Shown here piece by piece: positions 1 through 64,000 of a stretch of DNA of 64,000 bases. The translations under genes were made by a program, and so were the position numbers. Position 1 is the stretch's first letter. Every line of letters begins with the position of its first letter. This DNA is from a virus. The notes beneath the pieces were generated by a model. That model worked only from the letters and a program-made list of their open reading frames with translations, did no database searches and was not told where the DNA came from. Location of the stretch: positions 1-64,000 of IMG/VR virus record IMGVR_UViG_3300018059_000012. One strand, 5' to 3'.

Positions 1-2
1 AC

Positions 3-821
3 CATGCCCGGGATCTCAACCTGATATTCCTCGCCGGGAATCATGACCGTGAAAATGATCGCTATGATAGCGTGACGATCTGGCCGTTAAGGGCGTTTGC
101 GAACGTTGTTGTCGAGCCTGAGATCGATACGGTGAACGACATCGTCTACGTTCCATGGCTGTACGATCAAGAGAAAGCGCTGAAGTTCCTGAAGGATCAG
201 AAAAAGGAACGTGAGATGTTGATGTTCCATGGTGAGCTCGATGGCGCTGAGGTCGGGCCCACGGACTACATGCTCAAGTCGCGCTACACCGAGACATCAC
301 TGGGTGTCGGGCGCTATGCACAGGCATTCGCAGGACATCTCCACAAGCGGCAACTCGTACACGGTGTGTTCTATCCAGGCAGTCATATCGCAAAAGATTT
401 TGGTGAACTCGAGCAGGACAAGGGCGTACTCTACGTCGATCCAGATGGGAAGGTAACACCGATCATGTTGCACTCACCGAAGTTCGTGGTGATCCATAAC
501 GCCGAGAGCCCTGATGATCCAGGGATCAACTGGGATAAGATTCACTGGAAGCATCTTGAGCAGGAGTTGAAGGGGAACCTGGTTCGCATCTTTGTTCCAC
601 ATGTCCTGGATCCGTCGATCGTTAAGCGGCTCGAGTCATGCAATCCTCGCTATCTCGACATACGACCAGAGCGTGTAGATAAGGAACAGATGGTCAGACT
701 CCAAGCTGCTGGGTCACGATCATTCAAGGATCTGGTTGAGGGCTACGTGATGCATCGTAAAATCCCTGATGATCTGCGAGAGGAATATGTGAGCTATGGG
801 ATTCAGAAGCTGGAATCTTAG
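3..821 (+). CDS. sbcD: SbcD/Mre11-like metallophosphoesterase, 5' end outside window
   Basis: The frame is open from the first bases of the window, so the N-terminus lies upstream. Two metallophosphoesterase signatures are visible: GNHD near bases 45-56, and GHLH followed by KRQ near 333-350. This family (SbcD, Mre11, T4 gp47) is the Mn-dependent nuclease subunit that works with an SbcC/Rad50 ATPase in DNA end processing. The sbcC-like gene follows about 100 bases downstream, which supports the pairing. The first internal start candidate is a GTG at 72, but the GNHD motif lies before it, so that cannot be the true start. Confidence 0.85.
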   Translation, partial: HARDLNLIFLAGNHDRENDRYDSVTIWPLRAFANVVVEPEIDTVNDIVYVPWLYDQEKALKFLKDQKKEREMLMFHGELDGAEVGPTDYMLKSRYTETSLGVGRYAQAFAGHLHKRQLVHGVFYPGSHIAKDFGELEQDKGVLYVDPDGKVTPIMLHSPKFVVIHNAESPDDPGINWDKIHWKHLEQELKGNLVRIFVPHVLDPSIVKRLESCNPRYLDIRPERVDKEQMVRLQAAGSRSFKDLVEGYVMHRKIPDDLREEYVSYGIQKLES

Positions 822-924
822 AGTGTGGATCCAGTGCCCATACTGCTACAGTGATGATGTTGAGGATCGTGGGCAGACCCGGTTCTGCAAGAACTGTCGG
901 AGTGAGTGGAACAAAGGAAAATGA
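796..924 (+). CDS. Tiny zinc-ribbon protein between sbcD and sbcC
   Basis: A 42-residue frame carries CPYC and, 14 residues on, CKNC, the four-cysteine pattern of a zinc ribbon. It overlaps the end of sbcD by 26 bases; a GTG at 823 is an alternative start that would remove the overlap. Its stop codon overlaps the ATG of the sbcC-like gene (ATGA at 921-924), the coupling seen throughout this genome. That overlap is the main argument that it is translated. Function unknown; it could be a partner of the nuclease complex. Confidence 0.55.
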   Translation: MGFRSWNLRVWIQCPYCYSDDVEDRGQTRFCKNCRSEWNKGK

Positions 925-2699
925 TCGAGCTTGAGTTGCTCTGTATCAAGAATTTTATGCCGTTTGTGGGTGAGTACGAGATCCCACTGAGTGGGCAGGG
1001 CGTTGTCTTTGTCGTCGGAGAGAATCGTGTCTCGAAGATGGCGGGATCCAATGGCACCGGTAAGACCGCCTTGTTCGATGGGATCACGATAGCCTGCTAC
1101 GACAAACTGCTCAAGGGAACATCAGGCTCGCGTCTGATCAACAACGACTGTGATGAGATGCTGATCCAACTCTATTTCAAGGTGAACAAGAAACCCTACG
1201 TCGTCGAGCGTGAACAGAGCGGGAGCAAGCGACGCTGGGAGGTCTTCAGTCTGAATGGGGGCAAGGAACTACTCGGCGGTGGTGAGAAAATCGCCACTCT
1301 GTTCGGACTCTCATACAGGGCATTCACGCAGACCATTTTGTTTGGAGTCAGCGAGGAGAAAAATTTCGCTGGACTCTCTGATGTCCCACGCAAGCAGATC
1401 TTCGATGACCTCTTGGATCTTGCGTTCTTTGCAGTCTGCCGAAAGCATGTCGAAGATGAGGCCAACAAGATTGGTGGAGAGTTGCAAGAGGTTAAGGCTG
1501 ATCTGGATGTAATCAACGCGCAACTTGAGACGCTCCAGGGTGAGCGGAACAATCTCGAGAATTCACGTGAGCGAGCCGAGATCGATGCGCTACATCAGTG
1601 GCTTGATCGGCATGGTGAGCGTGTACACCTCTATGAGGAAATCAACGCGCTCTTCGTCAGGCTGATGGTTGCTAAGGAATCTCAAGTGCGTCGGCAGGAG
1701 ATCCTTGATGATTCGATGACGATCGCGGCACTGCGAAATAGACTTGATCGCATCAGTGAATCCATACATCGGAGTGTTGCCAAGATTCGGAGTGAACAAG
1801 ATTTGGTAGTCAATGCTGCACAGTGTTCAATGTGCCGCCGTTCGATTGGACCGTCAGAGCGCGGTGCCGTTGATCAACACTTTGCATTGGAACTCAGACC
1901 ACTCTACGATGAAATTGGACGGCTTCAACTCTACAACAGTGAGTTGGTTCACATCATCGCAGTCTGGCCTGCCTCACAAGCTGACGACGATTATGTCTTG
2001 CTCCAGAATAAACTTCAGCGAACTCTCAGGGAGACTCAAGACCTAGAGCGATACGCAAGCCAGCTTGATGAGGCGCGATTCATGCGCCAGGCTGCTGATG
2101 AAATGTTGGAGCGCATCGAGAAGTTGGCCAAGGATCGCGTCAGACTTGAGGGGCGGGTGAGTGAGTTGACCAAGGCGTTGGATCTCCGGGACTTCTGGGT
2201 GGAGGGCTTTGGGCATAAGGGCATGAAAGCGATGATGCTCAGAGACTACGAGGGATTCATCCAGAGTCGGCTCGAGAGCTACAGCCAGAGTCTGACTGCC
2301 GGTGAGTTGATTCCGCGATTCTCGGCGCATCGCATCCTGAAAAGTGGTGATGTTCGAGAGGAGATCACATTCGAGGTTGAGAACAAGTACGGGGCGAAGG
2401 TCTACGATGATCTCTCCTCAGGGGAGAAGCAGCGCGTGGATCTCTGCCTGGTGTTGGCCCTTCAGGATCTGACACGTGAACTCCATCATGGTCGATTCTC
2501 ACTGGCCTTGTACGATGAAATCTTTGAACACCTCGATGAGGCGGGGTGCGAGCGCGTGATGGATCTCCTGACTACGCAGCGGCGTGATTTCGGGAGCATC
2601 TTCTGTATCTCCCAGAATCCGAAGCTCCTCTCCTACCCATCGGATCATGTGATCCGGGTCGTCAAGACCGAGAAAGGTAGTGCGATCTATGTCGAGTGA
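921..2699 (+). CDS. sbcC: SbcC/Rad50-like ATPase
   Basis: About 592 residues. A Walker A motif (GSNGTGKT) lies near residues 42-50. A central coiled coil carries a CSMC zinc hook (Cys302, Cys305). The ABC signature LSSGEKQR is near residue 500 and Walker B (LALYDEIF, Asp532-Glu533) follows. This order is diagnostic of SbcC/Rad50/T4 gp46, the SMC-like ATPase that opens DNA ends for the SbcD nuclease. I chose ATG 921 because it overlaps the preceding stop and follows AAAGG; GTG 906 is upstream in the same frame. The length is short for the family, with brief coiled-coil arms as in phage homologues. Confidence 0.9.
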   Translation: MIELELLCIKNFMPFVGEYEIPLSGQGVVFVVGENRVSKMAGSNGTGKTALFDGITIACYDKLLKGTSGSRLINNDCDEMLIQLYFKVNKKPYVVEREQSGSKRRWEVFSLNGGKELLGGGEKIATLFGLSYRAFTQTILFGVSEEKNFAGLSDVPRKQIFDDLLDLAFFAVCRKHVEDEANKIGGELQEVKADLDVINAQLETLQGERNNLENSRERAEIDALHQWLDRHGERVHLYEEINALFVRLMVAKESQVRRQEILDDSMTIAALRNRLDRISESIHRSVAKIRSEQDLVVNAAQCSMCRRSIGPSERGAVDQHFALELRPLYDEIGRLQLYNSELVHIIAVWPASQADDDYVLLQNKLQRTLRETQDLERYASQLDEARFMRQAADEMLERIEKLAKDRVRLEGRVSELTKALDLRDFWVEGFGHKGMKAMMLRDYEGFIQSRLESYSQSLTAGELIPRFSAHRILKSGDVREEITFEVENKYGAKVYDDLSSGEKQRVDLCLVLALQDLTRELHHGRFSLALYDEIFEHLDEAGCERVMDLLTTQRRDFGSIFCISQNPKLLSYPSDHVIRVVKTEKGSAIYVE

Positions 2700-3630
2700 T
2701 CATCTCACCGGTGGGACGGCGAATGTCCTCTACGCGGCGACAATTCAGGATGTGATGAGCTATGGGGAGTGGGTCGCCCCACTCTTGAACAAGACATCGC
2801 CGAGTGCGTCGCACAAGACGATCGAGCTCATTGGGCTCAGGATGGATCTGGACTATCCGCGGTCACGAGTGATTGCTAGTCAGGCTCGTCCGATCAATCT
2901 CGGTTTCGCGATCGGCAATTTCCTCTATCAGTTCATGGGGAGTGATGCAGTCCAGCCACTGCACTACTACAATCCAATCACGGGCAAGTTCTCTGACGAT
3001 GGCATCTCACTCCATGGTGCCTACGGGCCGCGTATTCTCCCGCAACTCACGCGGGTGATCGAGATGCTCAAGGCCGATCCAACTTCGCGTCGGGCAGTGG
3101 TAACGATTTTTAATGGGGCGATGGATCACATCGACTCGAAGGATATTCCTTGCCCGATTTCGATGCAGTTCTTCATTCGGCATCAGCAGCTTCACTGCCT
3201 CACCATGTTCAGGAGTCAGAACATCGTGATGGTCTATCCCTACGACATTTTCCTCTTCACGATGCTACACGAGTGGGTGGCGGCCCATCTCAACATGGGC
3301 ATGGGCATGCACATTCAGCAGAACGGATCGATGCATTTTTACGAGAACGAGATGGGACTGGCGCAGGAGATCCTCGACAAGCCGATGCATGGGTATACGA
3401 TGCCAGCCATGACACAGCCCACAGCAGGTGAATGGACGGCGATCATGCGCTACGAGCGTGATGTCAGGATGTGGGGTGAGAAGATCTTGCCACAGCCTGA
3501 CTTCCCCGCTGTCGATCCGTACTGGCAGGGGATTCTCTCGTTGCTCACACACTTTGCGACTGGGAAGCGTCGAGGCGAGCACTACATGCGGGACATCAGT
3601 GTCCTGGATGACTGCTTTACCGAAGCATGA
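2689..3630 (+). CDS. Thymidylate-synthase-fold enzyme, possible dCMP hydroxymethylase
   Basis: The protein aligns without gaps to the E. coli ThyA catalytic segment: Cys155 in IPCP matches C146, RR134-135 match the R126/R127 phosphate site, RS175-176 match R166-S167, and His216/Tyr218 match H207/Y209 with the same spacing from the cysteine. Three key positions differ: N177 of ThyA is Asp186 (PYDI instead of PFNI), D169 is Asn178 and the catalytic E58 appears to be Asn77. The N-to-D change is the established mark of dCMP hydroxymethylases such as T4 gp42. The substrate is therefore uncertain: dUMP methylation, dCMP hydroxymethylation or something else. ATG 2689 sits 11 bases after AGAAAGG; GTG 2680 is also possible. 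Confidence 0.8.
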   Translation: MSSDHLTGGTANVLYAATIQDVMSYGEWVAPLLNKTSPSASHKTIELIGLRMDLDYPRSRVIASQARPINLGFAIGNFLYQFMGSDAVQPLHYYNPITGKFSDDGISLHGAYGPRILPQLTRVIEMLKADPTSRRAVVTIFNGAMDHIDSKDIPCPISMQFFIRHQQLHCLTMFRSQNIVMVYPYDIFLFTMLHEWVAAHLNMGMGMHIQQNGSMHFYENEMGLAQEILDKPMHGYTMPAMTQPTAGEWTAIMRYERDVRMWGEKILPQPDFPAVDPYWQGILSLLTHFATGKRRGEHYMRDISVLDDCFTEA

Positions 3631-4136
3631 TCATCCTCGGGATCGATGTTCCAGGCAAGTACTTCGGTGGCTACGCAGTCTGTGAACACCGGATTGCGAA
3701 GGATGATCGCTTCAGAGAATCGATGCCGATTACATTCAGCGAGACCAAGAGTGAGATGATGCACTATCGCCAGCTTGGTGATCTCATCATTGCGATGGAC
3801 CGGAAGTACAAGCTTGATGGGATCGTGATGGAGCATCCGTTCCTCTATCGGATCGCGCAATGGATTGGTGGGATCAAGATGTTCATCGCCTGGAATCGCC
3901 CAGAGATTCCCTGGGTGATGGTGACAACGAGTTCGGCACAGAAGCTGCTGTACGGGCATGCGCTCCGAGAGAAGCGGGTCAACAAGAACGGACGTGAAGT
4001 GAGTGCGAACAAGGAGTATGTACTGGCCGATATGCAGGCTCGGTATGGTCTTGGTAAGATGTTCACGCAACATCAAGCCGATGCCCTGCTCTACGCAATG
4101 GCCGGGGCTCGATACCTGGAGAAGAAGAATGGATGA
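3627..4136 (+). CDS. RuvC-like Holliday junction resolvase
   Basis: A 169-residue protein of RuvC length. The acidic metal-binding set is in place: Asp7 in GIDVPGK on the first strand, Glu69 in VMEHPF, and the C-terminal pair His149 and Asp152 in QHQADALLYA, matching the D, E, H/D, D spacing of RuvC. RuvC-fold enzymes cleave four-way junctions, and in phages resolve recombination or packaging intermediates. Its ATG overlaps the stop of the TS-fold gene (ATGA). Its place behind sbcCD fits recombination-dependent replication. Confidence 0.8.
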   Translation: MIILGIDVPGKYFGGYAVCEHRIAKDDRFRESMPITFSETKSEMMHYRQLGDLIIAMDRKYKLDGIVMEHPFLYRIAQWIGGIKMFIAWNRPEIPWVMVTTSSAQKLLYGHALREKRVNKNGREVSANKEYVLADMQARYGLGKMFTQHQADALLYAMAGARYLEKKNG

Positions 4137-4458
4137 GACGCCGCCAGAACGGAATATGATCGATGAATGCACTGCAGCGTGTAGTGCGTTATTGCAGGCG
4201 TTGATCGAAGCATTGGCCGAGCAGCCAGACATGGTACTTTTCAAGCTAGCAGTTACCGGTTCTGAGATCACGATCACGGTAACGTTCGAAAATCAGGATG
4301 ACTGTGCTCGATTCATTGGACGCAAGGGACACAACCTCGCGAACATCAGGCGTGTATTTCACAAGGTTGCGCATCGCTATGGCTACTCCCGAATGATGTT
4401 CAACGTCGTAGATCCCACTGGAGCTTCTACAGTTGAACACAATTCGAAAGAAAAATGA
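4129..4458 (+). CDS. KH-domain RNA-binding protein, KhpA-like
   Basis: A 109-residue protein. Its centre has the KH signature IGRKGHNL (GxxG loop RK) followed by an amphipathic helix and a YGYS strand, preceded by a VTFENQDDCAR strand-helix. This matches small bacterial KhpA/YlqC-type KH proteins, which bind RNA. An N-terminal extension of about 50 residues is unlike KhpA. The start ATG 4129 overlaps the resolvase end by 8 bases. A phage-borne KH protein could act on phage or host RNA; no target is visible. Confidence 0.65.
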   Translation: MDETPPERNMIDECTAACSALLQALIEALAEQPDMVLFKLAVTGSEITITVTFENQDDCARFIGRKGHNLANIRRVFHKVAHRYGYSRMMFNVVDPTGASTVEHNSKEK

Positions 4459-4488
4459 TTCACCAATAATTCAGGGAGAGTCTATAGT
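4459..4488 (+). promoter_or_regulatory. Candidate sigma70-type promoter
   Basis: TTCACC at 4459-4464 and TATAGT at 4483-4488 are 18 bases apart, in a 72-base non-coding gap just before the exported-protein cassette. The -10 is a fair match and the -35 a moderate one. Position supports it more than sequence does. Confidence 0.35.
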
Positions 4489-4500
4489 GAAGGGCAGTAG

Positions 4501-4523
4501 ACAACGACACAGATGAGGGAGGT
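4501..4523 (+). promoter_or_regulatory. AACGACA leader element with ribosome site
   Basis: AACGACACAG is followed by GAGGGAGG, ending 7 bases before the GTG at 4531. The same AACGACA-plus-SD arrangement recurs at 24786, 38541, 40043, 47154 and 49919. The strong SD also decides the GTG start of the lipoprotein over the ATG at 4513, which lies in front of the SD. Confidence 0.5.
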
Positions 4524-4530
4524 AGCAACA

Positions 4531-5130
4531 GTGAAGAGAATCTGGACACTCATAGGCGCGACGATTTTGCTGAGTGCATGTGCGACAGTTGAAGAGCTGC
4601 CCAAGCCTCGGAAGTGGGGTACATCTCCGCCGCCTGTGAACACGACATCGAAGGATGATCCAGCACTGAAAAGCATTCCAGTCCGTGATCTGAATCCGCC
4701 CAAGGCATTGACACCAGGGCAGAGCGAAGTGCGTAAGGCACTGGAGCCCATCAAGTCGAAGACAGCGGAACAGGTGATCACCGAGGTCACCAAGTCGAAA
4801 GAGCCAACACTTGTCGAGATCCTCAAGGATAAGGTCCTGGTCTCGCCTTATACGTTGGTCTCCCCGATCTCCGGAAGGTGGGCATGGGTACCGGATCCGA
4901 CATTCATCATGACGCTCACGTCGGAAGGGCAGATGCAGTACGGGCCGACGCAGGGTGGGTTCTATCAGATGGTCAGTCCGACACAGATCCGATTTCAGAT
5001 CACGCAGGTGAACGGTGTCTCCATTGGTGGGACGGCCCCGCAGGACTGGCAAGTGTCATTCTTTGAGAGTAATACGGTGCTCTTACTTTCCAAGGGCGCC
5101 CAAGCGATGCCGTTCAAGCGGCTCGAGTAG
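4531..5130 (+). CDS. Exported lipoprotein
   Basis: The 199-residue protein starts with GTG and has a classic lipoprotein signal: basic VKR, a hydrophobic stretch and the lipobox LLSAC with Cys17. A Pro/Lys-rich linker (about 20-100) leads to a C-terminal domain from GRWAWVP, rich in alternating hydrophobics and resembling small beta-barrel or lipocalin-like modules. The lipid anchor would place it in a host membrane. It opens the exported cassette. The specific function is unknown; superinfection exclusion is one possibility, but nothing in the sequence proves it. Confidence 0.75.
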   Translation: MKRIWTLIGATILLSACATVEELPKPRKWGTSPPPVNTTSKDDPALKSIPVRDLNPPKALTPGQSEVRKALEPIKSKTAEQVITEVTKSKEPTLVEILKDKVLVSPYTLVSPISGRWAWVPDPTFIMTLTSEGQMQYGPTQGGFYQMVSPTQIRFQITQVNGVSIGGTAPQDWQVSFFESNTVLLLSKGAQAMPFKRLE

Positions 5131-5132
5131 TC

Positions 5133-5246
5133 ATGGGATCTGAGACAGATTTCCACACTGGGCCAATAGACATGGTGATCACTGCTATTGTAGCGGTGAT
5201 CTTGATCGGCGGTATCATCATGGCGTTTCTCGTACAGGGGAGGTGA
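5133..5246 (+). CDS. 37-residue single-pass membrane peptide
   Basis: ATG 5133 follows the lipoprotein stop by two bases. The peptide has a polar start (MGSETDFHTG) and one transmembrane helix of about 20 residues rich in Ile, Val and Ala, then ends QGR. Its last codons contain the AGGGGAGG that serves as ribosome site for the next gene. Too short for family assignment. Confidence 0.5.
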   Translation: MGSETDFHTGPIDMVITAIVAVILIGGIIMAFLVQGR

Positions 5247-5250
5247 GAGC

Positions 5251-5556
5251 ATGCGAATCATCGGAGTAGGCGTCGGCATTCTGATCGTGATGGATTTCTT
5301 CGCAACCCTGGCATTCGGACAGGTGGCGGATCCAGCGAAGAGTGGCACGACGCCATGGACGGTCGATCCCCGGTGTGCGGTGATGGGGGCGCACATGTAC
5401 AACCAGGGGTCATTGACATCGTCCTGCCTAGCCGCACGGTCTGGTGTTCCCTACATCAATCAGACTCCCGGCTATCATCAGTCGCAAACGCAGTCGCAGC
5501 ACAGCGTTCTGCCGCAGCGTCAGCGGGTAACACCGCCGACGGATTCACGAGAGTAA
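5251..5556 (+). CDS. Small secreted protein
   Basis: 101 residues. The N-terminus MRIIGVGVGILIVMDFFATL is a hydrophobic signal sequence ending near ALAFG. The mature part has two cysteines (PRCAVMG and TSSCLAA) that could form a disulfide after export, and a Gln/Ser-rich tail (SQTQSQHS). The start is supported by AGGGGAGG six bases upstream. Family not recognised. It is the third exported product in a row. Confidence 0.6.
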   Translation: MRIIGVGVGILIVMDFFATLAFGQVADPAKSGTTPWTVDPRCAVMGAHMYNQGSLTSSCLAARSGVPYINQTPGYHQSQTQSQHSVLPQRQRVTPPTDSRE

Positions 5557-5592
5557 TCGCGCTAGAGTGTGAGGGATTGGCTCTCATGCTCG

Positions 5593-5638
5593 CTAGCGCC
5601 AGTGGGCAACCACTGCTAGTGATCGGGTATACGATCAC
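5593..5638 (+). ncRNA. Tandem hairpins in the leader of the Gln-rich secreted protein
   Basis: The 141-base gap before 5698 holds two adjacent stem-loops. CAGTGG (5600-5605) pairs with CCACTG (5610-5615) around GCAA, flanked by complementary CTAG boxes (5593-5596 and 5616-5619). GTGATCG (5619-5625) pairs with CGATCAC (5632-5638) around GGTATA. A GCAA tetraloop is typical of stable RNA. They could control or stabilise the mRNA. A 35-codon frame also crosses them, but nothing else supports it as a gene. Confidence 0.4.
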
Positions 5639-5697
5639 CGGGTGTATCCAGCCGATCTGGATGCGGAACATCCAACAAGAAAGGGAGTTGTAGAATC

Positions 5698-6126
5698 ATG
5701 AAGAAGATCTTCGCAGTTTTGGCGCTGGCGCTCATCGCCTTCGCCCCTGTCATCGCGTCGGCCGATTCGGTCGGCTATCTGCAGGGCCAGCAGAATCAGG
5801 TAGTGGTCGGTGCGTCACAGACCCAGGTGTACCTCGGCTTCGCCGGGCAGACCCAGGCCGGCGGGCAGTCCTCGCTACAGGCTCAGACCTCTCTCAACGC
5901 CGCGGGACATGCTTCCGCGACGACCGTGTTCGGTCCCTTCGGGATCGTGCTCGGTGGTGTGGCGAATGCCGGTACGGTCGTCGCCAACGGCAACAACACG
6001 CAGGGTCAGGGCTCCAACTACATTCAGGGCCAGGGCGGCGCCGGTCTCGCGGTCGGCGTGCAGCATCAGGGCATCGTTCAGAGCCAGGGTCAGTTCCAGC
6101 TCTCGACCGGCTCGGGCTCGAACTAG
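5698..6126 (+). CDS. Secreted Gln/Gly-rich repeat protein
   Basis: 142 residues with a clear signal peptide (MKKIFAVLALALIAFAPVIA, cleavage near ASA-DS). The mature chain is nearly all Gly, Gln, Ala, Ser, Val and Asn, with recurring GQ-x-Q steps (GQQNQ, GQTQ, GQGSNYIQGQGG, VQHQGIVQSQGQFQ). This low-complexity pattern recalls fibre- or amyloid-forming secreted proteins such as curlins, but no family can be named. AAAGGGAG lies upstream. GC-ending codons dominate, as in the capsid genes here, suggesting high expression. A GC-rich hairpin follows the gene. Confidence 0.65.
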   Translation: MKKIFAVLALALIAFAPVIASADSVGYLQGQQNQVVVGASQTQVYLGFAGQTQAGGQSSLQAQTSLNAAGHASATTVFGPFGIVLGGVANAGTVVANGNNTQGQGSNYIQGQGGAGLAVGVQHQGIVQSQGQFQLSTGSGSN

Positions 6127-6142
6127 GTCAGATGGACAGCGG

Positions 6143-6175
6143 TGGCTCCCCGGGCTAGCGTGAGTCGGGGAGCCA
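6143..6175 (+). terminator. GC-rich hairpin without U tract
   Basis: TGGCTCCCCG (6143-6152) pairs perfectly with CGGGGAGCCA (6166-6175) around a 13-base loop. No T run follows, so it is not a classical intrinsic terminator. It may block 3' exonucleases or attenuate transcription between two strongly expressed genes. Confidence 0.5.
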
Positions 6176-6219
6176 TCATACACAGATCATCCAAGAGAGA
6201 CGAGAGGAGAACAACAACG

Positions 6220-7050
6220 ATGTTCAGGGTAGTTCACACGTACAAGCGGGTCGTCATCGGTATCGGTATCGCGTTTGCCCTCACCATCCCGGTCGTGAGC
6301 GCGGACGCGCAGGTGATCGGCAACCAGCCGATCCTGTCTCCCGGCATCAATCAGGGACAGGGCCAGCAGCAGCAGAAGGCGATCAACGATCAGAACATGA
6401 CGCTCAACAGCACGGCGGTGCCGAACCTCATTCAGCTCCCGGGGTTCACGCCGGCGTATCCCAACTTCTCGCAGCCCTACCTCCCCAGCACGTTCATCAA
6501 CGGCGCTGGTCCGGTACGGCCGATCGAGATGACCTACGCGCAGGCTCGCGACTGCAACGGCACGAGCAAGAGCGATGACAAGCGGGCGATCAAGCTGTAC
6601 TACCCCGCATGGGACAAGGTCGCGCCAGCGGCCAACTTCTCCGGCTACGTCGGCGCCGTTCGCGTCGAGGAGAAGGACGGGCAGTGGATCGAGTCAGTGT
6701 GCAAGGCGGCCGTCAAGGCCATGGAGAAAGGCGCCGACGAGGGCGTCGTCGAGTTCGTCATTCGTCCCGTCAATCGGACCTGGGGCGTCGGTGGTTCCGC
6801 GTCATTCGGTGGTTCCGGGATGCCCGCCGCTGGGGCCAATCCCTACGCCCTCGCTGGGGCGGTCGGCCTGGGACTGGGTGTTTCCGGGTCGTACGTCAAG
6901 GGCGAACTGATGCTGAGCATCACGGGCTTCAAGTCCGGTTCGGTCAAGTCCGCTAGGATCGAGGAGAAGGAGTCCACGTTGAAGCCGGTCAGCTTCACGC
7001 CAGCGCTCGAGCTGGGTACGTCGCCCATGCTCACCGTACAAGGCAACTAG
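6220..7050 (+). CDS. Exported protein of unknown function
   Basis: 276 residues. ATG 6220 follows GAGAGGAGAACAACAACG; longer in-frame starts would run through the upstream hairpin. The signal peptide ends near VVSADAQ. The mature N-terminus is Gln/Asn-rich (GINQGQGQQQQ), as in the preceding protein. The remainder is mixed alpha/beta, with a Gly/Ala-rich stretch (GGSGMPAAGANPYALAGAVG) and two cysteines (RDCNG, ESVCKA) that may pair. Codon use is GC-biased like the capsid gene. The shared Gln-rich style and closeness suggest it works with the 5698 product. Family unknown. Confidence 0.65.
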   Translation: MFRVVHTYKRVVIGIGIAFALTIPVVSADAQVIGNQPILSPGINQGQGQQQQKAINDQNMTLNSTAVPNLIQLPGFTPAYPNFSQPYLPSTFINGAGPVRPIEMTYAQARDCNGTSKSDDKRAIKLYYPAWDKVAPAANFSGYVGAVRVEEKDGQWIESVCKAAVKAMEKGADEGVVEFVIRPVNRTWGVGGSASFGGSGMPAAGANPYALAGAVGLGLGVSGSYVKGELMLSITGFKSGSVKSARIEEKESTLKPVSFTPALELGTSPMLTVQGN

Positions 7051-7060
7051 GATCTTGACG

Positions 7061-7110
7061 GTGCCCCAGCGTTCTTCCATTGGGAGAGCGTTGGGGCACT
7101 GTTGTTTTGT
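7061..7110 (+). terminator. Intrinsic terminator of the exported cassette
   Basis: Arms 7061-7075 and 7085-7099 pair over 15 positions (GTGCCCCA against TGGGGCAC, then an inner part with two G-T pairs), with a 9-base loop. TGTTGTTTTGT follows directly. This is the most classical terminator in the first 10 kb and closes the block that opens at about 4459. Confidence 0.8.
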
Positions 7111-7186
7111 GTTGGTGATTCCAGCATACATCATTATCGGATTCTACATCGGCTGGGCACTTGAACGGAGTGAGAGGGAACGGTGA
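7109..7186 (+). CDS. Possible 25-residue membrane peptide
   Basis: A GTG-started frame of 25 codons encodes one hydrophobic helix (VLVIPAYIIIGFYIGWA) and a charged tail. Its stop overlaps the ATG of the next gene. The first codons lie in the terminator tail and no ribosome site is visible, so this is weak. Confidence 0.25.
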   Translation: MLVIPAYIIIGFYIGWALERSERER

Positions 7187-7545
7187 TGCCAAGCGGTAAG
7201 CCAGTCGACGTCACGGCGATTGCTCCACCATCGGTCTGGGAGAATATAGAGATGGCGGGGAATGCTAGGATGTTTGCCTGGGGTCAGCTCAGGATCCTCA
7301 TCACTGACAATGACGTGTACGATGAGACGATGGAGACCTGGCGGCACGTTTCATTCTCCTGCAAGAAGCGCTACCCGACGTGGGATGAGCTACTCGCGGT
7401 TCGCTACGAATTCTTCCCACCCGAGGCTGAAGTAATCCAGGTTTTTCCACCGCAAGTGGAATACGTGAATTTGCATCCGTTCACGTTGCACATGTGGTGG
7501 AATAAGATGCGACGTCTGACACCACCGCTAGGAGCGAAGTCATGA
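7186..7545 (+). CDS. Conserved phage protein with VFPPQVEYVN motif
   Basis: 119 residues from ATG 7186, after GAGAGGGA; GTG 7183 is the alternative. The middle has RYPTWDELLAVRYEFFPP, then VFPPQVEYVNLHPFTLHMW. This pattern (a proline pair, EYVN and LHMW) recurs in small uncharacterised phage proteins that I know only as a domain of unknown function. No catalytic residues are evident. First gene after the terminator. Confidence 0.6.
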   Translation: MPSGKPVDVTAIAPPSVWENIEMAGNARMFAWGQLRILITDNDVYDETMETWRHVSFSCKKRYPTWDELLAVRYEFFPPEAEVIQVFPPQVEYVNLHPFTLHMWWNKMRRLTPPLGAKS

Positions 7546-7826
7546 TTCTCCGTCCGGTCATGTCGATGCCCAAGATTCCTGGGCAATGGACACCGGTCAG
7601 AATGGAGAGCAATTCTGAGCCGACAGGCGTGATGCTCTGTTGCCCAGGCTGTGGATCATCACTCCATCTTGGTCCGGCGCCACATCCGAGCGGACATGAG
7701 ATTCTCTGGGAGGACAGCTTCAAGCGGTTCAGTATCAGGACGCCGATCATCTGCGGGATCTCTCGGAGTGGTAAGCGGTGTGAGTGGATCGGGATGGTGG
7801 AACATGGCGTCGTCATCCCCTCATAG
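7542..7826 (+). CDS. Zinc-ribbon protein
   Basis: 94 residues. CCPGCG (residues 33-38) and later CG...RCEW supply a four-cysteine metal site, separated by ILWEDSFKRFSIRTPIICG. The outline (CPxCG, then W, then a TP/SI strand, then C) resembles DUF6527-type phage zinc ribbons, though the match is loose. It overlaps the preceding stop (ATGA). Confidence 0.55.
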   Translation: MILRPVMSMPKIPGQWTPVRMESNSEPTGVMLCCPGCGSSLHLGPAPHPSGHEILWEDSFKRFSIRTPIICGISRSGKRCEWIGMVEHGVVIPS

Positions 7827-7947
7827 TGGGAAGGTGCCCGCAGAGGTCCGTCGTGACTTTTCCTGCGGCTGTATCCTGATTCGTGGAGAAATCCTCATCC
7901 TGTGTCTCAGCCATCAGCAGAGGCTGCCGGAGATCATCAAGCGATGA
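7804..7947 (+). CDS. 47-residue Cys/His protein
   Basis: A short frame with FSCGCILI and LCLSHQQR, giving a CGC...C..H set that fits a small zinc site. It overlaps both neighbours, and its stop is fused to the ATG of the next gene (ATGA at 7944-7947). That coupling makes translation likely despite its length. Confidence 0.5.
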   Translation: MASSSPHSGKVPAEVRRDFSCGCILIRGEILILCLSHQQRLPEIIKR

Positions 7948-8372
7948 ATCAGCAGCAAGACGAAATAGCGGCAGCACAGCAGCTCAAGGCGGTGCTTGGT
8001 GGACTCAACTTCAGCGAGTTCGGGTGGGTCCGTGTGGTTCAGGTCTTGTTCAGGCATATTCAATGGGTTGAGATCAACGAAGCGTTGAAGGTTCCTGATC
8101 ACGAGAGCGTTCTCGGGGCGATCAATAATCTCCGGCAGATCGAATCACTCGGCGCCGGAATGATTACTCGACTGCGCAAGGATTTTGGCAGGCTATTCGA
8201 GATGCACTTCACATTCGTCAACGGATGTGATTGTGGGAACTGGTCACCGGAGCGTGAGAAAACATTTCGAGAGATGATCGAGTTGATTCAACGCTATGAG
8301 ATTCCAGTATGTGAACAGGTGAGCAAGCAGCTGAAGGCTGACTATCCATCACTCTGGAGGGAGAGAACATGA
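7944..8372 (+). CDS. Hypothetical protein
   Basis: 142 residues, acidic and mostly helical by composition, with one CDC motif (VNGCDCGNW) near residue 93. No family recognised. It is coupled to both neighbours by ATGA overlaps. Upstream in-frame codons exist, but ATG 7944 matches the local overlap pattern. Confidence 0.55.
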   Translation: MNQQQDEIAAAQQLKAVLGGLNFSEFGWVRVVQVLFRHIQWVEINEALKVPDHESVLGAINNLRQIESLGAGMITRLRKDFGRLFEMHFTFVNGCDCGNWSPEREKTFREMIELIQRYEIPVCEQVSKQLKADYPSLWRERT

Positions 8373-8638
8373 AGCGATTGGTATTGCGTCTGCGGTGGAA
8401 CAAGAAGCTCGGGGAGTGGCAGTTGCTCAACAGTCGTGGCGAGCAGATTGATCTCTCGCATGATGGGCTCTACAGCAAGGCAGCTGTCGAGTCACTATCC
8501 AGGGCACACTGCCGCGAGCTGTACAAGGAGCGGCAGGTGTTCTGTCAGCTGGTGATTCACAACAAGAACGGGCAGATTCAGAAGGGCAACACTGGCGAGG
8601 CGACGTACGGGCGTGATCCCAAGCGGTCGAAAGGTTAG
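8369..8638 (+). CDS. DUF2188-like small protein
   Basis: 89 residues. The layout follows the DUF2188 fold: a basic strand with WQLLNSRGEQ, a helix with SKAAVESLSRAHCRELYK, then CQLVIHNKNGQIQ and a closing YGRDP. GGAGGGAGAGAAC directly before the ATG is a strong ribosome site. DUF2188 proteins are small alpha/beta proteins of unknown role. Confidence 0.6.
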   Translation: MKRLVLRLRWNKKLGEWQLLNSRGEQIDLSHDGLYSKAAVESLSRAHCRELYKERQVFCQLVIHNKNGQIQKGNTGEATYGRDPKRSKG

Positions 8639-8642
8639 AGCA

Positions 8643-9017
8643 ATGGACATGCAGTTCAATAAAGTGCACGTCATCAACGTCGAGCGCGGGAAGCTGTGGC
8701 ACGATGGGGATCTGAAAAACTGGAGTGTCGCGGACTGGTCCAATGCGATGGCCGGTGAAGCTGGGGAGACCTGTAACGCGGTGAAGAAGCTGCGACGCAT
8801 TCAGGACGAGATCAAGAACATCAGCGAGCCTGCCAGGCAGCTCTCGACAGTCGAGCAGGCGAAGGACAAAATCGCTGAAGAAGCCGCTGACACGTTCCTG
8901 TACTTGGACCTTCTACTCGAAGTGATCGATCGGAGCTTCCCGGATGCGATCATCAAGAAGTTCAACAAGACGTCCGAGGAGTACGGCTTCCCGCAGCGGC
9001 TTCCAGCAGGCGGCTGA
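8643..9017 (+). CDS. MazG-like nucleotide pyrophosphohydrolase
   Basis: 124 residues. The metal-binding pattern of all-alpha NTP pyrophosphatases is present: AMAGEAGETCNAVKK (EAGE, then N and KK) and, after an insert, KIAEEAADTFLYLDLL (EE and ADT). These enzymes hydrolyse NTPs or dNTPs to monophosphates; phage members often remove dCTP or dUTP. It stands next to a dCTP deaminase, so a role in the deoxynucleotide pool is likely. ATG 8643 was chosen; ATG 8649 is close by. Confidence 0.75.
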   Translation: MDMQFNKVHVINVERGKLWHDGDLKNWSVADWSNAMAGEAGETCNAVKKLRRIQDEIKNISEPARQLSTVEQAKDKIAEEAADTFLYLDLLLEVIDRSFPDAIIKKFNKTSEEYGFPQRLPAGG

Positions 9018-9108
9018 CTGGACACGTTCAGAGCCGTGTATCTCTCAACGGGTGAAGTGGTACTCAGGCGACTGGAAGTTGTAGCCTACATCTAGGAGAA
9101 TGGTGAGC

Positions 9109-9609
9109 ATGATACTCAGTGATGGATCGCTATTGGCGTTGCTTCCGACGCTCATTCCGAATGAACATGAGCGTGATGTAACGCTGGTGAATCCGGCGTC
9201 AGTCGATGTTCGTATTGGGCGTAACATGCTTGTGGAGCATGAAGAAGGTGGATTCGAGAAGATTCGACTCAGCAATTTGTCATATCACTGGGTAATGCAG
9301 CCTGGACAGTTCGTACTCGTCGATTTGTTTGAGAGCATCTACGTGCCGAATGGATACGCCGCGGAGTTGAAGCTCAAGAGCAGCCGGGCTCGTGAGGGCT
9401 ACAATCATTCACTGGCATTCTGGGTTGACCCAGGCTGGAATGGATACCTCACGATGGAAATCAAGAACCTCAGGCAGTACAGCACGCTGCCACTCTGGAC
9501 TGGATTCCGGTTCGCGCAGATCATTGTACACCAACTCGATTATCTCGCACTCAAGCCGTATGCCGGGCACTACCAGAATGCAGAGACTGTGGAGCCAAGC
9601 AAGCTGTGA
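9109..9609 (+). CDS. dcd: dCTP deaminase
   Basis: About 167 residues. Family marks: NPASVDVRIG near the start, LKSSRAREG (the substrate Ser-Arg segment), WVDPGWNGYLTMEIKN with the catalytic Glu, then RFAQIIVHQLD and GHYQ at the end. dCTP deaminase makes dUTP from dCTP; some members also cleave dUTP to dUMP, which I cannot judge here. AGGAG at 9094-9098 gives 10 bases to ATG 9109 and only 1 to ATG 9100, so 9109 is preferred. Together with the MazG-like and TS-fold genes it links cytosine and thymine precursor supply. Confidence 0.85.
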   Translation: MILSDGSLLALLPTLIPNEHERDVTLVNPASVDVRIGRNMLVEHEEGGFEKIRLSNLSYHWVMQPGQFVLVDLFESIYVPNGYAAELKLKSSRAREGYNHSLAFWVDPGWNGYLTMEIKNLRQYSTLPLWTGFRFAQIIVHQLDYLALKPYAGHYQNAETVEPSKL

Positions 9610-10079
9610 TTCGACGATATAAGATCGATGAGCAGACTGGTGAGCTCGTTGAGGTTCCTCTCAACCCTGAGCAGTATCTGCAACTTGGTGAAGAGCACCT
9701 CCAGCGTGCATCGCAGGCTCTGCGTCAGGTTGGGCAGAGTCTTGAGATGCTGGCGGCAGCATGGCAGTTTGTCGCTAGTGCACGGATCATTCATCCATCG
9801 GAGCATCGATTCATCACGCCGATGGTGAATCCGGAGCGTATCAGACTTGAGAGTGTTATGGCGGCATGGGAGAGTGTGTGGCGTCCTGGTGAAACAGATC
9901 TATATTCACCTGGTGGAGATGGGCAGATGCGAGAGATTCACCAGGTGCTCCTGGATCTCATCAAGTCCGGACGACGCGAGGACTACGAGTACATGGCGCG
10001 CTACGAGGCCCATGTCGATCCAGAGAAAATCGACGAACTGTGGAATCGGACTCGGCGGATGCACAGGCTCGAACCATGA
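9606..10079 (+). CDS. Hypothetical protein
   Basis: 157 residues beginning with GTG that overlaps the dCTP deaminase stop (GTGA). Helical, with Glu/Arg-rich ends and two Trp-containing segments (AAAWQFVAS, AAWESVW). No recognisable motif. Confidence 0.55.
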   Translation: MIRRYKIDEQTGELVEVPLNPEQYLQLGEEHLQRASQALRQVGQSLEMLAAAWQFVASARIIHPSEHRFITPMVNPERIRLESVMAAWESVWRPGETDLYSPGGDGQMREIHQVLLDLIKSGRREDYEYMARYEAHVDPEKIDELWNRTRRMHRLEP

Positions 10080-10480
10080 ACACTATTGAAATGATCGTTA
10101 AGCTGATCAGCTTGGTCGTTGCATTTTGGAATTGGGCTGGTACTGATCACGATTATATTTCTTGGTGCGTCTGTGGGCACAAGAAAGACGATCACTACTG
10201 GGGGATGGATATGAAAGGCTGTGATCCAGAACCACGCACTGCCGCACCACATTGCTTCTGCAATGGATTTGTCGATCGCTATGCTGAGGTGCGGGTGCGG
10301 CTTGATGAAGCTGCTGAGCGGGTACGGAACATGCAGGTTGGACCACCGCCTCAGCCTGGTGGTGTATGGATTGACAATACGTTTGTGCTTGAGGTCCCGA
10401 ATGATGGATGGTTGCCAGAGAAGATCATTCATATCTCCAGTGTTGGGCGAGCCGTGAAGCTCCCCAAGAAGGACGAGTGA
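10076..10480 (+). CDS. Zinc-binding protein with hydrophobic N-terminus
   Basis: 134 residues. The first about 20 residues are hydrophobic (IVKLISLVVAFW). Then CVCGHKKDDHYW, KGCDPEP and PHCFCNGF give a dense Cys/His set typical of small phage zinc-finger proteins. A PPPQPGG linker leads to a short C-terminal domain. ATGA-type overlap at both ends. Confidence 0.55.
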   Translation: MNTIEMIVKLISLVVAFWNWAGTDHDYISWCVCGHKKDDHYWGMDMKGCDPEPRTAAPHCFCNGFVDRYAEVRVRLDEAAERVRNMQVGPPPQPGGVWIDNTFVLEVPNDGWLPEKIIHISSVGRAVKLPKKDE

Positions 10481-10980
10481 TGCCACTGATCTTCGTTGAC
10501 TGTGAGGCTGTTGGACCGTGTCCATCGATGGGTGAGCTCACCGAGTTCGGAGCGGTGAATTACGACTGCTACAAAGAGTTCAAGAATTACGAGACGTTCC
10601 ATGGGATTCTCGCGCAGTGCGTTCCGGATCAGACCAACCCAGCTAAGTCATTCATCGTCGGGGCACGGTACGATCCTAAGACGGTGTTCATTCAATTCGC
10701 ACAGTGGTTGAGTAGATTCAACGGACGTGCGATCTTCGTGAGTGACAACCCGGCATACGATTTTCAATGGATCAACGATGGGTTCTGGCGTCACACCGGG
10801 AGCAACCCGTTTGGACATTCAGGGCGTCGGATCTCCGACTACTATGCCGGACTTGTTGGGAACTTCGCGAAGAGTCAGGAGTGGAAACGGCTCCGTGTCA
10901 CATCGCACGATCACAACCCCGTGCACGATGCGATGGGGAACGTCGAAGCCTTCTATCGCATGCAACATGGCGAACGGTGA
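10480..10980 (+). CDS. DEDD-family 3'-5' exonuclease
   Basis: 166 residues. Exo I is FVDCEAVG (Asp-x-Glu); exo II has SDNPAYDFQWIND; exo III is HNPVHDAMGNVEAF, with the Asp of a DEDDh/DEDDy type enzyme. Length and motif spacing match RNase T/DnaQ-like phage exonucleases, which trim single-stranded 3' ends. Substrate, RNA or DNA, is not clear. Start TGATG overlaps the previous stop. Confidence 0.75.
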   Translation: MPLIFVDCEAVGPCPSMGELTEFGAVNYDCYKEFKNYETFHGILAQCVPDQTNPAKSFIVGARYDPKTVFIQFAQWLSRFNGRAIFVSDNPAYDFQWINDGFWRHTGSNPFGHSGRRISDYYAGLVGNFAKSQEWKRLRVTSHDHNPVHDAMGNVEAFYRMQHGER

Positions 10981-10992
10981 TAGACTCCAGTC

Positions 10993-11676
10993 ATGCTAAC
11001 ACGTAAGCAACGGGAACGGCGAAAGAAAGAGACCGTGGCAGCTGGGCGTCGTTCGACGCCAAAGAACATGGAGATCATGCTAGAGAAGATGAAGCAGGCC
11101 GAAGAACTTGCCAAGACACGTGTGCCTCGGCCGACGATTCAGTTCGAAGTACCTCCGTATATCACCTTCCCAGCATTGGGTAAGAAACAGGTGCACACCG
11201 ATTTCAGCGATGAAATCGCAAACAAGGTTCTGGCCGGTGTCCGGATGGGGGCGAGCGATGGGATGGCGGCAGCGATGGCTGGGATCGCACCTGAAGTCCT
11301 GGTGGACTGGAAGAAAAAGGATGGAGAGCCATGGCGGACGTTCAAGCGGGAGTTTGACAAGGCCAAAGTCTACCCGAAGTTTTTCTTCCTTGATGCTACT
11401 GTTGTTCATGCCTATCATGACGGTGAGCTGGCTCTCAAGATGCTCAAGCGGCTCGAGCCCGAGACATACGCGGATGTCGTGCTCGTTAAGCAAGAACACT
11501 CTGGCTTGGTAACACACAATCACAATGTTGGCAGCATCATGGAACGGGTGGTGCAGAAAGTCCAGGCGCTTCGTGTTGGTGCGGCCAAGCAAATCGGAGC
11601 ATCATCAACATTAGCCTTGCCAACAGTCAAGAAGAATGGCAAGCCGCACGACCCACGTCCGCCTCGAGGAGGCTAA
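10993..11676 (+). CDS. Terminase small subunit-like HTH protein
   Basis: 227 residues. A basic N-terminus (MLTRKQRERRKKE) precedes a central helix-turn-helix segment: ANKVLAGVRMGASDGMAAAM, then AGIAPEVLVDWKKK. A helical stretch ends with LKMLKRLEPETYAD, the layout common in small terminase subunits and related packaging HTH proteins. A Pro/Gly/Arg tail follows. Small terminases bind the packaging site and load TerL. The large subunit gene lies about 15.5 kb downstream, an unusual separation. It could instead be a regulatory HTH protein. Confidence 0.5.
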   Translation: MLTRKQRERRKKETVAAGRRSTPKNMEIMLEKMKQAEELAKTRVPRPTIQFEVPPYITFPALGKKQVHTDFSDEIANKVLAGVRMGASDGMAAAMAGIAPEVLVDWKKKDGEPWRTFKREFDKAKVYPKFFFLDATVVHAYHDGELALKMLKRLEPETYADVVLVKQEHSGLVTHNHNVGSIMERVVQKVQALRVGAAKQIGASSTLALPTVKKNGKPHDPRPPRGG

Positions 11677-11679
11677 CAC

Positions 11680-11859
11680 ATGCCAGTCAATCCGCAATCT
11701 CCGCAGTGCTCGTCGATTCATCTGTTCGTCTGGGGCAATGACAACAACGGACGAGCGCCTAGCGATGGTCCACAGCCGAACGAGCCACCACCCGGTACGC
11801 TGTGCGTCTGTAAGGCGACGAGCTGGATCGCTGAGAAGCAAAAGGCTGGCCTCGCGTAG
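11680..11859 (+). CDS. 59-residue hypothetical protein
   Basis: ATG 11680 follows CGAGGAGGC, a strong ribosome site. The peptide is Pro/Asn-rich, with three cysteines (QCSS, LCVCKA) and a helical end (TSWIAEKQKAGLA). No family recognised. It overlaps the next start by one base. Confidence 0.5.
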   Translation: MPVNPQSPQCSSIHLFVWGNDNNGRAPSDGPQPNEPPPGTLCVCKATSWIAEKQKAGLA

Positions 11860-12107
11860 TGGATCCATCGCGTATTGCGATCTTGACCCATGAACGACTC
11901 CACTGGCAGGAGGAAGCGGAGCGATTCAACAAGATCGTGCATGCGCAGCGCGAGCGCATAAGAAAGTTGGAGGGGAGTCCGAACACGCTGGTACTCCGGC
12001 GGGTGGTCACGTTTCTCCAAGTGATCGAGCCGGTGCTGTTGCGAGCTGATCATCGAGAGGATCGAATGGATCTCGAGAAAAAGGTGAGGGGGATGTTGGA
12101 TGTCTAA
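11859..12107 (+). CDS. Small helical protein
   Basis: 82 residues from GTG (TAGTG overlap). Strongly helical and charged (HERLHWQEEAERFNKIVHAQRE), probably a short coiled coil. Function unknown. Confidence 0.45.
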   Translation: MDPSRIAILTHERLHWQEEAERFNKIVHAQRERIRKLEGSPNTLVLRRVVTFLQVIEPVLLRADHREDRMDLEKKVRGMLDV

Positions 12108-12531
12108 GTTTCCACATGTCGCACAACTTGGGGCTGAAGGCCCACCCTGTACATGCCCAGCGATCGATCCGATTTTGTTTGAGGATCCATCAGCGCATCA
12201 GGCTGCTTGTCCACATGGGGAGTGGCTGCTTCAGCGTCGTGAGATCGAACAATCAGGTGACTTGGATCGGACGACATCGTTCGATCCACCTGAGCAGGAT
12301 GGGCCGATACATGTTCGTCTGCCACAGCCGGGCGGGCGGTTCATATCTGTGACTGTATGTCCATGCCAGGCGATTCTTGCTGATGAAGCCAAGAGCTTCG
12401 AAGAGGAGGCGCAAGGCTATCCGGCTGGGAGTCCTGAGAACACCGCCCTGTTGATGCACGGTGAATTCCTCAAGCAGCTCGCGTCACGCATCATGGTCAG
12501 GAAAAAGTTCACGGCGATGGTGCAGTCATGA
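12100..12531 (+). CDS. Cys-containing hypothetical protein
   Basis: 143 residues with PPCTCPAI, AACPHGEW and TVCPCQAI, which could form one or two metal sites. It overlaps the preceding gene by 8 bases and the next by an ATGA. No known domain. Confidence 0.5.
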   Translation: MSKFPHVAQLGAEGPPCTCPAIDPILFEDPSAHQAACPHGEWLLQRREIEQSGDLDRTTSFDPPEQDGPIHVRLPQPGGRFISVTVCPCQAILADEAKSFEEEAQGYPAGSPENTALLMHGEFLKQLASRIMVRKKFTAMVQS

Positions 12532-12878
12532 TGGAACACTACATGTGCCCACGCTGCAGGCGGTCGATGACAACCAGTGAACCACTACCTCCTCCCGTAC
12601 CACCTGGATGTATCTGGTGCGTAATGCTGGATCACCAAGGTGTCCCGCTGACGCATCTTGGTGTCTCGATCGAACCCACTGAAATGGCCAAGCAGTTCCC
12701 ACCTGGAACAAAGGTCAAGCACATTCTCACGGAGCAGGATATGGTAGTGCTTGAACTTGAAGGTGATGGCTCGACAGGGTGGTTCACAGCGCGTGACAAG
12801 AGTATGGGAACGCACAGGGTCCGCTACGTTGAAGTGACACTCCCGACACCGATGCGTGAGCATGGGCAGTATCTCTAG
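12528..12878 (+). CDS. Small protein with N-terminal zinc ribbon
   Basis: 116 residues. MCPRCRRS at the start and GCIWC about 20 residues later make a zinc ribbon. The remainder looks like a small beta domain (TKVKHILTEQDMVVLELEG). It ends one base before the next gene. Function unknown. Confidence 0.55.
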   Translation: MMEHYMCPRCRRSMTTSEPLPPPVPPGCIWCVMLDHQGVPLTHLGVSIEPTEMAKQFPPGTKVKHILTEQDMVVLELEGDGSTGWFTARDKSMGTHRVRYVEVTLPTPMREHGQYL

Positions 12879-14621
12879 ATGAACAGAAAAGTCTTGGTGC
12901 TCGGGGCGAGTGGAATCATCGGGCAGCATCTTCGTCGATGGCAGCCCGAGAATTTACAAGTGACGTATGCGAGTCGCCAGGAGTTGCCATGGCAGACCAG
13001 TGTGCAGGTGGATTTCAAGACTGACGCTGATGTCGAGCGATTCTGTGATCTCTGGGACGCCGATGTCGTAATCAACCTGATTGGGGAGAACAGCCCTGAT
13101 CGAGTAGAGCAGAATCCTGAGGAGTACTGGTTCCAGAACGGTGAGATTCCACTCGCGCTTAAGCGCTGGTCGGAGCGACGCAAACGCTGGTTGATCCACG
13201 TCAGCACGCAGGCGGTGTTCGGGGGACGAATCCCACCGTATCGGGCAGTGTTGCCCCCGGCTGACGTTGATCGTCCTGTGAATGAATACGGGAAACAGAA
13301 GCTCAAGGCCGAACAGCTCATGATGATGCGGCATCAGGAGACACTGGTGTATCTGGTCAGGCTGACATTCGTCCTTGGCATTAGACCATTTCCAGGTGTC
13401 GGGCGGGCGAATCCACTTGAACAGATGTATCAGTACACGATGCTGGCAATGACTGACAGGGTACATCGGCAGCGTCAGGTCGCCGATCGCTGGTTCTCAC
13501 CCTGTTTCGCGAACGATGCGGCGGCGTTTCTCTGGCAGCTGGTTAACACATTCACTCCGATGGATCCACTCCTGGAGCGATTTATGCTTAGGCGTCGGAT
13601 CTTTAACGTTGGACTTCCGATGAAAGTGAGTCGGGCTGACATCAACTACATAGCCGCGGCGAACCTGCTTTATCAACAGGGACGACTCCCAGAAAATTTG
13701 CACCGCAACGATGTTATGCTGGAGGTAGGACACGACAGAGCATTTCCAGGACTCGCGCAGCGCCCGATCGATACGACGTTTGCCAGTGATGCCGTGCACG
13801 ATGAAACATGGGATGAGGCCATCAACGTCTGTACAGCGGAGTGGAGGATACGGATGGATCGACAGAGTGAACACGACAGAGCATTGGAGATTTCCCTGTT
13901 CCTGGGCGTGCGCGAGGGTGAGGCGCGAGTCCAGCTGATGCGCGGATTCGGAGCGTTGCACGGTGAGGTCGCCAACGATTTCAGGGCGGCGCGGGTGCGG
14001 AAGCAGAAGTGGACGGACTTCGATCTGCTGATGTGGTACAAGCAGACCAACGCCTACATCTGGGAGCTGAGTGCCTACCACCTCAACGAAGGATTCAACT
14101 ACAGCGGGATGTGCTCAGGGATCTCCCAGCACCTGCTGAAGGAGTACGGGAACGCTGCTACAGTGGTGGCGCTCGGCGATGGCATCGGTGATCTCACGAT
14201 CAGCATGGAAGAGCACGGGCTCAATGCGGTGTATCACGACCTGCTTGGCAGTCAGACTGCCCGCTTCGCCTCGTTCCGGTTTCAGCGGCGTGGATACACG
14301 CCACTGCTGATGCTCACCGATGACTGGGCACCACCGAAGCTGCTCGATCCTACGGTTGGCGGACCAATCATGGCAGTTGTCGCGCTCGATTTCTTCGAGC
14401 ACCTAATCAACGTCGAGGACTGGGCAGAGAGCGTGTTCGAGATGCTGGCCCATGGTGGGCAGTTTCTCGCGCAGAATGCGTTCGGCATCGGTGATGAGGA
14501 ACACGAAGGCAGCATCCCGATGCATCTCACGCGCAACAACAAGTACGTTACCGAGTGGGAGCCACTTCTCAGCAAGATCGGATTTCAGAAGTTGCCGAGT
14601 GGCTGGTGGGTCAAGCCATGA
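12879..14621 (+). CDS. Fusion: nucleotide-sugar epimerase/reductase plus SAM methyltransferase
   Basis: 580 residues. The N-terminal half is an extended short-chain dehydrogenase: GASGIIGQHL (NAD(P) loop), STQAVFGG and NEYGKQKLKAE with the catalytic Tyr-x3-Lys, closest in style to RmlD-type dTDP-sugar reductases. After a linker near 320-400, the C-terminal part is a class I methyltransferase: VVALGDGIGDL (SAM loop), AVYHDL and DFFEHLINVEDW. Together they would reduce or epimerise a sugar nucleotide and methylate a sugar or related acceptor. It opens a run that includes two glycosyltransferases. Domain calls are firm; substrates are unknown. Confidence 0.7.
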   Translation: MNRKVLVLGASGIIGQHLRRWQPENLQVTYASRQELPWQTSVQVDFKTDADVERFCDLWDADVVINLIGENSPDRVEQNPEEYWFQNGEIPLALKRWSERRKRWLIHVSTQAVFGGRIPPYRAVLPPADVDRPVNEYGKQKLKAEQLMMMRHQETLVYLVRLTFVLGIRPFPGVGRANPLEQMYQYTMLAMTDRVHRQRQVADRWFSPCFANDAAAFLWQLVNTFTPMDPLLERFMLRRRIFNVGLPMKVSRADINYIAAANLLYQQGRLPENLHRNDVMLEVGHDRAFPGLAQRPIDTTFASDAVHDETWDEAINVCTAEWRIRMDRQSEHDRALEISLFLGVREGEARVQLMRGFGALHGEVANDFRAARVRKQKWTDFDLLMWYKQTNAYIWELSAYHLNEGFNYSGMCSGISQHLLKEYGNAATVVALGDGIGDLTISMEEHGLNAVYHDLLGSQTARFASFRFQRRGYTPLLMLTDDWAPPKLLDPTVGGPIMAVVALDFFEHLINVEDWAESVFEMLAHGGQFLAQNAFGIGDEEHEGSIPMHLTRNNKYVTEWEPLLSKIGFQKLPSGWWVKP

Positions 14622-14992
14622 TCCTGAGCAGGGACGAAGCCAGAGACGTGATCAAGGAATTTCTCGAGGAAATCGCGACAGCGCCGAGCGAAGATGAGGC
14701 ACATTACGATGTCGAGACTCTCCTTGATAAGCTGTATCTGATGCCAGATCTTGATGTCGTGGTACTCCCGCTGAAAAAGGTGGAGCAGATCGCGGGATTA
14801 CTCCATCAAGGGACGATGAAGCTGCTGATGCACACGGATCTCGCCACAGTAGAGCAGGTCCACAACGAGCGGGATCGGCAGCTGAGTCCGTATCTGGGTG
14901 CGCGCGAGCTATACTTTCTCAAGAGCGCGTTAGTTCACAACGCTTGGACAGCTCGCTGGCTCGTGATGAACGCGAAGGAGAATCCGACATGA
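14618..14992 (+). CDS. Hypothetical helical protein
   Basis: 124 residues, acidic and helical, no recognised motif. It is coupled by ATGA to the fusion protein upstream and to the glycosyltransferase downstream, so it probably belongs to the same transcript and pathway. Confidence 0.5.
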   Translation: MILSRDEARDVIKEFLEEIATAPSEDEAHYDVETLLDKLYLMPDLDVVVLPLKKVEQIAGLLHQGTMKLLMHTDLATVEQVHNERDRQLSPYLGARELYFLKSALVHNAWTARWLVMNAKENPT

Positions 14993-15882
14993 GCAGGCGT
15001 CTCGATATCGGCATCGCAAGCTACGGTAATCCAGCAGGGTTGCAGCGCCTGCTCGAGTCGTTGATGAAGACCTGTACAACGGATTGGCGGGCAGTCATCG
15101 TAGTGAATTCACATCCTGATCAGGAGCAAAATGACGCTGTGAACCGGATCCTCAAGGGCTGGGAAGATATCGACAGCAACGAGGATGGCGAGCGTCAACG
15201 GATCAAGCTGATTCGTCCGAAGGGAAACATCGGTTACGTCGGCGCGGTGAATCGGATCATGCAGGAGTGCGAGAGTGAGTACATCGCCTATTGCGATCAC
15301 GACGTCGTGCATCACAGCAATGGGTGGGATGAACTGATGGCACTGACACTGGATCGCTATCATGAGTTGGGGATTGTGTTTCCCAACGGTGGACCATATC
15401 CGATTCCTCGGGCGATGTACGTCGAGATCCTCTGGGGTGTCGGGTGTAACTGGATGATGTCCAGGCGTGTCGCGGCCGAAGTTGGCGGATTCGATCCTGA
15501 GATCGGGCATCATGAAGAGGTTGACTACCAGATCAGACTCCGCCTGGCTGGCTATAAGATCGCCGCGCTGCCGCAGATTCAGGTACAGCACATGGCGGTG
15601 GCATCCAGTGATCCAGCTTCGCAGGATCGGATCAGCAAGGGTGTAATCAACTGGGTCAACAAGTGGGTGCGCTACTTCGGTGGGCAGAATATGTCCTACT
15701 TCGCGAGCAATGTCTTGCGCCACGAAGACTGGCCGACTAGTGCGCTCTACCTCGAGGAATACTTCAAGCAGGCACTCCCGAATCTGAATCTCAATCCGGA
15801 AGTGGTAGTGGTCAACGGACAGGAGTTCGATCTCATCAAGGTGCCCAGGCTCAAGGGCTTCTACCGGTCACGCATCATCTAG
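14989..15882 (+). CDS. GT2-family glycosyltransferase
   Basis: 297 residues with a GT-A fold outline: IGIASYGNPAGLQRLLESL at the start, NIGYVGAVNRIM, the metal/nucleotide motif YCDHDVV, then GVGCNWMMSRRVAAEVGGFD and HHEEVDYQIRLRLAGYK, where EVDY/RL matches the acceptor-side ED region. GT2 enzymes transfer a sugar from a nucleotide donor. ATG 14989 overlaps the previous stop. The acceptor could be a virion protein, lipid carrier or modified base. Confidence 0.75.
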   Translation: MSRRLDIGIASYGNPAGLQRLLESLMKTCTTDWRAVIVVNSHPDQEQNDAVNRILKGWEDIDSNEDGERQRIKLIRPKGNIGYVGAVNRIMQECESEYIAYCDHDVVHHSNGWDELMALTLDRYHELGIVFPNGGPYPIPRAMYVEILWGVGCNWMMSRRVAAEVGGFDPEIGHHEEVDYQIRLRLAGYKIAALPQIQVQHMAVASSDPASQDRISKGVINWVNKWVRYFGGQNMSYFASNVLRHEDWPTSALYLEEYFKQALPNLNLNPEVVVVNGQEFDLIKVPRLKGFYRSRII

Positions 15883-15899
15883 ACAGGGAGAGTTAAGAT

Positions 15900-16760
15900 A
15901 TGACCTACAAGCGCGAGGATGTAGCGTGCATGATGCGGATCAGGAACGAAGCCCGCTGGATTCGTGAGGTAATCAGCAAAGCGTTTCAGGTTGTTGGAAC
16001 TGTGGTGGTACTCGACGATGGGAGTGATGATCAGACTGTTGCAGAGTGTGTCGCAGCCTGGTCAGGGCATGTTGATGTAGTTCCGAATCATGATACATTT
16101 GTCCTGAGATCTGATGAAGCTACGTTGCACGTTATTCGTTCGCCATTCAGGCCGGCAACGCGTACCTCACAAGCAGTGAGTGAAATCCGGGACAAGAATT
16201 TTCTCTGGGAATACTGCAAGAGCAAGGTATTGTTCAGGCACATGCTCTGTCTCGATGGTGATGAGGTCCCGAGTCAGGTATTCATCAGGGATTTTCATCA
16301 GATCATCATCTGGCTCGAGAAGCAAGTAGATGTCGTGAACATCCCATTCATCTACCTCTGGGATGGGAACAATCAGCGGCGCGTGGATGGGATCTATGGG
16401 AACCTGCCTGATGGGCAACCGCGTCTTCGGTTTCCACGCCTATTCACCATCGATCGGATTACGCCTGATCAGCTCCACATCATGCGATTCGCCTGGGAGG
16501 GGAGCAAGGGTGGCTTTCACTGTGGCTCTATCCCGCAGGAGAACTTTAGACCGAATGGTGGGGAGAAAGTGATAGCGACATTTGGGCGAGCACTGATTCA
16601 CTACGGCTATCGTGATGATGCGGATCGGCGTCGGAAGTACGTCTTCTACAACCAGATCGATCCGGGTAACAAGTTCGAAGGGGAGTACAAGCACATCATT
16701 GGAGAGCCGAACGTGCATGCTCCAGGTGCTGTTGAGTTGATTTCATGGGACGATAAATGA
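15900..16760 (+). CDS. Glycosyltransferase, GT2-like
   Basis: 286 residues. CMMRIRNEARWIREVI and VVVLDDGSDDQTV are the usual N-terminal GT-A elements, and LCLDGDEVPS holds the DxD-like metal site. The C-terminal part (SKGGFHCGSIPQ, HYGYRDDADRRRKY) resembles phage and bacterial enzymes that extend surface glycans. CAGGGAGAG lies 9 bases before the ATG. It forms a pair with the preceding transferase. Confidence 0.7.
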   Translation: MTYKREDVACMMRIRNEARWIREVISKAFQVVGTVVVLDDGSDDQTVAECVAAWSGHVDVVPNHDTFVLRSDEATLHVIRSPFRPATRTSQAVSEIRDKNFLWEYCKSKVLFRHMLCLDGDEVPSQVFIRDFHQIIIWLEKQVDVVNIPFIYLWDGNNQRRVDGIYGNLPDGQPRLRFPRLFTIDRITPDQLHIMRFAWEGSKGGFHCGSIPQENFRPNGGEKVIATFGRALIHYGYRDDADRRRKYVFYNQIDPGNKFEGEYKHIIGEPNVHAPGAVELISWDDK

Positions 16761-16942
16761 TCTGGATCAGGCTCGCGATCACAGCGTTTCTGGTGTTCAT
16801 GATCTACCGAGAGACCGGGATCTGGACCGCGACCGCCTTCGCATTGTTGACGCTGACCATCGAGTTGATTGTGAAGGTGCTCAAAGAGATCGAACGCTCA
16901 CTCGATTTGCTCATGCGGCGTGCGATCAAGGGAGATGTCTGA
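16757..16942 (+). CDS. Small membrane protein
   Basis: 61 residues with two hydrophobic stretches (about 3-19 and 24-42) and a charged helical tail (IERSLDLLMRRAIKGDV). ATGA and TGATG overlaps couple it to both neighbours. No family. Confidence 0.5.
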   Translation: MIWIRLAITAFLVFMIYRETGIWTATAFALLTLTIELIVKVLKEIERSLDLLMRRAIKGDV

Positions 16943-17172
16943 TGCCAGGCAGTGTGCATTCGTGCTCAGCGCGTCCTCGTGGTGAGCCATCAGCAGTCTT
17001 TGCAGATGGGCACTGGATTCTCGGTGATGATATGAGTGGTGAAGTTTTTGTGCGTCATCTCCGCTACTGCCCGTGGTGCGGAGTGGTACTTGCATTACCA
17101 GAGACGACACGTCCATACGCGGGGCCTGTTGAATTCTGCCAGGTCTGCCGTGGTCCGTGTCAAGGTCACTAA
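16942..17172 (+). CDS. Zinc-ribbon protein
   Basis: 76 residues. RYCPWCGVVL and FCQVCRGPC form a clear four-cysteine zinc ribbon. An N-terminal HSCSARPRGE adds one more cysteine. Function unknown. Confidence 0.55.
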   Translation: MPGSVHSCSARPRGEPSAVFADGHWILGDDMSGEVFVRHLRYCPWCGVVLALPETTRPYAGPVEFCQVCRGPCQGH

Positions 17173-17175
17173 GCG

Positions 17176-17346
17176 ATGAGGTGCTGGTTCAGGCGTCAGC
17201 GCTCGCGGCTCGAGTTGAAATACTGTACGTATGCGGAGGCTGATCAGCTCATCAGGAGTACACAGGGGGCGTGGACGATCGCGCCAGAGGAAGATCAGAA
17301 TCACGTGTTCGGCATGGTCTATCTTGAACGGTTGGAGGCACGATGA
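17176..17346 (+). CDS. 56-residue hypothetical protein
   Basis: A basic start (MRCWFRRQRSRLELKY) is followed by a short acidic helix and strand; AEADQLIRSTQGAWTIAPEE is similar to the layout of small phage regulatory proteins. Its stop overlaps the next ATG. Confidence 0.45.
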   Translation: MRCWFRRQRSRLELKYCTYAEADQLIRSTQGAWTIAPEEDQNHVFGMVYLERLEAR

Positions 17347-17579
17347 TGAGAGTGATGATGCTGGTGTTCAGTCTGCTATGTCTTGGTGGATGCGCGGATC
17401 TCCTGATCCTCACCGCGATCACGATCAAGTGCGGACCAATGCCGATGTCTGCGAGCGATTGTGAAGGCGGACGAGGCTGGGGATTCACGCCATCACTGCC
17501 GCCACCCAAGCCTATGGAGATTTGTGAAGCCTGGGTCGATTCCCTCATCGCTGATGCGCTCGGGTGTGTGATGCCATGA
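17343..17579 (+). CDS. Small lipoprotein
   Basis: 78 residues. MMRVMMLVFSLLCLGGCADL has the lipobox LGGC at residues 14-17. The mature part has further cysteines (IKCGP, SDCEG, EICEAW, GCVMP) and a proline run. It may anchor to a host membrane. ATGA overlaps on both sides. Confidence 0.55.
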   Translation: MMRVMMLVFSLLCLGGCADLLILTAITIKCGPMPMSASDCEGGRGWGFTPSLPPPKPMEICEAWVDSLIADALGCVMP

Positions 17580-17959
17580 CCCTACGCGCGGACCTGGAGG
17601 CCATCGAGGCCAGAGTGGCGGCGGCGACGAAGGGGGAGTGGCTACCCGGCGATGCGCACAAGCAGTACAAGCTCCCCTTGGAAGGTCACGTTTTTTGCGA
17701 TGGACGCCTCGTGGCAAACTGTCATGGTCACCAAGACGGCCACGAGCAGACGCGCCAAGAGAATAACGACAACGCACGATTCATCGCCCACGCCCACCAG
17801 GACCTCCCACGCCTAGTGCAGGGGCTGCGGCTGGCCATCACGGCGCTAGATCAGACGGCCAAGATCGTAGACCGCCGTTATCGCCACGCCGCCACGATTG
17901 CTGAGCAGGCCCTGGCCGCTATCGACGCCATCAGTGAGGACAAGGGAGGTGAGAAGTGA
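17576..17959 (+). CDS. Phage hypothetical protein with NDNARFIAHAHQDLP motif
   Basis: 127 residues. The outline LEAIEARVAAATKGEW, then NDNARFIAHAHQDLPRLVQGL and a helical end is common in phage and actinobacterial proteins of unknown role. It starts a stretch, up to about 20 kb, with noticeably higher GC and more GCC/CGC codons than the flanks. Confidence 0.6.
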   Translation: MTLRADLEAIEARVAAATKGEWLPGDAHKQYKLPLEGHVFCDGRLVANCHGHQDGHEQTRQENNDNARFIAHAHQDLPRLVQGLRLAITALDQTAKIVDRRYRHAATIAEQALAAIDAISEDKGGEK

Positions 17960-18180
17960 TGGACGAACTACGAATGGACAAAGGGGATGTGACAGTCGAA
18001 GAGATCGACGAGGAATGCGACGCGTGCACGGTCGGGCCGCCCACGCATATCGTGAGGCTCAACATTCGATCCGCTGGTGAGGCCCACGAGCTTGGGCGCT
18101 ATTGCAAGGCGTGCGCGAAGAGCGTCGCTGAAAGAATCCGGGACGGCCTCCCCCACGCGCTGGGCCAGGAGGGGGAGTGA
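17959..18180 (+). CDS. Small Cys-rich protein
   Basis: 73 residues from ATG 17959 (TGATG). EECDACT and RYCKACAKS give a CxxC...CxxC zinc site around the strand THIVRLNI. Family unknown. Confidence 0.5.
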   Translation: MDELRMDKGDVTVEEIDEECDACTVGPPTHIVRLNIRSAGEAHELGRYCKACAKSVAERIRDGLPHALGQEGE

Positions 18181-18407
18181 TGGTCTTCATGACGCTCAAC
18201 TCGGAGTACACGATGGAAGAGAAGTCTCCGGGTGTGTTCATCATCACCAAGACCAAGGAGTTGAAACCCAGCCGATTCAACGATGTAGGCCAGCAGCGTA
18301 TGAGCAGTGAGGCGCGCGTCGTCGTGGGTGAGTGCGCGCAGTTTGACTCGTGGCATACCAGCAGGGTTGTGAGCATCGACACCCCCGGAGGCCCGCTCAA
18401 TGGATAA
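18180..18407 (+). CDS. Hypothetical protein
   Basis: 75 residues, TGATG start directly after the preceding stop. Mixed charged/beta composition, no motif seen. It overlaps the next start by 8 bases. Confidence 0.45.
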   Translation: MVFMTLNSEYTMEEKSPGVFIITKTKELKPSRFNDVGQQRMSSEARVVVGECAQFDSWHTSRVVSIDTPGGPLNG

Positions 18408-18801
18408 GCGCACGGCGCGGCGGGCGGCTGAGTGGGCGCACGAGTGGCTCAATGGTAAAGAGTCGCTGGCGGAGCTGCTGGGGCGGTTCTCCATTCACGA
18501 GATCGCGGTCTGGCGACGGAAATATGAGGCCGACGCCATCGCGCGGGCCGTGTGGGCGGAGAACGAGCGGTGCATTCGTGCGATCTGTCTTGCGTGTCGT
18601 GAGGCTGACGACAGCGAAGGCCCGGAAGCGGAGTATCAAGCTGACCCATCGCCAATGTGGTGGCATGGAACGAAAGAGTGTAAGGCAGCAGCCCTCCGCG
18701 CGTCGTCGCCCCCGGAGATTCCCGCTGCTATAAGTTGGCTAGCGCACGATAGTCACGGGTGCGCGAAGTGTTCCCCTTTGCCCCCGGAGGTGACGCGGTG
18801 A
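18400..18801 (+). CDS. Hypothetical protein with possible zinc site
   Basis: 133 residues. A helical N-terminus (RTARRAAEWAHEWLNGKESL) resembles a short DNA-binding helix set. Cysteines occur at RCIRAICLACRE, ECKA and CAKC, so a metal site is possible. No family. Confidence 0.45.
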   Translation: MDKRTARRAAEWAHEWLNGKESLAELLGRFSIHEIAVWRRKYEADAIARAVWAENERCIRAICLACREADDSEGPEAEYQADPSPMWWHGTKECKAAALRASSPPEIPAAISWLAHDSHGCAKCSPLPPEVTR

Positions 18802-18899
18802 GCAACCCCTCCGGCGGTCATATGGAATGCCTCTTGGCCGGTAAGTGCATGTGTGAACCCTGGAAGAAGCCGCGCAAGAAGAAGAGGACCCCGCGATGA
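18798..18899 (+). CDS. 33-residue basic peptide
   Basis: GTG start overlapping the previous stop and a stop overlapping the next ATG (ATGA). Sequence: a short Cys part (MECLLAGKCMCEPW), then a strongly basic tail (KKPRKKKRTPR). Coupling at both ends is the evidence that it is real. Confidence 0.4.
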   Translation: MSNPSGGHMECLLAGKCMCEPWKKPRKKKRTPR

Positions 18900-19192
18900 G
18901 CGAGGCGACAAGGACACCAATGGGTATCTCAGGTTATCTCATCACGACAAGTGGGAAGGAGCCGAAAGCGATGACGGACCAGCCCCGCGACGCCACAAGA
19001 CAACCGACCTTCACCGAGCGCAAAGTGTTGGAGCTGATCGCCCTGAAGCAGGATTACGTAGCCGACACGATCCACCCGCGCGCGTTCACCGCGTGTTGGG
19101 CGGCGGGGTGGATCGCCGCGAACCCGCAGAATGAAGAGTACCCCGACGCGGTGATCTTGACAGATACAGGTCGGAGGGCTCTTGATGCCTGA
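18896..19192 (+). CDS. Small protein with winged-helix-like segment
   Basis: 98 residues from ATG 18896. A second start, ATG 18971, follows GGAAGGAG and would drop the first 25 residues. The body (TERKVLELIALKQDYVADTI, later ILTDTGRRALDA) resembles a winged-helix wing-and-helix pattern, as in small regulators. Function unknown. Confidence 0.45.
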   Translation: MSEATRTPMGISGYLITTSGKEPKAMTDQPRDATRQPTFTERKVLELIALKQDYVADTIHPRAFTACWAAGWIAANPQNEEYPDAVILTDTGRRALDA

Positions 19193-19970
19193 CCCCCGCG
19201 ACGCGGGCGTGGAGGCGGCGCGCAAGATTGTCGATAGGTTCATTGTGCTCAGCACGGAGGGTGAAACGAACGTTGAAGCACCTGAGACGCTGGTCCAGGC
19301 CATCGCCGCCTACACCGACGCCGCCGTGAAGGGGAAGGATGAGCATATTGCTCAACTGGAACGCGAGCGCAGGAAGGCCGATCAACTCAGTGACGATCAC
19401 GTGCGTAGGCTGATCGACGATGTTTATGGCTTGACAGTTCGCCTCGCCGCTGCGGAGGGGGAAGTGAGCCGCCTGTTTAGCGTCCTTGCCAGTAAGGAAG
19501 AAGATCGCCTGCATACAGACCAGGAGACGACCAAGGCCATTGAGGAGTTGATTGCTGAGCGCGACACGCTCAAGGCCGTGCGGGATCAGTTGCGGGTCAA
19601 CGTCGCGGCGATCACTGAAAAGGTATCGCGTTACGACCGGGAGGTTGGCGAGCTTAAGGCCGCCGTCGAGCAGGCGCTAGCGCGGATCGACACGACGCTA
19701 CGCGCCGCATCCGAGGAGCGGTATCAAGAGATGGCGAGGTGGGAGGCGGAGGCGCTAAAATGGAAGGCTGAAGGAGATATGTACGGCTGGAACTTCTTCC
19801 AGGGCATGAAGTCCGGAGCCAACTGGTGCGACATCATCTATCGGCGCATCGGGCGCGAGGTCGCAGCGATCCGCGAAGAGCGGGCCGCCCTCATCGCGGT
19901 GTCAAGTATCGACATACGTCCAGCGACGTTATCTATGGAGACGTACGAAGGATTCAAGGGGAGTGACTGA
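19185..19970 (+). CDS. Coiled-coil protein
   Basis: 261 residues from ATG 19185 after GGAGG. Residues about 45-190 are dense in Glu, Lys, Arg and Leu with heptad-like spacing (DEHIAQLERERRKADQLSDD), a long coiled coil. The end (YGWNFFQGMKSGANWCDIIY) is distinct. Such proteins accompany the preceding small genes in other phage accessory blocks. Role unknown. Confidence 0.5.
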   Translation: MPDPRDAGVEAARKIVDRFIVLSTEGETNVEAPETLVQAIAAYTDAAVKGKDEHIAQLERERRKADQLSDDHVRRLIDDVYGLTVRLAAAEGEVSRLFSVLASKEEDRLHTDQETTKAIEELIAERDTLKAVRDQLRVNVAAITEKVSRYDREVGELKAAVEQALARIDTTLRAASEERYQEMARWEAEALKWKAEGDMYGWNFFQGMKSGANWCDIIYRRIGREVAAIREERAALIAVSSIDIRPATLSMETYEGFKGSD

Positions 19971-20317
19971 TGTGCGTCATCGAATTCGATCCCGTTGAAG
20001 TCTGGGAGGAGCATACACGCAAGGCGCGGAAACACCACCGCTGTTCCTGCTGCCGTGCCCCAATTAGATCAGGTGAACAGTACAGGACCATCTTCGCGGT
20101 GGGTGAGGATGGCATGCTGTTCGAGAAGTCCTGTGAGGCCTGCGGGATCGCACGGGATGAGTTCGCCGAGGCTCACGATGGGAGTAGTCCAAATCCAACA
20201 TCATTCATCCAGGTCCTCAATGCATGTATCGCCGAGGGTGACCGGGCGAGCGAAGAGCAGTGGCGACCGATGCTCAAAGTACTCGAACTGCGAAAGGGGC
20301 AGTATGCACAAGGATGA
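19970..20317 (+). CDS. Zinc-finger protein
   Basis: 115 residues. RCSCCRAPIRSGEQY and KSCEACGIA supply a treble-clef-like CxxC...CxxC site around a short hairpin. The rest is helical. TGATG start. Possibly nucleic-acid binding. Confidence 0.55.
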   Translation: MCVIEFDPVEVWEEHTRKARKHHRCSCCRAPIRSGEQYRTIFAVGEDGMLFEKSCEACGIARDEFAEAHDGSSPNPTSFIQVLNACIAEGDRASEEQWRPMLKVLELRKGQYAQG

Positions 20318-20465
20318 AGCCGAGTGGGCGCATCAGTGCAGACAGTGTGGCAAGCGGTGGGCGTGGATCAACATGGAACGTGGGTACGGCGTCCCAGGGC
20401 TCATCAGGCTTCTCATGCGCGTCCCACTGCTCGGGATGCACTATTACATTACCTGCCCACGATGA
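20304..20465 (+). CDS. 53-residue zinc-ribbon peptide
   Basis: ATG 20304 follows AAAGGGGCAGT. QCRQCGKRWAW near the start and a terminal TCPR form part of a zinc knuckle, with only three cysteines. It overlaps the previous gene by 14 bases. Confidence 0.45.
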   Translation: MHKDEAEWAHQCRQCGKRWAWINMERGYGVPGLIRLLMRVPLLGMHYYITCPR

Positions 20466-20543
20466 GTGATGATGAACAATGATCAGCGTGATGATGAACA
20501 CCACGGGAGCATGGTGATGAAACTCACTTCAGCATCAAGACTC

Positions 20544-20572
20544 TGGACAGGCTCTCAACACTCTGCTAGTCT
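20544..20572 (+). promoter_or_regulatory. Weak candidate promoter in a 130-base gap
   Basis: TGGACA (20544-20549) and TAGTCT (20567-20572) are 17 bases apart, ahead of the gene at 20596. The -35 matches well, the -10 poorly. The gap also contains a 40-codon frame (20472-20594) with no coding support. AAGAGGAG before 20596 is the ribosome site. Confidence 0.25.
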
Positions 20573-20595
20573 CCACCTCAAGAGGAGCGAATGAC

Positions 20596-21270
20596 ATGGA
20601 ACTGAAGCTGATGGCCTTGAGTGCTGAGGATCTGAAGTACATCATGGGCAGCATGCAGACACTGCCGCTGGATCACCTGAACAGAGCGATCGGTCCGTCA
20701 CTCACTCGACCCACTCGCGATCCGATGCAGGTGGTGAAGGTGCTCAGGCGTGCCGCTGAGCTCGTTGAGCTACCTGAAGGGTGGTGTCAGGGCACGCACT
20801 GTCAAGTGGATGGGCGAGAGATCCTCGGGTATGACACACTCGTCAAGATCGCACAAGCCCTCGCCCATGGTGCGCACGCGGTGAGTCGGCAGGAAGGCAA
20901 ACGGCTCTTCGATGCAGCCAGTAAGGTCTGTCTCGAAGGGGCGCTGTACAAGGCAGACCTCGAGCTCTTCCCTCCACAGCCTGGTGAGCGTGAGTACATT
21001 GATGTCAATCGTGCACTGACTGCGATCGGCGTGTACATCAAGCTGCATCAGTACCGGATCGAGCTGGACCAGCGCGACCTCGACTTCTACGCGCAGCAGA
21101 AGAACAAGAATCCGCAGCAGCCGGAGATGATCGAGACACCTGAGGGGATGACGTACATTGTCCCATCCCCGTACGTCTTCAACGACTGGCGGACGACGAC
21201 AGCGGAGATGGTGGCAGGACTTCTGCGCGAGGTCGCTGATTACCAGGAGCGCGTCATCACCAACGACTGA
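20596..21270 (+). CDS. Phage protein, DUF6197-like segment
   Basis: 224 residues. The central part VVKVLRRAAELVELPEGWCQ, then a Gly/Asp loop and KVCLEGALYKA follows the DUF6197 pattern seen in phages. The C-terminus has YIDVNRALTAIGVYIK and, further on, DFYAQQKNKNPQQ. No enzyme signature. Clear AAGAGGAG ribosome site. Confidence 0.5.
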   Translation: MELKLMALSAEDLKYIMGSMQTLPLDHLNRAIGPSLTRPTRDPMQVVKVLRRAAELVELPEGWCQGTHCQVDGREILGYDTLVKIAQALAHGAHAVSRQEGKRLFDAASKVCLEGALYKADLELFPPQPGEREYIDVNRALTAIGVYIKLHQYRIELDQRDLDFYAQQKNKNPQQPEMIETPEGMTYIVPSPYVFNDWRTTTAEMVAGLLREVADYQERVITND

Positions 21271-21272
21271 GG

Positions 21273-21461
21273 ATGGATCCCTTGTCACGGGAACAGCGTG
21301 AAACACTCGAGGAGTTGAATCGCCGGGCGAAACGTTTGGCACGAGAAGCCCGTCCAGCGTATCGCCTCAAGCAGGAGCGTCGCTTCATTGCCTATCGCAT
21401 CATCGCGCTCAGCCTGTTCATGATTCTGCTGATGGTAGGGCTGGCGGCGTACTTTCTATGA
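21273..21461 (+). CDS. Small single-pass membrane protein
   Basis: 62 residues: a highly charged N-terminal helix (REQRETLEELNRRAKRLARE), then one C-terminal transmembrane helix (IIALSLFMILLMVGLAAYFL). Orientation likely N-in. It begins two bases after the previous stop and overlaps the next ATG. Confidence 0.55.
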   Translation: MDPLSREQRETLEELNRRAKRLAREARPAYRLKQERRFIAYRIIALSLFMILLMVGLAAYFL

Positions 21462-21712
21462 TGCCACGGATGCATTACGAACGGATCATGCTCCATGGGA
21501 ACAAGAAAGCAATATGCGCAACCAACGCGACGACCGCACAACTGACCGAGCACGTGAACGTCGTGACTTGCCTCGATTGTATCAAACGTTTGAAACGAGC
21601 CGGGAAGATGGCGGGGCTCGTCGTTGCATCATCGTGCCCCCATGGTTGCGGCCCAGCGAGCGCGTGCAGACAGAACGGCCGTACGCCTGCCGGTTCTGCC
21701 GAACAGGCCTGA
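21458..21712 (+). CDS. Small Cys protein of a common phage type
   Basis: 84 residues. HYERIMLHGNKKAICATN, then TEHVNVVTCLDCIKRLKR is a layout often seen in short phage proteins (a cysteine strand, then TCxxC). The last about 20 residues (after SSCPHGCG) look less natural and overlap the frame of the next gene. Confidence 0.55.
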   Translation: MMPRMHYERIMLHGNKKAICATNATTAQLTEHVNVVTCLDCIKRLKRAGKMAGLVVASSCPHGCGPASACRQNGRTPAGSAEQA

Positions 21713-21873
21713 CATACATGACGAGCCCCCATCTCTGCGAGCAGATGGTGATGGCGAGCGAGCATGACGGAGGTCTCGCAGAGCGTGTTGACTGGTGTCG
21801 ACGGACACTCAGGCAGGCGTTCAAGAAGATCTTTGATCGCTACGAGATCGAAGATGTGGTGCTGGGGATATGA
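21664..21873 (+). CDS. Small zinc-finger protein
   Basis: From GTG 21664 the frame encodes 69 residues with YACRFCRTG and PHLCEQM, a CxxC...HxC site, then a helical tail. An ATG at 21718 would lose CxxC; no clear ribosome site favours either. The stop overlaps an ATG at 21870. Confidence 0.4.
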   Translation: MQTERPYACRFCRTGLTYMTSPHLCEQMVMASEHDGGLAERVDWCRRTLRQAFKKIFDRYEIEDVVLGI

Positions 21874-22079
21874 CGCCCTGGCATTTGCTGAACAAGCGTG
21901 ATTGGTTGGCGTCGTGCCGGGAGGCGCTCACACGAGGTCGTATCACTGCTGTCCAACGACACAGGGAGACCGATGATGAGCGATCCAACGACGGACAGTC
22001 CAGCAGTGCTTCTGAACAGACCAGAGGGCGGATCCGAACTCCAGGGTCGTTCACCTGGCGTGGCAGAGGGCCAGCCTGA
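21870..22079 (+). CDS. Doubtful 69-residue frame
   Basis: It begins with an ATGA overlap, which is the usual linkage here, and fills the 100 bases before the glycosyltransferase start. The second half overlaps that gene out of frame and is Arg/Ser/Gly-rich, as shadow frames are. It may end up being non-coding. Confidence 0.25.
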   Translation: MTPWHLLNKRDWLASCREALTRGRITAVQRHRETDDERSNDGQSSSASEQTRGRIRTPGSFTWRGRGPA

Positions 22080-23451
22080 GTCTACCCTTGATCTAGAGGG
22101 GAAAGATTCAACCCAGGCCCAGGACGGAGCACAGGCTAGGGGCTGGGAGCGGGGTATCCGGACCCCACCTGGGACCAGGCTGCTCAAGGTCCTGGTCCCG
22201 TCCTGCACTGATCAATTCCTGAATGTCTGTCTCGCGTCGATGGAGCGGAGTCAGCCAGGCTCCACCGGCAGCGTAATCATCGGGGACAACGGCATCAGTG
22301 AGGAGCTGAAGCGGAAGTATCCACAGGCGGTGTACATCCCGATTCCCAAGCCGTTCGTCTTCGCCAAGGCGGTAAACCTCATGGCGCAGGCGGCGGGGCA
22401 GTACCTCACGCAGATCCGCGACGACAACCAGAAAGACTTCATCGGGCCGGATCTCCTGGTGCTCAACGATGACTGTGAGGTGGAGAGCATCCACTGGCTG
22501 CACATGATTCAGCAGGCGCTAAGTCTGCCTACCCATCAGGACTACGGGATGCTGAGCCTGGAGATCAATGGCGGGGTGGGCAACGACGAGCAGAAGGTCA
22601 CACATCAGAATCCCGACGGGCTCACCGAAGTGGAGAAGCCGCTGATGTTCGTAGCGGTGGTGATCCGGAACGAGTGCTGGCAGACCGTGGGCCCACTCGA
22701 TGAGCGCTTCGTCGGCTACGGCTTCGATGACAACGACTACAACGTCAGGGTGAAAGCGGCAGGATTCAAGTGCGGGGTGATGGGCGCGGCCCGTGTCAAG
22801 CACGGGATGGGCGGCTATCCCCATTCCTCCTCATACGCCAGGATCTACGGGCAGGCGGAATGGAACAGACTCTACGAGATGAATGGCCGGCTGCTCAAGC
22901 ACAAGTATGGAGTGAAGGAAGTCACCAACCGGCTCTGCCTGAACATCGGATGTGGAGATCAGCCCAAGGCGAGCGAAGGCCTGGACCGCTGGTTGAACAT
23001 GGACATTCAGAACTTTCCTGGTGTGGAGATCGTCAGGGATCTCCGCCGTGGCATCCCGGTGCCTGATGAGACGTTCGATCACGTCCTGCTTGACAACGTG
23101 CTCGAGCACTTCGAGTCCGAGGATGTGGTCTTCATCATCAATGAGATCGATCGGATCCTCAAGGTCGGTGGGACGGCGGAGATCATCGTCCCGCACTGCA
23201 TGGTCGGGCAGGGTGCCTATCAGGACCCGACACACAAGAGCTTCTTCGTGCCCAGGTCAGTGCTGTACTGGAATCAGGAGATGAGTGCACGCGGTGGGAA
23301 GTTCGTGGGGATCTCCGCGAACCTCATCCCCTACCCCGATGCCGCGAAGGGCATCCAGGTCTACGGGGATTCGACGCACACCGAGGAGTTCATCCGCTTT
23401 ATCCTCAAGAAGAAGGCATGGGACAATCCTCGCCCGGTGATCACGTTCTGA
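21976..23451 (+). CDS. Fusion: GT2 glycosyltransferase plus SAM methyltransferase
   Basis: About 491 residues from ATG 21976, 7 bases after GGGAG (ATG 21973 also possible). Residues 1-70 are low-complexity. A GT-A domain follows: LLKVLVPSCTDQFLNVCLAS, FAKAVNLMAQAAG, the acidic motif LVLNDDCEV and ERFVGYGFDDNDYNVRVKAAG. The C-terminal third is a type-11 methyltransferase: LNIGCGDQP (SAM loop), WLNMDIQNFP, FDHVLLDNVLEHF and LKVGGTAEIIVP. The enzyme could add and then methylate a sugar, for example to cap a glycan. Confidence 0.75.
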   Translation: MSDPTTDSPAVLLNRPEGGSELQGRSPGVAEGQPESTLDLEGKDSTQAQDGAQARGWERGIRTPPGTRLLKVLVPSCTDQFLNVCLASMERSQPGSTGSVIIGDNGISEELKRKYPQAVYIPIPKPFVFAKAVNLMAQAAGQYLTQIRDDNQKDFIGPDLLVLNDDCEVESIHWLHMIQQALSLPTHQDYGMLSLEINGGVGNDEQKVTHQNPDGLTEVEKPLMFVAVVIRNECWQTVGPLDERFVGYGFDDNDYNVRVKAAGFKCGVMGAARVKHGMGGYPHSSSYARIYGQAEWNRLYEMNGRLLKHKYGVKEVTNRLCLNIGCGDQPKASEGLDRWLNMDIQNFPGVEIVRDLRRGIPVPDETFDHVLLDNVLEHFESEDVVFIINEIDRILKVGGTAEIIVPHCMVGQGAYQDPTHKSFFVPRSVLYWNQEMSARGGKFVGISANLIPYPDAAKGIQVYGDSTHTEEFIRFILKKKAWDNPRPVITF

Positions 23452-23702
23452 TGGCTCAGCGCGTGGATGCGGAAGGGAAGTATCGAGGGATGTACGACCA
23501 GAAGCCGGTGATCGAGCGCTACCGTGACTGGCAATATCGGTGGGGACTCTACACCAGTGGGACACTCACCGGCCTGGGATTGACGTTCTATCTCTTTGTC
23601 TGGGCGATCGGCCTATCACTCGCGCTTCCAGTGGTGATCGGTCCGTTCTCCTGGTTCGTGAGAGCGTGGTGGTGGTTCTGGGCAGGCGGGACGGTGTGCT
23701 GA
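23451..23702 (+). CDS. Two-pass membrane protein
   Basis: 83 residues. Two hydrophobic segments (about 37-59 and 62-80) are rich in Trp and Phe (WFVRAWWWFWAGG). TGATG start after the glycosyltransferase. Holin-like size, but this location argues against a lysis role. Unknown. Confidence 0.5.
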   Translation: MAQRVDAEGKYRGMYDQKPVIERYRDWQYRWGLYTSGTLTGLGLTFYLFVWAIGLSLALPVVIGPFSWFVRAWWWFWAGGTVC

Positions 23703-23794
23703 TGGCTGAGTACAGCGTGATGCGGGCGATGTACCTCTGCTACCTGTTCACGTGGGATCGCCCGGCGTACGAGCGTGAGATGATGAAGCCATGA
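23702..23794 (+). CDS. 30-residue peptide
   Basis: A frame coupled at both ends (TGATG in, ATGA out). Amphipathic: MAEYSVMRAMYLCYLFTWDR. No family; supported only by the overlaps. Confidence 0.35.
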   Translation: MAEYSVMRAMYLCYLFTWDRPAYEREMMKP

Positions 23795-23880
23795 AATCGA
23801 TCATGGTGAGCATTGGGCTCATCATCGTCATGTTGATCGTGGTGCCATTCATCATGAGACTCTTGGGGCGGTGGTGGTGA
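23791..23880 (+). CDS. 29-residue membrane peptide
   Basis: One transmembrane helix (SIGLIIVMLIVVPFIM) with a basic end (RLLGRWW). Overlaps both neighbours by a start/stop fusion, in line with the local pattern. Confidence 0.4.
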   Translation: MKSIMVSIGLIIVMLIVVPFIMRLLGRWW

Positions 23881-24206
23881 TGACCAGGCGTGAGTTGTTC
23901 AGGCAGGTGTTAGGGACCACCGCGACGGCGATGATTCCAGTCGGGCTGCGCATGCCGCAATGGTACGGGACGCTCGGGCAGTGGATGCATCACAGCGAGT
24001 ATGGTGTCCGTCGTCTCGAGAAGCTGAAGCAGCTCGTGGAAGTCCCAGGCAGCGCATTCAGCACGATCCCATCAACGTTCATCACGTACAACACGCCAGG
24101 CTTCACGCGATTCACCGGATGGGTGGGACACTACGAGACTGCACCCGCGCGCATTCTCGGGTGGATGGATCAGTCAGGGCGTGTGTGGTGGGCCAAACAA
24201 CCCTAA
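23880..24206 (+). CDS. Small protein with Tat-like N-terminus
   Basis: 108 residues. MTRRELFRQVLGTTATAMIP resembles a twin-arginine signal (T-R-R-x-L-F), with a modest hydrophobic core. The mature part is rich in Trp, Thr and Gly (ITYNTPGFTRFTGWVGHYE). The gene at 24809 has a similar N-terminus and may be a distant relative. Function unknown. Confidence 0.5.
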   Translation: MTRRELFRQVLGTTATAMIPVGLRMPQWYGTLGQWMHHSEYGVRRLEKLKQLVEVPGSAFSTIPSTFITYNTPGFTRFTGWVGHYETAPARILGWMDQSGRVWWAKQP

Positions 24207-24220
24207 CAGGAGGACCGATC

Positions 24221-24427
24221 ATGGCCAAGAAGAAAGACGACGAAGAGGGTGCTGAGGGTGGAGCGCCCCAGCGCGGGTCGTTCGAGTCGGTGAAGGCGGA
24301 GCTGGTCCAGCTCGAGCAGGAAGTCAACGCGGCGATCCGGGTCAACGAGATCGGGGAACGGAGTGAGGTCGATCAGATCCTGACCACCATGCAGCGTCGC
24401 CTCCGCGACGTCAACAAGACTGTGTGA
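24221..24427 (+). CDS. Small acidic/helical protein
   Basis: 68 residues; ATG 24221 follows AACAGGAGGACCGATC. Charged N-terminus (MAKKKDDEEGAEGG), then a helix (FESVKAELVQLEQEVNAAIR) likely to form a coiled coil. No family. Confidence 0.55.
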   Translation: MAKKKDDEEGAEGGAPQRGSFESVKAELVQLEQEVNAAIRVNEIGERSEVDQILTTMQRRLRDVNKTV

Positions 24428-24450
24428 TCTTATACGATGAGTGAGCCGGC

Positions 24451-24780
24451 ATGTCTAGGCAGCGCCATATGATCAAGGGTTCGAACGGCGGTGTGACGTG
24501 GAAGTATGTTGGTGGTGCCGCGATCGGCCTGGTCATTCTTGGTGGCAGCGGCTGGCTGACATTTCAGCAGAGTCAACTCGGCGGTGTTTCCGTGGCTGTG
24601 GAGAGGACGAAAGAAAAGCTGGCTGAGCAGACGACGGATCAGGCGGTCACCAAGACAAAGGTGCAGGACATCGACCGCAAAGTCGATGAGGTGCGGAAGG
24701 ATGTCGCTGACATCAAGAGCACGCTTCAGCAGATCCTGATCAATCAGCAGATCCAACAACTCCGCGATCCGAAGCGTTGA
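24451..24780 (+). CDS. Membrane-anchored coiled-coil protein
   Basis: 109 residues: a basic N-terminus, one transmembrane helix (YVGGAAIGLVILGGSGWLTF), then a coiled coil (VQDIDRKVDEVRKDVADIKS). This shape is shared by XhlA-type and inner-membrane spanin-like proteins, but the position is far from the lysozyme gene. Function open. Confidence 0.5.
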   Translation: MSRQRHMIKGSNGGVTWKYVGGAAIGLVILGGSGWLTFQQSQLGGVSVAVERTKEKLAEQTTDQAVTKTKVQDIDRKVDEVRKDVADIKSTLQQILINQQIQQLRDPKR

Positions 24781-24785
24781 TCATG

Positions 24786-24800
24786 AACGACACAGGAGGG
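24786..24800 (+). promoter_or_regulatory. AACGACA leader element with ribosome site
   Basis: AACGACACAGGAGGG, identical over 15 bases to 38541-38555, located 8 bases before the ATG at 24809. Confidence 0.5.
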
Positions 24801-24808
24801 TAAGCGGG

Positions 24809-25075
24809 ATGGACAGGCGAGGATTCCTCAGGTACTTGCCGATGCTGCCAACATTGCCGGCAGTGGCGATGCAGCACATCACTCCGATACAGAAGATCAT
24901 GACGAGCGAGACCACGAGGCCGACACTCATGAAGGGTGGGCTCTTCAAGACGCGGCAGTCGTGGGAGGTGCTCGCCAATGGTGGTAAGCGGATCATCGAG
25001 CATGTGACCTGGGTGACCGTGAACAACGAAACCATACCCGGTAGTACGCGGTGGATCCAGTATGCAAGGCGTTGA
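24809..25075 (+). CDS. Small protein with Tat-like signal
   Basis: 88 residues. MDRRGFLRYLPMLPTLPAVA has D-R-R-G-F-L-R, close to the Tat consensus S/T-R-R-x-F-L-K. The rest is short, basic and beta-rich (WEVLANGGKRIIEHVTWVTV). Strong AGGAGGG ribosome site. Phage Tat substrates are uncommon; the hydrophobic core is short, so this needs care. Confidence 0.5.
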   Translation: MDRRGFLRYLPMLPTLPAVAMQHITPIQKIMTSETTRPTLMKGGLFKTRQSWEVLANGGKRIIEHVTWVTVNNETIPGSTRWIQYARR

Positions 25076-25799
25076 AAGCGAGAGCGGTGGGGTCATGGTC
25101 GCTGTCCCATCCAGCGGTCTGACTCGCTACATCACCTTCGAGATGTCAGTCGAAGGGGTTTTCGTTCCACGGCATTCCACGTATGCGCGGCCATCGAGCA
25201 GCAGCCCGGCGTGGAACCGGAATGAAATGATCAGGCGGGCCAAGCCGGAGATCTCCCACTTCTTCTTCGTCGATGATGATCACATGTTCGACCAAGAGCT
25301 GATCATGAAGTTGTTGGCGCACAAGCTGGAGATCGTCTGCTGCTTGACCCTGCTGAGCAAGCCTCACTTCTGGCCGGTGCTCTTCGCGGATGAGGTAAAG
25401 GTGAACGGCAAGACCAAGTGGCAGTCCGTGCCGTGGACGGAGTTGGATCACAAGACAGGGCTCTACGGCCCGGTGTGGGCAGCGGCAGGCGCTGGCATTC
25501 TCGTGGCGAAGACACTCACCGATCGCATTCCGGATCCATGGTTCGCGCTCGGGCAGTACTCCAAGGATGAGTGTCATGAGGATATGTACTTCTACGATCG
25601 GGTCCGTGAGGCTGGGGTGCCGATCTACGTCGATGTCGAGGCCGTGCTTGGGCACACGGCGCCATGTACGGCGATGCCGGTTCGTGGTGATGATGGGCTC
25701 TGGCGCGTCCAGCTCGTCTGGGAGAATGGGGAGACGGTCACCCTCGATCGCAAGGACTCGATGCTGAAAGCACAGATCCTTGCCGGAGCCAGGCCATGA
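25062..25799 (+). CDS. Glycosyltransferase-like protein, GT-A fold
   Basis: 245 residues. FFFVDDDHMFDQELIMKLLA is a GT-A type DxD strand. AAAGAGILVAKTL and DECHEDMYFYDRVREAG (the ED acceptor motif) follow, and GHTA closes, as in phage GT2-like enzymes. The first about 25 residues are variable; ATG 25098 is an alternative start. It continues the glycan theme of the block. Confidence 0.65.
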   Translation: MQGVESESGGVMVAVPSSGLTRYITFEMSVEGVFVPRHSTYARPSSSSPAWNRNEMIRRAKPEISHFFFVDDDHMFDQELIMKLLAHKLEIVCCLTLLSKPHFWPVLFADEVKVNGKTKWQSVPWTELDHKTGLYGPVWAAAGAGILVAKTLTDRIPDPWFALGQYSKDECHEDMYFYDRVREAGVPIYVDVEAVLGHTAPCTAMPVRGDDGLWRVQLVWENGETVTLDRKDSMLKAQILAGARP

Positions 25800-26131
25800 A
25801 TCGCTTCATCGAGTTGCGTCTGGATGGACTGCTGCCGGAGCACATGCAGGGTCGGCAGGTCAACCCTGGTGAGTACCTCGGGCAGATCATGGTGATCAAT
25901 CGTGCCTCGCACCCACTGGAGCGCGTCGAAGTGATCGATGAGACGCAGCGGATGGATGTCCTCTTCTCCAGTGTGCGTAATGGCGATGGTGTCCGTGAGC
26001 GCTTGCGGCTGGGAACGATCCTGCCTGGTGGGCGGGCTGTTTGCCATGCCAGGCTCTGCAAACAAGCGATCGAGGGTCGCTTACAGATTCGCGTTGATGC
26101 GCTTGCACCAGTGGAGACGGTGACGGCATGA
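25796..26131 (+). CDS. Hypothetical protein
   Basis: 111 residues, beta-rich by composition (RFIELRLDGLLPEH, GRLQIRVDAL), no motif. ATGA overlaps on both sides. Confidence 0.5.
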   Translation: MNRFIELRLDGLLPEHMQGRQVNPGEYLGQIMVINRASHPLERVEVIDETQRMDVLFSSVRNGDGVRERLRLGTILPGGRAVCHARLCKQAIEGRLQIRVDALAPVETVTA

Positions 26132-26448
26132 ACATCATCTTCAGTCTCTCGCGGTACTTCTTCAAGCGGACTAGTGTGTACGAGTGGGATCGTTGGACGA
26201 TTCAGCTCCTCTGGATCCTGAAGATCAAGATCGATCGGCAGTGGGTGGATGATAAGCAGTACAATCCACTCTACTGGACGAGTGTGAGGATGTGGCGGTA
26301 TCGACATCCGATCTGGTTCAGACGACAGATCGGGCTGCGCATTGATCGTTTGATGATCGATCGAAAGGTGGGCATGTTCTGGTTGAGTCGTGATCGTGGA
26401 TCACGTGGGCGGTTGCTCATTCCATTCCGTCGTCTCAGGGTGAAGTGA
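26128..26448 (+). CDS. Basic Trp-rich hypothetical protein
   Basis: 106 residues, very rich in Arg and Trp (YWTSVRMWRYRHPIWFRRQI). N-terminal IIFSLSRYFF could touch a membrane. No family. Confidence 0.45.
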   Translation: MNIIFSLSRYFFKRTSVYEWDRWTIQLLWILKIKIDRQWVDDKQYNPLYWTSVRMWRYRHPIWFRRQIGLRIDRLMIDRKVGMFWLSRDRGSRGRLLIPFRRLRVK

Positions 26449-26708
26449 TGAGCGTCAAGCTTGGGAACGGCTTGGTGGTGCCGGATGAGGCGATCATCCT
26501 CGACATGGGGTCACGTGGGGAGCAGACCGGGAAGGTGGACTTTGCAGTCTGGTGCGTCCCGATGATTGCCTACAAGGGTGACGCGGCGGTAGTGCTCCAG
26601 GTCACGCAGAAGCCGATGACCCCACCGCAGCTCGCGACAGGCGTGATTCTCACCCGATCGATGCTGCAGCAGATGCTCGTCGACATTCAGATGCGGCCGC
26701 GATGCTGA
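26448..26708 (+). CDS. Hypothetical protein
   Basis: 86 residues from ATG 26448 (TGATG). Strand-rich with Val/Ile runs, and a C-terminal helix (SMLQQMLVDIQM). No motif recognised. Confidence 0.45.
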   Translation: MSVKLGNGLVVPDEAIILDMGSRGEQTGKVDFAVWCVPMIAYKGDAAVVLQVTQKPMTPPQLATGVILTRSMLQQMLVDIQMRPRC

Positions 26709-26992
26709 ACGCCGAATCACGATTCAAGTGGGCAATCAAGGATGCCTGGACGAAGGGGATCTATCCCGGGCCGACGTTCTTGAATGCGCTCATCCACAAC
26801 AGGAAGAGTGATAACCTCAATAGTCGTGAGACCACCTGGCGGCGTGAGGTGATGACAGAGCTGGGCATCCCACTCAAGCGCCCAAAGGGGAGCAAGGCGG
26901 CGAAGCGGCAGATGACAGGCAGACGTCCACGGGCGATCATCCCCAAGATTCTCTGCTGCATGAACACACCAGGGTGCCGCTGCTGTGCCTGA
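26702..26992 (+). CDS. Hypothetical protein with Cys-rich end
   Basis: 96 residues. WAIKDAWTKGIYPGPTFLNA then RRSAxx-like basic part, and a tail CCMNTPGCRCCA with five cysteines. A helical N-terminus followed by RETTWRREVMTELGI resembles small DNA-binding proteins. Uncertain. Confidence 0.45.
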   Translation: MLNAESRFKWAIKDAWTKGIYPGPTFLNALIHNRKSDNLNSRETTWRREVMTELGIPLKRPKGSKAAKRQMTGRRPRAIIPKILCCMNTPGCRCCA

Positions 26993-27203
26993 ACCCAAAA
27001 AGCCTCGGCGTCGGCGGATCACCAAGCCACGCTGTGGCTGCTGTGGGGCGACGATCTACGTGAGTCGGCAGCAGTGCCTGGTGATCATCGGTCACTTCGA
27101 GAAGGAGAACGGACAGGCCGAACAGTACGTCATGCCTGTGCATCTCGAGTGTGCGAAAACATCCAGACAACTTGCCTTCGATGCGGGGATGCGGTGTAAC
27201 TGA
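26985..27203 (+). CDS. Small zinc-finger protein upstream of terL
   Basis: 72 residues from GTG 26985. PRCGCCGATIYVSRQQC and HLECAKT give a zinc site with a strand between. One-base overlap with terL. Confidence 0.5.
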   Translation: MPEPKKPRRRRITKPRCGCCGATIYVSRQQCLVIIGHFEKENGQAEQYVMPVHLECAKTSRQLAFDAGMRCN

Positions 27204-28993
27204 TGTTCTACCGAACCGGGATGCGCTATCTGGAAGTCCCGCCCGATCTAGAGGAGATCGAGCAGAGCGCTGAGGTCGAGCAACACCTGGTGAACGTCGC
27301 GTCTCGCTGGTTCATGAATCCTGTCGCCTTTGTCTGCGAGGTGCTCCAAGCCCAGCCCGATCCCTGGCAGTGTGATTTTCTCGATGCCGTTGCGGATCCA
27401 GACCCTGAGAGTGAGAACATCGCCCTCAGAGCGTGTCATGGTCCAGGCAAGACCACCACCTTAGCGTGGGCGATCGACTGGTTTGCGGCGACACACCCGT
27501 ATGCGAAGATCCCCACCACTGCCCCAACATTCAACAAGCAGGTGCGAGATATTCTCTGGGCTGAGATCCACAAGTGGTGGCGCATCGGCCTTGACAACCA
27601 GGAGATGCCCGAGGCGCAGTGGTTGCTCAATCAGTTCGAGCTCACCACCACCCGGCTCTACGCCAAGCACGCCCCAAACGAGTGGTTCGCGGTCGGCATC
27701 GCCTCGTCAGAGCCGCTCAACATCGAGGGTTATCACAGCCCGTATCTCCTTGCGGTCTTCGATGAAGCCAAGGGCGTGAAGAAACAGATCTGGGAGTCTG
27801 TCCAGGGCATGCGCACCACCCAGGCTGCGAAGCTGATTGTGGCTTCTACCCCAGGCGGCCCACTCGGTGAATTCTACAAGGTGTTCACGCAGTATCGGAG
27901 TACGTGGAAGCGGACGTTCGTCATTCATCCACGGGCGCTACAGGCGACGCTGAAGCGGAAGGAAGCCGCGCCGTACTCCAAGGGTGGGACGTACTACAGT
28001 GACCGCGTCAGGCCGGAGTGGATTCATGAGCGGGCTGAGGAGTGGGGCACTGACTCCCCGGCGTACATCGCCCGTGTCATCGGGGACTTCCCCACTGTTG
28101 AAGGCGATGTGCTCATCCCCTACTCGTGGCTCAGTGAGGCCGAGGATCGTGATGAGGGGGTGGGCGGGGATCTCGCCGTGGTCTCCTGCGACGTGGCGCG
28201 GTACGGGCGGGACCGGACAATCCTCTTTGCCGGCAGCGGAGGGACGGTGAACTATGGTGAGAGTATCGCACGGACGCCGGCGGAAAGCCTGTCCCCCGAT
28301 GCCACAGAGGCAAACATTGGGGCAAATCCTCGCCAACCTCGGTATCGATCCGTCGACGCGACGGCTGACTCCTGTCGGCGAGTCCGGCAGATCACTGGTG
28401 GCGATGTCATCGTCGTCGACGACACGGGTGTTGGCGGTGGCGTCACTGACATCCTCCGACGCAAGGGTGAAAAAGTCATTGGTATCAATTTTGGTAGTGC
28501 CCCGACCGACCGTCCGAAGGATGCTGAAGAACGCGAGGCTCGCAAGCGCAAACACCTCCTCGACTCCAAGTTCGTCAACCTCAAAGCGGAGATGGCTTGG
28601 GCGCTCAGGGGGGCGTTCGAGTCAGGTCTGATCGGACTCGGGCAACTCCCACCCTCCATCAGAGATGCCCTCGTCGCGCAGTGCAGCATGGTCAAGTACG
28701 AACTGGATCAGTCAGGACGCATTCGCATTGTCGACCCTGATGAACAGGATCAACTCGCGGCGGCTGCTGGCACGCTCGAAGGCAGGAAGTCGCCTGATCA
28801 CTTTCACAGCCTGATCCTCTACTGGTGGATCGCCGGGAACCTTGGCCGTGGCGTCAAGCCGAAGTCAGGCAGTCCGATTCCATCGGGCATCAAACGCTTG
28901 GGCTCGTCAGGGCAGGCGCAGCGCAGTATGACCCCGAACGCGCCACAGACACGCGGACCCGGGCAGGCAGGTTGGGTGAAACGGCGCTACTGA
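27203..28993 (+). CDS. terL: Large terminase subunit
   Basis: 596 residues. ATPase domain: Walker A CHGPGKTT (residues 78-85) and Walker B LLAVFDEA (Asp187-Glu188). Nuclease domain: CDVARYGRDRTIL with Asp330, then VIVVDDTGVGGGV with Asp406-Asp407, the RNase H-like metal site. TerL drives DNA into the prohead and cuts the concatemer. Overlaps the zinc-finger gene by one base. The TerS-like candidate is far upstream at 10993. Confidence 0.92.
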   Translation: MFYRTGMRYLEVPPDLEEIEQSAEVEQHLVNVASRWFMNPVAFVCEVLQAQPDPWQCDFLDAVADPDPESENIALRACHGPGKTTTLAWAIDWFAATHPYAKIPTTAPTFNKQVRDILWAEIHKWWRIGLDNQEMPEAQWLLNQFELTTTRLYAKHAPNEWFAVGIASSEPLNIEGYHSPYLLAVFDEAKGVKKQIWESVQGMRTTQAAKLIVASTPGGPLGEFYKVFTQYRSTWKRTFVIHPRALQATLKRKEAAPYSKGGTYYSDRVRPEWIHERAEEWGTDSPAYIARVIGDFPTVEGDVLIPYSWLSEAEDRDEGVGGDLAVVSCDVARYGRDRTILFAGSGGTVNYGESIARTPAESLSPDATEANIGANPRQPRYRSVDATADSCRRVRQITGGDVIVVDDTGVGGGVTDILRRKGEKVIGINFGSAPTDRPKDAEEREARKRKHLLDSKFVNLKAEMAWALRGAFESGLIGLGQLPPSIRDALVAQCSMVKYELDQSGRIRIVDPDEQDQLAAAAGTLEGRKSPDHFHSLILYWWIAGNLGRGVKPKSGSPIPSGIKRLGSSGQAQRSMTPNAPQTRGPGQAGWVKRRY

Positions 28994-29550
28994 TGCGAAG
29001 CAGTGAGGATCTCTTGCTCACGCGGCGGCACCTGAGCATTGCCTGTGTTGGGAACGGGACGCCACGCGTGGCCAATGGCTCAATGATCGACCGCTTTGAT
29101 GTTGTGATTCGCTTCAACAACTATCGCCTCGCCCCATACGAACATCTTGTCGGAGTCAAGACAACATGGCGGTGTACATCGGGATGGGGTGACATCGAGC
29201 GTCGGGTGTCGCACCCGGAGTTCAGTCCGTTTCGTGCTGATGCGCCACAATCACTCCATATCCCCTGGTACACCGCGCGGCAACCTGAGCACCCACTCCG
29301 GACAGCGGAGTATGATATCAGACTGGACTGTCTCAAGCTTGGGATTCAGGCGCCGTCAACAGGCTTCGCCTGCCTGCTGCTTTGTGCAGCCCTGGCGATG
29401 TCGGTGACCATCTTCAATTTCGATGGTTTTCTCACACCACCCTACTGGACGCCTGATGCGCCGGTGATCAGCGGGCATAGTCGTGATGAAAGGGTGGCAC
29501 TCAAAACCTTAATTGGGATGCAGCAACCAGGAGCAATGCGGCAAGTATGA
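28993..29550 (+). CDS. GT29 sialyltransferase-like protein
   Basis: 185 residues. All sialyl motifs can be read: motif L (VGNG at about 18-21, IDRFDVVIRFNNY, VGVKTTW), motif S (PSTGF at about 121, a Leu/Ala helix, then NFDGF) and the VS-like HSRDE near 161. GT29 enzymes transfer sialic acid from CMP-sialic acid; bacterial members exist but I cannot tell their donor. No signal or membrane anchor. TGATG start after terL, so it is expressed with packaging genes. Confidence 0.75.
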   Translation: MRSSEDLLLTRRHLSIACVGNGTPRVANGSMIDRFDVVIRFNNYRLAPYEHLVGVKTTWRCTSGWGDIERRVSHPEFSPFRADAPQSLHIPWYTARQPEHPLRTAEYDIRLDCLKLGIQAPSTGFACLLLCAALAMSVTIFNFDGFLTPPYWTPDAPVISGHSRDERVALKTLIGMQQPGAMRQV

Positions 29551-29563
29551 AAGGTGGTGCGTG

Positions 29564-31216
29564 ATGGATTCAGTCGGTAATGGACCGGAATCGAAAGACG
29601 TCTTGGCCGTGCTCGATGGGGAGCGGCAGCCAGGATCGGTGCTTGAAGGCAATGGGGTCAGACCCAAGGCGGGTGCGAAATGGGGGAAGTGGCTGAGCCT
29701 CCCGCAGTACGATCCGGATACGAAGTCCGGACCGAACAAGTTCATCACAAGCACCTACGAGTATGCCAAGCGGTTTGCGATCGTGGATCCGTCAATCGCG
29801 ATCGGTGAATCCTGGAAGGGGGATGAGGCCAAACACGGTGTTGAGATTCCAGGATTGCCGAGCAAGATCATTCCACGTGATGTCGCCGGTGTCATGCTCG
29901 TGCCGTCGCGTGAGGGGCGGCGCTGGCGGCCAGTGGAAGTCAGGAACTACGCCGAGCTCAGACAGCTCGAAGAAAGTCGCTGGGGCCGAGATAAGCGGCA
30001 GATGGAATCCTGGGGCCGATTCATGGAAGCGCCAGGGGAGCCGTATACACCATCAGGATTCTCCAACTCACCCGGTGGCGATGCGACACGCCTGTGGGAT
30101 ACGGAATTCGTCCCGACGATGGGCGGGCCGTTCTACAAGCAGCTCTATATTCATGATTATCTCAAGATGCATTCGACTGCGTTCGCGATGGTGAATCACA
30201 ACGCGCTTGCCGCCGCGGCGATTCGGATCATGGAGCGGTTCACGATCGGGCGTGGGATCTCCTATGCGATCAAGGATGATGAGGTCAGGAAGGTCTGGGA
30301 CAAGTTCTGGCGGCGGAACAACATGAAGCAGAAGTTCAAGCAGATGGCGCGGGATCTCCCCTGGCAGGGTGAGCTCATGCTTCGATTCTACGAGAAGTCC
30401 AGGGGCGTGACGAACTTCAGGGTGCTCGATCCATCCACCTGCTGGGAGGTGGTGACCGACCCTGAGGACATCGAGGAGGTGTACTACTACCACTTTCAGT
30501 GGCCGACGCCCTATCAGACCTGGGTAAGCGGGAATATTCCATCGTCACGGTACATCGTCCAACAGGTTCCGCCCACGAATATCATGCATATCAAGGTGAA
30601 CATCAGCAGTCAGGAGAAACGGGGCCGCAGCATTCTCCTGGCAGCGATGCCCTGGCTCCAGCGCTTCAACGACTTCTACAATGGGCAGACAATCAAGGCG
30701 GTGCTCGAAGCGAACCTGGTCTTCAAGATCAAGGTCAAGGGTGATCAGACCGACGTTGATAGCTTCCTCGAGAATCCGGCACTCACGGAGCTGCCACCCC
30801 CAGGTGGTGTCTGGATCGAGAACGAAGCGGTGGATCTGACCGCCACGAGCGCAGTGCTCACCGCCGGGAGAGGTAGTCAAGGGATCGGGCAGCAGATCGC
30901 GAGTATCGTTGCGGCGTCGATGTTGCTCCCGAACGAGTATTTCAACATCGAGTCTGGGGCGGCAGCCCGAGCGACAGCGCTGGTCAGGACGGATCCGGCG
31001 GTCAAGACCATCGAGGATCAGCAGCAGATTCTCAAGGAGACCGGGCAGCAGATCTTCGAGCGTGTCATCGCCGAGGCGATCAACGCTGGGGTGATTGATC
31101 CAAGCAAGGCCAAGCATGCCAACCCGGATACGACCATGGACAATGGGCAGGATGATGAGGATCGTGAGATCAAGCCTATGCGAGCCCAGGCGCGGCTAGT
31201 CAGGACGGTGGCGTAA
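29564..31216 (+). CDS. Portal protein
   Basis: 550 residues from ATG 29564 after AAAGGTGGTG. Portal character: position after terL, a long acidic/Trp-containing N-terminal arm, the mid-part LYIHDYLKMHSTAFAMVNHN and RGRSILLAAMPWLQRFNDFY (a conserved portal helix), and a C-terminal helical QQIASIVAASMLLP segment. The portal ring is the DNA gate and the start point of head assembly. Confidence 0.8.
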   Translation: MDSVGNGPESKDVLAVLDGERQPGSVLEGNGVRPKAGAKWGKWLSLPQYDPDTKSGPNKFITSTYEYAKRFAIVDPSIAIGESWKGDEAKHGVEIPGLPSKIIPRDVAGVMLVPSREGRRWRPVEVRNYAELRQLEESRWGRDKRQMESWGRFMEAPGEPYTPSGFSNSPGGDATRLWDTEFVPTMGGPFYKQLYIHDYLKMHSTAFAMVNHNALAAAAIRIMERFTIGRGISYAIKDDEVRKVWDKFWRRNNMKQKFKQMARDLPWQGELMLRFYEKSRGVTNFRVLDPSTCWEVVTDPEDIEEVYYYHFQWPTPYQTWVSGNIPSSRYIVQQVPPTNIMHIKVNISSQEKRGRSILLAAMPWLQRFNDFYNGQTIKAVLEANLVFKIKVKGDQTDVDSFLENPALTELPPPGGVWIENEAVDLTATSAVLTAGRGSQGIGQQIASIVAASMLLPNEYFNIESGAAARATALVRTDPAVKTIEDQQQILKETGQQIFERVIAEAINAGVIDPSKAKHANPDTTMDNGQDDEDREIKPMRAQARLVRTVA

Positions 31217-32208
31217 TGCCCAAGACACCTGAAGTCATCGACCTGCAGGACATTCGCGACGCGCTCCGCGATGAGCGGCCGTCGAGCATCCAGACGTTAC
31301 TCGCGGAGGACACGAAAGAGCAACCCTTTCAGCTTGATCTCTTCAGGCTTGCGCTTGGCGCACAGCTCGAGCGGTTCGAAGAGGGCAACAGTTACGGTGG
31401 GAACATCAGCGGACGCGATGCCTTCGAAGCCCCATGGACGCCGGTCCCACTCTTTCAGGCCGAGGAGTTCATCGCGAGTCACAAGCGGTACGCGCTCGAG
31501 ATCATCTTCCCCACGGTGTTCGAGGAAGATCGTTCCATCAAGATCAAGGACATTGCGACGGCACAGGGCTTGGACTACGCGAGCCATCAGTGGGCGGCGG
31601 AGCAGGTCGCGAAGGAGTTGGGACGCGAGGATTTCAACTACAAGCAGGAGATCGCGCAGATCAAGGTTGAGCGGAACACACTCCCGCCACCGCCTGGGAT
31701 GGAGGAACCGCTGCTGGATCCGAACGCCCCGCCTGCTGCGCCGCCATCAGCGAACATGCCCAAGCCTGGATTCACCCAGGGTGGGATTCCACAGGTGCCC
31801 AGCCGGTTGCCTGAGATCGCGCCGAGTGATGAGGAAGCCCCAGGCAAGCGTGATCAACTCTCAGGCCCAGTGGTGGCGGAGTTCAAGCGACAGCAGAAGC
31901 AGAGTGAAGCCAGTACGCGCTTGCTTACCTACACGCTGACAGTTCTCGGTGAGACCATGAAGATGATCAGTGAGAAAATGGGCACGCCACCGCAGCACAT
32001 TACGATCGAAGGAGCCAGGGTGATTGTCCCGAAATCTGATGCCCCTGATGTCATCGTCAGGAATGATCTCACTGTCCCACCGGCACCTGCCCCAGCACCA
32101 GTAATCGTCCCGGAAGTTCGTGAGCGGACGTTCGAAGTGGTGGAGCGTGACCCACTCGGGTTTGCCAAGAGCTTCCGTGAGCGGTACCTGCCGAAAGAAG
32201 CGGTCTAA
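31216..32208 (+). CDS. Head-region protein, possible portal-associated factor
   Basis: 330 residues, one-base overlap with portal. Globular N-terminal 150 residues, then a Pro-rich linker (PPPPGMEEPLLDPNAPPAAP), a helical part and a Pro/Ala/Val stretch (VPPAPAPAPVIVP). Such layout fits a scaffold or portal accessory protein. No family match recalled. Confidence 0.5.
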   Translation: MPKTPEVIDLQDIRDALRDERPSSIQTLLAEDTKEQPFQLDLFRLALGAQLERFEEGNSYGGNISGRDAFEAPWTPVPLFQAEEFIASHKRYALEIIFPTVFEEDRSIKIKDIATAQGLDYASHQWAAEQVAKELGREDFNYKQEIAQIKVERNTLPPPPGMEEPLLDPNAPPAAPPSANMPKPGFTQGGIPQVPSRLPEIAPSDEEAPGKRDQLSGPVVAEFKRQQKQSEASTRLLTYTLTVLGETMKMISEKMGTPPQHITIEGARVIVPKSDAPDVIVRNDLTVPPAPAPAPVIVPEVRERTFEVVERDPLGFAKSFRERYLPKEAV

Positions 32209-32210
32209 GC

Positions 32211-32651
32211 ATGGCGCGGGTCATTCTGAGCGAGCAAGGCGCCACGCAATTCCTCAAGCAACAGGTGGGTCTCGAGGAGGCGGAGCCGCTGTGGCTCAGA
32301 CTCTACGGGAACCCACATCAACCGAATCGCAAAGATGATCTGGCCAACTACACCGAGTGTGGCGGGCATGACTACGCGCCGAAGCTGATCAAGGCGTCGG
32401 AATGGACGGTGATCAATCTCGAACATGGGCTTGTGGGTGTGATCGCCCCAGCGCAGATCTGGACGTTCGGGGATGGTCCACCGATGCGGGTGTACGGGAG
32501 CTATGCGACAGGTTCACGGCGGTCACGTCTGCTCTACTGGGGTGATGCGCTCGAGGGGAACTACGTCCTGGTCGAACGACGTGGACAACAGCTCGAAATT
32601 CAACCGTGTCTCATCAGGGCATTGGCACCCGATTCAATTGTCGGAGGATAG
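32211..32651 (+). CDS. Virion-region protein, unknown
   Basis: 146 residues. The segment APAQIWTFGDGPPMRVYGSY then SRLLYWGD is a pattern often seen in small structural phage proteins (a WTF.. strand, Gly turn, VYG strand). No function can be stated. Confidence 0.55.
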   Translation: MARVILSEQGATQFLKQQVGLEEAEPLWLRLYGNPHQPNRKDDLANYTECGGHDYAPKLIKASEWTVINLEHGLVGVIAPAQIWTFGDGPPMRVYGSYATGSRRSRLLYWGDALEGNYVLVERRGQQLEIQPCLIRALAPDSIVGG

Positions 32652-32663
32652 AAAGGAAAATCT

Positions 32664-33995
32664 ATGTCAACGTTCCCACCGATCCTGTTCAAGTCGACCG
32701 ATGCCGGCGCCCCCGTCCTCACGGGAGAGGTCGGCAAGCTCATCGGCGTTCTCTCATCCTGCTTGATCTGCAACTCGATGTTTACCGGGATCAGTGGCGC
32801 GTCGTTCGTGGACAACACGGCCGAGGCACGTTTGCAGGGCGGTACCGGCTTCGTCCTGTTCCAGGGCCCGACCGTCACCGTCGATGAAGCCTACGTCGGC
32901 ATGTCGTCGCGCTTCGGCCGCGTCAAGATCGTCTTCGACACACCCGGCGTCCAGAACGCGGCGATCACCCTTGCATGGGAGTACTGGGACGGGTCAGCGT
33001 GGACAGCCCTGTCCGGCGTGGCCGATGGCACGTCGGAATTGACGGCCGACGGGACGGTGACCTGGACGATCCCGGGCGACTGGGCGGCGGTCGCGGTCAA
33101 TGCGGTCACACAGTTCTGGATCCGCGTGCGCTTCACGGCGGGCTCCTGGACGACGAACCCGCTCGTGGCGACGCTGAGTGTGACGGGGTGGACCCTCGCC
33201 TTCGGGCCGACGGTCAACGTCGCGGACTACCAGCAGGGCGGGGGTAACCAGTTCTACCTCGACGTGAACGACAACGGGTCCGGGGCGGCGACCAGCGCCC
33301 GCCTGCGCGGGTATGAGGTCATGACGGCCCTCGCGACGGGGACCGGGCCGTTCCCGACCGCGGTGCAGTTCGCGAACGGGCTCTTCGCCCGCAAGGCGAC
33401 CGCCGCCAACGCCACCGCGCGGCCGTGGTTCGTGGTCGCCGACGATCGCACGATCTACGTCATTACGTTCCCAGGTGATTCGTCGCGGTACTTCGGGTTT
33501 ATGTTCGGGGACATCTATAGCGCCGTTGTGGGTGACGGCTTCCGGACCGAGTTGATCGCCATGACCGTGGAGGACGGCGCTGGTTCGAGCGAGCATCTCG
33601 CCCGGGTGGTCGCCAGTCTCGCGGTTGTGGCCGGGCACTACATCGCTCGACCATACACGGGCATCGGCTCCGCGCTGAACGTCGGTAAGTCTGCAGATGC
33701 CTCGAAGCAGGCGGGTGCGACCACCGAGTTAGCCGGGGCCATCACATATCCCAACGCGCCGGACGGCGGGCTGTACCTCGCGCCGCTATGGGTCAATGAG
33801 GGCGGCATCTACGTGCGCGGGCGCCTCCGAGGCTTCTGGTGTTTCCTGCACGCGATCACGTCACTCACTGACGGCGACACGTTCTCCGGCGCCGGGGCGC
33901 TCTCCGGCCGGACGTTCCTCTTCCTCAAGCCGACTGCGCCGGCCGGGGCCGGGGCCTTCGTACTTGAGACGTCCGATACGTGGGAGACGAACTAG
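32664..33995 (+). CDS. Structural protein, beta-rich
   Basis: 443 residues after AGAAAGGAAAATCT. Beta-sandwich-like composition (ITLAWEYWDGSAWTALSGVA and similar strands), with an exposed Ser/Thr/Gly-rich surface. GC-ending codons like those of the capsid gene suggest an abundant virion component, such as a decoration or fibre protein. Its place just after the portal block fits a head-surface role. Confidence 0.55.
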   Translation: MSTFPPILFKSTDAGAPVLTGEVGKLIGVLSSCLICNSMFTGISGASFVDNTAEARLQGGTGFVLFQGPTVTVDEAYVGMSSRFGRVKIVFDTPGVQNAAITLAWEYWDGSAWTALSGVADGTSELTADGTVTWTIPGDWAAVAVNAVTQFWIRVRFTAGSWTTNPLVATLSVTGWTLAFGPTVNVADYQQGGGNQFYLDVNDNGSGAATSARLRGYEVMTALATGTGPFPTAVQFANGLFARKATAANATARPWFVVADDRTIYVITFPGDSSRYFGFMFGDIYSAVVGDGFRTELIAMTVEDGAGSSEHLARVVASLAVVAGHYIARPYTGIGSALNVGKSADASKQAGATTELAGAITYPNAPDGGLYLAPLWVNEGGIYVRGRLRGFWCFLHAITSLTDGDTFSGAGALSGRTFLFLKPTAPAGAGAFVLETSDTWETN

Positions 33996-34574
33996 ATGGC
34001 CGACCTCGGCGCTATCGCGGTGATCGGGAACCTCACGAGCCAGCTTGACGATCAATCGCCTGACGTCTTCCCCTCGCGGATCGAGTCGGGCAACCTGGCG
34101 AAGGGGCTCTTGGGGCAGGTGCCGGTAGGCTACGCGAGGACGTTACAACTTACAAGCGAACTGGAGCCGTTGTTCTTCAACTTCACGCCAGCAGCGGGTG
34201 GGTTCGTCACGTTCAAGTCGGGACGTGACGACACTGTAGGAAATTCTACACCGCCAAGCCAGAAGCAGAGTCGCCCCGGGACTCTCAAGCGACTCTTGGT
34301 GCCGGTATCAGTGGGGGCGCGGACGATCTCGATCGACGTGCTCGTCGATCATGAAGACGTCGCGGTGCCTCCGTTCCCGTTGCTGATCGTGAAAGCGACC
34401 CCGGAGATTGGGCTCTTTGACGACGTTATTGCTATTGCTGCTGGTGTAGCAGGATGGCAAACGCTGACATGCGGATTCACAGCACTCTACTCCGGTGTGG
34501 TCGAAGTCTGGCGGGAACAGCCGAGTTTCAGCTTTCAGCGCGACGTCTGGTGGGACAACTTGACTGCTTCCTAG
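33996..34574 (+). CDS. Structural hypothetical protein
   Basis: 192 residues, starts on the base after the previous stop. Beta-rich with a Thr/Gln/Pro loop; no motif. Probably functions with the 32664 product. Confidence 0.5.
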   Translation: MADLGAIAVIGNLTSQLDDQSPDVFPSRIESGNLAKGLLGQVPVGYARTLQLTSELEPLFFNFTPAAGGFVTFKSGRDDTVGNSTPPSQKQSRPGTLKRLLVPVSVGARTISIDVLVDHEDVAVPPFPLLIVKATPEIGLFDDVIAIAAGVAGWQTLTCGFTALYSGVVEVWREQPSFSFQRDVWWDNLTAS

Positions 34575-34578
34575 CGCG

Positions 34579-35493
34579 ATGGCTTCGAAAGACTTTGATC
34601 TGTGGTTCATCGGAGCGCCAGTCCTCCAGACAGGCTCGACGGGCGACTTTGCGTATTGGTTCATCGGGGCACCAGTCTTGCAGTTCGGGGTGGTCACACC
34701 CCGCGACCTGGTCCGCGATGAAAGCATTCCTGTTGAGTCTGGCATTGCCCTCCAGAGTCTTGTTCTCGATGCCGCCATTCCAATTGATTCACTGGGGGCG
34801 GTGGTTGGTCTCATCCGTGATGAAGCAATCCCAGTCGAAGCCGGGCAGGGGATTCAGCGTGATGTCACGATTCCAGTGGAGAGTCATGGCAGTCTGCGCA
34901 TCACTGCGGAGATCCCTGTTGAGTCGCTTGGGAGCCTGGTTCGCGACGATGACATCCCGATTGATAGTGAACAGACACGCATCGCTCTGACACGTGATGA
35001 AGCGATCCCTGTCGAAGCGGTTACAGGAGTTACCCGTGACGATGAAATTCCGATTGACTCGACTGCTGTTGCGGTGCTTACTCTGGATCGGGATGAAGCA
35101 ATCCCGATTGATGCGTCGACTGTTCCAATCACTCCGTCGGATCTCGTCGTCTTCTACGGTGCAGGCGCCCCGTGGCCACCGTCGTGGCTCGTCAGAGCCC
35201 CGCTGCTCAACCGGACCCAGCACTGCGCAGTGCTCTACCTCGGCGGAACAAGCTGGAGTACATTCACCGGGAGCGAGCTACCCCCACGCCCGTCTCACAT
35301 GGTCAAGCCCGTTAAAGCGCCCAGGCGGATTCGGAAGCCACATCCGACTCCGGCCCATCCAGGGTATGTCCGTGCGGGGCATTCGTCGATCATCTGGCTC
35401 GGCGGGCGCTCGACGGAAGCGACGCGGATCGACAGAGCAGCCGTGATGAAACAGGATGAGGAGGACTTCATGACGCTCCTGGCACTGCTATGA
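34579..35493 (+). CDS. Structural protein with IP(I/V)(D/E)S repeats
   Basis: 304 residues. The N-terminus has a doubled unit WFIGAPVLQ (about residues 9-17 and 27-35). Residues about 44-180 carry nine copies of a 14-18 residue repeat ending in IPIDS/IPVES, usually preceded by RDE or RDD. The C-terminal third (LYLGGTSWSTFTG, HPTPAHPGY) is non-repetitive. The same repeat recurs in the protein at 56590. Regular short repeats suggest a solenoid or an extended beta fibre. Function unknown. Confidence 0.55.
   Translation: MASKDFDLWFIGAPVLQTGSTGDFAYWFIGAPVLQFGVVTPRDLVRDESIPVESGIALQSLVLDAAIPIDSLGAVVGLIRDEAIPVEAGQGIQRDVTIPVESHGSLRITAEIPVESLGSLVRDDDIPIDSEQTRIALTRDEAIPVEAVTGVTRDDEIPIDSTAVAVLTLDRDEAIPIDASTVPITPSDLVVFYGAGAPWPPSWLVRAPLLNRTQHCAVLYLGGTSWSTFTGSELPPRPSHMVKPVKAPRRIRKPHPTPAHPGYVRAGHSSIIWLGGRSTEATRIDRAAVMKQDEEDFMTLLALL
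34705..35130 (+). repeat. Array of nine IPIDS-type coding repeats
   Basis: Each unit encodes IP(I/V)(D/E)(S/A) after an acidic dipeptide. Codons differ between copies (ATTCCTGTTGAG, ATCCCGATTGAT, ATCCCAGTCGAA), so the similarity is at protein level, not recent DNA duplication. Confidence 0.7.
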
Positions 35494-38276
35494 GCGTGAT
35501 GATCGAAGCTCGGACGCATGCGGAGTTGTTACGTGATGCAAACACGCATGTGCGAACCTATCTCAATCGCAAGTTGGATGCTGATGCTGTCGACATCGCG
35601 AAGGTGTATCAGGGTTCACGCGACCGCCTGCTCACCAACCTGCGGGGGATTTACGACACGTACCTCGCCGAAGATCCGACGTATGTCCGGGCCAGGAGCA
35701 CTGGGGCGTTCAGGCAGATGCAGGCTCGTATCGATCGTGAACTGCAGATGCTGACTGATGAAGTGGGACAGCGTGCTACGGCGAAGATGGCGGAGCTGCT
35801 GAACACACAGCCTGACATCCTGGAACGTCGTCTCGGAAAGATCTTGAATAAGTCTTTCTTCAAGTTACCGGTTACGGCGCAGAACGTCTTGGGTGAGCTC
35901 ACCACGAGTGTGATTGGTGGGGCGACGTTCGAGGATCGCATTCTCTCGATGAGCGATGACATGAAGCGAGTGGTGACCAATGATCTCCGCCGCGGGCTCA
36001 TCAACGGCGATGACTTCAATACGATCCGAGCCAGGATCTCCAAGACGTTTGGCGTCGACAAGCTGAAGAAGCCAGCGTACAGTGCCTATGGGTCGGTGAA
36101 AGTCTACAAGAATGAAGCCCGTCGGCAGTGGAATTTGTTGATGAAACAACAGGCTGATCGCATGGAATCGTATATGGTGTGGTTTGCCATGATTGATGAT
36201 CCTGATGTGACGCCAGGTTGTGTGGCCAGGCACGGACTTCGGATCGATGAGGATCTCGGTGGCGATGCCCCACCCAGACACTACAACTGTCGGTGTACGA
36301 TCGCCGTGATTGATGATCGTGATGAGATCACAGAGATGCGACTTGAAGGCTCCGCGCAGCTGAAGGTGATGGGGTACTCCAGGGCCGAAGCGAGAATGGA
36401 AGAAGCGAATTGGGATCCAGCCGAACATCCACGTGGGCATGGTGGGAAGTTCGGATCCAAGGGTGGGGATGAGAAAGGTGGAGAGAAGAGTGGTGGGGCA
36501 AGGTTTGAAACACGGATGCGCGATGCCAGTGGTGAGACGTTTGTTGGACCAGATGGCAAGGTGTATTGCGATGTCGCCGACAAGGATGGGATGTACGCCG
36601 ATAATTCGTCGTTTCAGTCTGGTCACGAGACACTAGCCAAGCAAATAAAAGATGGATCGAGCGCTGCTGATCTTGTCAAGGATGGATTTGTTCGAGCGCG
36701 GATTGACAGCGGTGAGCTTGGTCTCGAGCTTGATCTCTCGAATGAGACAGCGCAGAACAATGCGATTTCAGTCGTCACATCGCATGCTAAGGGTGGTGAT
36801 GTCTTTGTAGATTTTCCTACCAAGCAAGGTGGTCTCTCAACGTCAAAGATCGCCGCATTTACTGGACGTAGTGCTCCTGGGAAAGCGATTCGTTACATCA
36901 AGTCAGGCGGCAAAGATCGTTCTGAAACGACTGAATCATGGCGGCCAGCTCGAGAGCGTGAAGCCTGGGATCCAAGTCAGCATCCTCGGGACAGCGATGG
37001 TAAGTTCGGTGGAACCGGTGGGAGTGTGTCGCCAGAAGATGTTGAGCAGTGGGCAGACGATGCTGGGGCGAAGTTCGATGGGATTCAATCCTTCCCGAGC
37101 ATCAAGGCTGATCCACTCGTTCTGATTACGGACAAGGTGTCGCAGTCGACCGGCGTGATTCCACTCAACAAGATTTCCAAGAAGGCGGTGCAGGACAAGG
37201 TCGACGAGATCAGAGCGAAATTCAAGACAGCGGGGTGGGGGTGGGGACATGAGACACTTCAGCCGGTGTCGACGATTCATGAAGTCATGCATGACGAGAG
37301 GACGCAGTACAAGAGCGTGCCCTGGCGGAGTCTCCCACGCGAGACTGCTGGGTACGAGCGTGGGACCTGGACGGATCTCCAGGTTGCTGTTGCGACGGAT
37401 CACCCGGATTCGGTCTTGCTTAGGAAGCGGGAAGGAGAGGACGTTGAAGTCAAGGGCTGGAGCAGCTGGCGACCAGTGAAGCCGTCGGCCTATCCGATCC
37501 AGACGCTCCAGGGACTTGCTGATGATAGTGCGACGATTCAGCCCCCGTGGGATATACGATCGGAACGGCTCCCGCGCGAGATCATCGCACGCTGGTCAGC
37601 ACTCCGAAACATCACGTTCCCAGTGGTGCCGGTATTTGCGATCGCACTTGTTGATCAACAGACCGCTGAGAATCTGACGACCGGAGCTGTGCCGCCGAGT
37701 GAGGTACTCTGGCAGAGTGGACTCCCGGCACTGTTCCCGCAGGCACTGATGCAGCTGTTTTGGCGGCAGGGGCATCCACCGAATCCACACTTCGTCTTCG
37801 GTGAAGTGATCGAGAAAGAAGTTCGACCCAGAACGATCGTGAACGTGACGACAGGCGAGGTAATCTATGCGGCCGACGACTTCGCGTCAGAGATTCTTTC
37901 GCCCTATACGCGAGTGGCCGCGGCAGTCCATGAGACTGACGGACGTATTTGGGCAATCATGCCTCGAGGCCTTGCACGATGGGTCCTGCCTGGTGGGCAC
38001 ATCGACGCTGGCGAGTCTCCACGCGCTGCCGTTGTCCGAGAGATGCTTGAAGAGACCGGGCAGCACATCCGCGTCCAGCGTCTGATCGGGACGTTGTATC
38101 GGCCATGGAGTCGAACGATGGTGTTCCTCTGCGCGAACATCACGAAGCACAAGAACTGGAGTTCAAGCGACGAGACGGACGCCGTGCTCGCGATTGACTT
38201 CAGAGATCTTGCGACGGACGAGCGACTCTTCCTCCAACGACATGGCATCTCGGCACGCTGGACGGAGGCGTCATGA
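35490..38276 (+). CDS. Fusion: SPP1 gp7/Mu F-like head protein plus Nudix domain
   Basis: 928 residues. Residues 1-300 match the phage head morphogenesis family: a helical N-terminus, RRQWNLLMKQQADRMESYMV, IDDPDVTPGCVARHG and PPRHYNCRCT. Two HPR-type boxes (EHPRGHGGKFG at about 310, QHPRDSDGKFGG at about 497) resemble maturation sites of phage head polyproteins. Near 834-857 lies a Nudix box: GGHIDAGE, then REMLEETGQ. Nudix enzymes hydrolyse nucleoside diphosphate-linked compounds. Such a domain fused to a head protein is unusual. ATGA overlaps at both ends. Confidence 0.75.
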   Translation: MSVMIEARTHAELLRDANTHVRTYLNRKLDADAVDIAKVYQGSRDRLLTNLRGIYDTYLAEDPTYVRARSTGAFRQMQARIDRELQMLTDEVGQRATAKMAELLNTQPDILERRLGKILNKSFFKLPVTAQNVLGELTTSVIGGATFEDRILSMSDDMKRVVTNDLRRGLINGDDFNTIRARISKTFGVDKLKKPAYSAYGSVKVYKNEARRQWNLLMKQQADRMESYMVWFAMIDDPDVTPGCVARHGLRIDEDLGGDAPPRHYNCRCTIAVIDDRDEITEMRLEGSAQLKVMGYSRAEARMEEANWDPAEHPRGHGGKFGSKGGDEKGGEKSGGARFETRMRDASGETFVGPDGKVYCDVADKDGMYADNSSFQSGHETLAKQIKDGSSAADLVKDGFVRARIDSGELGLELDLSNETAQNNAISVVTSHAKGGDVFVDFPTKQGGLSTSKIAAFTGRSAPGKAIRYIKSGGKDRSETTESWRPAREREAWDPSQHPRDSDGKFGGTGGSVSPEDVEQWADDAGAKFDGIQSFPSIKADPLVLITDKVSQSTGVIPLNKISKKAVQDKVDEIRAKFKTAGWGWGHETLQPVSTIHEVMHDERTQYKSVPWRSLPRETAGYERGTWTDLQVAVATDHPDSVLLRKREGEDVEVKGWSSWRPVKPSAYPIQTLQGLADDSATIQPPWDIRSERLPREIIARWSALRNITFPVVPVFAIALVDQQTAENLTTGAVPPSEVLWQSGLPALFPQALMQLFWRQGHPPNPHFVFGEVIEKEVRPRTIVNVTTGEVIYAADDFASEILSPYTRVAAAVHETDGRIWAIMPRGLARWVLPGGHIDAGESPRAAVVREMLEETGQHIRVQRLIGTLYRPWSRTMVFLCANITKHKNWSSSDETDAVLAIDFRDLATDERLFLQRHGISARWTEAS

Positions 38277-38482
38277 CCAAGCTGAAGTTGCCTTGCCTTG
38301 TTGTTCATCGTGGGAAGGTCTACCAGTTGAACGAGACTAGGAGAAAGGGGCTCATCCTCCAGGCTGCCGACCAGGACAAAATAAGGGTGGACAACACCAG
38401 AGGTGAGTGTTGTATACTCACCATCAACAAGCGGGTGGCGCTGAGGAGTCTGAAAGGCTCCGTCGCACAGCCCGGGAGATGA
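38273..38482 (+). CDS. 69-residue hypothetical protein
   Basis: Begins with ATGA after the fusion protein. Beta-rich (LPCLVVHRGKVYQLNE) with two adjacent cysteines (GECCILTI). Its last codons and stop lie in the 5' arm of the terminator hairpin. Confidence 0.5.
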   Translation: MTKLKLPCLVVHRGKVYQLNETRRKGLILQAADQDKIRVDNTRGECCILTINKRVALRSLKGSVAQPGR

Positions 38483-38516
38483 GAAGGCGATCTCATCTCC
38501 CGGGCTTGTTGCTTGT
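38470..38516 (+). terminator. Strong intrinsic terminator
   Basis: GCCCGGGAGATGAGA (38470-38484) pairs perfectly over 15 bases with 38491-38505, leaving a 6-base loop (AGGCGA). TTGTTGCTTG follows. The upstream gene ends inside the stem. The next AACGACA leader begins at 38541. Confidence 0.85.
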
Positions 38517-38540
38517 AGAGTCAGGAGGCCCAGCGCATCA

Positions 38541-38555
38541 AACGACACAGGAGGG
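38541..38555 (+). promoter_or_regulatory. AACGACA leader element with ribosome site
   Basis: AACGACACAGGAGGG, the same 15 bases as at 24786, placed between the terminator and the ATG at 38560. Confidence 0.5.
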
Positions 38556-38559
38556 CCGG

Positions 38560-38808
38560 ATGACAACGAAGAAAGGCGACGCAATGCAGGTAGTCAAACC
38601 GCTTCGCGAACCAGTACGCATCCCGACGCAGTGCTGTGAACGTCCGATGCAGAAGCTCTCGCATCCGTCCAGCACCACGGGGCAGCTCAAGATTGTCATG
38701 AAGTGCACGGGCTCATGCTCCCGTCAAGTCGACATCACCCCACCGGATCCAGACCTCGAGAAGAAAGCTACCGCCGCGAAGCAGCGGTCGAAGGCGGGGA
38801 GGCGCTAG
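38560..38808 (+). CDS. Small Cys-containing protein
   Basis: 82 residues. QCCERPM and KCTGSCSRQ supply five cysteines for a zinc site; the C-terminus is basic and Ala/Lys-rich (KKATAAKQRSKAGRR). First gene after the terminator. Confidence 0.55.
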   Translation: MTTKKGDAMQVVKPLREPVRIPTQCCERPMQKLSHPSSTTGQLKIVMKCTGSCSRQVDITPPDPDLEKKATAAKQRSKAGRR

Positions 38809-38809
38809 C

Positions 38810-39358
38810 ATGGGACTCGTCACCAACGTCGAAGGGATCGCACGGGAGATGGGCATCCCGATCGGAATCAATCCGATGAAGCCCGGCGACATCATGTTGA
38901 ACAAGAGCTTCCAGTCATTGCCGCCAATGTGTCCGGTCTGCTGGCCGAGCAAGATCCTCATCTATCCCACCGATCAGAACTCGCAGACCGGCAATCAGCT
39001 TTTCGAGTGCTTGAACGGTGACGGCCACTACCTCGCGGTCTGGCGTGTCAGGGATCAGACCTGGGGTCAGCGCCCCGGGGCCGAGCGTCCGAACTGGGTC
39101 GCACCGATTCAGGGTGGCCGCGCAGCGGTGAAGCCGACCAAGAAGAAGCCGGGGAAGAAGTCGAAGGCAGCGATCAAGGGTCGGCCTCGCCCGGTGCCCG
39201 ATGACGGTGAGGAAGATGAGGAAGATGTCAAGGGTGCGCATGAGCTCAGACGTCGCGATGGTAAGCCTATCGATCCCAAGGCTCGTTTGCGATTCGATGT
39301 CACGGGTCCGGCACTAGCTGCGGCGCACAAGAAGCGGAAGGTCAAGACCCGGAAATGA
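38810..39358 (+). CDS. Zinc-ribbon protein with basic/acidic tail
   Basis: 182 residues. MCPVCWPSK and a downstream FECLNGDGH form a partial zinc ribbon. Residues about 105-135 are Lys-rich (KPTKKKPGKKSKAAIKGRPR) and followed by an acidic patch (DGEEDEEDV). The basic stretch could bind DNA. ATG directly after the previous stop. Confidence 0.5.
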   Translation: MGLVTNVEGIAREMGIPIGINPMKPGDIMLNKSFQSLPPMCPVCWPSKILIYPTDQNSQTGNQLFECLNGDGHYLAVWRVRDQTWGQRPGAERPNWVAPIQGGRAAVKPTKKKPGKKSKAAIKGRPRPVPDDGEEDEEDVKGAHELRRRDGKPIDPKARLRFDVTGPALAAAHKKRKVKTRK

Positions 39359-39894
39359 GCGAGCTGCAAGTCCTCCACGGAGAACCCAGGCACAAGATCA
39401 GCAGCTTCGTTGCTGATCTTCTGGGCCGCCGGAGCGAGACCATCAGGGCGATGCGTCCGGCCCTGGTCAGCCTCGTCGTTGGCGTCGTCGGACAATTCGA
39501 AGCGATGAAAGCCCAGTTCTCCGTGATCGATCTGAAGAAGGTGAAGTTCGCAGAGACGACCTGGACCAAAGACGGCCAGCTCGTCATTCAGATCGGGTAC
39601 GGTGAGCTGCCCGCATTCATGGAAGAGCGATATCACATCGACGAGATCGTGCAGGACATCATCGACAAGAACGCGAAGATCATCGAGTTGCGCGATGAGT
39701 TGGCGCAGTTCATCGCGGCGATGGTCGATCAGTGGGGGATCGTCAAGCAGCGGGAGCCGTTGCTGATTCTGGCTGGTGTCAGCTACGACAACTTCCGCTG
39801 GCTCGACAAGATGTTGATCATCGACACACGCGTTGCTGGAGAGCTGTACGGCTGGAACCGCGGGGCCAACGCTGGAGCGCGTGTGATGCTGTAG
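39355..39894 (+). CDS. Hypothetical helical protein
   Basis: 179 residues, ATGA overlap with the preceding gene. Helical, with conserved-looking ELPAFMEERYHIDEI. No family recalled. Confidence 0.5.
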   Translation: MSELQVLHGEPRHKISSFVADLLGRRSETIRAMRPALVSLVVGVVGQFEAMKAQFSVIDLKKVKFAETTWTKDGQLVIQIGYGELPAFMEERYHIDEIVQDIIDKNAKIIELRDELAQFIAAMVDQWGIVKQREPLLILAGVSYDNFRWLDKMLIIDTRVAGELYGWNRGANAGARVML

Positions 39895-39898
39895 CAGA

Positions 39899-40033
39899 CT
39901 TCGACTGTCTCGTCTCCACTCCCATCGGGACGCCAATGAGAGTGTAGGCGGGATTGCTAGATAACAGAGGCGGAGGACCGGGCCCCGGCAGCTTGGTTTT
40001 CCGCCTTTGTTGTTGCAGGCGAGACAGTCGAAG
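39899..40033 (+). ncRNA. Nested inverted repeat, candidate structured RNA with terminator
   Basis: The only gap here (39895-40063) holds two nested helices. Outer: CTTCGACTGTCTCG (39899-39912) pairs exactly with CGAGACAGTCGAAG (40020-40033), extendable by three pairs inward. Inner: 39961-39974 pairs with 40000-40013 over 14 positions with two G-T pairs, around GGACCGGGCCCCGGC; a U-rich TTTGTTGTTG overlaps the inner 3' arm, so it may terminate. A small CGTC/GACG pairing at 39911-39932 competes with the outer helix, as in a switch. No known riboswitch family recognised. Confidence 0.55.
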
Positions 40034-40042
40034 GTAGTACAC

Positions 40043-40056
40043 AACGACAGAGGAGG
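40043..40056 (+). promoter_or_regulatory. AACGACA leader element with ribosome site
   Basis: AACGACAGAGGAGG, ten bases after the outer helix and seven before the ATG at 40064. Confidence 0.5.
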
Positions 40057-40063
40057 AGCGGCG

Positions 40064-40330
40064 ATGAAAGCAGAGCAGAGTAGTGGAGCGGTGGTCGAAG
40101 AGAAAGCAGCCCCGTCACTCGGGGAGCAGATCAGCAGGCTGGAACAGACAATGGTTCTGGAGGCGTTCAACGAGATGAAACGGCGTGGGGATGCGGAGCT
40201 ACGAATCGCCTCCCGCCGTGATCGTGTCTCCGGACTCATCGAGGTGACCTACATCGGGGTTCACGAGAAGGCGGACCTGGAAGGACTCAGGGATCTCTAC
40301 AAGCGCGTCAAGCGGGGGATGAAGTTCTAG
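40064..40330 (+). CDS. Small helical protein
   Basis: 88 residues. Helical N-terminal half (LGEQISRLEQTMVLEAFNEM), then RVSGLIEVTYIGVHEK. Strong ribosome site. It lies in the head module; function unknown. Confidence 0.5.
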   Translation: MKAEQSSGAVVEEKAAPSLGEQISRLEQTMVLEAFNEMKRRGDAELRIASRRDRVSGLIEVTYIGVHEKADLEGLRDLYKRVKRGMKF

Positions 40331-41983
40331 ATGCTACAAGCGACGCTCATTGTTCAGAGCTTCCTGCTAGAGGGTGGGCCGGGCTCTGGTCGACGTGGAC
40401 ATAAGTCGGATCGCGGGACCGTACCATATGCAGACAGGCAAGGCGCTGGACTGGATTCATTCAGTGGAGAGCCGGTTGATGGACCACTTGATTTCAGTGG
40501 TAAACCAGCTGGTAAGTTGGATGATGACTTCGACAGGGCATGGGCAGCACGTGATCTTGGTGCACTTGCCAAACTGACGCCGGCCAAGATCGAACCATCG
40601 ACCAAGACTAAGGCACCAGGCACTCGCAAAGTCGGCAAGCGATCTGATGAGAGCTGGGTGGATCAGGGCAAGAAGAAGCCCGCAGGGATGAAGAGCACAC
40701 TGCTGTACACTGCGCAGGCGATGCTCTCCCATGCTCCACTGCTCCGCAAGAAGAAAGTCCTCGCCAAGCCGGTCGATGATCAAGTCCCTGTGGCGAGCTT
40801 CGTCGATGATGTCAAGCGGAAGATGAAGCTCAAACACGTGATGCAGCATACGAACGAAGCGCTCCCTGGCCGCCTCGAGACCAAGGAAGATGTCAACTAC
40901 CGCTACGCGGAGAACCCGGAACGGTCGTGCGGGAAGTGTACGCACTTTCTCTTTCCAGGCGCGTGCGACATGGTCGCTGGGTTGATTCGCTACGTCGATG
41001 TCTGCAATGAGTTCGAGGCGAAAGACAATGTCGCCAAGAATCAAGCTGCTCCGACAGTGCAGGCGACATTCGTCGACAGTGCCAAGAAAGAATCAGCTGT
41101 TCCCGGGACTGATGAGCATGCCGCGTTGCTGAGTGGGCAAGGCTGGCAGTTTCATGCGAACGATCACGACACCATTGTCTACACGAATCCCGAAACGGAT
41201 GAAGAGATCCGCGTCTGGGATTCCGGGAACTGGATCCGCTATACCGCGGATCAGCACGTCGTCGCACAGGGACAGGGTGTTGAATCACTTAGGCAAGATC
41301 TCAGTGCGCATGAAACCGAAGGTGGACCTGGGAGTGGTCCGCAGAAAGGTGGGAAGAAATATCCACTTGGTCCTGGTACTGGATCGAGAGCGGCGAACAA
41401 AGATACGGCACGACAAAGTGAAGAGGGTGGCCCAGGATCAGGGCGTCGCTCAGGTGATGGGAAAGGTGAGAAGCAAGGCTTTGAGATTCATCTCAAAGAT
41501 GATACGGGTCGCGATGAAAGTTACACTGTTGTCGCGATTAACAAGAAGGATGCAATCGACAAAGCCAAGGCTGAACATCGGACCAAGCGACCTGATGCCA
41601 TGGACGTCAAGCCGACGTTCATTGGAAAATCTTACCGTTACAATCCCGAAGCAGAAGGCGGGCCCGGCTCCGGACGACGGCCTGGTGGCAAGACGATCTA
41701 CGCCAAGGCTGAGCCTGCGAGCGATGAGGATCGCCAGATTGGAACGTTCACCCGCCGCGAGAAGCCGGGCGAGCGTCGCCAGCGGATCAAGGACAGGCCA
41801 GTGGATCCGGCAACGGCCAAGGCGATTCAGAAAGCATTGCTTGTCGTCAGAGCGTCACTGGTGACGAAGAACGAGGCCATGTCAACGATGGGCTCTCATG
41901 TCGCGATCAGCGATGTCCCGGGTAGTGATTCGCAGGACTACACCGCCCCAGGCCTGAAGCATGGACGGAGAGGAGCAGCATGA
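40331..41983 (+). CDS. Head-module polyprotein-like with EGGPGSG motifs
   Basis: 550 residues. Four copies of EGGPGSG(R/P) at about residues 14, 330, 365 and 442 punctuate short basic linkers. Residues about 200-235 form a cysteine box: SCGKCTHFLFPGACDMV, then DVCNEFE, a motif known from phage structural polyproteins. The part after 380 (GFEIHLKDDTGRDESYTVV) is a small alpha/beta domain. The motif may mark protease sites or act as a flexible hinge. Begins on the base after the previous stop. Confidence 0.5.
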   Translation: MLQATLIVQSFLLEGGPGSGRRGHKSDRGTVPYADRQGAGLDSFSGEPVDGPLDFSGKPAGKLDDDFDRAWAARDLGALAKLTPAKIEPSTKTKAPGTRKVGKRSDESWVDQGKKKPAGMKSTLLYTAQAMLSHAPLLRKKKVLAKPVDDQVPVASFVDDVKRKMKLKHVMQHTNEALPGRLETKEDVNYRYAENPERSCGKCTHFLFPGACDMVAGLIRYVDVCNEFEAKDNVAKNQAAPTVQATFVDSAKKESAVPGTDEHAALLSGQGWQFHANDHDTIVYTNPETDEEIRVWDSGNWIRYTADQHVVAQGQGVESLRQDLSAHETEGGPGSGPQKGGKKYPLGPGTGSRAANKDTARQSEEGGPGSGRRSGDGKGEKQGFEIHLKDDTGRDESYTVVAINKKDAIDKAKAEHRTKRPDAMDVKPTFIGKSYRYNPEAEGGPGSGRRPGGKTIYAKAEPASDEDRQIGTFTRREKPGERRQRIKDRPVDPATAKAIQKALLVVRASLVTKNEAMSTMGSHVAISDVPGSDSQDYTAPGLKHGRRGAA

Positions 41984-42477
41984 ACGACGTCGACAGGATT
42001 GCTCGGCTGATCGAGCGTCGTCTGCCACTCCGTATTCTACAGCTCGTCGAAGATGATGAGCCCGAGCGCTCGCCCTTGCAGAAGCTCTGGGATACGGCGA
42101 CCAGGCATGAGACCTGGAAAGCGTGCATGGCCAAGGCCGTCGGTGAAGTCTCCCCACCTGGCTGGGAGGGCACGGTCAAGGCGATGAAGGGACATCCTGA
42201 CATCACCAACCCCTGGGCACTTGCCTGGTGGATGGATGGACAAGGGATGTCCTCGCACAAGCAGAGCGAGAAGGAAGGTGGTCCAGGCTCCGGACGCCAC
42301 AAAGGTGGTGGGAGTCAGATCATTGCACGTGGTGAGACACCAAAAGGTGGATGGGCAGGTGACAAACGTTTAACGCGACCAAGCAATCGTCCGACGTCTC
42401 CTCGTCGTGATCGGTTCGATCGACCGAGTGATACACCAAAAGGTGGTTGGGCTGGAGCGAGGAGATTGACACGGTGA
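41980..42477 (+). CDS. Head-module protein with EGGPGSG and PKGGWAG repeats
   Basis: 165 residues. The segment WEGTVKAMKGHPDITNPWAL then AWWMDGQG is a motif I have seen near phage capsid protease genes. A fifth EGGPGSGR copy is at about residue 99. The C-terminus has two TPKGGWAG units ending RRLTR/KRLTR. ATGA start and GTGA end couple it to its neighbours. Confidence 0.5.
   Translation: MNDVDRIARLIERRLPLRILQLVEDDEPERSPLQKLWDTATRHETWKACMAKAVGEVSPPGWEGTVKAMKGHPDITNPWALAWWMDGQGMSSHKQSEKEGGPGSGRHKGGGSQIIARGETPKGGWAGDKRLTRPSNRPTSPRRDRFDRPSDTPKGGWAGARRLTR
42335..42475 (+). repeat. Two-copy TPKGGWAG coding repeat
   Basis: The ACACCAAAAGGTGG core is identical in both copies (42337-42350 and 42433-42446) and each continues into GG(A/T)TGGGC. 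Higher DNA identity than in the other repeats suggests a fairly recent duplication. Confidence 0.6.
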
Positions 42478-44375
42478 CAATAGCAGTCGCCGACAAGAAG
42501 TCAGGCGTGACGACGCGCGAGATGCGATTCGTCACGCTCACCCCGTTTCGTGAAGCCGATGGCGTCGGGCTTGACAAGGTCGCGCGGAAAGCCAAGTGCA
42601 TCATCATTACCGAGGGCTTGGGCAACCTCCGCGACAAAAACTACTACACGGCGGAAGCGATCGAGTCCGCGGCGGTGGTGTTTCAGGGCAAACAGTTCTA
42701 CATCGACCACCCGTCAGAGAGTGAAGAAAGCGATCGCCCCGAGCGATCTATCTACGATCTCGCCGGATGGTTCGGGGAGTGCAAGCTCGGATTCGTTCCG
42801 GATCCAACGACAGGACAGCGGCTCCGAGCTTGCTTCGCGGATCTGCAGTTCGATACAACCGAAGCAGGCAGCACGGCGATGGGGAAGGTCGAAGCAGCGC
42901 TCGCGTACCAGAAGCAATTCCCGAATAGCAAGGATGTGTACGCCGGGATCAGCATCAATGGTGGTGGGATCTCTCACCCTGGAACAATACGGGGCATGTC
43001 GGTGAATCTGGTGACGGAGATTCAAGAAGCATTCAGCGCCGATATCGTCACGAAGCCCGCCCGGGGTGGGCGCTTCTTGGCGCTGATCAAAGAGGCTGCG
43101 AAGGCGGCGGCCTGGACGCGCTCCCAGACGCGGCAGCGTCGGGAAGCATCGCCCCGGACGGGGGCAGAAGGAGGGCAGTTCATGGCAACGGCGGTACTCA
43201 AGGGCCGTAGCAAGGAGGCAGGGAAGGATCCGAAGAAGGAGAAGCAGAAGGATCCCAAGGCGCTGGAAGCCCAGGCCGTGCTGCAGCAGGAGACCATCAG
43301 CCTGCTCCGCGAGGTCAAGGCACTCAAGCGTTCTGTTCGCGAGGCGGAGGCCCAGGACAATCTGGACGCCGTCAAGGAAGTCGCCACCGAGAAGCTGAAG
43401 GCGGCCGGTGCGAAGTATGCGAAGGCGCAGAAGACCGCCGATGTCGCCGGGGGCGATGTCGCGGACATCCTGATGGACATCCAGCAGGACATCGGTGAGC
43501 TGTCCAAGATGATGGGCATGGGCGGCGGAGCCGACGAGGAGTTGCCCGAGGGTGACGAAGTTCCGGAGGAAGTCCCCGAAGAAGTACCTGAGGGTGACAT
43601 GCCTCCCGAGGGCGGTGGTGAGCCGGAGCTGGTCGCCGCTGAAGGCGAAGAGGAAGCGGAAGGGGAGCAGAAGAAGAAGGAAGGCGAAGAGGAAGCGGAA
43701 GGGGAGCAAGAGAAGGAAGGGGAGGACGCCGAGAAGGAAGCCTTCGGTGACGATGACGACGAGGACGATGACGAGGGTGATGGAGATCTCGGCATGTCAG
43801 ACGAGGCGAGTGAGGCCGACCCACAGCGCATGCAGTTCAAGTGCGCCAAGTGCGCGACGGTCAACGAGGTCGCGCCACCCGAGGGCTATCAGCTCTCGAG
43901 GGCCGGCGAAACGATGGGCGAATCCGAGCGGCAGCTGCGCGGTCGAATGATCTTGATCGAGCGGCAGCTCGAGGCGAAGGAGGGGAGGTTCGTGAAGACC
44001 AACCGGAATCTGGCGACGGCACTGAAGGAGAACCAGAAGCTCGCGATCGAGCTGCGCAAGGCGAAGTCGAAGATCATCGCCTTCGATCGACTGGAGGAGG
44101 CGAGCAAGCAGCTGAAGGAGGCCAACATCCCGGCCGACATCCTCTCCGCGAAGGATCTGGTCACGCTGTACGAGCCCGAGCAGTGGGAGTCGGCCATCAA
44201 GCAGGCGAAGAACATGCTCGCCCGCGAGGCCAAGCTCACCAACCGGCAGCTCTCACCGACCCGGGAAGCGGGCGGGTTCCAGGGCACCGGCAAGGATGGC
44301 GAGGTCACCGCGAAGGATCTGTCAACGAAGTTCCACGAAGCCTACAGCGGCAAGAGCGAGGACAAGAACAAGTAG
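42474..44375 (+). CDS. Capsid protease fused to scaffold, with zinc ribbon
   Basis: 633 residues from GTG 42474 (GTGA). Residues 1-200 look like a prohead protease: NYYTAEAIESAAVVFQGKQF, YIDHP (His79) and ERSIYDLAGWF (Ser92), then a Gly-rich SINGGG strand. Residues about 250-370 are a coiled coil; 350-450 are extremely acidic (EGEEEAEGEQ-type repeats). A CAKC zinc knuckle lies near 460, then another coiled coil. The C-terminus would act as internal scaffold, cleaved at maturation. Codon use is strongly GC-ending. Confidence 0.7.
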   Translation: MTIAVADKKSGVTTREMRFVTLTPFREADGVGLDKVARKAKCIIITEGLGNLRDKNYYTAEAIESAAVVFQGKQFYIDHPSESEESDRPERSIYDLAGWFGECKLGFVPDPTTGQRLRACFADLQFDTTEAGSTAMGKVEAALAYQKQFPNSKDVYAGISINGGGISHPGTIRGMSVNLVTEIQEAFSADIVTKPARGGRFLALIKEAAKAAAWTRSQTRQRREASPRTGAEGGQFMATAVLKGRSKEAGKDPKKEKQKDPKALEAQAVLQQETISLLREVKALKRSVREAEAQDNLDAVKEVATEKLKAAGAKYAKAQKTADVAGGDVADILMDIQQDIGELSKMMGMGGGADEELPEGDEVPEEVPEEVPEGDMPPEGGGEPELVAAEGEEEAEGEQKKKEGEEEAEGEQEKEGEDAEKEAFGDDDDEDDDEGDGDLGMSDEASEADPQRMQFKCAKCATVNEVAPPEGYQLSRAGETMGESERQLRGRMILIERQLEAKEGRFVKTNRNLATALKENQKLAIELRKAKSKIIAFDRLEEASKQLKEANIPADILSAKDLVTLYEPEQWESAIKQAKNMLAREAKLTNRQLSPTREAGGFQGTGKDGEVTAKDLSTKFHEAYSGKSEDKNK

Positions 44376-44431
44376 TCTCTTCCAGTCGCGTCATGCAACG
44401 CACAGACGCTGAGAGGAGGTAACGAGCAACT

Positions 44432-44935
44432 ATGGGCAGGTTCCCCAACTTCTACACGTACATCAAGGACATCAATCGCGGAACGGGTGGTGCCGGATCT
44501 CCGGTTGCCTACCGCTACGACGCCTCAGCTTTCACCACCGATCCACTCGGACAGCCGGGTGCCGGTGAGATGGTCGCGTGGGATGTCACGAACCAGCGGA
44601 TCCTCCGGTTCAACCGGACGGGTGCCAACGGCAAGTACATCGGCGTGCTACGCGAGCCCGGTGACGGGATGAACGTCCTGGGCAGCAACCCCGCACTCAC
44701 TCCGCGGGAGCTGTCGGTCATGACCAGCGGCATCCATGCACTGGTCGGGACCGGTGGTGAGACGTACTCGCACGGCAACCCGGTCTACATGTCCGGGACC
44801 GATACGACGAAGGTGACCAAGACGGCGGCGGGCGGTGTGCAGGTCGGCATCGTCGAGAACCCACTCAACCAAGCGATCGTCGGGGCGGTCCGCGTCCCGG
44901 TTCTGATCGACACGTTCACGGTGACCCAGATCTAG
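44432..44935 (+). CDS. Capsid decoration/stabilisation protein
   Basis: 167 residues between scaffold and major capsid genes, where decoration proteins sit. Beta-rich, with GDGMNVLGSNPALTPREL and a Gly-rich end (GGVQVGIVENPL), like DUF2190-type decoration proteins. GAGAGGAGG precedes the start. High GC3 supports strong expression. Confidence 0.6.
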   Translation: MGRFPNFYTYIKDINRGTGGAGSPVAYRYDASAFTTDPLGQPGAGEMVAWDVTNQRILRFNRTGANGKYIGVLREPGDGMNVLGSNPALTPRELSVMTSGIHALVGTGGETYSHGNPVYMSGTDTTKVTKTAAGGVQVGIVENPLNQAIVGAVRVPVLIDTFTVTQI

Positions 44936-44957
44936 TGAAAGGGAGGTGATGAACGCA

Positions 44958-46253
44958 ATGAAGGGTCAGATGGTCGACATCAACAACATCTCCCGCGCGC
45001 TGCAGCTACTCGCCAACGCGGATCCGTCGAAGCTGCAGTCCAGCTTGGGCGGGCTCGCCGAGGTCGATCGCACGGGGCAGAAGGGTTACACCTTCATCAC
45101 GGCGAAGGAGCGGAAGTGGTACGGCAAGAAGCTGACCGAGCTGGCAGAGTCGGTCTGCCCGATCTGGAGCCGGGATGATTTCAAGCCCTCACGCTGGATG
45201 GACGCCTGCATGGAGACGGTCCGCGGATTCCGCGAGGCCATCCCCGAGACAGCGCTGGCGTTCCTGCTGCGCAAGGGGATCCAGACGCTCGCGAACGACT
45301 GGTACATCTCGGTCGCGCGCGAGTGGCAGGACTACGCCCTCGCCGCTTCAAGCGACGCGGTGGCGGAGTGGTACGGTCCGCTCTACGGCAGCACGGTGGC
45401 AGGGCGGGTGGCTCGCGGGGATCGCTTCCCCGAGGGTCGCATCATCGGTGAGGACAGCGTGCTCGTCAACCAGAAGTTCGGGTTGATCGAGTCGTTCGAT
45501 CGCGAGCTGTTCGACGACGACATGACGGGGCAGATCCGTCAGCGGGCCCAGCGGCTCGGTCAGTCGATGGCGATCACGGAGAATGCCTACGCGGCGCTCA
45601 GGTTCATCGGGCTCGCGGCGACCTACTCCAACCTCATCGTTCCGGCGTCGAACTACACCACGATCGACATCAATGGTGCCGCGGTCAACGGCCCCTTCAG
45701 CGCGACTCTGCATGGAACCTTCGGGAACCGGCCGGGCACGTACGTCGCACTCGCGCTGAACCCACTGAAACAGGCGTGGAGCGATCTGCTCAACGCGATG
45801 GATCCGCAGCAGAACAAGATCATCGTCAATCCCAACACGCTGCTCCACAGCTCGATGGACGCGCTGCACGCCCCACTGCTGGTCAGCCCACCCGCGGGAG
45901 TGCCGTACTACCCCGCGATCACGGGTCCGACCGGTAGCACGGCGGCCACCGCAGCCTCGGGCTTCCCGGGCGGCGTCTTCGGTGCGAACCCGTTCATGGG
46001 GCTCGGCATCAAGCCGGTCCTCGCGCGATTCCTCCCCAACTGGGCGTGGGGTCTCGGTGAGCGGGCGAAGGGCTTCGTCTTCCAGGAGCGTGATCCGCTG
46101 GAGGTCATCCAGGAGGGTGTCACCAGCGGTGCAGCGTTCGAAGTGGATGCCTACCGATTCCGCAGCCGGCGCCGGTTCGAGGCCGACTGGCTGGGTGGTG
46201 GCAGTCGCTTCTGGTGGCTCGGCAACGACGGTTCCATCACCGGGCTGTTCTAG
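44958..46253 (+). CDS. Major capsid protein, HK97-like
   Basis: About 431 residues. Start chosen at ATG 44958, 11 bases after GGGAGG; GTG 44946 and ATG 44949 are also in frame. Size, position after protease and decoration genes, and features such as a helical N-arm, the GKKLTEL segment and a beta-rich C-terminus (PLEVIQEGVTSGAAFEVDAY) fit an HK97-fold capsid. GC-ending codons and a hairpin after the stop fit the most abundant virion protein. I do not see a cross-link or cleavage site. Confidence 0.75.
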   Translation: MKGQMVDINNISRALQLLANADPSKLQSSLGGLAEVDRTGQKGYTFITAKERKWYGKKLTELAESVCPIWSRDDFKPSRWMDACMETVRGFREAIPETALAFLLRKGIQTLANDWYISVAREWQDYALAASSDAVAEWYGPLYGSTVAGRVARGDRFPEGRIIGEDSVLVNQKFGLIESFDRELFDDDMTGQIRQRAQRLGQSMAITENAYAALRFIGLAATYSNLIVPASNYTTIDINGAAVNGPFSATLHGTFGNRPGTYVALALNPLKQAWSDLLNAMDPQQNKIIVNPNTLLHSSMDALHAPLLVSPPAGVPYYPAITGPTGSTAATAASGFPGGVFGANPFMGLGIKPVLARFLPNWAWGLGERAKGFVFQERDPLEVIQEGVTSGAAFEVDAYRFRSRRRFEADWLGGGSRFWWLGNDGSITGLF

Positions 46254-46276
46254 TCGGTGCAGGGATCGTAGGGGCT

Positions 46277-46314
46277 GCCCGGTGCTGGGTGATTCAGTTC
46301 ATCCAGTGCCGGGC
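46277..46314 (+). terminator. GC-rich hairpin after capsid gene
   Basis: A 16-pair stem (46277-46292 with 46299-46314, three G-T pairs) with loop TTCAGT. No T tract follows. Probably limits read-through or protects the 3' end of the capsid transcript. Confidence 0.55.
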
Positions 46315-46322
46315 GAACCAAC

Positions 46323-46751
46323 ATGAGTGAGTTTAGCGGGCTGAGCGTCCTTCCGGCTCCCAAAGCGGGATGGGCTCGAGGTCCGCTTCGTGAGCGTGAT
46401 GATGAACCACTCGATCGCTGGACGGTCCGGCAGATCGAGCGACATCGGATCATGCGCGAGATGCAGACGCTGCTCGGGACCGTGATGCGCGATACGACCG
46501 TGCTCACCCGTCCTGGGCTCCCGCACGTCATCGCTTACGATCGGAGCGGGAAGCCGTTGCGGTGGTCGCTCTGGGCACCGCACAAACTGTTGCTGATCGA
46601 TGTCTATCGTGTTCAGCTCCCGCCGGTCGCTGAACTTGAAGACCGCGACAAGTTTGCGCAGGCAGAGAACTTCCGTTACGGACTCGTCGAACCTGGGAAG
46701 CGTTTGACACTCGAGGCACTCCGAGCGTGGTTGACCGGAGAGGAGGACTAA
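46323..46751 (+). CDS. Head-tail region protein
   Basis: 142 residues, helical N-terminus (WTVRQIERHRIMREMQTLL), then a strand region. Nothing catalytic. In this place head completion proteins are expected, but no family is recognised. Confidence 0.5.
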   Translation: MSEFSGLSVLPAPKAGWARGPLRERDDEPLDRWTVRQIERHRIMREMQTLLGTVMRDTTVLTRPGLPHVIAYDRSGKPLRWSLWAPHKLLLIDVYRVQLPPVAELEDRDKFAQAENFRYGLVEPGKRLTLEALRAWLTGEED

Positions 46752-46755
46752 CGAC

Positions 46756-47148
46756 ATGTCGCAGGTTGTACAGGTCGATCCAGCGGGACGGCTTCACGTC
46801 TTCAAGTATCTGCTCAGGGTCAATGGTGTGACATCTGACAAGGGGCAGAACCTTGCCGGCTTTGCACCCAAGGCATTGCTGATCATTGGAACGTTGACAG
46901 CAACGGCGATCACGTTCCAGGGTGCGATCGCGAACAAGGAAGGGAACGATATCAATCAGCCGTACTTCCCCGTTCAGGACGGCGCGGGATCGGCTGCCAC
47001 AGTGACCGTCGCAAGCAATCAGTTCGTTGCTTTTCCGGCGGCACTGCAGGCGCTCCTGCTCGGTGTTCCGTTCCTGAAGCTCGTTCCAGGAACAGTACAG
47101 GCCGCGCAGGAAATCGAAGTGTACTTGCTGGCGTCGGCACTACCGTAA
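46756..47148 (+). CDS. Virion-region protein
   Basis: 130 residues, beta/Ala-rich (PKALLIIGTLTATAITF). ATG is preceded by GGAGGACTAACGAC, which contains AACGAC between ribosome site and start. Function unknown. Confidence 0.5.
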   Translation: MSQVVQVDPAGRLHVFKYLLRVNGVTSDKGQNLAGFAPKALLIIGTLTATAITFQGAIANKEGNDINQPYFPVQDGAGSAATVTVASNQFVAFPAALQALLLGVPFLKLVPGTVQAAQEIEVYLLASALP

Positions 47149-47153
47149 CCGAT

Positions 47154-47165
47154 AACGACAGGAGG
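47154..47165 (+). promoter_or_regulatory. AACGACA leader element with ribosome site
   Basis: AACGACAGGAGG in the 25-base gap before ATG 47174. Confidence 0.5.
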
Positions 47166-47173
47166 AATTGAAC

Positions 47174-47530
47174 ATGGCGCTTCGTACGCGACTCACACTG
47201 CAGTCGGTCAGCGCGGTCGGGGGGAATCCTCTCGCCTTCGCGCCGGTCGACACGATCAACGGGATGCAGGTCCAGAACAGTGGGCGCGTCGCGCTCATGA
47301 TCAAGACCGGCACAGGGGCAGGCGTGACGATTTCAGTCCCGTCCGTCGCCTGCATCCACGGCCGCCTGGGCAACATCAGTGCGGTCATTCCGGCCGATAC
47401 CCTCGAGACCTTCGGGCCCTTCCAGGATCCGACGATCTGGGGTGACGGTCGCGATCAGCTGTTCGCGGATTTCTCAGCAGCGATCGGTGGGACGTCGGTC
47501 AACACCGTCGCAGCGGTCCAGATGGTGTAG
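47174..47530 (+). CDS. Virion-region protein
   Basis: 118 residues from ATG 47174 (an in-frame TTG at 47168 is less likely). Beta-rich (GRVALMIKTGTGAGVTISVP), similar in style to the preceding product; both may be small capsid or neck components. No family. Confidence 0.5.
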   Translation: MALRTRLTLQSVSAVGGNPLAFAPVDTINGMQVQNSGRVALMIKTGTGAGVTISVPSVACIHGRLGNISAVIPADTLETFGPFQDPTIWGDGRDQLFADFSAAIGGTSVNTVAAVQMV

Positions 47531-47533
47531 TCG

Positions 47534-48184
47534 ATGGGAGCCTGGCCGGATCTCGCTACCGCGATCTCCGATCTTCGGACGTTTCTGAGTGATGGGCCAA
47601 CAGATCGGCCTGTCAAGCAGAAGAAGCTGGTCGGGGAATGCGATGGTACGAACACGGAGTTCTTCGCATGGGAAGAGCGCGTGGTGCCAGGCTCGCTCGT
47701 TGTCAATGTCGATTTCACTCCGGTGGCGGCGACACTGACGGATCCAGTGATGGGTCTGATTACGCTGGCGTCGCCACCGGCTGGTGGGTCAACAGTGCGC
47801 GCCCGCTACTACTACCAGTATTTTCTGGATGCGGAGTTGCAGCTCGCACTGATGGACGCGGCAACACAGATTCAGGGCAGTGACGATGTGACCACCATCG
47901 AGTCGGCGATGAAAATCGTCGTCCTGAATTTCGGTGGGTACTTCGGTTACAAGAAACAGGCGATCCGCTGGGCGCAGCGGATGTCGGACAAGTGGATTCT
48001 CAAGGAGTCACCTGAAGAGGGTGACAACCTCTCGAAATCCAATCTGTTCGACAAGCTCGCCCGGACGTTCATGGACGAGGCCAGGATTCTTCGCGATGAC
48101 TTCTACAAGCGGCAGAGTCGTCAGCTTGCGCCGGCAGCGGCGATGATGAAGCCTCGCATTCCACGAGTGGGGCCACGGTTCTAG
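47534..48184 (+). CDS. Head-tail connector-like protein
   Basis: 216 residues. N-terminal WPDLATAISDLRTFLSD, a central beta domain (YYYQYFLDAELQLALMDAA) and a helical C-terminus (SKSNLFDKLARTFMDEARIL) match the size and position of adaptor (gp6-like) connectors. Family evidence is position plus helical bundle pattern. Confidence 0.5.
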   Translation: MGAWPDLATAISDLRTFLSDGPTDRPVKQKKLVGECDGTNTEFFAWEERVVPGSLVVNVDFTPVAATLTDPVMGLITLASPPAGGSTVRARYYYQYFLDAELQLALMDAATQIQGSDDVTTIESAMKIVVLNFGGYFGYKKQAIRWAQRMSDKWILKESPEEGDNLSKSNLFDKLARTFMDEARILRDDFYKRQSRQLAPAAAMMKPRIPRVGPRF

Positions 48185-48186
48185 CG

Positions 48187-48672
48187 ATGCACGTGCCCAC
48201 CCTTGAAGTCGACGACACCGGGTTGCAGAACATGATCCGGGGTGCGACGGCTGCCTTTCAGGATCTTTCCCCGGTCTGGATCGAGATCCGGCAGATTTAC
48301 ATGGACTTCATCAAGGAACATTTCAACAGTCAAGGCAGTTACACCGGGGAGCCATGGCAGCCACTCTCTCCGAACTACGCGGCGTGGAAAGCGGCGCACA
48401 TGCCAGGGGTGGGGATTCTCCGGGGGTTGAGCGACAATCTCTACGGAAGTCTCACAAGCATCGGACATGCTCAGTCGATCTTCCGCTCGACACCACTCTG
48501 GATGGAGTACGGGACGTCAGTGTTCTACGCCCGTATTCATCAGACCGGATCCATCAGAGTGCAGGGCAGACCACCAAAGCGTATCGTTATTCCAAAGATG
48601 ACGCAAGCCGAGGGTGAGCGCGTCGTTGACGCGATGGCCGCGTACCTGCTCAAGCGGATGAGAACGGGATAG
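48187..48672 (+). CDS. Mu gpG-like tail completion protein
   Basis: 161 residues. Pattern of the virion morphogenesis family: EPWQPLSPNYAAWKAAH, GVGILRGLSDNLYGSLT, WMEYGTSVFYARIHQTGS and RPPKRIVI. These proteins finish the head-tail joint or the tail end. Position before the tail terminator and tube supports it. Confidence 0.75.
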   Translation: MHVPTLEVDDTGLQNMIRGATAAFQDLSPVWIEIRQIYMDFIKEHFNSQGSYTGEPWQPLSPNYAAWKAAHMPGVGILRGLSDNLYGSLTSIGHAQSIFRSTPLWMEYGTSVFYARIHQTGSIRVQGRPPKRIVIPKMTQAEGERVVDAMAAYLLKRMRTG

Positions 48673-48673
48673 C

Positions 48674-49234
48674 ATGAGTACGCCAGGACATGCGTTTCCA
48701 CTCATCAACATCGTCCCAACATCACTTGGGGAATCCGCGCTGCAGGCAGTCGCGTACAACCTCCGCGCCGGGTTCAATGGTGAGATCGATCGGTTGCTCT
48801 TGGCGTACAACGACACAGTCCCGATCGCTCCCAATCAGCGCGTGTCAACGGTCAATCTGCCGAAGATGTCCGAGAGTGAGTGGTACATGTCCGAGGTGAT
48901 CGAGCCGAAGACGTTTCCGGCGGCGTTCATTCTCTTGGATACCTCTCGGCAGATGCTCGAGGCCCAGAACTTCGAGATGAGTGAGCACACGATCTACACG
49001 GTTCTTGTCACCGAGGACGTGGAGATCGGGCGCATGCTCAAGACGGTCTGGCGCTATGGGATTGCAGCGTGGCGGTGTCTGCACGACAAGAACTTCCACA
49101 ACACGTATGTCTGGGTGGATGGCTTCGAGTACAGCCCGACGTATACCCGTGGTGGTACGGGTGGGCGCGATCGCCAGTTCCGCAAGGACATCACAATGCG
49201 CGTCAGGGCCCGGTCGTACGAGCCGTGGTCCTAG
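48674..49234 (+). CDS. Tail terminator-like protein
   Basis: 186 residues between the completion protein and tail tube, where tail terminators lie. Beta/helix mixture (HTIYTVLVTEDVEIGRML, TYVWVDGFEYSP). Assignment rests mostly on order and size. Confidence 0.5.
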   Translation: MSTPGHAFPLINIVPTSLGESALQAVAYNLRAGFNGEIDRLLLAYNDTVPIAPNQRVSTVNLPKMSESEWYMSEVIEPKTFPAAFILLDTSRQMLEAQNFEMSEHTIYTVLVTEDVEIGRMLKTVWRYGIAAWRCLHDKNFHNTYVWVDGFEYSPTYTRGGTGGRDRQFRKDITMRVRARSYEPWS

Positions 49235-49254
49235 CGAGGGAAGGAGTCTAAGGC

Positions 49255-49866
49255 ATGGCGCAGAATCCGATTCTCATCCACGTCGGGCGAGGGGACATCT
49301 ACATCAACGTCCCGATTCCGACAGTTCCGCCGGTCCCGCTGAACGTGGACGGGAGTCCGCAGCCGGGCGGGCGGTTCATCGGGAGTACACTGGACGCTGC
49401 GGCGCTGATCGTCAGCCCGACGACGTTCGACATCGAGACCCAGCAGGACACCGGGAACGTCGGTTACGTCACGATCAAAGAGGATGCTCGGATCGAGTTC
49501 ACCCCTGGTGAGCTCTCTTACGAGAATCTCCGCGACATGACCCTGAGCCGATTGGACCAGGTGACCGGCATCAGCTTCGGTGGTGTCATCAATCCTCAGC
49601 TCTTCTCGGTTCTGATCGTCGCCCCACGGCGTGCGGGTGGCTTCATCTCCGCAATGCTCTATCAGGCGATCTTCGGCGAGGCGAGGAACTGGGCCTTCGC
49701 GCGGCAGACGAACATGGCGCCCAAGATCGCAGCCAGGGCACAGTCACTCACGACTCGCAACCAGGGCGATCGTCTCGGGTACTTCTTCCCGAACACGCCC
49801 TTCGGTACGCCGCCAGCGTACGCGTTCGTCACGCCGGCACAGATCCCGACAGGTCAGGGTACGTAG
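49255..49866 (+). CDS. Major tail tube-like protein
   Basis: 203 residues after GAAGGAGTCTAAGGC. Beta-rich with Thr/Ile strands (SPTTFDIETQQDTGNVGYVT) and a Pro/Gly-rich end; it is followed by a hairpin and by the chaperone pair, the classic order tube - chaperones - tape measure. High GC3 fits an abundant protein. No sheath gene precedes it. Confidence 0.6.
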   Translation: MAQNPILIHVGRGDIYINVPIPTVPPVPLNVDGSPQPGGRFIGSTLDAAALIVSPTTFDIETQQDTGNVGYVTIKEDARIEFTPGELSYENLRDMTLSRLDQVTGISFGGVINPQLFSVLIVAPRRAGGFISAMLYQAIFGEARNWAFARQTNMAPKIAARAQSLTTRNQGDRLGYFFPNTPFGTPPAYAFVTPAQIPTGQGT

Positions 49867-49881
49867 CACTGCAGTGCCTTA

Positions 49882-49913
49882 GCCCGGTGCCCCTTCATGC
49901 AGGGGCACCGGGC
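49882..49913 (+). terminator. Perfect GC-rich hairpin after tail tube gene
   Basis: GCCCGGTGCCCC (49882-49893) pairs exactly with GGGGCACCGGGC (49902-49913), loop TTCATGCA. No T tract. Just upstream is the palindrome GCACTGCAGTGC (49866-49877). Confidence 0.6.
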
Positions 49914-49918
49914 GCAAC

Positions 49919-49935
49919 AACGACATAGATGGAGG
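49919..49935 (+). promoter_or_regulatory. AACGACA leader element with ribosome site
   Basis: AACGACATAGATGGAGG begins five bases after the hairpin and ends seven before ATG 49943. Confidence 0.5.
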
Positions 49936-49942
49936 CTTGACC

Positions 49943-50473
49943 ATGGCGGGATATGGCAACATCGAAATGCTCCCACTACCGTCCGGCAACAAGGTCCGCG
50001 TCAAACGTGTTTCGCTCCTGACGCAAGTCCGGCTCAAGCAGATCCCACCGAACCTGATCAGTGCAGTCTGGTCCGTGTTCGGGCGTGATGGCGACGGACC
50101 AGCGCCCCCGATCAACATGAACGAGCGGGCGGAGACCATGATCGGCCTGATGGACGCGGCGATCAAGGCTGTGGTCGTGGATCTCAAGATCGTCGATGAA
50201 GGGCTGAGCGAGACCACAGTCGATGCCGAGGGATTCACGATCGGGCAGGTCAACATCCGCGACATTCCGGATACGGACAAGGCGCTCATCTTCGGATTCT
50301 GTCAGGGGAGTGTGAACGCGAGTCCGATTACCATGGAGGTGGAGCGCGACCTGAAGTCCTTTCCTCCTGAGCCCGCACGCGAGACTCCTGGACCTAGCGG
50401 CGACGCGGTACGGGATACGACCGAGCAGCATGATTCGCCTGAGTCCGAAGTCGGCGTTGGCCCTCGCCTTTGA
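49943..50473 (+). CDS. Candidate tail assembly chaperone
   Basis: 176 residues. It lies between tail tube and tape measure and overlaps the next frame, as gpG does with gpT in lambda-type tails. Beta N-terminus (MLPLPSGNKVRVKRVSLL), helical middle, acidic and disordered C-terminus (PGPSGDAVRDTTEQHDSP). The sequence itself gives no family. Confidence 0.55.
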   Translation: MAGYGNIEMLPLPSGNKVRVKRVSLLTQVRLKQIPPNLISAVWSVFGRDGDGPAPPINMNERAETMIGLMDAAIKAVVVDLKIVDEGLSETTVDAEGFTIGQVNIRDIPDTDKALIFGFCQGSVNASPITMEVERDLKSFPPEPARETPGPSGDAVRDTTEQHDSPESEVGVGPRL

Positions 50474-50621
50474 TATGGCGCTGGCGCTCAGAGGCACGCT
50501 CGAGGAAGTCGCAGCCATGGAAGAGTCGATGCAACGGGCCAATGATCCTGAGGGCAGTGGGAAATACTCGGTGTTCACGCCTGAGGAGATCGAGAAGCAG
50601 GGCGGCTTGCTGAAGTTCTAA
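50430..50621 (+). CDS. Second chaperone-like frame, possible frameshift product
   Basis: 63 residues from ATG 50430, overlapping the upstream gene by 44 bases. This frame is open from 50355, so +1 or -2 slippage within 50355-50473 could make a fusion. I see no obvious slippery run. A separate start is equally possible. Helical (SPKSALALAFDMALALRGTLEE). Confidence 0.5.
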   Translation: MIRLSPKSALALAFDMALALRGTLEEVAAMEESMQRANDPEGSGKYSVFTPEEIEKQGGLLKF

Positions 50622-50634
50622 GAGGAGCGCAAGC

Positions 50635-52998
50635 ATGGGTGGCGGGAATCCTGAACTGATTGTTCGCACGGGCGTTGAAGGGCAGGCGGAAACGCTTGGC
50701 TTCTTCAAGCAGCTCCAGGACGCCGCGGGCAAATTGAAGGATGGATTCAAGAACATCGCCGGCGCTGACATCAGTGCGCCGATGATGCAACTTGGGGAGA
50801 GCTTCCGTGCTGGGGCGTCTGCCGCCCAAGGCATGGGCGGGATGGTCCAGCTCCTCTCAGGATCAATGTCGGCGATGACGTCACCGCTTGGCATTGTCGC
50901 CGCCGGTGTTGGGGCACTCATCGGGATCATGAACAAGGCGGCGAGTGCGACGGAAAGCGTCTACCGTGAGATGCGCTCACTCACGGCGGTCACAGGGATG
51001 ACTGTCGAAGAGACCAACGTTCTCGCCGATGCGTTCAAGCTGATGGGCTTCGAAGGCGACATGATGACACGAACGATGTTCCGGCTCTCGATGGAGATCG
51101 AGAACGGAGGCAAGAAGCTAGGAGCCTATGGCGTTGCGATTCGCGATGTCGATGGGAACATGCGCAGTACTGGTGAAATCTTCGAAGATACGCTGAAGCG
51201 ACTTGGTGAAATCAGTAACGCTAGTCAGCGCAATGCGGCGTTGATGCAGTTGTTCGGCCGCGCAGGACGCGAACTGGCTCCGATGTTGGAACAGGGCGCG
51301 GCAGGGTTGGAGAAGTTCAAAGAGAAAGCACGTGACGTCGGGATCATGACCAAGGAGGACATGGAACGAACGAAGGAGTTGATTCAGGCTAAGGCTGCCC
51401 TGAGTGATGCCTTCGAAGATATGTGGATTGTGCTTGGTCGCTCATTGATCCCGGCACTCAGCGAAGGTGTGAAGGTTCTGAACTTCTTCATCGAGGGTGT
51501 GACTGCGATCATCGGCTTGACTATCGAATGGATCAAGTGGATGATTACATCGAATGAGGCACTTGATCCACTTTCGGTCTCGTTGAAGGCGGTCGCGGCA
51601 GCAATCTGGGCAATTGGGAAGGGGATCGAATTCATCAAGTCGTTTGGAAAGGTTGTCGCTGATTTTATCGTTGCTCCAACTGGAGCGCCTGGAGCCAAGT
51701 CGACATCGAAAGCGTCGGCACCTGGGGCGATCGTTACACCTGATGATATCAACGAACAGGCGAAATCACGGGATGCTCAGCTGAAAATCGATCAGAAGTA
51801 CTTCAGTGATCTGCGATTCATGGAGACCGGATCCAAGGTTGAGCAGCTCAAGATGCAGATGGGGTATAACGAACTCATCATTCAGGCCGAGCGTGAAAAG
51901 ACCGCGGCACTCCTGAAGATCACCAACGATCCGATTAAGATCGAGAAGCTCAATCGTGAGCTGAATGAGAAGGAGATCGCCGCCGCTGGGGAGCGTCGTC
52001 TTGCACTTCTACAGATTCGTCAGGCTGAGGCTGATGATGCCAAGAAGTCAATGGATGATCAGGTCAAGGCACGGCGTGATGCGAGTGAGCGAGAGATCAG
52101 GGTTGTCGAGATGCAGCGTGACTCCGAGTCTCGCCTGATTGAGCGCGTCGACACGGATGCCAAGACCAAGATCGAGGATCGGAAGAATCTCGAGATCGAT
52201 TCGACGCGGCAGATCACCGAAGCCAAGAAGGGGGCGATCGATTCTGAGATCGCCGCGAATAAGGCGTTAGCGCTCCAGTACCAGGACAATGCGGTACTTC
52301 AGCAGGATGTCCAGCGTAAGCTGATGGATCTCGCCAATCAACGGGCGAACGTTGAGCTGGATCAGATCTCACGCGTAGCCAAGGCTCGCGATGACGCGGC
52401 CAAGGCTGAGCAGGATCGCCGGGACAAAGAAGCCGGTATGCTCGGCCAGCTCATCAAGATGGCTGAAGACTACGCCAAGAGTCAAGGTCGGAAGACCATT
52501 ACGAGTGGTGATATTGGACAAGCTATGCAACAACAGGAGAAGCAAACAGGCAATCAGTTTGCGCAGTTCTTTGGTGGTGGGGCGGTGGATCCCGCGAAGA
52601 TGCGGCAGGCGATGGAGTTTCAGCAGTTCCAGCGTCAGATGCAACAGCAGGGCAGTACGCCAGAGAGTGTACTCTCATCGTCATTTGGGCAGGCGCAGAA
52701 GACAATGGGTCCGGGACTTGGTTATGATGCCGCGACAGCCGCATACAATCGTGGTGACATTGGAATGGGTAACATCATGTATCAGCAGGCGCAAGGACAG
52801 GCTGAGATCGAACGCGCCGGTGGTGGCATTCCAAAAGACAGATCCGGTGTCGGGAACATCGTACAGGATCTGAAGAAGTCTGGTGACCAAGCGATTCAGG
52901 ACATGCTCGGGAGAATTCCACCGATCATGGGCGATTGGTTCACCAATTTCTCGGATGGTCTCATCCGCAAGCTTGAGGAGGAGGCCGCCAGAATATGA
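50635..52998 (+). CDS. Tail tape measure protein
   Basis: 787 residues. Gly/Ala/Met-rich hydrophobic segment (SAMTSPLGIVAAGVGALIGI) near residues 80-105, TP901-type features (EETNVLADAFKLMGFEG, QRNAALMQLFGRAGRELAPM), a hydrophobic patch at about 285-300 (LNFFIEGVTAIIGLTIEWIK), then long coiled coils to the end. The length suggests a tail of roughly 110-120 nm at 0.15 nm per residue. Overlap-free start after AGAGGAGCGCAAGC. Confidence 0.85.
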   Translation: MGGGNPELIVRTGVEGQAETLGFFKQLQDAAGKLKDGFKNIAGADISAPMMQLGESFRAGASAAQGMGGMVQLLSGSMSAMTSPLGIVAAGVGALIGIMNKAASATESVYREMRSLTAVTGMTVEETNVLADAFKLMGFEGDMMTRTMFRLSMEIENGGKKLGAYGVAIRDVDGNMRSTGEIFEDTLKRLGEISNASQRNAALMQLFGRAGRELAPMLEQGAAGLEKFKEKARDVGIMTKEDMERTKELIQAKAALSDAFEDMWIVLGRSLIPALSEGVKVLNFFIEGVTAIIGLTIEWIKWMITSNEALDPLSVSLKAVAAAIWAIGKGIEFIKSFGKVVADFIVAPTGAPGAKSTSKASAPGAIVTPDDINEQAKSRDAQLKIDQKYFSDLRFMETGSKVEQLKMQMGYNELIIQAEREKTAALLKITNDPIKIEKLNRELNEKEIAAAGERRLALLQIRQAEADDAKKSMDDQVKARRDASEREIRVVEMQRDSESRLIERVDTDAKTKIEDRKNLEIDSTRQITEAKKGAIDSEIAANKALALQYQDNAVLQQDVQRKLMDLANQRANVELDQISRVAKARDDAAKAEQDRRDKEAGMLGQLIKMAEDYAKSQGRKTITSGDIGQAMQQQEKQTGNQFAQFFGGGAVDPAKMRQAMEFQQFQRQMQQQGSTPESVLSSSFGQAQKTMGPGLGYDAATAAYNRGDIGMGNIMYQQAQGQAEIERAGGGIPKDRSGVGNIVQDLKKSGDQAIQDMLGRIPPIMGDWFTNFSDGLIRKLEEEAARI

Positions 52999-53021
52999 AC
53001 AGAGCTAGAAGGAATTGGAGG

Positions 53022-53120
53022 ATGTCCAGCGTGGCAATATGGATCTCTCCCCGTCTAGAGGGAAAACTTTCAACTGGGGTCAACCTCTGCCTACTGGGTA
53101 GGGATCTGAGGGGGGTCTAG
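53022..53120 (+). CDS. Possible 32-residue peptide
   Basis: An open frame directly after AATTGGAGG, filling most of the 123-base gap. No similarity; the GC-rich TGAGGGGGG ribosome-like run for the next gene lies in its 3' end. Weak. Confidence 0.25.
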   Translation: MSSVAIWISPRLEGKLSTGVNLCLLGRDLRGV

Positions 53121-53121
53121 C

Positions 53122-53559
53122 ATGGCCCAATTGAACATCCCGACTCCCCCAATCGGGGCACCATTCCCGCTTGGGGGCGTGTACCTGGATAACGTCCGGT
53201 TCACGACGAACCCGAAGACGTACAAGCCAGTTCAATGGAAGAAGCGCTATTCAATCCAGGACGCGATCGGTGGGAAGGTGACCATCCAGGACTTCGGGAC
53301 GTTTGCGAAAGACTGTGAAGTCGTGTTGGCGAGTGAGGACAAGCAGTTCCTTGATGAGCCAACGACGATTACGATTCACGAGAAGTTCAGGATACGTGGC
53401 GCGACCTTCGAGCTTCGGGACTGGATGCTTAACAACTTCACGATCTTCATGATGGAGTTCGAGCCGATCAACTTCAGGCCGAACATCTATCTGTACAACG
53501 CGAAGTTCAAGGTTGTCGCAATCAATACCTTGTGGGGCGTCACCTACGTGGGGACATAG
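53122..53559 (+). CDS. Tail protein
   Basis: 145 residues after the tape measure. Beta-rich (VTIQDFGTFAKDCEVVLASE); DNIRF-like opening (GGVYLDNVRFTTNP) and a FELRDWMLNNFTIFMMEFEP strand. Position and size fit a distal tail component. No family certain. Confidence 0.5.
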   Translation: MAQLNIPTPPIGAPFPLGGVYLDNVRFTTNPKTYKPVQWKKRYSIQDAIGGKVTIQDFGTFAKDCEVVLASEDKQFLDEPTTITIHEKFRIRGATFELRDWMLNNFTIFMMEFEPINFRPNIYLYNAKFKVVAINTLWGVTYVGT

Positions 53560-53562
53560 CCT

Positions 53563-54630
53563 ATGTCAGCGACCGTACAGTTCTACGATAGCGATGGCGC
53601 GACACAGATCACGAGCTTCGACTTTGGTGACATTGACGGGGGCGAGCATATTCGGCCAAAGAAGTTTGGGGTCCGATCAACATCTGATCGTGTCCTGAAC
53701 GGGGTCAATCAGCTCCTCGAAGCGATCGCTGGAAACGATGGTATCGACATGGTGTCCCATGCCGCTGATCCCGTGACCATCGGGACGCCCTACGGTCCAT
53801 CGGGACTCGCGGCACAGGCGACACTGTCTCCCACGGCATCAGGCGGTGTCTGGAGCGCGATAGGTCCGGTGGGCTACAAGGTCACCTGGACTAACGCGCT
53901 TGGTGAGACCATTGGCTCGGCTGAAGTTACGATCAACGTCGATGATGTCACCAAGCTTGTCACGCTGCTCTGGAACAGTGTCCCGGCAGGAGCAACAGGG
54001 GCGAAGGTCTACCGGACGTCACTGCCAGGGACGTACAGTGGGACCAACCTCCGTGCAACACTTGGGGCCACGAACACCTATGTCGACAATGGTGCTGCGA
54101 CGACAACAGGTGTCCCGCCATTGCTGAACACAACGGCGGGGTTCAATCTCGCTGCCGTGCTCTCGGCTCCTGCTGCTGGTGGGATCTGGCCAGTTATCGG
54201 GGCGCGATTCTGGCGCGTAGTCGGCTATGATGCTGATGACATCGAGCTGGGCAATAGTTTTGAGGCCACGGTCACTATCGATGATACAACGAAAACTGTG
54301 GCCCTCTCTTGGGCGGCGGTCACTGGCGCGAGTAAGATCCGAGTGTGGCGGAGCACAACGACTGGGGTATATGCCACACCGGCACTTGTCATCGAGCTGG
54401 CTGGTGGCGCTACTGCCTACGTCGACATCGGTACCGCGGTCACGGCCGGCACGTTGACCTCGACACCATCATACGGAATTCCTCCGACCGTGTTCGCCAG
54501 CGGTCCGATCAGCGAAGGACAGGTTGATATCGGAGAGTGGTACTTCATTTGGGTGCTCATCGATGTCCCAATCAATGCGCCAGAAGTCGGCAACCCCCGT
54601 CTCGTTTTTGAGACGGCACAGGAGAGTTAG
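53563..54630 (+). CDS. Tail protein with two Ig/Fn3-like repeats
   Basis: 355 residues. Two tandem units of about 100 residues (about 85-195 and 197-300) each have a WxxIG opening, an EVTINVDD/EATVTIDD strand, a V(T/A)LLW/LSW strand and a YR/WRST strand: an Fn3/Ig-like fold, duplicated. Such modules decorate phage tails and bind glycans weakly. N- and C-terminal parts are distinct (PNYGIPPTVFASGP-type end). Confidence 0.6.
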   Translation: MSATVQFYDSDGATQITSFDFGDIDGGEHIRPKKFGVRSTSDRVLNGVNQLLEAIAGNDGIDMVSHAADPVTIGTPYGPSGLAAQATLSPTASGGVWSAIGPVGYKVTWTNALGETIGSAEVTINVDDVTKLVTLLWNSVPAGATGAKVYRTSLPGTYSGTNLRATLGATNTYVDNGAATTTGVPPLLNTTAGFNLAAVLSAPAAGGIWPVIGARFWRVVGYDADDIELGNSFEATVTIDDTTKTVALSWAAVTGASKIRVWRSTTTGVYATPALVIELAGGATAYVDIGTAVTAGTLTSTPSYGIPPTVFASGPISEGQVDIGEWYFIWVLIDVPINAPEVGNPRLVFETAQES

Positions 54631-54632
54631 CT

Positions 54633-55646
54633 ATGTCGGTCACACTCGCAGATCTCAAGCTTTACTACGCACAGGTCGATCCGGACGACGATCTTGTCTC
54701 CCCAATTGGGGGCCCGATCGATCGAACCAAGCGTCCGGCGTTCATCGATGCCGCTGGGCTCATGCAGATCGTCAGCTCAACGACGGTCGACACCACGCAG
54801 CAGGTGACTGTGTTCGGACGTGATGTCACCGGTCTGATTATCAGCGAAGCCAAGATTCTGATCGGGGTGACGCCGGTTGTCATGTCCAGCACGTTCGAGC
54901 GGTTACTGAAGTCGATCAAGAATGCGCTGACTGTCGGTGACATCGCACTCGAGGGGCAGACCGGGCAGCTCTCTGGGCAGCTCGCCGGCGCGACACTCTT
55001 CGACGTCACGCTCCCTGTGGGGTTCTCTGCGGTCGATGGGGCGTTCAATCAGTGGGTGCTCCGTGGGACTGGGACCAGCAAGTCGATCCGGCGCGTCATC
55101 AACTACCGCGGTTTGGATCGGCTGGCGACAGTAGATCATCCCTATACGACACTCTTTCCAACGCCGGCAGTCGCCGGGGATAACAGGAGCGGAAGCGGCG
55201 AAGCCTTCGTACTCTCGAAGGGCTACTTCTTCGAGCGCAATCCGTCACAGGTTATCGAGATTCGGCGTCCGTTCTACAATTCGGCGGCAGACACACCGGG
55301 TGGCGCGATCAGGACGTACTACGCGAAGATGTTCTGGGATAACACGAGTCCGCAGGGACTCGCACTCCTCGCCGCACAGATCGCCGAAGCGAGTGACCCT
55401 AACGCGGACATCGCCTTCGCGCTCGGGACGACATTCAACGATGCCTTCTTCAACGCGGGCAACAGACAGACCGCCCCGGTGACTGGCGTTACGGCATTCG
55501 ATTCAGCGACCAAGGCTGTTCCGGGTGGCAGCGGAGATCTCAAGGCAGGATCCAACATCGCAATGTGGGCAGAGCTGACCCTGCTTGCCGGCGCGGCAGC
55601 GCAGAATTCGATCTGGACCCCGAGGCTGACCGGGCAGACGGTGTAA
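54633..55646 (+). CDS. Tail structural protein
   Basis: 337 residues. No catalytic motif; Thr/Ser/Val-rich strands and a central region (GYFFERNPSQVIEIRRPFYN). Clear AGGAGAGTTAGCT before the start. Probably a tail tip component by position. Confidence 0.5.
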   Translation: MSVTLADLKLYYAQVDPDDDLVSPIGGPIDRTKRPAFIDAAGLMQIVSSTTVDTTQQVTVFGRDVTGLIISEAKILIGVTPVVMSSTFERLLKSIKNALTVGDIALEGQTGQLSGQLAGATLFDVTLPVGFSAVDGAFNQWVLRGTGTSKSIRRVINYRGLDRLATVDHPYTTLFPTPAVAGDNRSGSGEAFVLSKGYFFERNPSQVIEIRRPFYNSAADTPGGAIRTYYAKMFWDNTSPQGLALLAAQIAEASDPNADIAFALGTTFNDAFFNAGNRQTAPVTGVTAFDSATKAVPGGSGDLKAGSNIAMWAELTLLAGAAAQNSIWTPRLTGQTV

Positions 55647-55647
55647 C

Positions 55648-56583
55648 ATGACGACAGAGAAATTTACCAACCTCGGCGAGAGCACACTCGCCGCGCCGTA
55701 TACGAGTGGTGGGTCGTCACTCACCGTCGTCTCGGCGGCGGGATTCCCGACGACAGGCGTGTTCCGCGTCTCACTCGGAAACGTGGCACGGACTGTCTGG
55801 CGCGTTGACAGCGTCGCCGGCGCTGTATTTACGGGTGCCGCTGAATTCAGTGATGGCAATGCCGCGAGCGCTGACACGGTCAAGATTGCCGCGAGTCGTG
55901 GCGTTGCGGAACGGTTTCTTCAGAGTCCTGAAGTCGACGAAGTCCGTGCTCCTACCGGTGTCTCAGCGGGTGACTTCTTCGGACCACTTTACAAACTCAT
56001 TGCTCTTGATCAGTCAGGATGGACATGGGATAATCAAGGCACCAAAACGGTTGTTCAAGCTAACGGAATTGTGTTTCTGTCAGGACCGGCAACCGGGGCA
56101 GGGACCAGCGTGGGGATGCGGCATACTAGTGCACCGGGTTCTCCCTATGTAATCACGGCCGCTATCCGACTATTGCAAGCTGGCGATGATGATGTCACCG
56201 CTTCCGCTGCATTGATGTTCGGAGGTATTGGGTGGCGATCCGGTGCGGGTGGTCTGAGACTGATTGTTGCGGCAGCGAATGGTGGGATCTACCTGTATCA
56301 GTACAACAACACTACGTCTTTTGATTTGATGCTGGTCGGTCGCCTTCCCGGATACAGTGGTGGACCGATTTGGCTGCAAATTGAAAATAACGGTGTCAAT
56401 CACTTTGCCCGCTATTCCCAGGACGGCGTGAACTTCACGCTGGTCCGTCAGTCTGTTATTGGTGAATTCACCGAGACTGATGTAGGAATTGTGGTTTCCA
56501 CAGAGGGAGCGCTAGCCTCGTTTCCTATTGACGGACCATTCGGTGTTGCCGGTATGAGTGTTCTGTCATGGCTTGAGACATAA
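55648..56583 (+). CDS. Tail protein with ConA-like lectin domain
   Basis: 311 residues. From about 120, a beta-sandwich pattern typical of ConA/DUF1349-like lectin domains: GTSVGMRHTSAPGSPYVITA, GGIGWRSGAGGLRLIVAA, PIWLQIENNG, HFARYSQDGVNFTLVRQ and a closing VGIVVSTEG strand. Likely a carbohydrate-binding tail tip part. Codons become more AT-rich after 56000. Confidence 0.6.
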   Translation: MTTEKFTNLGESTLAAPYTSGGSSLTVVSAAGFPTTGVFRVSLGNVARTVWRVDSVAGAVFTGAAEFSDGNAASADTVKIAASRGVAERFLQSPEVDEVRAPTGVSAGDFFGPLYKLIALDQSGWTWDNQGTKTVVQANGIVFLSGPATGAGTSVGMRHTSAPGSPYVITAAIRLLQAGDDDVTASAALMFGGIGWRSGAGGLRLIVAAANGGIYLYQYNNTTSFDLMLVGRLPGYSGGPIWLQIENNGVNHFARYSQDGVNFTLVRQSVIGEFTETDVGIVVSTEGALASFPIDGPFGVAGMSVLSWLET

Positions 56584-56589
56584 TCATCC

Positions 56590-57150
56590 ATGGCACCGAC
56601 CTCAGAATGGGGTCTGTTTGAATGGGGCGAGGCCGAGTGGGGGTCGGGCGAAGATGATGCCGTTGTTGTCATCGACCTTGCTCTCGATTGCCTCATCCCA
56701 GTCGAGAGCACTGGCTTCTTCGCAATCCAGCCACTTGATACTCCGATCCCTGTTGACAGCACTGGAGTCAAACCACTCTCGATCGATATGCTTATCCCGA
56801 TCGACAGCGTGGGTTTGGAGACACTCAACCGTCTTGACGCTATCCCAATTGATGCCCTCCTCGGAGGCATCCCGCTCACCCAGTATGCGGCGATCCCGAT
56901 CGATAGTACAGGACTTGATCCGAACAAGTTGCTCCTCATCTGGAGCGTCAGGCAACCGCTTGATACACCATTCTCGATTCGCTGGCGAGTCGTCCAGCGT
57001 GGGCTCATCGCCAAGCTCCAGTTGCGGTGGACAATCAGACAACATATCATGCCATTCACGCTTCGCTGGAATGTTGTCCCTGACATCCTCTCGCCGCTCA
57101 TCAGCATCGATGTCCAGAAGCCATTTGGGTCGATCACGAAAACGCCATGA
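56590..57150 (+). CDS. Structural protein with IPIDS repeats and LRW repeats
   Basis: 186 residues. N-terminus is Trp/Glu-rich (EWGLFEWGEAEWGSGE). Then five IP(I/V)(D/E)S repeats of the same type as in the protein at 34579, and a C-terminal tandem set with FSIRWRV, LQLRWTI and FTLRWNV. Relatedness to the 34579 product is visible despite 22 kb separation. Function unknown; a repetitive beta fibre is likely. Confidence 0.55.
   Translation: MAPTSEWGLFEWGEAEWGSGEDDAVVVIDLALDCLIPVESTGFFAIQPLDTPIPVDSTGVKPLSIDMLIPIDSVGLETLNRLDAIPIDALLGGIPLTQYAAIPIDSTGLDPNKLLLIWSVRQPLDTPFSIRWRVVQRGLIAKLQLRWTIRQHIMPFTLRWNVVPDILSPLISIDVQKPFGSITKTP
56688..56920 (+). repeat. Five IPIDS-type coding repeats
   Basis: Units end in IPVES, IPVDS, IPIDS, IPIDA and IPIDS, spaced 15-18 residues apart. 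Codons vary between copies. Same motif as the nine-copy array at 34705-35130. Confidence 0.7.
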
Positions 57151-58922
57151 CCAGTGAATACGCGTCATTCAGTATCGACTCAACGTTGGAGCTGGTTGCC
57201 GATGGCTTCAACGCTGAGATCAACGATAGTGAGCTGTTCAGGCAGGCATCACCAGCCGATCGAGTTTCACTCGCGCTTGGATTGCTTGATGGGACCCAGC
57301 TGAAGACGATCTCACAGATTACACTCGGGATCATCGACGAATACGAAATCACGATTAGTCCGAATAATGTCAATGGGCGAATTCGTGGGCGGGATCCATC
57401 AGCACTCCTGCTGGACTCGTACTTCAAGAAGCGGTACATCAGGCTGCCAGCACCCCCGACAGTTTCGACATTCGTCCCGCCTATTGGGGCAATCCCTGAA
57501 GTGAAGGGGCGATTCACGGCCTCGCAGATCGCTGCTGAGGTCGTGGCGAGCGTGGGTCTGACGCTCTCCTATGAGACCATCGACTATGAACTACAGGCGA
57601 CGTTCGAAGCGGTTGGGCGTGTTATCGATATTCTCAGGAACCTCATTCGTCCCTGGACATTCGTTGAGCCGTTTCGCACAGACATCTTCATCATGGGACA
57701 AACTATAGTTCTGCGACAGCGCCCGTTTCCGGTGACAACGCCGACGTACTTCCTCACGCTCAACGAAGTTCGGCGGAAACAGGTCACGATCCGCAAGCGC
57801 AAGACCAAGAAGGTAGGGATTCTCACGCTTCGTGGCGCCAAGATTGCCGAGTCACTCACCATCGATCCGGACAATGTGACGACAGGTGGATTCAACAATC
57901 TGTTCATCTCTGGCGAGCAGACCGAAGATGATATCCAGGAGAACTTTGCCCCACCTGACGTCTTACAGAGCATTGTCCACACGACGTCAGTGTTCCAGAT
58001 GCCGGCACATATCTTGCTTCGCTCGACCAAAGAAGAATTCATCAAAGATCAAACTGGCCTGATTATGAAAACGCGAGAAAAGATTAACAACCGATGGTCG
58101 TCGGTTGCCTTCGATTCATCCGGGCAAGTTGGACAACCCAAGCAGGAAGAGTCACTGATCACACGTGAACGTATTGATAAATCGGATGAGTCAAAAGTTT
58201 TTCGCGTATGGGATATTGAATCAATTGGTTACTCATACAATAGCAGTGGATTTCTGACCGGTGAAACCGATGTTACCAAGACGCTTGATCTGCAGGAAAA
58301 TGTACCGGTTGGTTTCTCGGAGCAGCTTGGGACACTTTTTGGCACAGCAGGAACTGGGCAATTCATCAATGCGACACAGACAGTTAAAACGCTTCGACCA
58401 AAAGGCAATCAGCTCGTCGAACAGATTGCCACTGATTACATCTGGAACAGTGGCGACAATGATTGGGATTTTCTCATGCGTCGAACACAGACGCAAGGTG
58501 GGTTTCAACCTGGTGGACCAGGACGAGCCGCCCCCATCTCACGGACCAATACTGCTGATGGGCAGCCCGGCATCGGTGGCTCCCGCCAAATCGAGCTCAC
58601 GATCGTGCTCTCGACAGACAATGATGCGCAGGACATCGAGATCGGCGACGAGAACCTTGACATTGGGGCGCTCCAGCAATTGCAAGCGCAGTTCGTGGCG
58701 GTTCAGGGGATGTACGAGTATGAAATCATCTTCGATGGGATCGGGATGCCGTTCGTCCAGCGCGGCAAGACTGTTGCCTTCGTTGGGATCGAAGTCGAGG
58801 ATGGAAGTCTCTTGAATATTCCGCCCGTGATCATTACGAGCGTGCGGAGCAAGTACGTGGAGAAGGATGATAAGTCAGAGTATGTGCTCAACGCCACCGG
58901 CTTTGGGTGGCAGGCTGCCTAA
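57147..58922 (+). CDS. Tail hub protein
   Basis: 591 residues, ATGA start. Residues 1-180 resemble the gp27/gpD hub fold: NGRIRGRDPSALLLDSYF is typical of these proteins, followed by FTASQIAAEVVASVGL and the strand-rich LRNLIRPWTFVEPF. The C-terminal half has Gln-rich and acidic loops and ends with a conserved-looking SVRSKYVEKDDKSEY. It caps the tube and holds the tail tip. Confidence 0.65.
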   Translation: MTSEYASFSIDSTLELVADGFNAEINDSELFRQASPADRVSLALGLLDGTQLKTISQITLGIIDEYEITISPNNVNGRIRGRDPSALLLDSYFKKRYIRLPAPPTVSTFVPPIGAIPEVKGRFTASQIAAEVVASVGLTLSYETIDYELQATFEAVGRVIDILRNLIRPWTFVEPFRTDIFIMGQTIVLRQRPFPVTTPTYFLTLNEVRRKQVTIRKRKTKKVGILTLRGAKIAESLTIDPDNVTTGGFNNLFISGEQTEDDIQENFAPPDVLQSIVHTTSVFQMPAHILLRSTKEEFIKDQTGLIMKTREKINNRWSSVAFDSSGQVGQPKQEESLITRERIDKSDESKVFRVWDIESIGYSYNSSGFLTGETDVTKTLDLQENVPVGFSEQLGTLFGTAGTGQFINATQTVKTLRPKGNQLVEQIATDYIWNSGDNDWDFLMRRTQTQGGFQPGGPGRAAPISRTNTADGQPGIGGSRQIELTIVLSTDNDAQDIEIGDENLDIGALQQLQAQFVAVQGMYEYEIIFDGIGMPFVQRGKTVAFVGIEVEDGSLLNIPPVIITSVRSKYVEKDDKSEYVLNATGFGWQAA

Positions 58923-58938
58923 AGAAGGAAAGAACGAC

Positions 58939-59241
58939 ATGGCATTCAGACGAATGGTGAATCAGTACACGACGCTCATGCAGAACGGTGACGTGCAGGG
59001 ACTCCGAAATCAGCGCATTACGATGGTCGGTAAGACGACGCCGAGCGATTCTGATGAGGCCTTCTTTGACACCGCGACCATGACGGCAGTCTCCACGACT
59101 GCCGGTGGGACAGCATTCTTTCGCGGACGCACTGTCCAGGCCAGACAATCGAATGACGAACCACTGACCGCCGGGCAGGTGGTTTTTATCACCAAGACTC
59201 GCGACGGTGAGTTCGTCATTGATGGATCCGTCAAGGGCTGA
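58939..59241 (+). CDS. Small tail-tip protein
   Basis: 100 residues from ATG 58939, with AACGACATG at the start. Beta-rich (AFFRGRTVQARQSNDEPLTA then VVFITKTRDGEFVI), like small spike or hub-associated proteins. Unknown. Confidence 0.5.
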   Translation: MAFRRMVNQYTTLMQNGDVQGLRNQRITMVGKTTPSDSDEAFFDTATMTAVSTTAGGTAFFRGRTVQARQSNDEPLTAGQVVFITKTRDGEFVIDGSVKG

Positions 59242-61592
59242 TGCCGATCGAGTTCACCCCGTCTAGGCGTCTTATCGACGCATATCTCAAGCTCAGGAAA
59301 CGTCTGCGTGGCGAGAACCCTGAAGCCAATCAAATCAAGAGCGAAGCGATCGAAGCTGTGAATGAGGATGGGACGTACGTCGTTAAGGGTGCCAACATCC
59401 CGGCAAGTGGAAACGTGAAGCTTTCGTCAGGACAGCGTGTTGATGTTGTCTTCAAGAATGCCCGCCCACGTGTGATCGTCGGACACAATGCCCGCCGGGC
59501 ACACTTTGGTCCTGATGTTGTGCCGATTGGAAATGGTGTCGTCGAAGAATTGTTGATTTTACAGAATCAGATCTACTTTCGGAATGACAGGCAGTTCACA
59601 CAACTAAAGATCAACAATCTTGATATTGAATTCGAATCCCCACCACTTGGTGTCCGCTGGGGATTAGATCGGCAGCACTTCCATGTTGTCATGGAAAATC
59701 ACATCTACAACATCTATAAGATCACGCGTGATCCGGCGAAGGTACTGGCGGAGAAAACACCTGTCGTCAAGTTCATCAAACAGATTGCGCTCGAGACAAT
59801 GCTCACGACCCTGCTGTTCGAGTTCTTTACATTCTCGATCACAGAGAGTAAGACGTATACAGTTAAGTGGATGGTCTTTCCGATTGGCTTCACGACTGAT
59901 CACGACACGTTGATCTCAGGACCGCATACCTTGGGCACGGCGGTATCTGGAACGTTTACTGTGACACCACAGCACTTCATGCACCTCAGTGGTCCTGACA
60001 TCGGGCAGTTCAAGGAGCTGCTTGGGAACCAGATGATTGTGCGGATCGCCGTTACCGATGTGATCGTCAACGCTGATGGGCATCTGATTATCTGTCTCTC
60101 GCTTGTGTGCGATACGTGTCCAGGCGATACAGACATTGATCAAGAGCCGTTCGTCTGGGCTCGTCTTGGGACACCACCAGGGCCGGATGGGTTCTTGGCG
60201 CCAGTAAATCAAGGTCCAGTCGGTGAACCGTTTCTTCTTCCGACGCCACCGATTGATCTGTCTATTGCATCGGCCCCAGCATTCGAGCATCATGCATTTT
60301 TTATCAATGCGACACTCGAACAAGTCTTGTGGCGGAGTCTACCTCTGTCGTTCACAGCATCACGGTTGGAACTCAAAACTGTTTCGGGTCCTGGACACAA
60401 TGCCTTCAATGTGTTCAATCCGGCGATTGCACTGATTGATCCAGGGTTCGTTGATCCTCTTGCAATCCCGCCGGACTACTACAGGATTGGGGCGGCACAG
60501 TTGGCCATCGCCTCCTCAATCATGTTCAATGTAGGATCGATCAATGATGAGTGGCTCATTGCAGAAGCCTTTGCCGAGTTTGCAGATTCACCAGCCTTTG
60601 AGAGCGAAACGTTTGAAATCAGCACTCCATTGGGGTATACGTTTTTTAACCCAGTGTTGACGCCAGTGACTCCGCTTGCCTTGACAGTGCTTGCTTCGTC
60701 AGATACTGAGATGGTGTTGGAGCAAGGAATTTGGATACCAACACTACAAGCAGCCACCTATCGACGTATCAATGTTTCTTCATCGGAGGCGTACGCGGCC
60801 CGATATCAGTTGCGCATACTTCGTCTCCTCCGCTGGGACGCGGATCCACTCAAACAGCGTCTTGTGATTGTGGTGACAGCTGATGTAGCCGACGAACCAT
60901 TTGTCGGGCAGGTGACACGCCCGGAACGTGTTTGGATCTACATCATCGATGGACAAGGAAAAATTGTTCGTACCGTACTCAACAACAGGGCTGTGTTCCA
61001 GGACTTCCGGTTTACCGTCGAATCGATCACGCCACGACATGTCTTGCTTCAGATCATCTGCACAATCTCTGATGTCATCAATGATAATCAGTCGTTCCTG
61101 TATCTCATTGATCTTGAAACTGGGCTGAACTCAACGGTGACAGGGAACGCTACAGATACTGAGCCAGCAGTGCTGCTCCAACTCTACGCGTTATGGCCAC
61201 GCTTTGTCTATAGTGCGGCAGAACCAAAGCGACGATTTCTTGCAAGCGCGTTCAATAAACTTGGCGCGCCGATATTAAAGTTGACAGCGGCAACAGCAAG
61301 CATGACGAATAAACTGATGCCGCCTGCTGATGCCCGACTCAAGCAGGCTGGTGTGTTGATTGACGTTCCAAAGCAGTTTGTTGCTGAACGGCAGAGTCGA
61401 TGGGATGCCTGGTTTCAAATTGTTTCCCAGAATATCGAGCTGCCATCGTCCACTGATCTGACAACCTATCAGATCTTCGAGTGGCAGAGTATGCCACCAA
61501 TGGATGTCCAGTTGATTACAGATACGCGTTTCATCGGTGTCAGAGAAGCTGGCAAAGCCTTTGACTCTCAGGTGAAGGTACCGGCAGCATGA
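59241..61592 (+). CDS. Large tail protein
   Basis: 783 residues, one-base overlap with the previous gene. An N-terminal segment NPEANQIKSEAIEAVNEDGT then GNVKLSSGQRVDVVFKNARP resembles OB-fold-like tail proteins. The remainder is long, beta-rich and AT-richer than the head genes. Probably a central tip or receptor-binding fibre. No enzymatic motif seen. Confidence 0.5.
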   Translation: MPIEFTPSRRLIDAYLKLRKRLRGENPEANQIKSEAIEAVNEDGTYVVKGANIPASGNVKLSSGQRVDVVFKNARPRVIVGHNARRAHFGPDVVPIGNGVVEELLILQNQIYFRNDRQFTQLKINNLDIEFESPPLGVRWGLDRQHFHVVMENHIYNIYKITRDPAKVLAEKTPVVKFIKQIALETMLTTLLFEFFTFSITESKTYTVKWMVFPIGFTTDHDTLISGPHTLGTAVSGTFTVTPQHFMHLSGPDIGQFKELLGNQMIVRIAVTDVIVNADGHLIICLSLVCDTCPGDTDIDQEPFVWARLGTPPGPDGFLAPVNQGPVGEPFLLPTPPIDLSIASAPAFEHHAFFINATLEQVLWRSLPLSFTASRLELKTVSGPGHNAFNVFNPAIALIDPGFVDPLAIPPDYYRIGAAQLAIASSIMFNVGSINDEWLIAEAFAEFADSPAFESETFEISTPLGYTFFNPVLTPVTPLALTVLASSDTEMVLEQGIWIPTLQAATYRRINVSSSEAYAARYQLRILRLLRWDADPLKQRLVIVVTADVADEPFVGQVTRPERVWIYIIDGQGKIVRTVLNNRAVFQDFRFTVESITPRHVLLQIICTISDVINDNQSFLYLIDLETGLNSTVTGNATDTEPAVLLQLYALWPRFVYSAAEPKRRFLASAFNKLGAPILKLTAATASMTNKLMPPADARLKQAGVLIDVPKQFVAERQSRWDAWFQIVSQNIELPSSTDLTTYQIFEWQSMPPMDVQLITDTRFIGVREAGKAFDSQVKVPAA

Positions 61593-62086
61593 TCAAGACA
61601 ATGACGAGCATTATTTCATTCGACGAACGGGATGAACTTGAAGCATGGATTACACGGGATTGGCAGTGGGCAATGGGTGGTGTTCGCCCACCACATGGAT
61701 GGCGACCATCTCAGAAATGGAAAACACCACCGCCATTGTTTGATGCGGTTGGTGAACGTGTTCGGATATGGTTGGGCATTGATGAATGGCAGCCCGAGCC
61801 ACGCTTTGGGTGGACTGCAAACTATCAACCAACGTTGACATGGGTGACTGAACATTGTGATCCAGAGATTGCAGGGTTCATACATCTTCGGGCAAATGTA
61901 CTGGTGACTCGTCCACCATCTGGCGGCATGCCTATTGTCGGTGGACGTAAACTGTCATTGATGCAACGCGACGCCTGGGCGTTGAATACAGCTGTGCTTC
62001 ATAGCTCGACGCGCAGTGTTGGTGGTCCACGGCTGCTCTGTTCGTATGGATTTTTAGTCCCGAGTAGCAGTCCTGCAGTTTTGTGA
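61589..62086 (+). CDS. Tail-associated hypothetical protein
   Basis: 165 residues, ATGA overlap. Trp-rich (WITRDWQWAMGGVRPPHGWR). It stands between the large tail protein and the lysozyme. Family unknown. Confidence 0.5.
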   Translation: MIKTMTSIISFDERDELEAWITRDWQWAMGGVRPPHGWRPSQKWKTPPPLFDAVGERVRIWLGIDEWQPEPRFGWTANYQPTLTWVTEHCDPEIAGFIHLRANVLVTRPPSGGMPIVGGRKLSLMQRDAWALNTAVLHSSTRSVGGPRLLCSYGFLVPSSSPAVL

Positions 62087-62096
62087 AGGAGACGAT

Positions 62097-62615
62097 ATGG
62101 CATCATTTGTTCTTGCATATCCGGCGGTCCTGAAGATCGAAGCTGGCTATGTCAACGACCCTAACGATCCGGGGGGCGAGACAAACTTTGGCATCACGAA
62201 GCGGGATCATCCGGATGAGGACATCAAGAACCTGACGAAGGAGCGGGCTATCGCCATCTACAAGGCGAAGTACTGGGATCCACTTCGCCTTGACTTCATC
62301 AACGATCAGGAGATCGCCGACAAGCTGCTCGACATGTCAGTCAATCTAGGAACGGAAACGACTGCTATGCGGTTGCAGCGTGCGTTGAATTACACGCTCG
62401 TCGGTCGTCCAGTCATCATCGATGGTGACATTGGTCCACAGACTCTTGCCGCGATCAACGCGCTGGCGAGAGTAGCTGCGATCGGCCCAGACCTGGAGAC
62501 CCTGGGCCTCGCACTCCGCGCCTATCATGCGGCGCGGTATATCGAACTCGTCGAAGGACCAGACCCTCGTTTCGATACGTTTGCAAAGGGCTGGCTCCGG
62601 CGTGCGATGAAGTAA
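62097..62615 (+). CDS. Endolysin, GH108 lysozyme
   Basis: 172 residues. VLKIEAGYVNDPNDPGGETN holds the family signature, with the catalytic Glu in IEAGYVND, and GITKRDHPDED continues it. YWDPLRLDFINDQEIADKLL and AALNAL-type helices with IDGDIGPQT follow the family layout. GH108 enzymes (N-acetylmuramidases such as phage lysozyme) cut the host peptidoglycan. No signal peptide, so a holin or other export route is needed. AAGGAGACGATATG start. Confidence 0.88.
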   Translation: MASFVLAYPAVLKIEAGYVNDPNDPGGETNFGITKRDHPDEDIKNLTKERAIAIYKAKYWDPLRLDFINDQEIADKLLDMSVNLGTETTAMRLQRALNYTLVGRPVIIDGDIGPQTLAAINALARVAAIGPDLETLGLALRAYHAARYIELVEGPDPRFDTFAKGWLRRAMK

Positions 62616-62638
62616 ACCCGAACAAGAGGGAGGGAATC

Positions 62639-63451
62639 ATGTTCAGCAATCTCAGTCCAACGACGACCCTGACCATCGCACTGGTGCTCGGGGCCGTGCT
62701 CGGGGCTTTCTTCAGGCTCTGGGTCAGTCCGGCATTCGTGACATTCTCCAAGCAGCTCGTCACCGAGATCGCCTTCAACGGTCTCGCAGCGGTGCTGATC
62801 CCACATGCCGGGGCCATCATTCCAGGTCTCGACGTGACCAGCTTACCACCGCTGGCGGCGTTCGCCGTGATGGCGTTCATCGCTTCAGGCAGTGGTGACT
62901 TCGTGGGGAACATCAGGAAGCTATTCAGTGGTACCAGTACCGGTCTTGCCGGCAAGATCGTGTCATGGATCCTGATTGGATTCCTGGCGATCGGGCTGAC
63001 CACCGCCTGTGCGAGCAGTGGTGTCGGCAAGGCTGTGCAGGCTGCCGATGCGCAGAAGCAACTCGTCGAACGAGCAGCGGTGGAGTTCGTCAAGCTGAAG
63101 CTTCGGGGTGATCCGCGTATCACACCTGCGGTGTACGAGCAGGGGCGGGCCGCCTACGAGAAGTATCAGGGTGCGCAGGCAGGTCTTGCGGAGGCCCTGT
63201 CATCCTGGAAGGTAGTGAGCAATCCGGAGAACGAGAACAAGCTACAGGCGGCGCTCGCCGAGGTTACGAAGAACATCGACTTCTACCTCGCTCTCGTCGG
63301 CAAGTTCGTCAACCTGGAGGATCTGAAAAAGAAGATCAGCGCTGGGGCGGTGGAGGAAATCAAGACCACCTCTGCTGCTCCGACCTGGTTCGAGATCTAC
63401 TACAGCGCGAGCACGGAGCATTTCACACTCGCCGCGCAGGGGAGGTACTAG
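62639..63451 (+). CDS. Membrane protein, holin-like plus lipoprotein-like part
   Basis: 270 residues. Four hydrophobic segments within residues 1-125 (for example TLTIALVLGAVLGAFF and SWILIGFLAIGL). The last segment ends GLTTAC-A, like a lipoprotein signal, and is followed by a soluble helical domain (ADAQKQLVERAAVEFVKLKL). Two reading options: a holin with a long periplasmic tail, or a fused holin and lipoprotein. An internal GTG at 62960 could give the lipoprotein alone. Its place directly after the lysozyme supports a lysis role. Confidence 0.6.
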   Translation: MFSNLSPTTTLTIALVLGAVLGAFFRLWVSPAFVTFSKQLVTEIAFNGLAAVLIPHAGAIIPGLDVTSLPPLAAFAVMAFIASGSGDFVGNIRKLFSGTSTGLAGKIVSWILIGFLAIGLTTACASSGVGKAVQAADAQKQLVERAAVEFVKLKLRGDPRITPAVYEQGRAAYEKYQGAQAGLAEALSSWKVVSNPENENKLQAALAEVTKNIDFYLALVGKFVNLEDLKKKISAGAVEEIKTTSAAPTWFEIYYSASTEHFTLAAQGRY

Positions 63452-63454
63452 ATC

Positions 63455-63742
63455 ATGGGAGCGGAAGCGGCAGCAGGACTCATTCTGCAACTGATCGGGC
63501 AGGCGTTCGGGGCAGCAAAGAACGCCGGTCTGGTCGGCAACCCCGACTGGGTGAAGTACGTGGAGGCTGGACTCTACATGGCCAGCAAGGCGAAGGACAT
63601 CCTCGGGGACATCTTCTCGAACCCGTCGAAGTACGACAACATGACGCCGGAGCAGATCAAAGCGTTGCTGATGCCGAAGACGTGGGACGAGATCGAGATG
63701 CAGGCGATGGCAGAGCTGGCCGCTGAAGGCAGTGGCGGGTAG
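63455..63742 (+). CDS. Small helical protein of the lysis region
   Basis: 95 residues, Ala-rich amphipathic N-terminus (GAEAAAGLILQLIGQAFGAA) and acidic C-terminus (MQAMAELAAEGSGG). Might associate with membranes or with the preceding product. A hairpin follows. Confidence 0.5.
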   Translation: MGAEAAAGLILQLIGQAFGAAKNAGLVGNPDWVKYVEAGLYMASKAKDILGDIFSNPSKYDNMTPEQIKALLMPKTWDEIEMQAMAELAAEGSGG

Positions 63743-63759
63743 CAGGGCAATCCACGACG

Positions 63760-63791
63760 GCACCGCCCGGTGATGTCAGGCCGGGCGGTGC
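63760..63791 (+). terminator. GC-rich hairpin without U tract
   Basis: GCACCGCCCGG (63760-63770) pairs exactly with CCGGGCGGTGC (63781-63791), loop TGATGTCAGG. Same type as the hairpins at 6143, 46277 and 49882. Confidence 0.55.
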
Positions 63792-63804
63792 ATGGGAGAG
63801 CATG

Positions 63805-64000
63805 ATGGGAAAGAAAGTGGTTGTAGCACCGGTCCCACCCAAGGCGTCGCTCTCTGATCTGTGGGAGCAGTTCGGATCCCTCGGGCAGGGCATTGTTAAG
63901 ATCGGCGTGGCGGTCGCGATGCTCTACTCGCTGTATCTGTGGGGATCTGGCAAGATCGTTTGGGCTGATGAGCTCACCCAGCTTGTCGCGGATTTTACCT
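63805..64000 (+). CDS. Membrane protein, 3' end outside window
   Basis: Starts at ATG 63805 (ATG 63802 is one codon upstream) after GGGAGAG. The visible 65 residues have a basic start (MGKKVVVAPVPPKAS), then a helix and a transmembrane segment (VKIGVAVAMLYSLYLWG). Truncated by the window end, so length and family cannot be judged. Confidence 0.5.
   Translation, partial: MGKKVVVAPVPPKASLSDLWEQFGSLGQGIVKIGVAVAMLYSLYLWGSGKIVWADELTQLVADFT

Follow-up and report, generated by a model that had tools for sequence, protein, structure and literature searches.

The open reading frame at positions 28,993-29,550 of the window, the stretch of 64,000 nucleotides of phage DNA analysed here, is confirmed as a real gene coding for a GT29-like glycosyltransferase. 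The family name is correct, and the gene is ordinary in the sense that it is one of many phage GT29 genes. It is unusual in its site, between the genes of the large terminase subunit (terL) and the portal protein, and in its VS motif. The linkage of phage GT29 genes to nonulosonate genes is a more interesting result than the window gene itself.

A single gene between terL and portal

The gene codes for 185 residues and lies in an IMG/VR virus record of 75,470 bases, on the plus strand like terL, portal and the other glyco genes of the window described below. Its start codon overlaps the stop codon of terL (27,203-28,993) in the sequence TGATG, and the ATG of the portal gene (29,564-31,216) lies 13 bases past its end. 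The start of the portal gene at 29,564 was chosen through homology to locus L002, whereas the listed open reading frame opens at a TTG at 29,513. The PHROG matches of the terminase (phrog_2, E 8e-29) and of the portal protein (phrog_10963, E 4e-19) confirm both of the neighbours named in the earlier note. Downstream of the inserted gene, AAAGGTGG (29,550-29,557) probably serves portal as its ribosome-binding site; in L002 its AAGGAG counterpart directly follows terL. Codon preference between 28,993 and 29,550 is positive in the GT29 frame and negative in both other frames.

The empty site is found in a sister contig (G001, TerL identity of 87%) that is collinear with the window phage across the whole record. 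In the sister, terL is joined directly to portal, GT29 is missing and every other glyco gene of the window is kept (76-81% identity). By local alignment, the homology of the two phages continues to the terL stop codon plus about 10 bases and restarts at the start codon of portal; a global MAFFT alignment is misleading here and spreads the short sequence out. A more distant relative (L003) likewise has no GT29 gene between terL and portal. Because both relatives lack the gene at this site, its gain in the window phage is a simpler reading than its loss, and on these alignments it appears as a clean extra gene and a recent, well-bounded single-gene gain. With a GC3 of 0.605 and a codon preference of 0.093, it stays below terL and portal, although the conserved glyco gene at 15,900-16,760 is equally low. 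The site itself is peculiar, since in the other phage records with a TerL the GT29 gene is mostly far from terL.

Searches with tblastn and back-translated patterns in phages, plasmids and viral contigs gave no close homologue of the window protein, and the only two matches, to tail genes, are weak and due to chance. The tree neighbours of the protein, such as L093, are untrustworthy given its long branch. A search for tRNA genes as a clue to the host found none, and the TerL relatives are too distant to indicate a host.

Other features were observed in these records. Four further segments of the window (17,564-19,970, 32,664-34,574, 55,648-56,583 and 61,589-62,086) are also unmatched in the otherwise collinear sister. 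A single frame of 928 residues at 35,490-38,276 codes for a Mu F-like head protein that carries a NUDIX domain at its C-terminus. From an impression of the sequence, intein-like insertions seem to be present in the portal frame (L003:2500-4650, +) and in a head protein frame (L003:5104-9864, +) of the more distant relative.

Family membership, predicted fold and altered motifs

The GT29 homology and the predicted fold of the window protein are secure, because several sequence and model comparisons agree. The Pfam family PF00777 matches residues 17-74 with 33.3 bits (E 4.4e-8, cut-off of 23). A leave-one-out profile built from 129 other GT29-like proteins and domains scores the protein at 77.7 bits, and the best of 1000 shuffles of the same protein reaches 5.3 bits. 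An alignment profile of the phage GT29 proteins matches ST3Gal1 over nearly the full length (E 3.5e-32). The AlphaFold model, calculated from an input alignment of 60 sequences, has a pLDDT of 80.7 and a pTM of 0.78 and is weak mainly around residues 68-81. In a PDB structure search with this model, GT29 sialyltransferases take all of the 27 best places (E 9e-7 to 8e-4) and GT42 comes next, which places the predicted model in the GT29 (modified GT-A) fold. The earlier note was right about the GT29 homology and fold. The viral matches of the model include proteins that carry the name GT29 or sialyltransferase, from giant viruses, from herpesviruses and from an uncultured Caudovirales phage.

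The protein is distant from each of its relatives taken singly. Pairwise similarity to any one of them is 16-28% (alignment A3), the TM-scores of the model against PDB chains are moderate (0.5-0.7), the best match of a single-sequence PDB search is a weak one to ST6GAL1 (E 0.14), and PHROGs and NCBIfam searched with the protein gave no match. The low similarities and moderate TM-scores would suit an unrelated small phage protein that is no transferase and resembles the motifs by chance. This explanation is highly improbable and is ruled out at the level of fold prediction: the profile score is far above that of every shuffle, and the top fold matches are exclusively GT29, with GT42 next.

All the motifs named in the earlier note were located in the protein. 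Sialylmotif L, which binds the CMP-sugar, is present as VGN, G..ID..D.VIRFN and G.KTT: its first part is VGNG (residues 19-22; 29,047-29,058), its core IDRFDVVIRFNNY (residues 32-44; 29,086-29,124), where the Arg is found in 128 and the Asn in 120 of the 129 relatives, and its end VGVKTTW (residues 53-59; 29,149-29,169). The core of sialylmotif S is PSTGF (residues 121-125; 29,353-29,367), with its Gly in 125/129 relatives. The GFD that follows PSTG is replaced by NFD (residues 142-144; 29,416-29,424), at a first position that is Gly in 126/129. The region of motif III reads PPYW (residues 149-152; 29,437-29,448) in the alignment with the relatives, with Pro for His, so that the His-Tyr pair is missing. 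The region of motif VS, HSRDE (residues 162-166; 29,476-29,490), contains both His162 and Glu166 in aligned positions, spaced as H-x3-E instead of H-x4-E. The latter spacing is found in 89 of the 92 relatives that have both residues, and H-x3-E in the window protein alone; these relatives were collected by the L motif only, hence with no selection on VS. The earlier note mentioned neither the H-x3-E spacing nor the missing His of motif III.

The membership of the protein in GT29 rests on its sequence together with its predicted fold. The missing His of motif III does not decide it, since this residue occurs at that column in 47 of the 129 relatives, is absent from most phage relatives too, and motifs III and VS are both missing in 2/3 Arabidopsis members (PMC5811610). 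The H-x3-E, PPYW and NFD changes are nevertheless the reason to regard the protein as a predicted transferase only. A degenerate or repurposed GT29 protein is the second rival to an active enzyme and is unlikely. Such a protein would keep its fold and perhaps the binding of a CMP-like ligand, the altered VS motif and the missing motif III His would leave little or no transfer, and its gene would be a recent and perhaps neutral insertion. The altered VS spacing and the NFD would fit such a loss of activity, as would the long branch in the tree, the lack of donor genes in the window phage and the lack of GT29 in the sister. On the other hand, the frame is open, the L and S motifs and both VS residues are preserved, the coding bias is intact, and the missing motif III His is shared with most phage relatives.

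Phage GT29 genes and CMP-sugar synthesis

Searches with degenerate patterns of motif L yielded three phage contigs at first and then at least 119 stretches, nearly all of which code for GT29-like proteins by profile search, some as tandem copies. GT29-like genes are carried by more than 100 IMG/VR phage contigs, as a lower bound. TerL-profile matches, some of them weak, were obtained in 18 of the 23 GT29 records tested, the window record included. The isolated Stenotrophomonas phage DLP6 has a GT29-like gene, AAY80_202, amid methyltransferase, NDP-sugar transferase, glutaredoxin and glycosyltransferase genes, and the phage protein A0A6J5NLG3 is already named 'Glycosyl transferase family 29'. 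Given these stretches and the gene of DLP6, GT29 in phages is not rare. The earlier note had presented the family as one known chiefly from animals, with a few bacterial members, and the phage copy as striking. This is half right: GT29 occurs widely among phage contigs, and the peculiar points are the site and the altered VS motif. Among 398 sampled Pseudomonadota genomes, PF00777 is found in nine. A literature search for phage GT29 or for phage NeuB/NeuA returned nothing direct; most subscription papers lay outside its scope, hence it is no proof of novelty. Unusual arrangements were also observed: three phage records (L033, LR756508.1 318054-326599; L050; L145) have between three and five GT29-like genes apiece, some of them arranged in tandem, and in another phage contig GT29 is fused to a methyltransferase (L006:1311-2546, +).

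Phage GT29 genes are associated with CTP_transf_3, the family of the CMP-Kdo and CMP-nonulosonate synthetases. This domain is present in 17 of 40 GT29 phage records, which took in the window phage and its sister, both without it, whereas all 47 control records, which were not habitat-matched to the GT29 records, lack it (Fisher p 2e-7). The controls were drawn with two patterns meant to sample random contigs, the first of which yielded 14 records. Since the controls are not habitat-matched, position is a better test than co-occurrence. The distance between GT29 and CTP_transf_3 is at most 3.5 kb in 15 of the 17 records, against a mean of 2.5 and a maximum of 8 in 20,000 trials of random placement. 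In two records (G440 and G434) both domains lie within one frame. NeuB (PF03102) is present in eight of the 16 records searched, and in G419 GT29, NeuB and the synthetase follow each other, in this order, within about 2 kb.

In G440, a PseF/KdsB-like CMP-sugar synthetase and a GT29 domain share a frame of 480 residues (L177:1257-2699, +), and a NeuB/PseI-like gene follows it (L177:2696-3742, +), which gives a compact phage nonulosonate cassette. In the other fusion, that of G434 (L178:1931-3268, -), the partner of GT29 is a PseF-like synthetase, and NeuB is about 4-5 kb off.

The co-occurrence with CMP-sugar synthetases, the proximity, the fusions and the presence of NeuB suggest that the phage GT29 proteins are probably CMP-ulosonate transferases. 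The sugar could be sialic acid, pseudaminic acid, legionaminic acid or Kdo, and is not narrowed further because the NCBIfam scores of the proteins concerned are below the curated cut-offs. Many phages probably decorate either their own virions or the surface of the host with such acidic sugars.

The profile search of the window phage record, which is possibly incomplete, found neither a CMP-sugar synthetase (PF02348) nor NeuB (PF03102), the pair by which a nonulosonate cassette is recognized within one phage. For this reason, CMP-Kdo or a CMP-nonulosonate of the host is as likely a donor for the window protein as sialic acid.

Proposed role and known systems

The window phage carries five other glyco genes, all common to the sister phage. 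They code for an RmlD/epimerase-like protein with a weak C-terminal methyltransferase match (12,879-14,621; 78% identity), a GT2-type glycosyltransferase (14,944-15,882; 81%), a possible second one below the Pfam cut-off (15,900-16,760; 76%), a methyltransferase with a weak GT7C match below cut-off (21,898-23,451; 76%) and a weak GT2-like protein, also below cut-off, that matches phrog_1574 (25,062-25,799; 76%).

Our preferred reading, to which we give a probability of about 0.5, is that of a soluble cytosolic GT29 enzyme that uses a CMP-sugar of the host and caps, late in infection, a glycan on virion proteins. The phage, which already had a conserved set of glycan genes, would have acquired this short GT29-fold transferase through the insertion of one cargo gene at the junction of terL and portal. 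Late expression is suggested by the gene being read through with terL and portal. The ulosonic acid would come from a CMP-sugar that the host supplies: CMP-Kdo if the host is Gram-negative, or a CMP-nonulosonate, provided that the host produces one. The animal GT29 enzymes act with inversion, and the His of motif VS is the base in this reaction at the anomeric carbon of the CMP-sugar. In the window enzyme, His162 may be the general base for the same inversion. The acceptor may be a glycan placed on the virion proteins by the other phage glycosyltransferases. The action in the cytosol, put forward in the earlier note, is plausible, as bacterial GT29 proteins are also without a transmembrane anchor (PMC5811610).

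We infer the catalytic activity, the donor, the acceptor and the timing. The homology, the predicted fold, the intact frame, the insertion relative to the sister, the conserved glyco genes and the CMP-sugar linkage of phage GT29 genes count for this role; the H-x3-E spacing, the missing motif III His, the NFD and the lack of a CMP-sugar synthetase or NeuB count against it. The main rival, a doubtful one, keeps the enzyme class and moves the acceptor to a glycan of the host surface, such as the LPS core or the capsule, where a changed receptor would exclude other phages or spare the progeny from binding to debris. Phage glycosyltransferases that change the O-antigen are classical, GT29 genes are found in bacterial host genomes and Kdo is a sugar of the LPS core. 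However, exclusion genes are usually early or prophage-borne, whereas the place of this gene within the packaging operon makes late expression the expectation, and neither a membrane anchor nor a flippase is seen beside it.

Beyond the capping of virion glycans by the window enzyme, a wider scenario is tentative: many tailed phages would encode a nonulosonate route (NeuB, synthetase and GT29, the last two sometimes fused) and decorate their virions with sugars of the sialic acid type, and the window phage would have taken the transferase alone, reorganised its VS motif and relied on a CMP-sugar of the host. GT29 is mainly treated as a family of eukaryotic sialyltransferases that has its root in bacteria, and a survey of 23 bacterial sequences includes neither viruses nor phages in its text (PMC5811610). 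A large, mostly unannotated reservoir of phage GT29 genes, tied and partly fused to CMP-sugar synthesis, is relevant to how the family arose and suggests the decoration of particles or hosts with acidic sugars. In the window gene, the catalytic VS motif is available in a naturally occurring variant form.

Compared with the animal sialyltransferases (CAZy GT29/PF00777; ST3Gal1 2wml, ST6GALNAC2 6apl, ST8SIA3 5bo7 and ST6GAL1 6qvs), the window protein is alike in the L and S motifs, the predicted fold and the His and Glu of VS. It differs in being anchorless and 185 residues long, with a VS motif one residue shorter and no motif III His. The bacterial GT29 proteins (Helicobacter L015/L016, Pelagibacteraceae L017 and the short-type proteobacterial L024-L029) share with it a small soluble domain and the L and S motifs, and some of the short type also lack the motif III His; they keep H-x4-E, unlike the window protein, and their identity to it is about 22-30% in the aligned parts. 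A conserved disulfide is, like the membrane anchor, absent from bacterial GT29 proteins (PMC5811610). An alternative donor within GT29 is exemplified by the plant RG-II Kdo transferase RCKT1, for which genetic evidence indicates CMP-Kdo and not CMP-sialic acid (PMC11288761), although RCKT1 is a plant enzyme with pectin (RG-II) as acceptor. CstI and CstII of GT42 have a related fold and a CMP-sugar donor and are the next-best structural match, but they belong to a separate sequence family and match more weakly than GT29. The phage GT29 proteins (DLP6 AAY80_202, A0A6J5NLG3 and those of the IMG/VR contigs) belong to the same family and to tailed phages, often amid glycan genes. These relatives often lie beside, or are fused to, a CMP-sugar synthetase and NeuB, away from terL, whereas the window copy is on its own in the gap from terL to portal.
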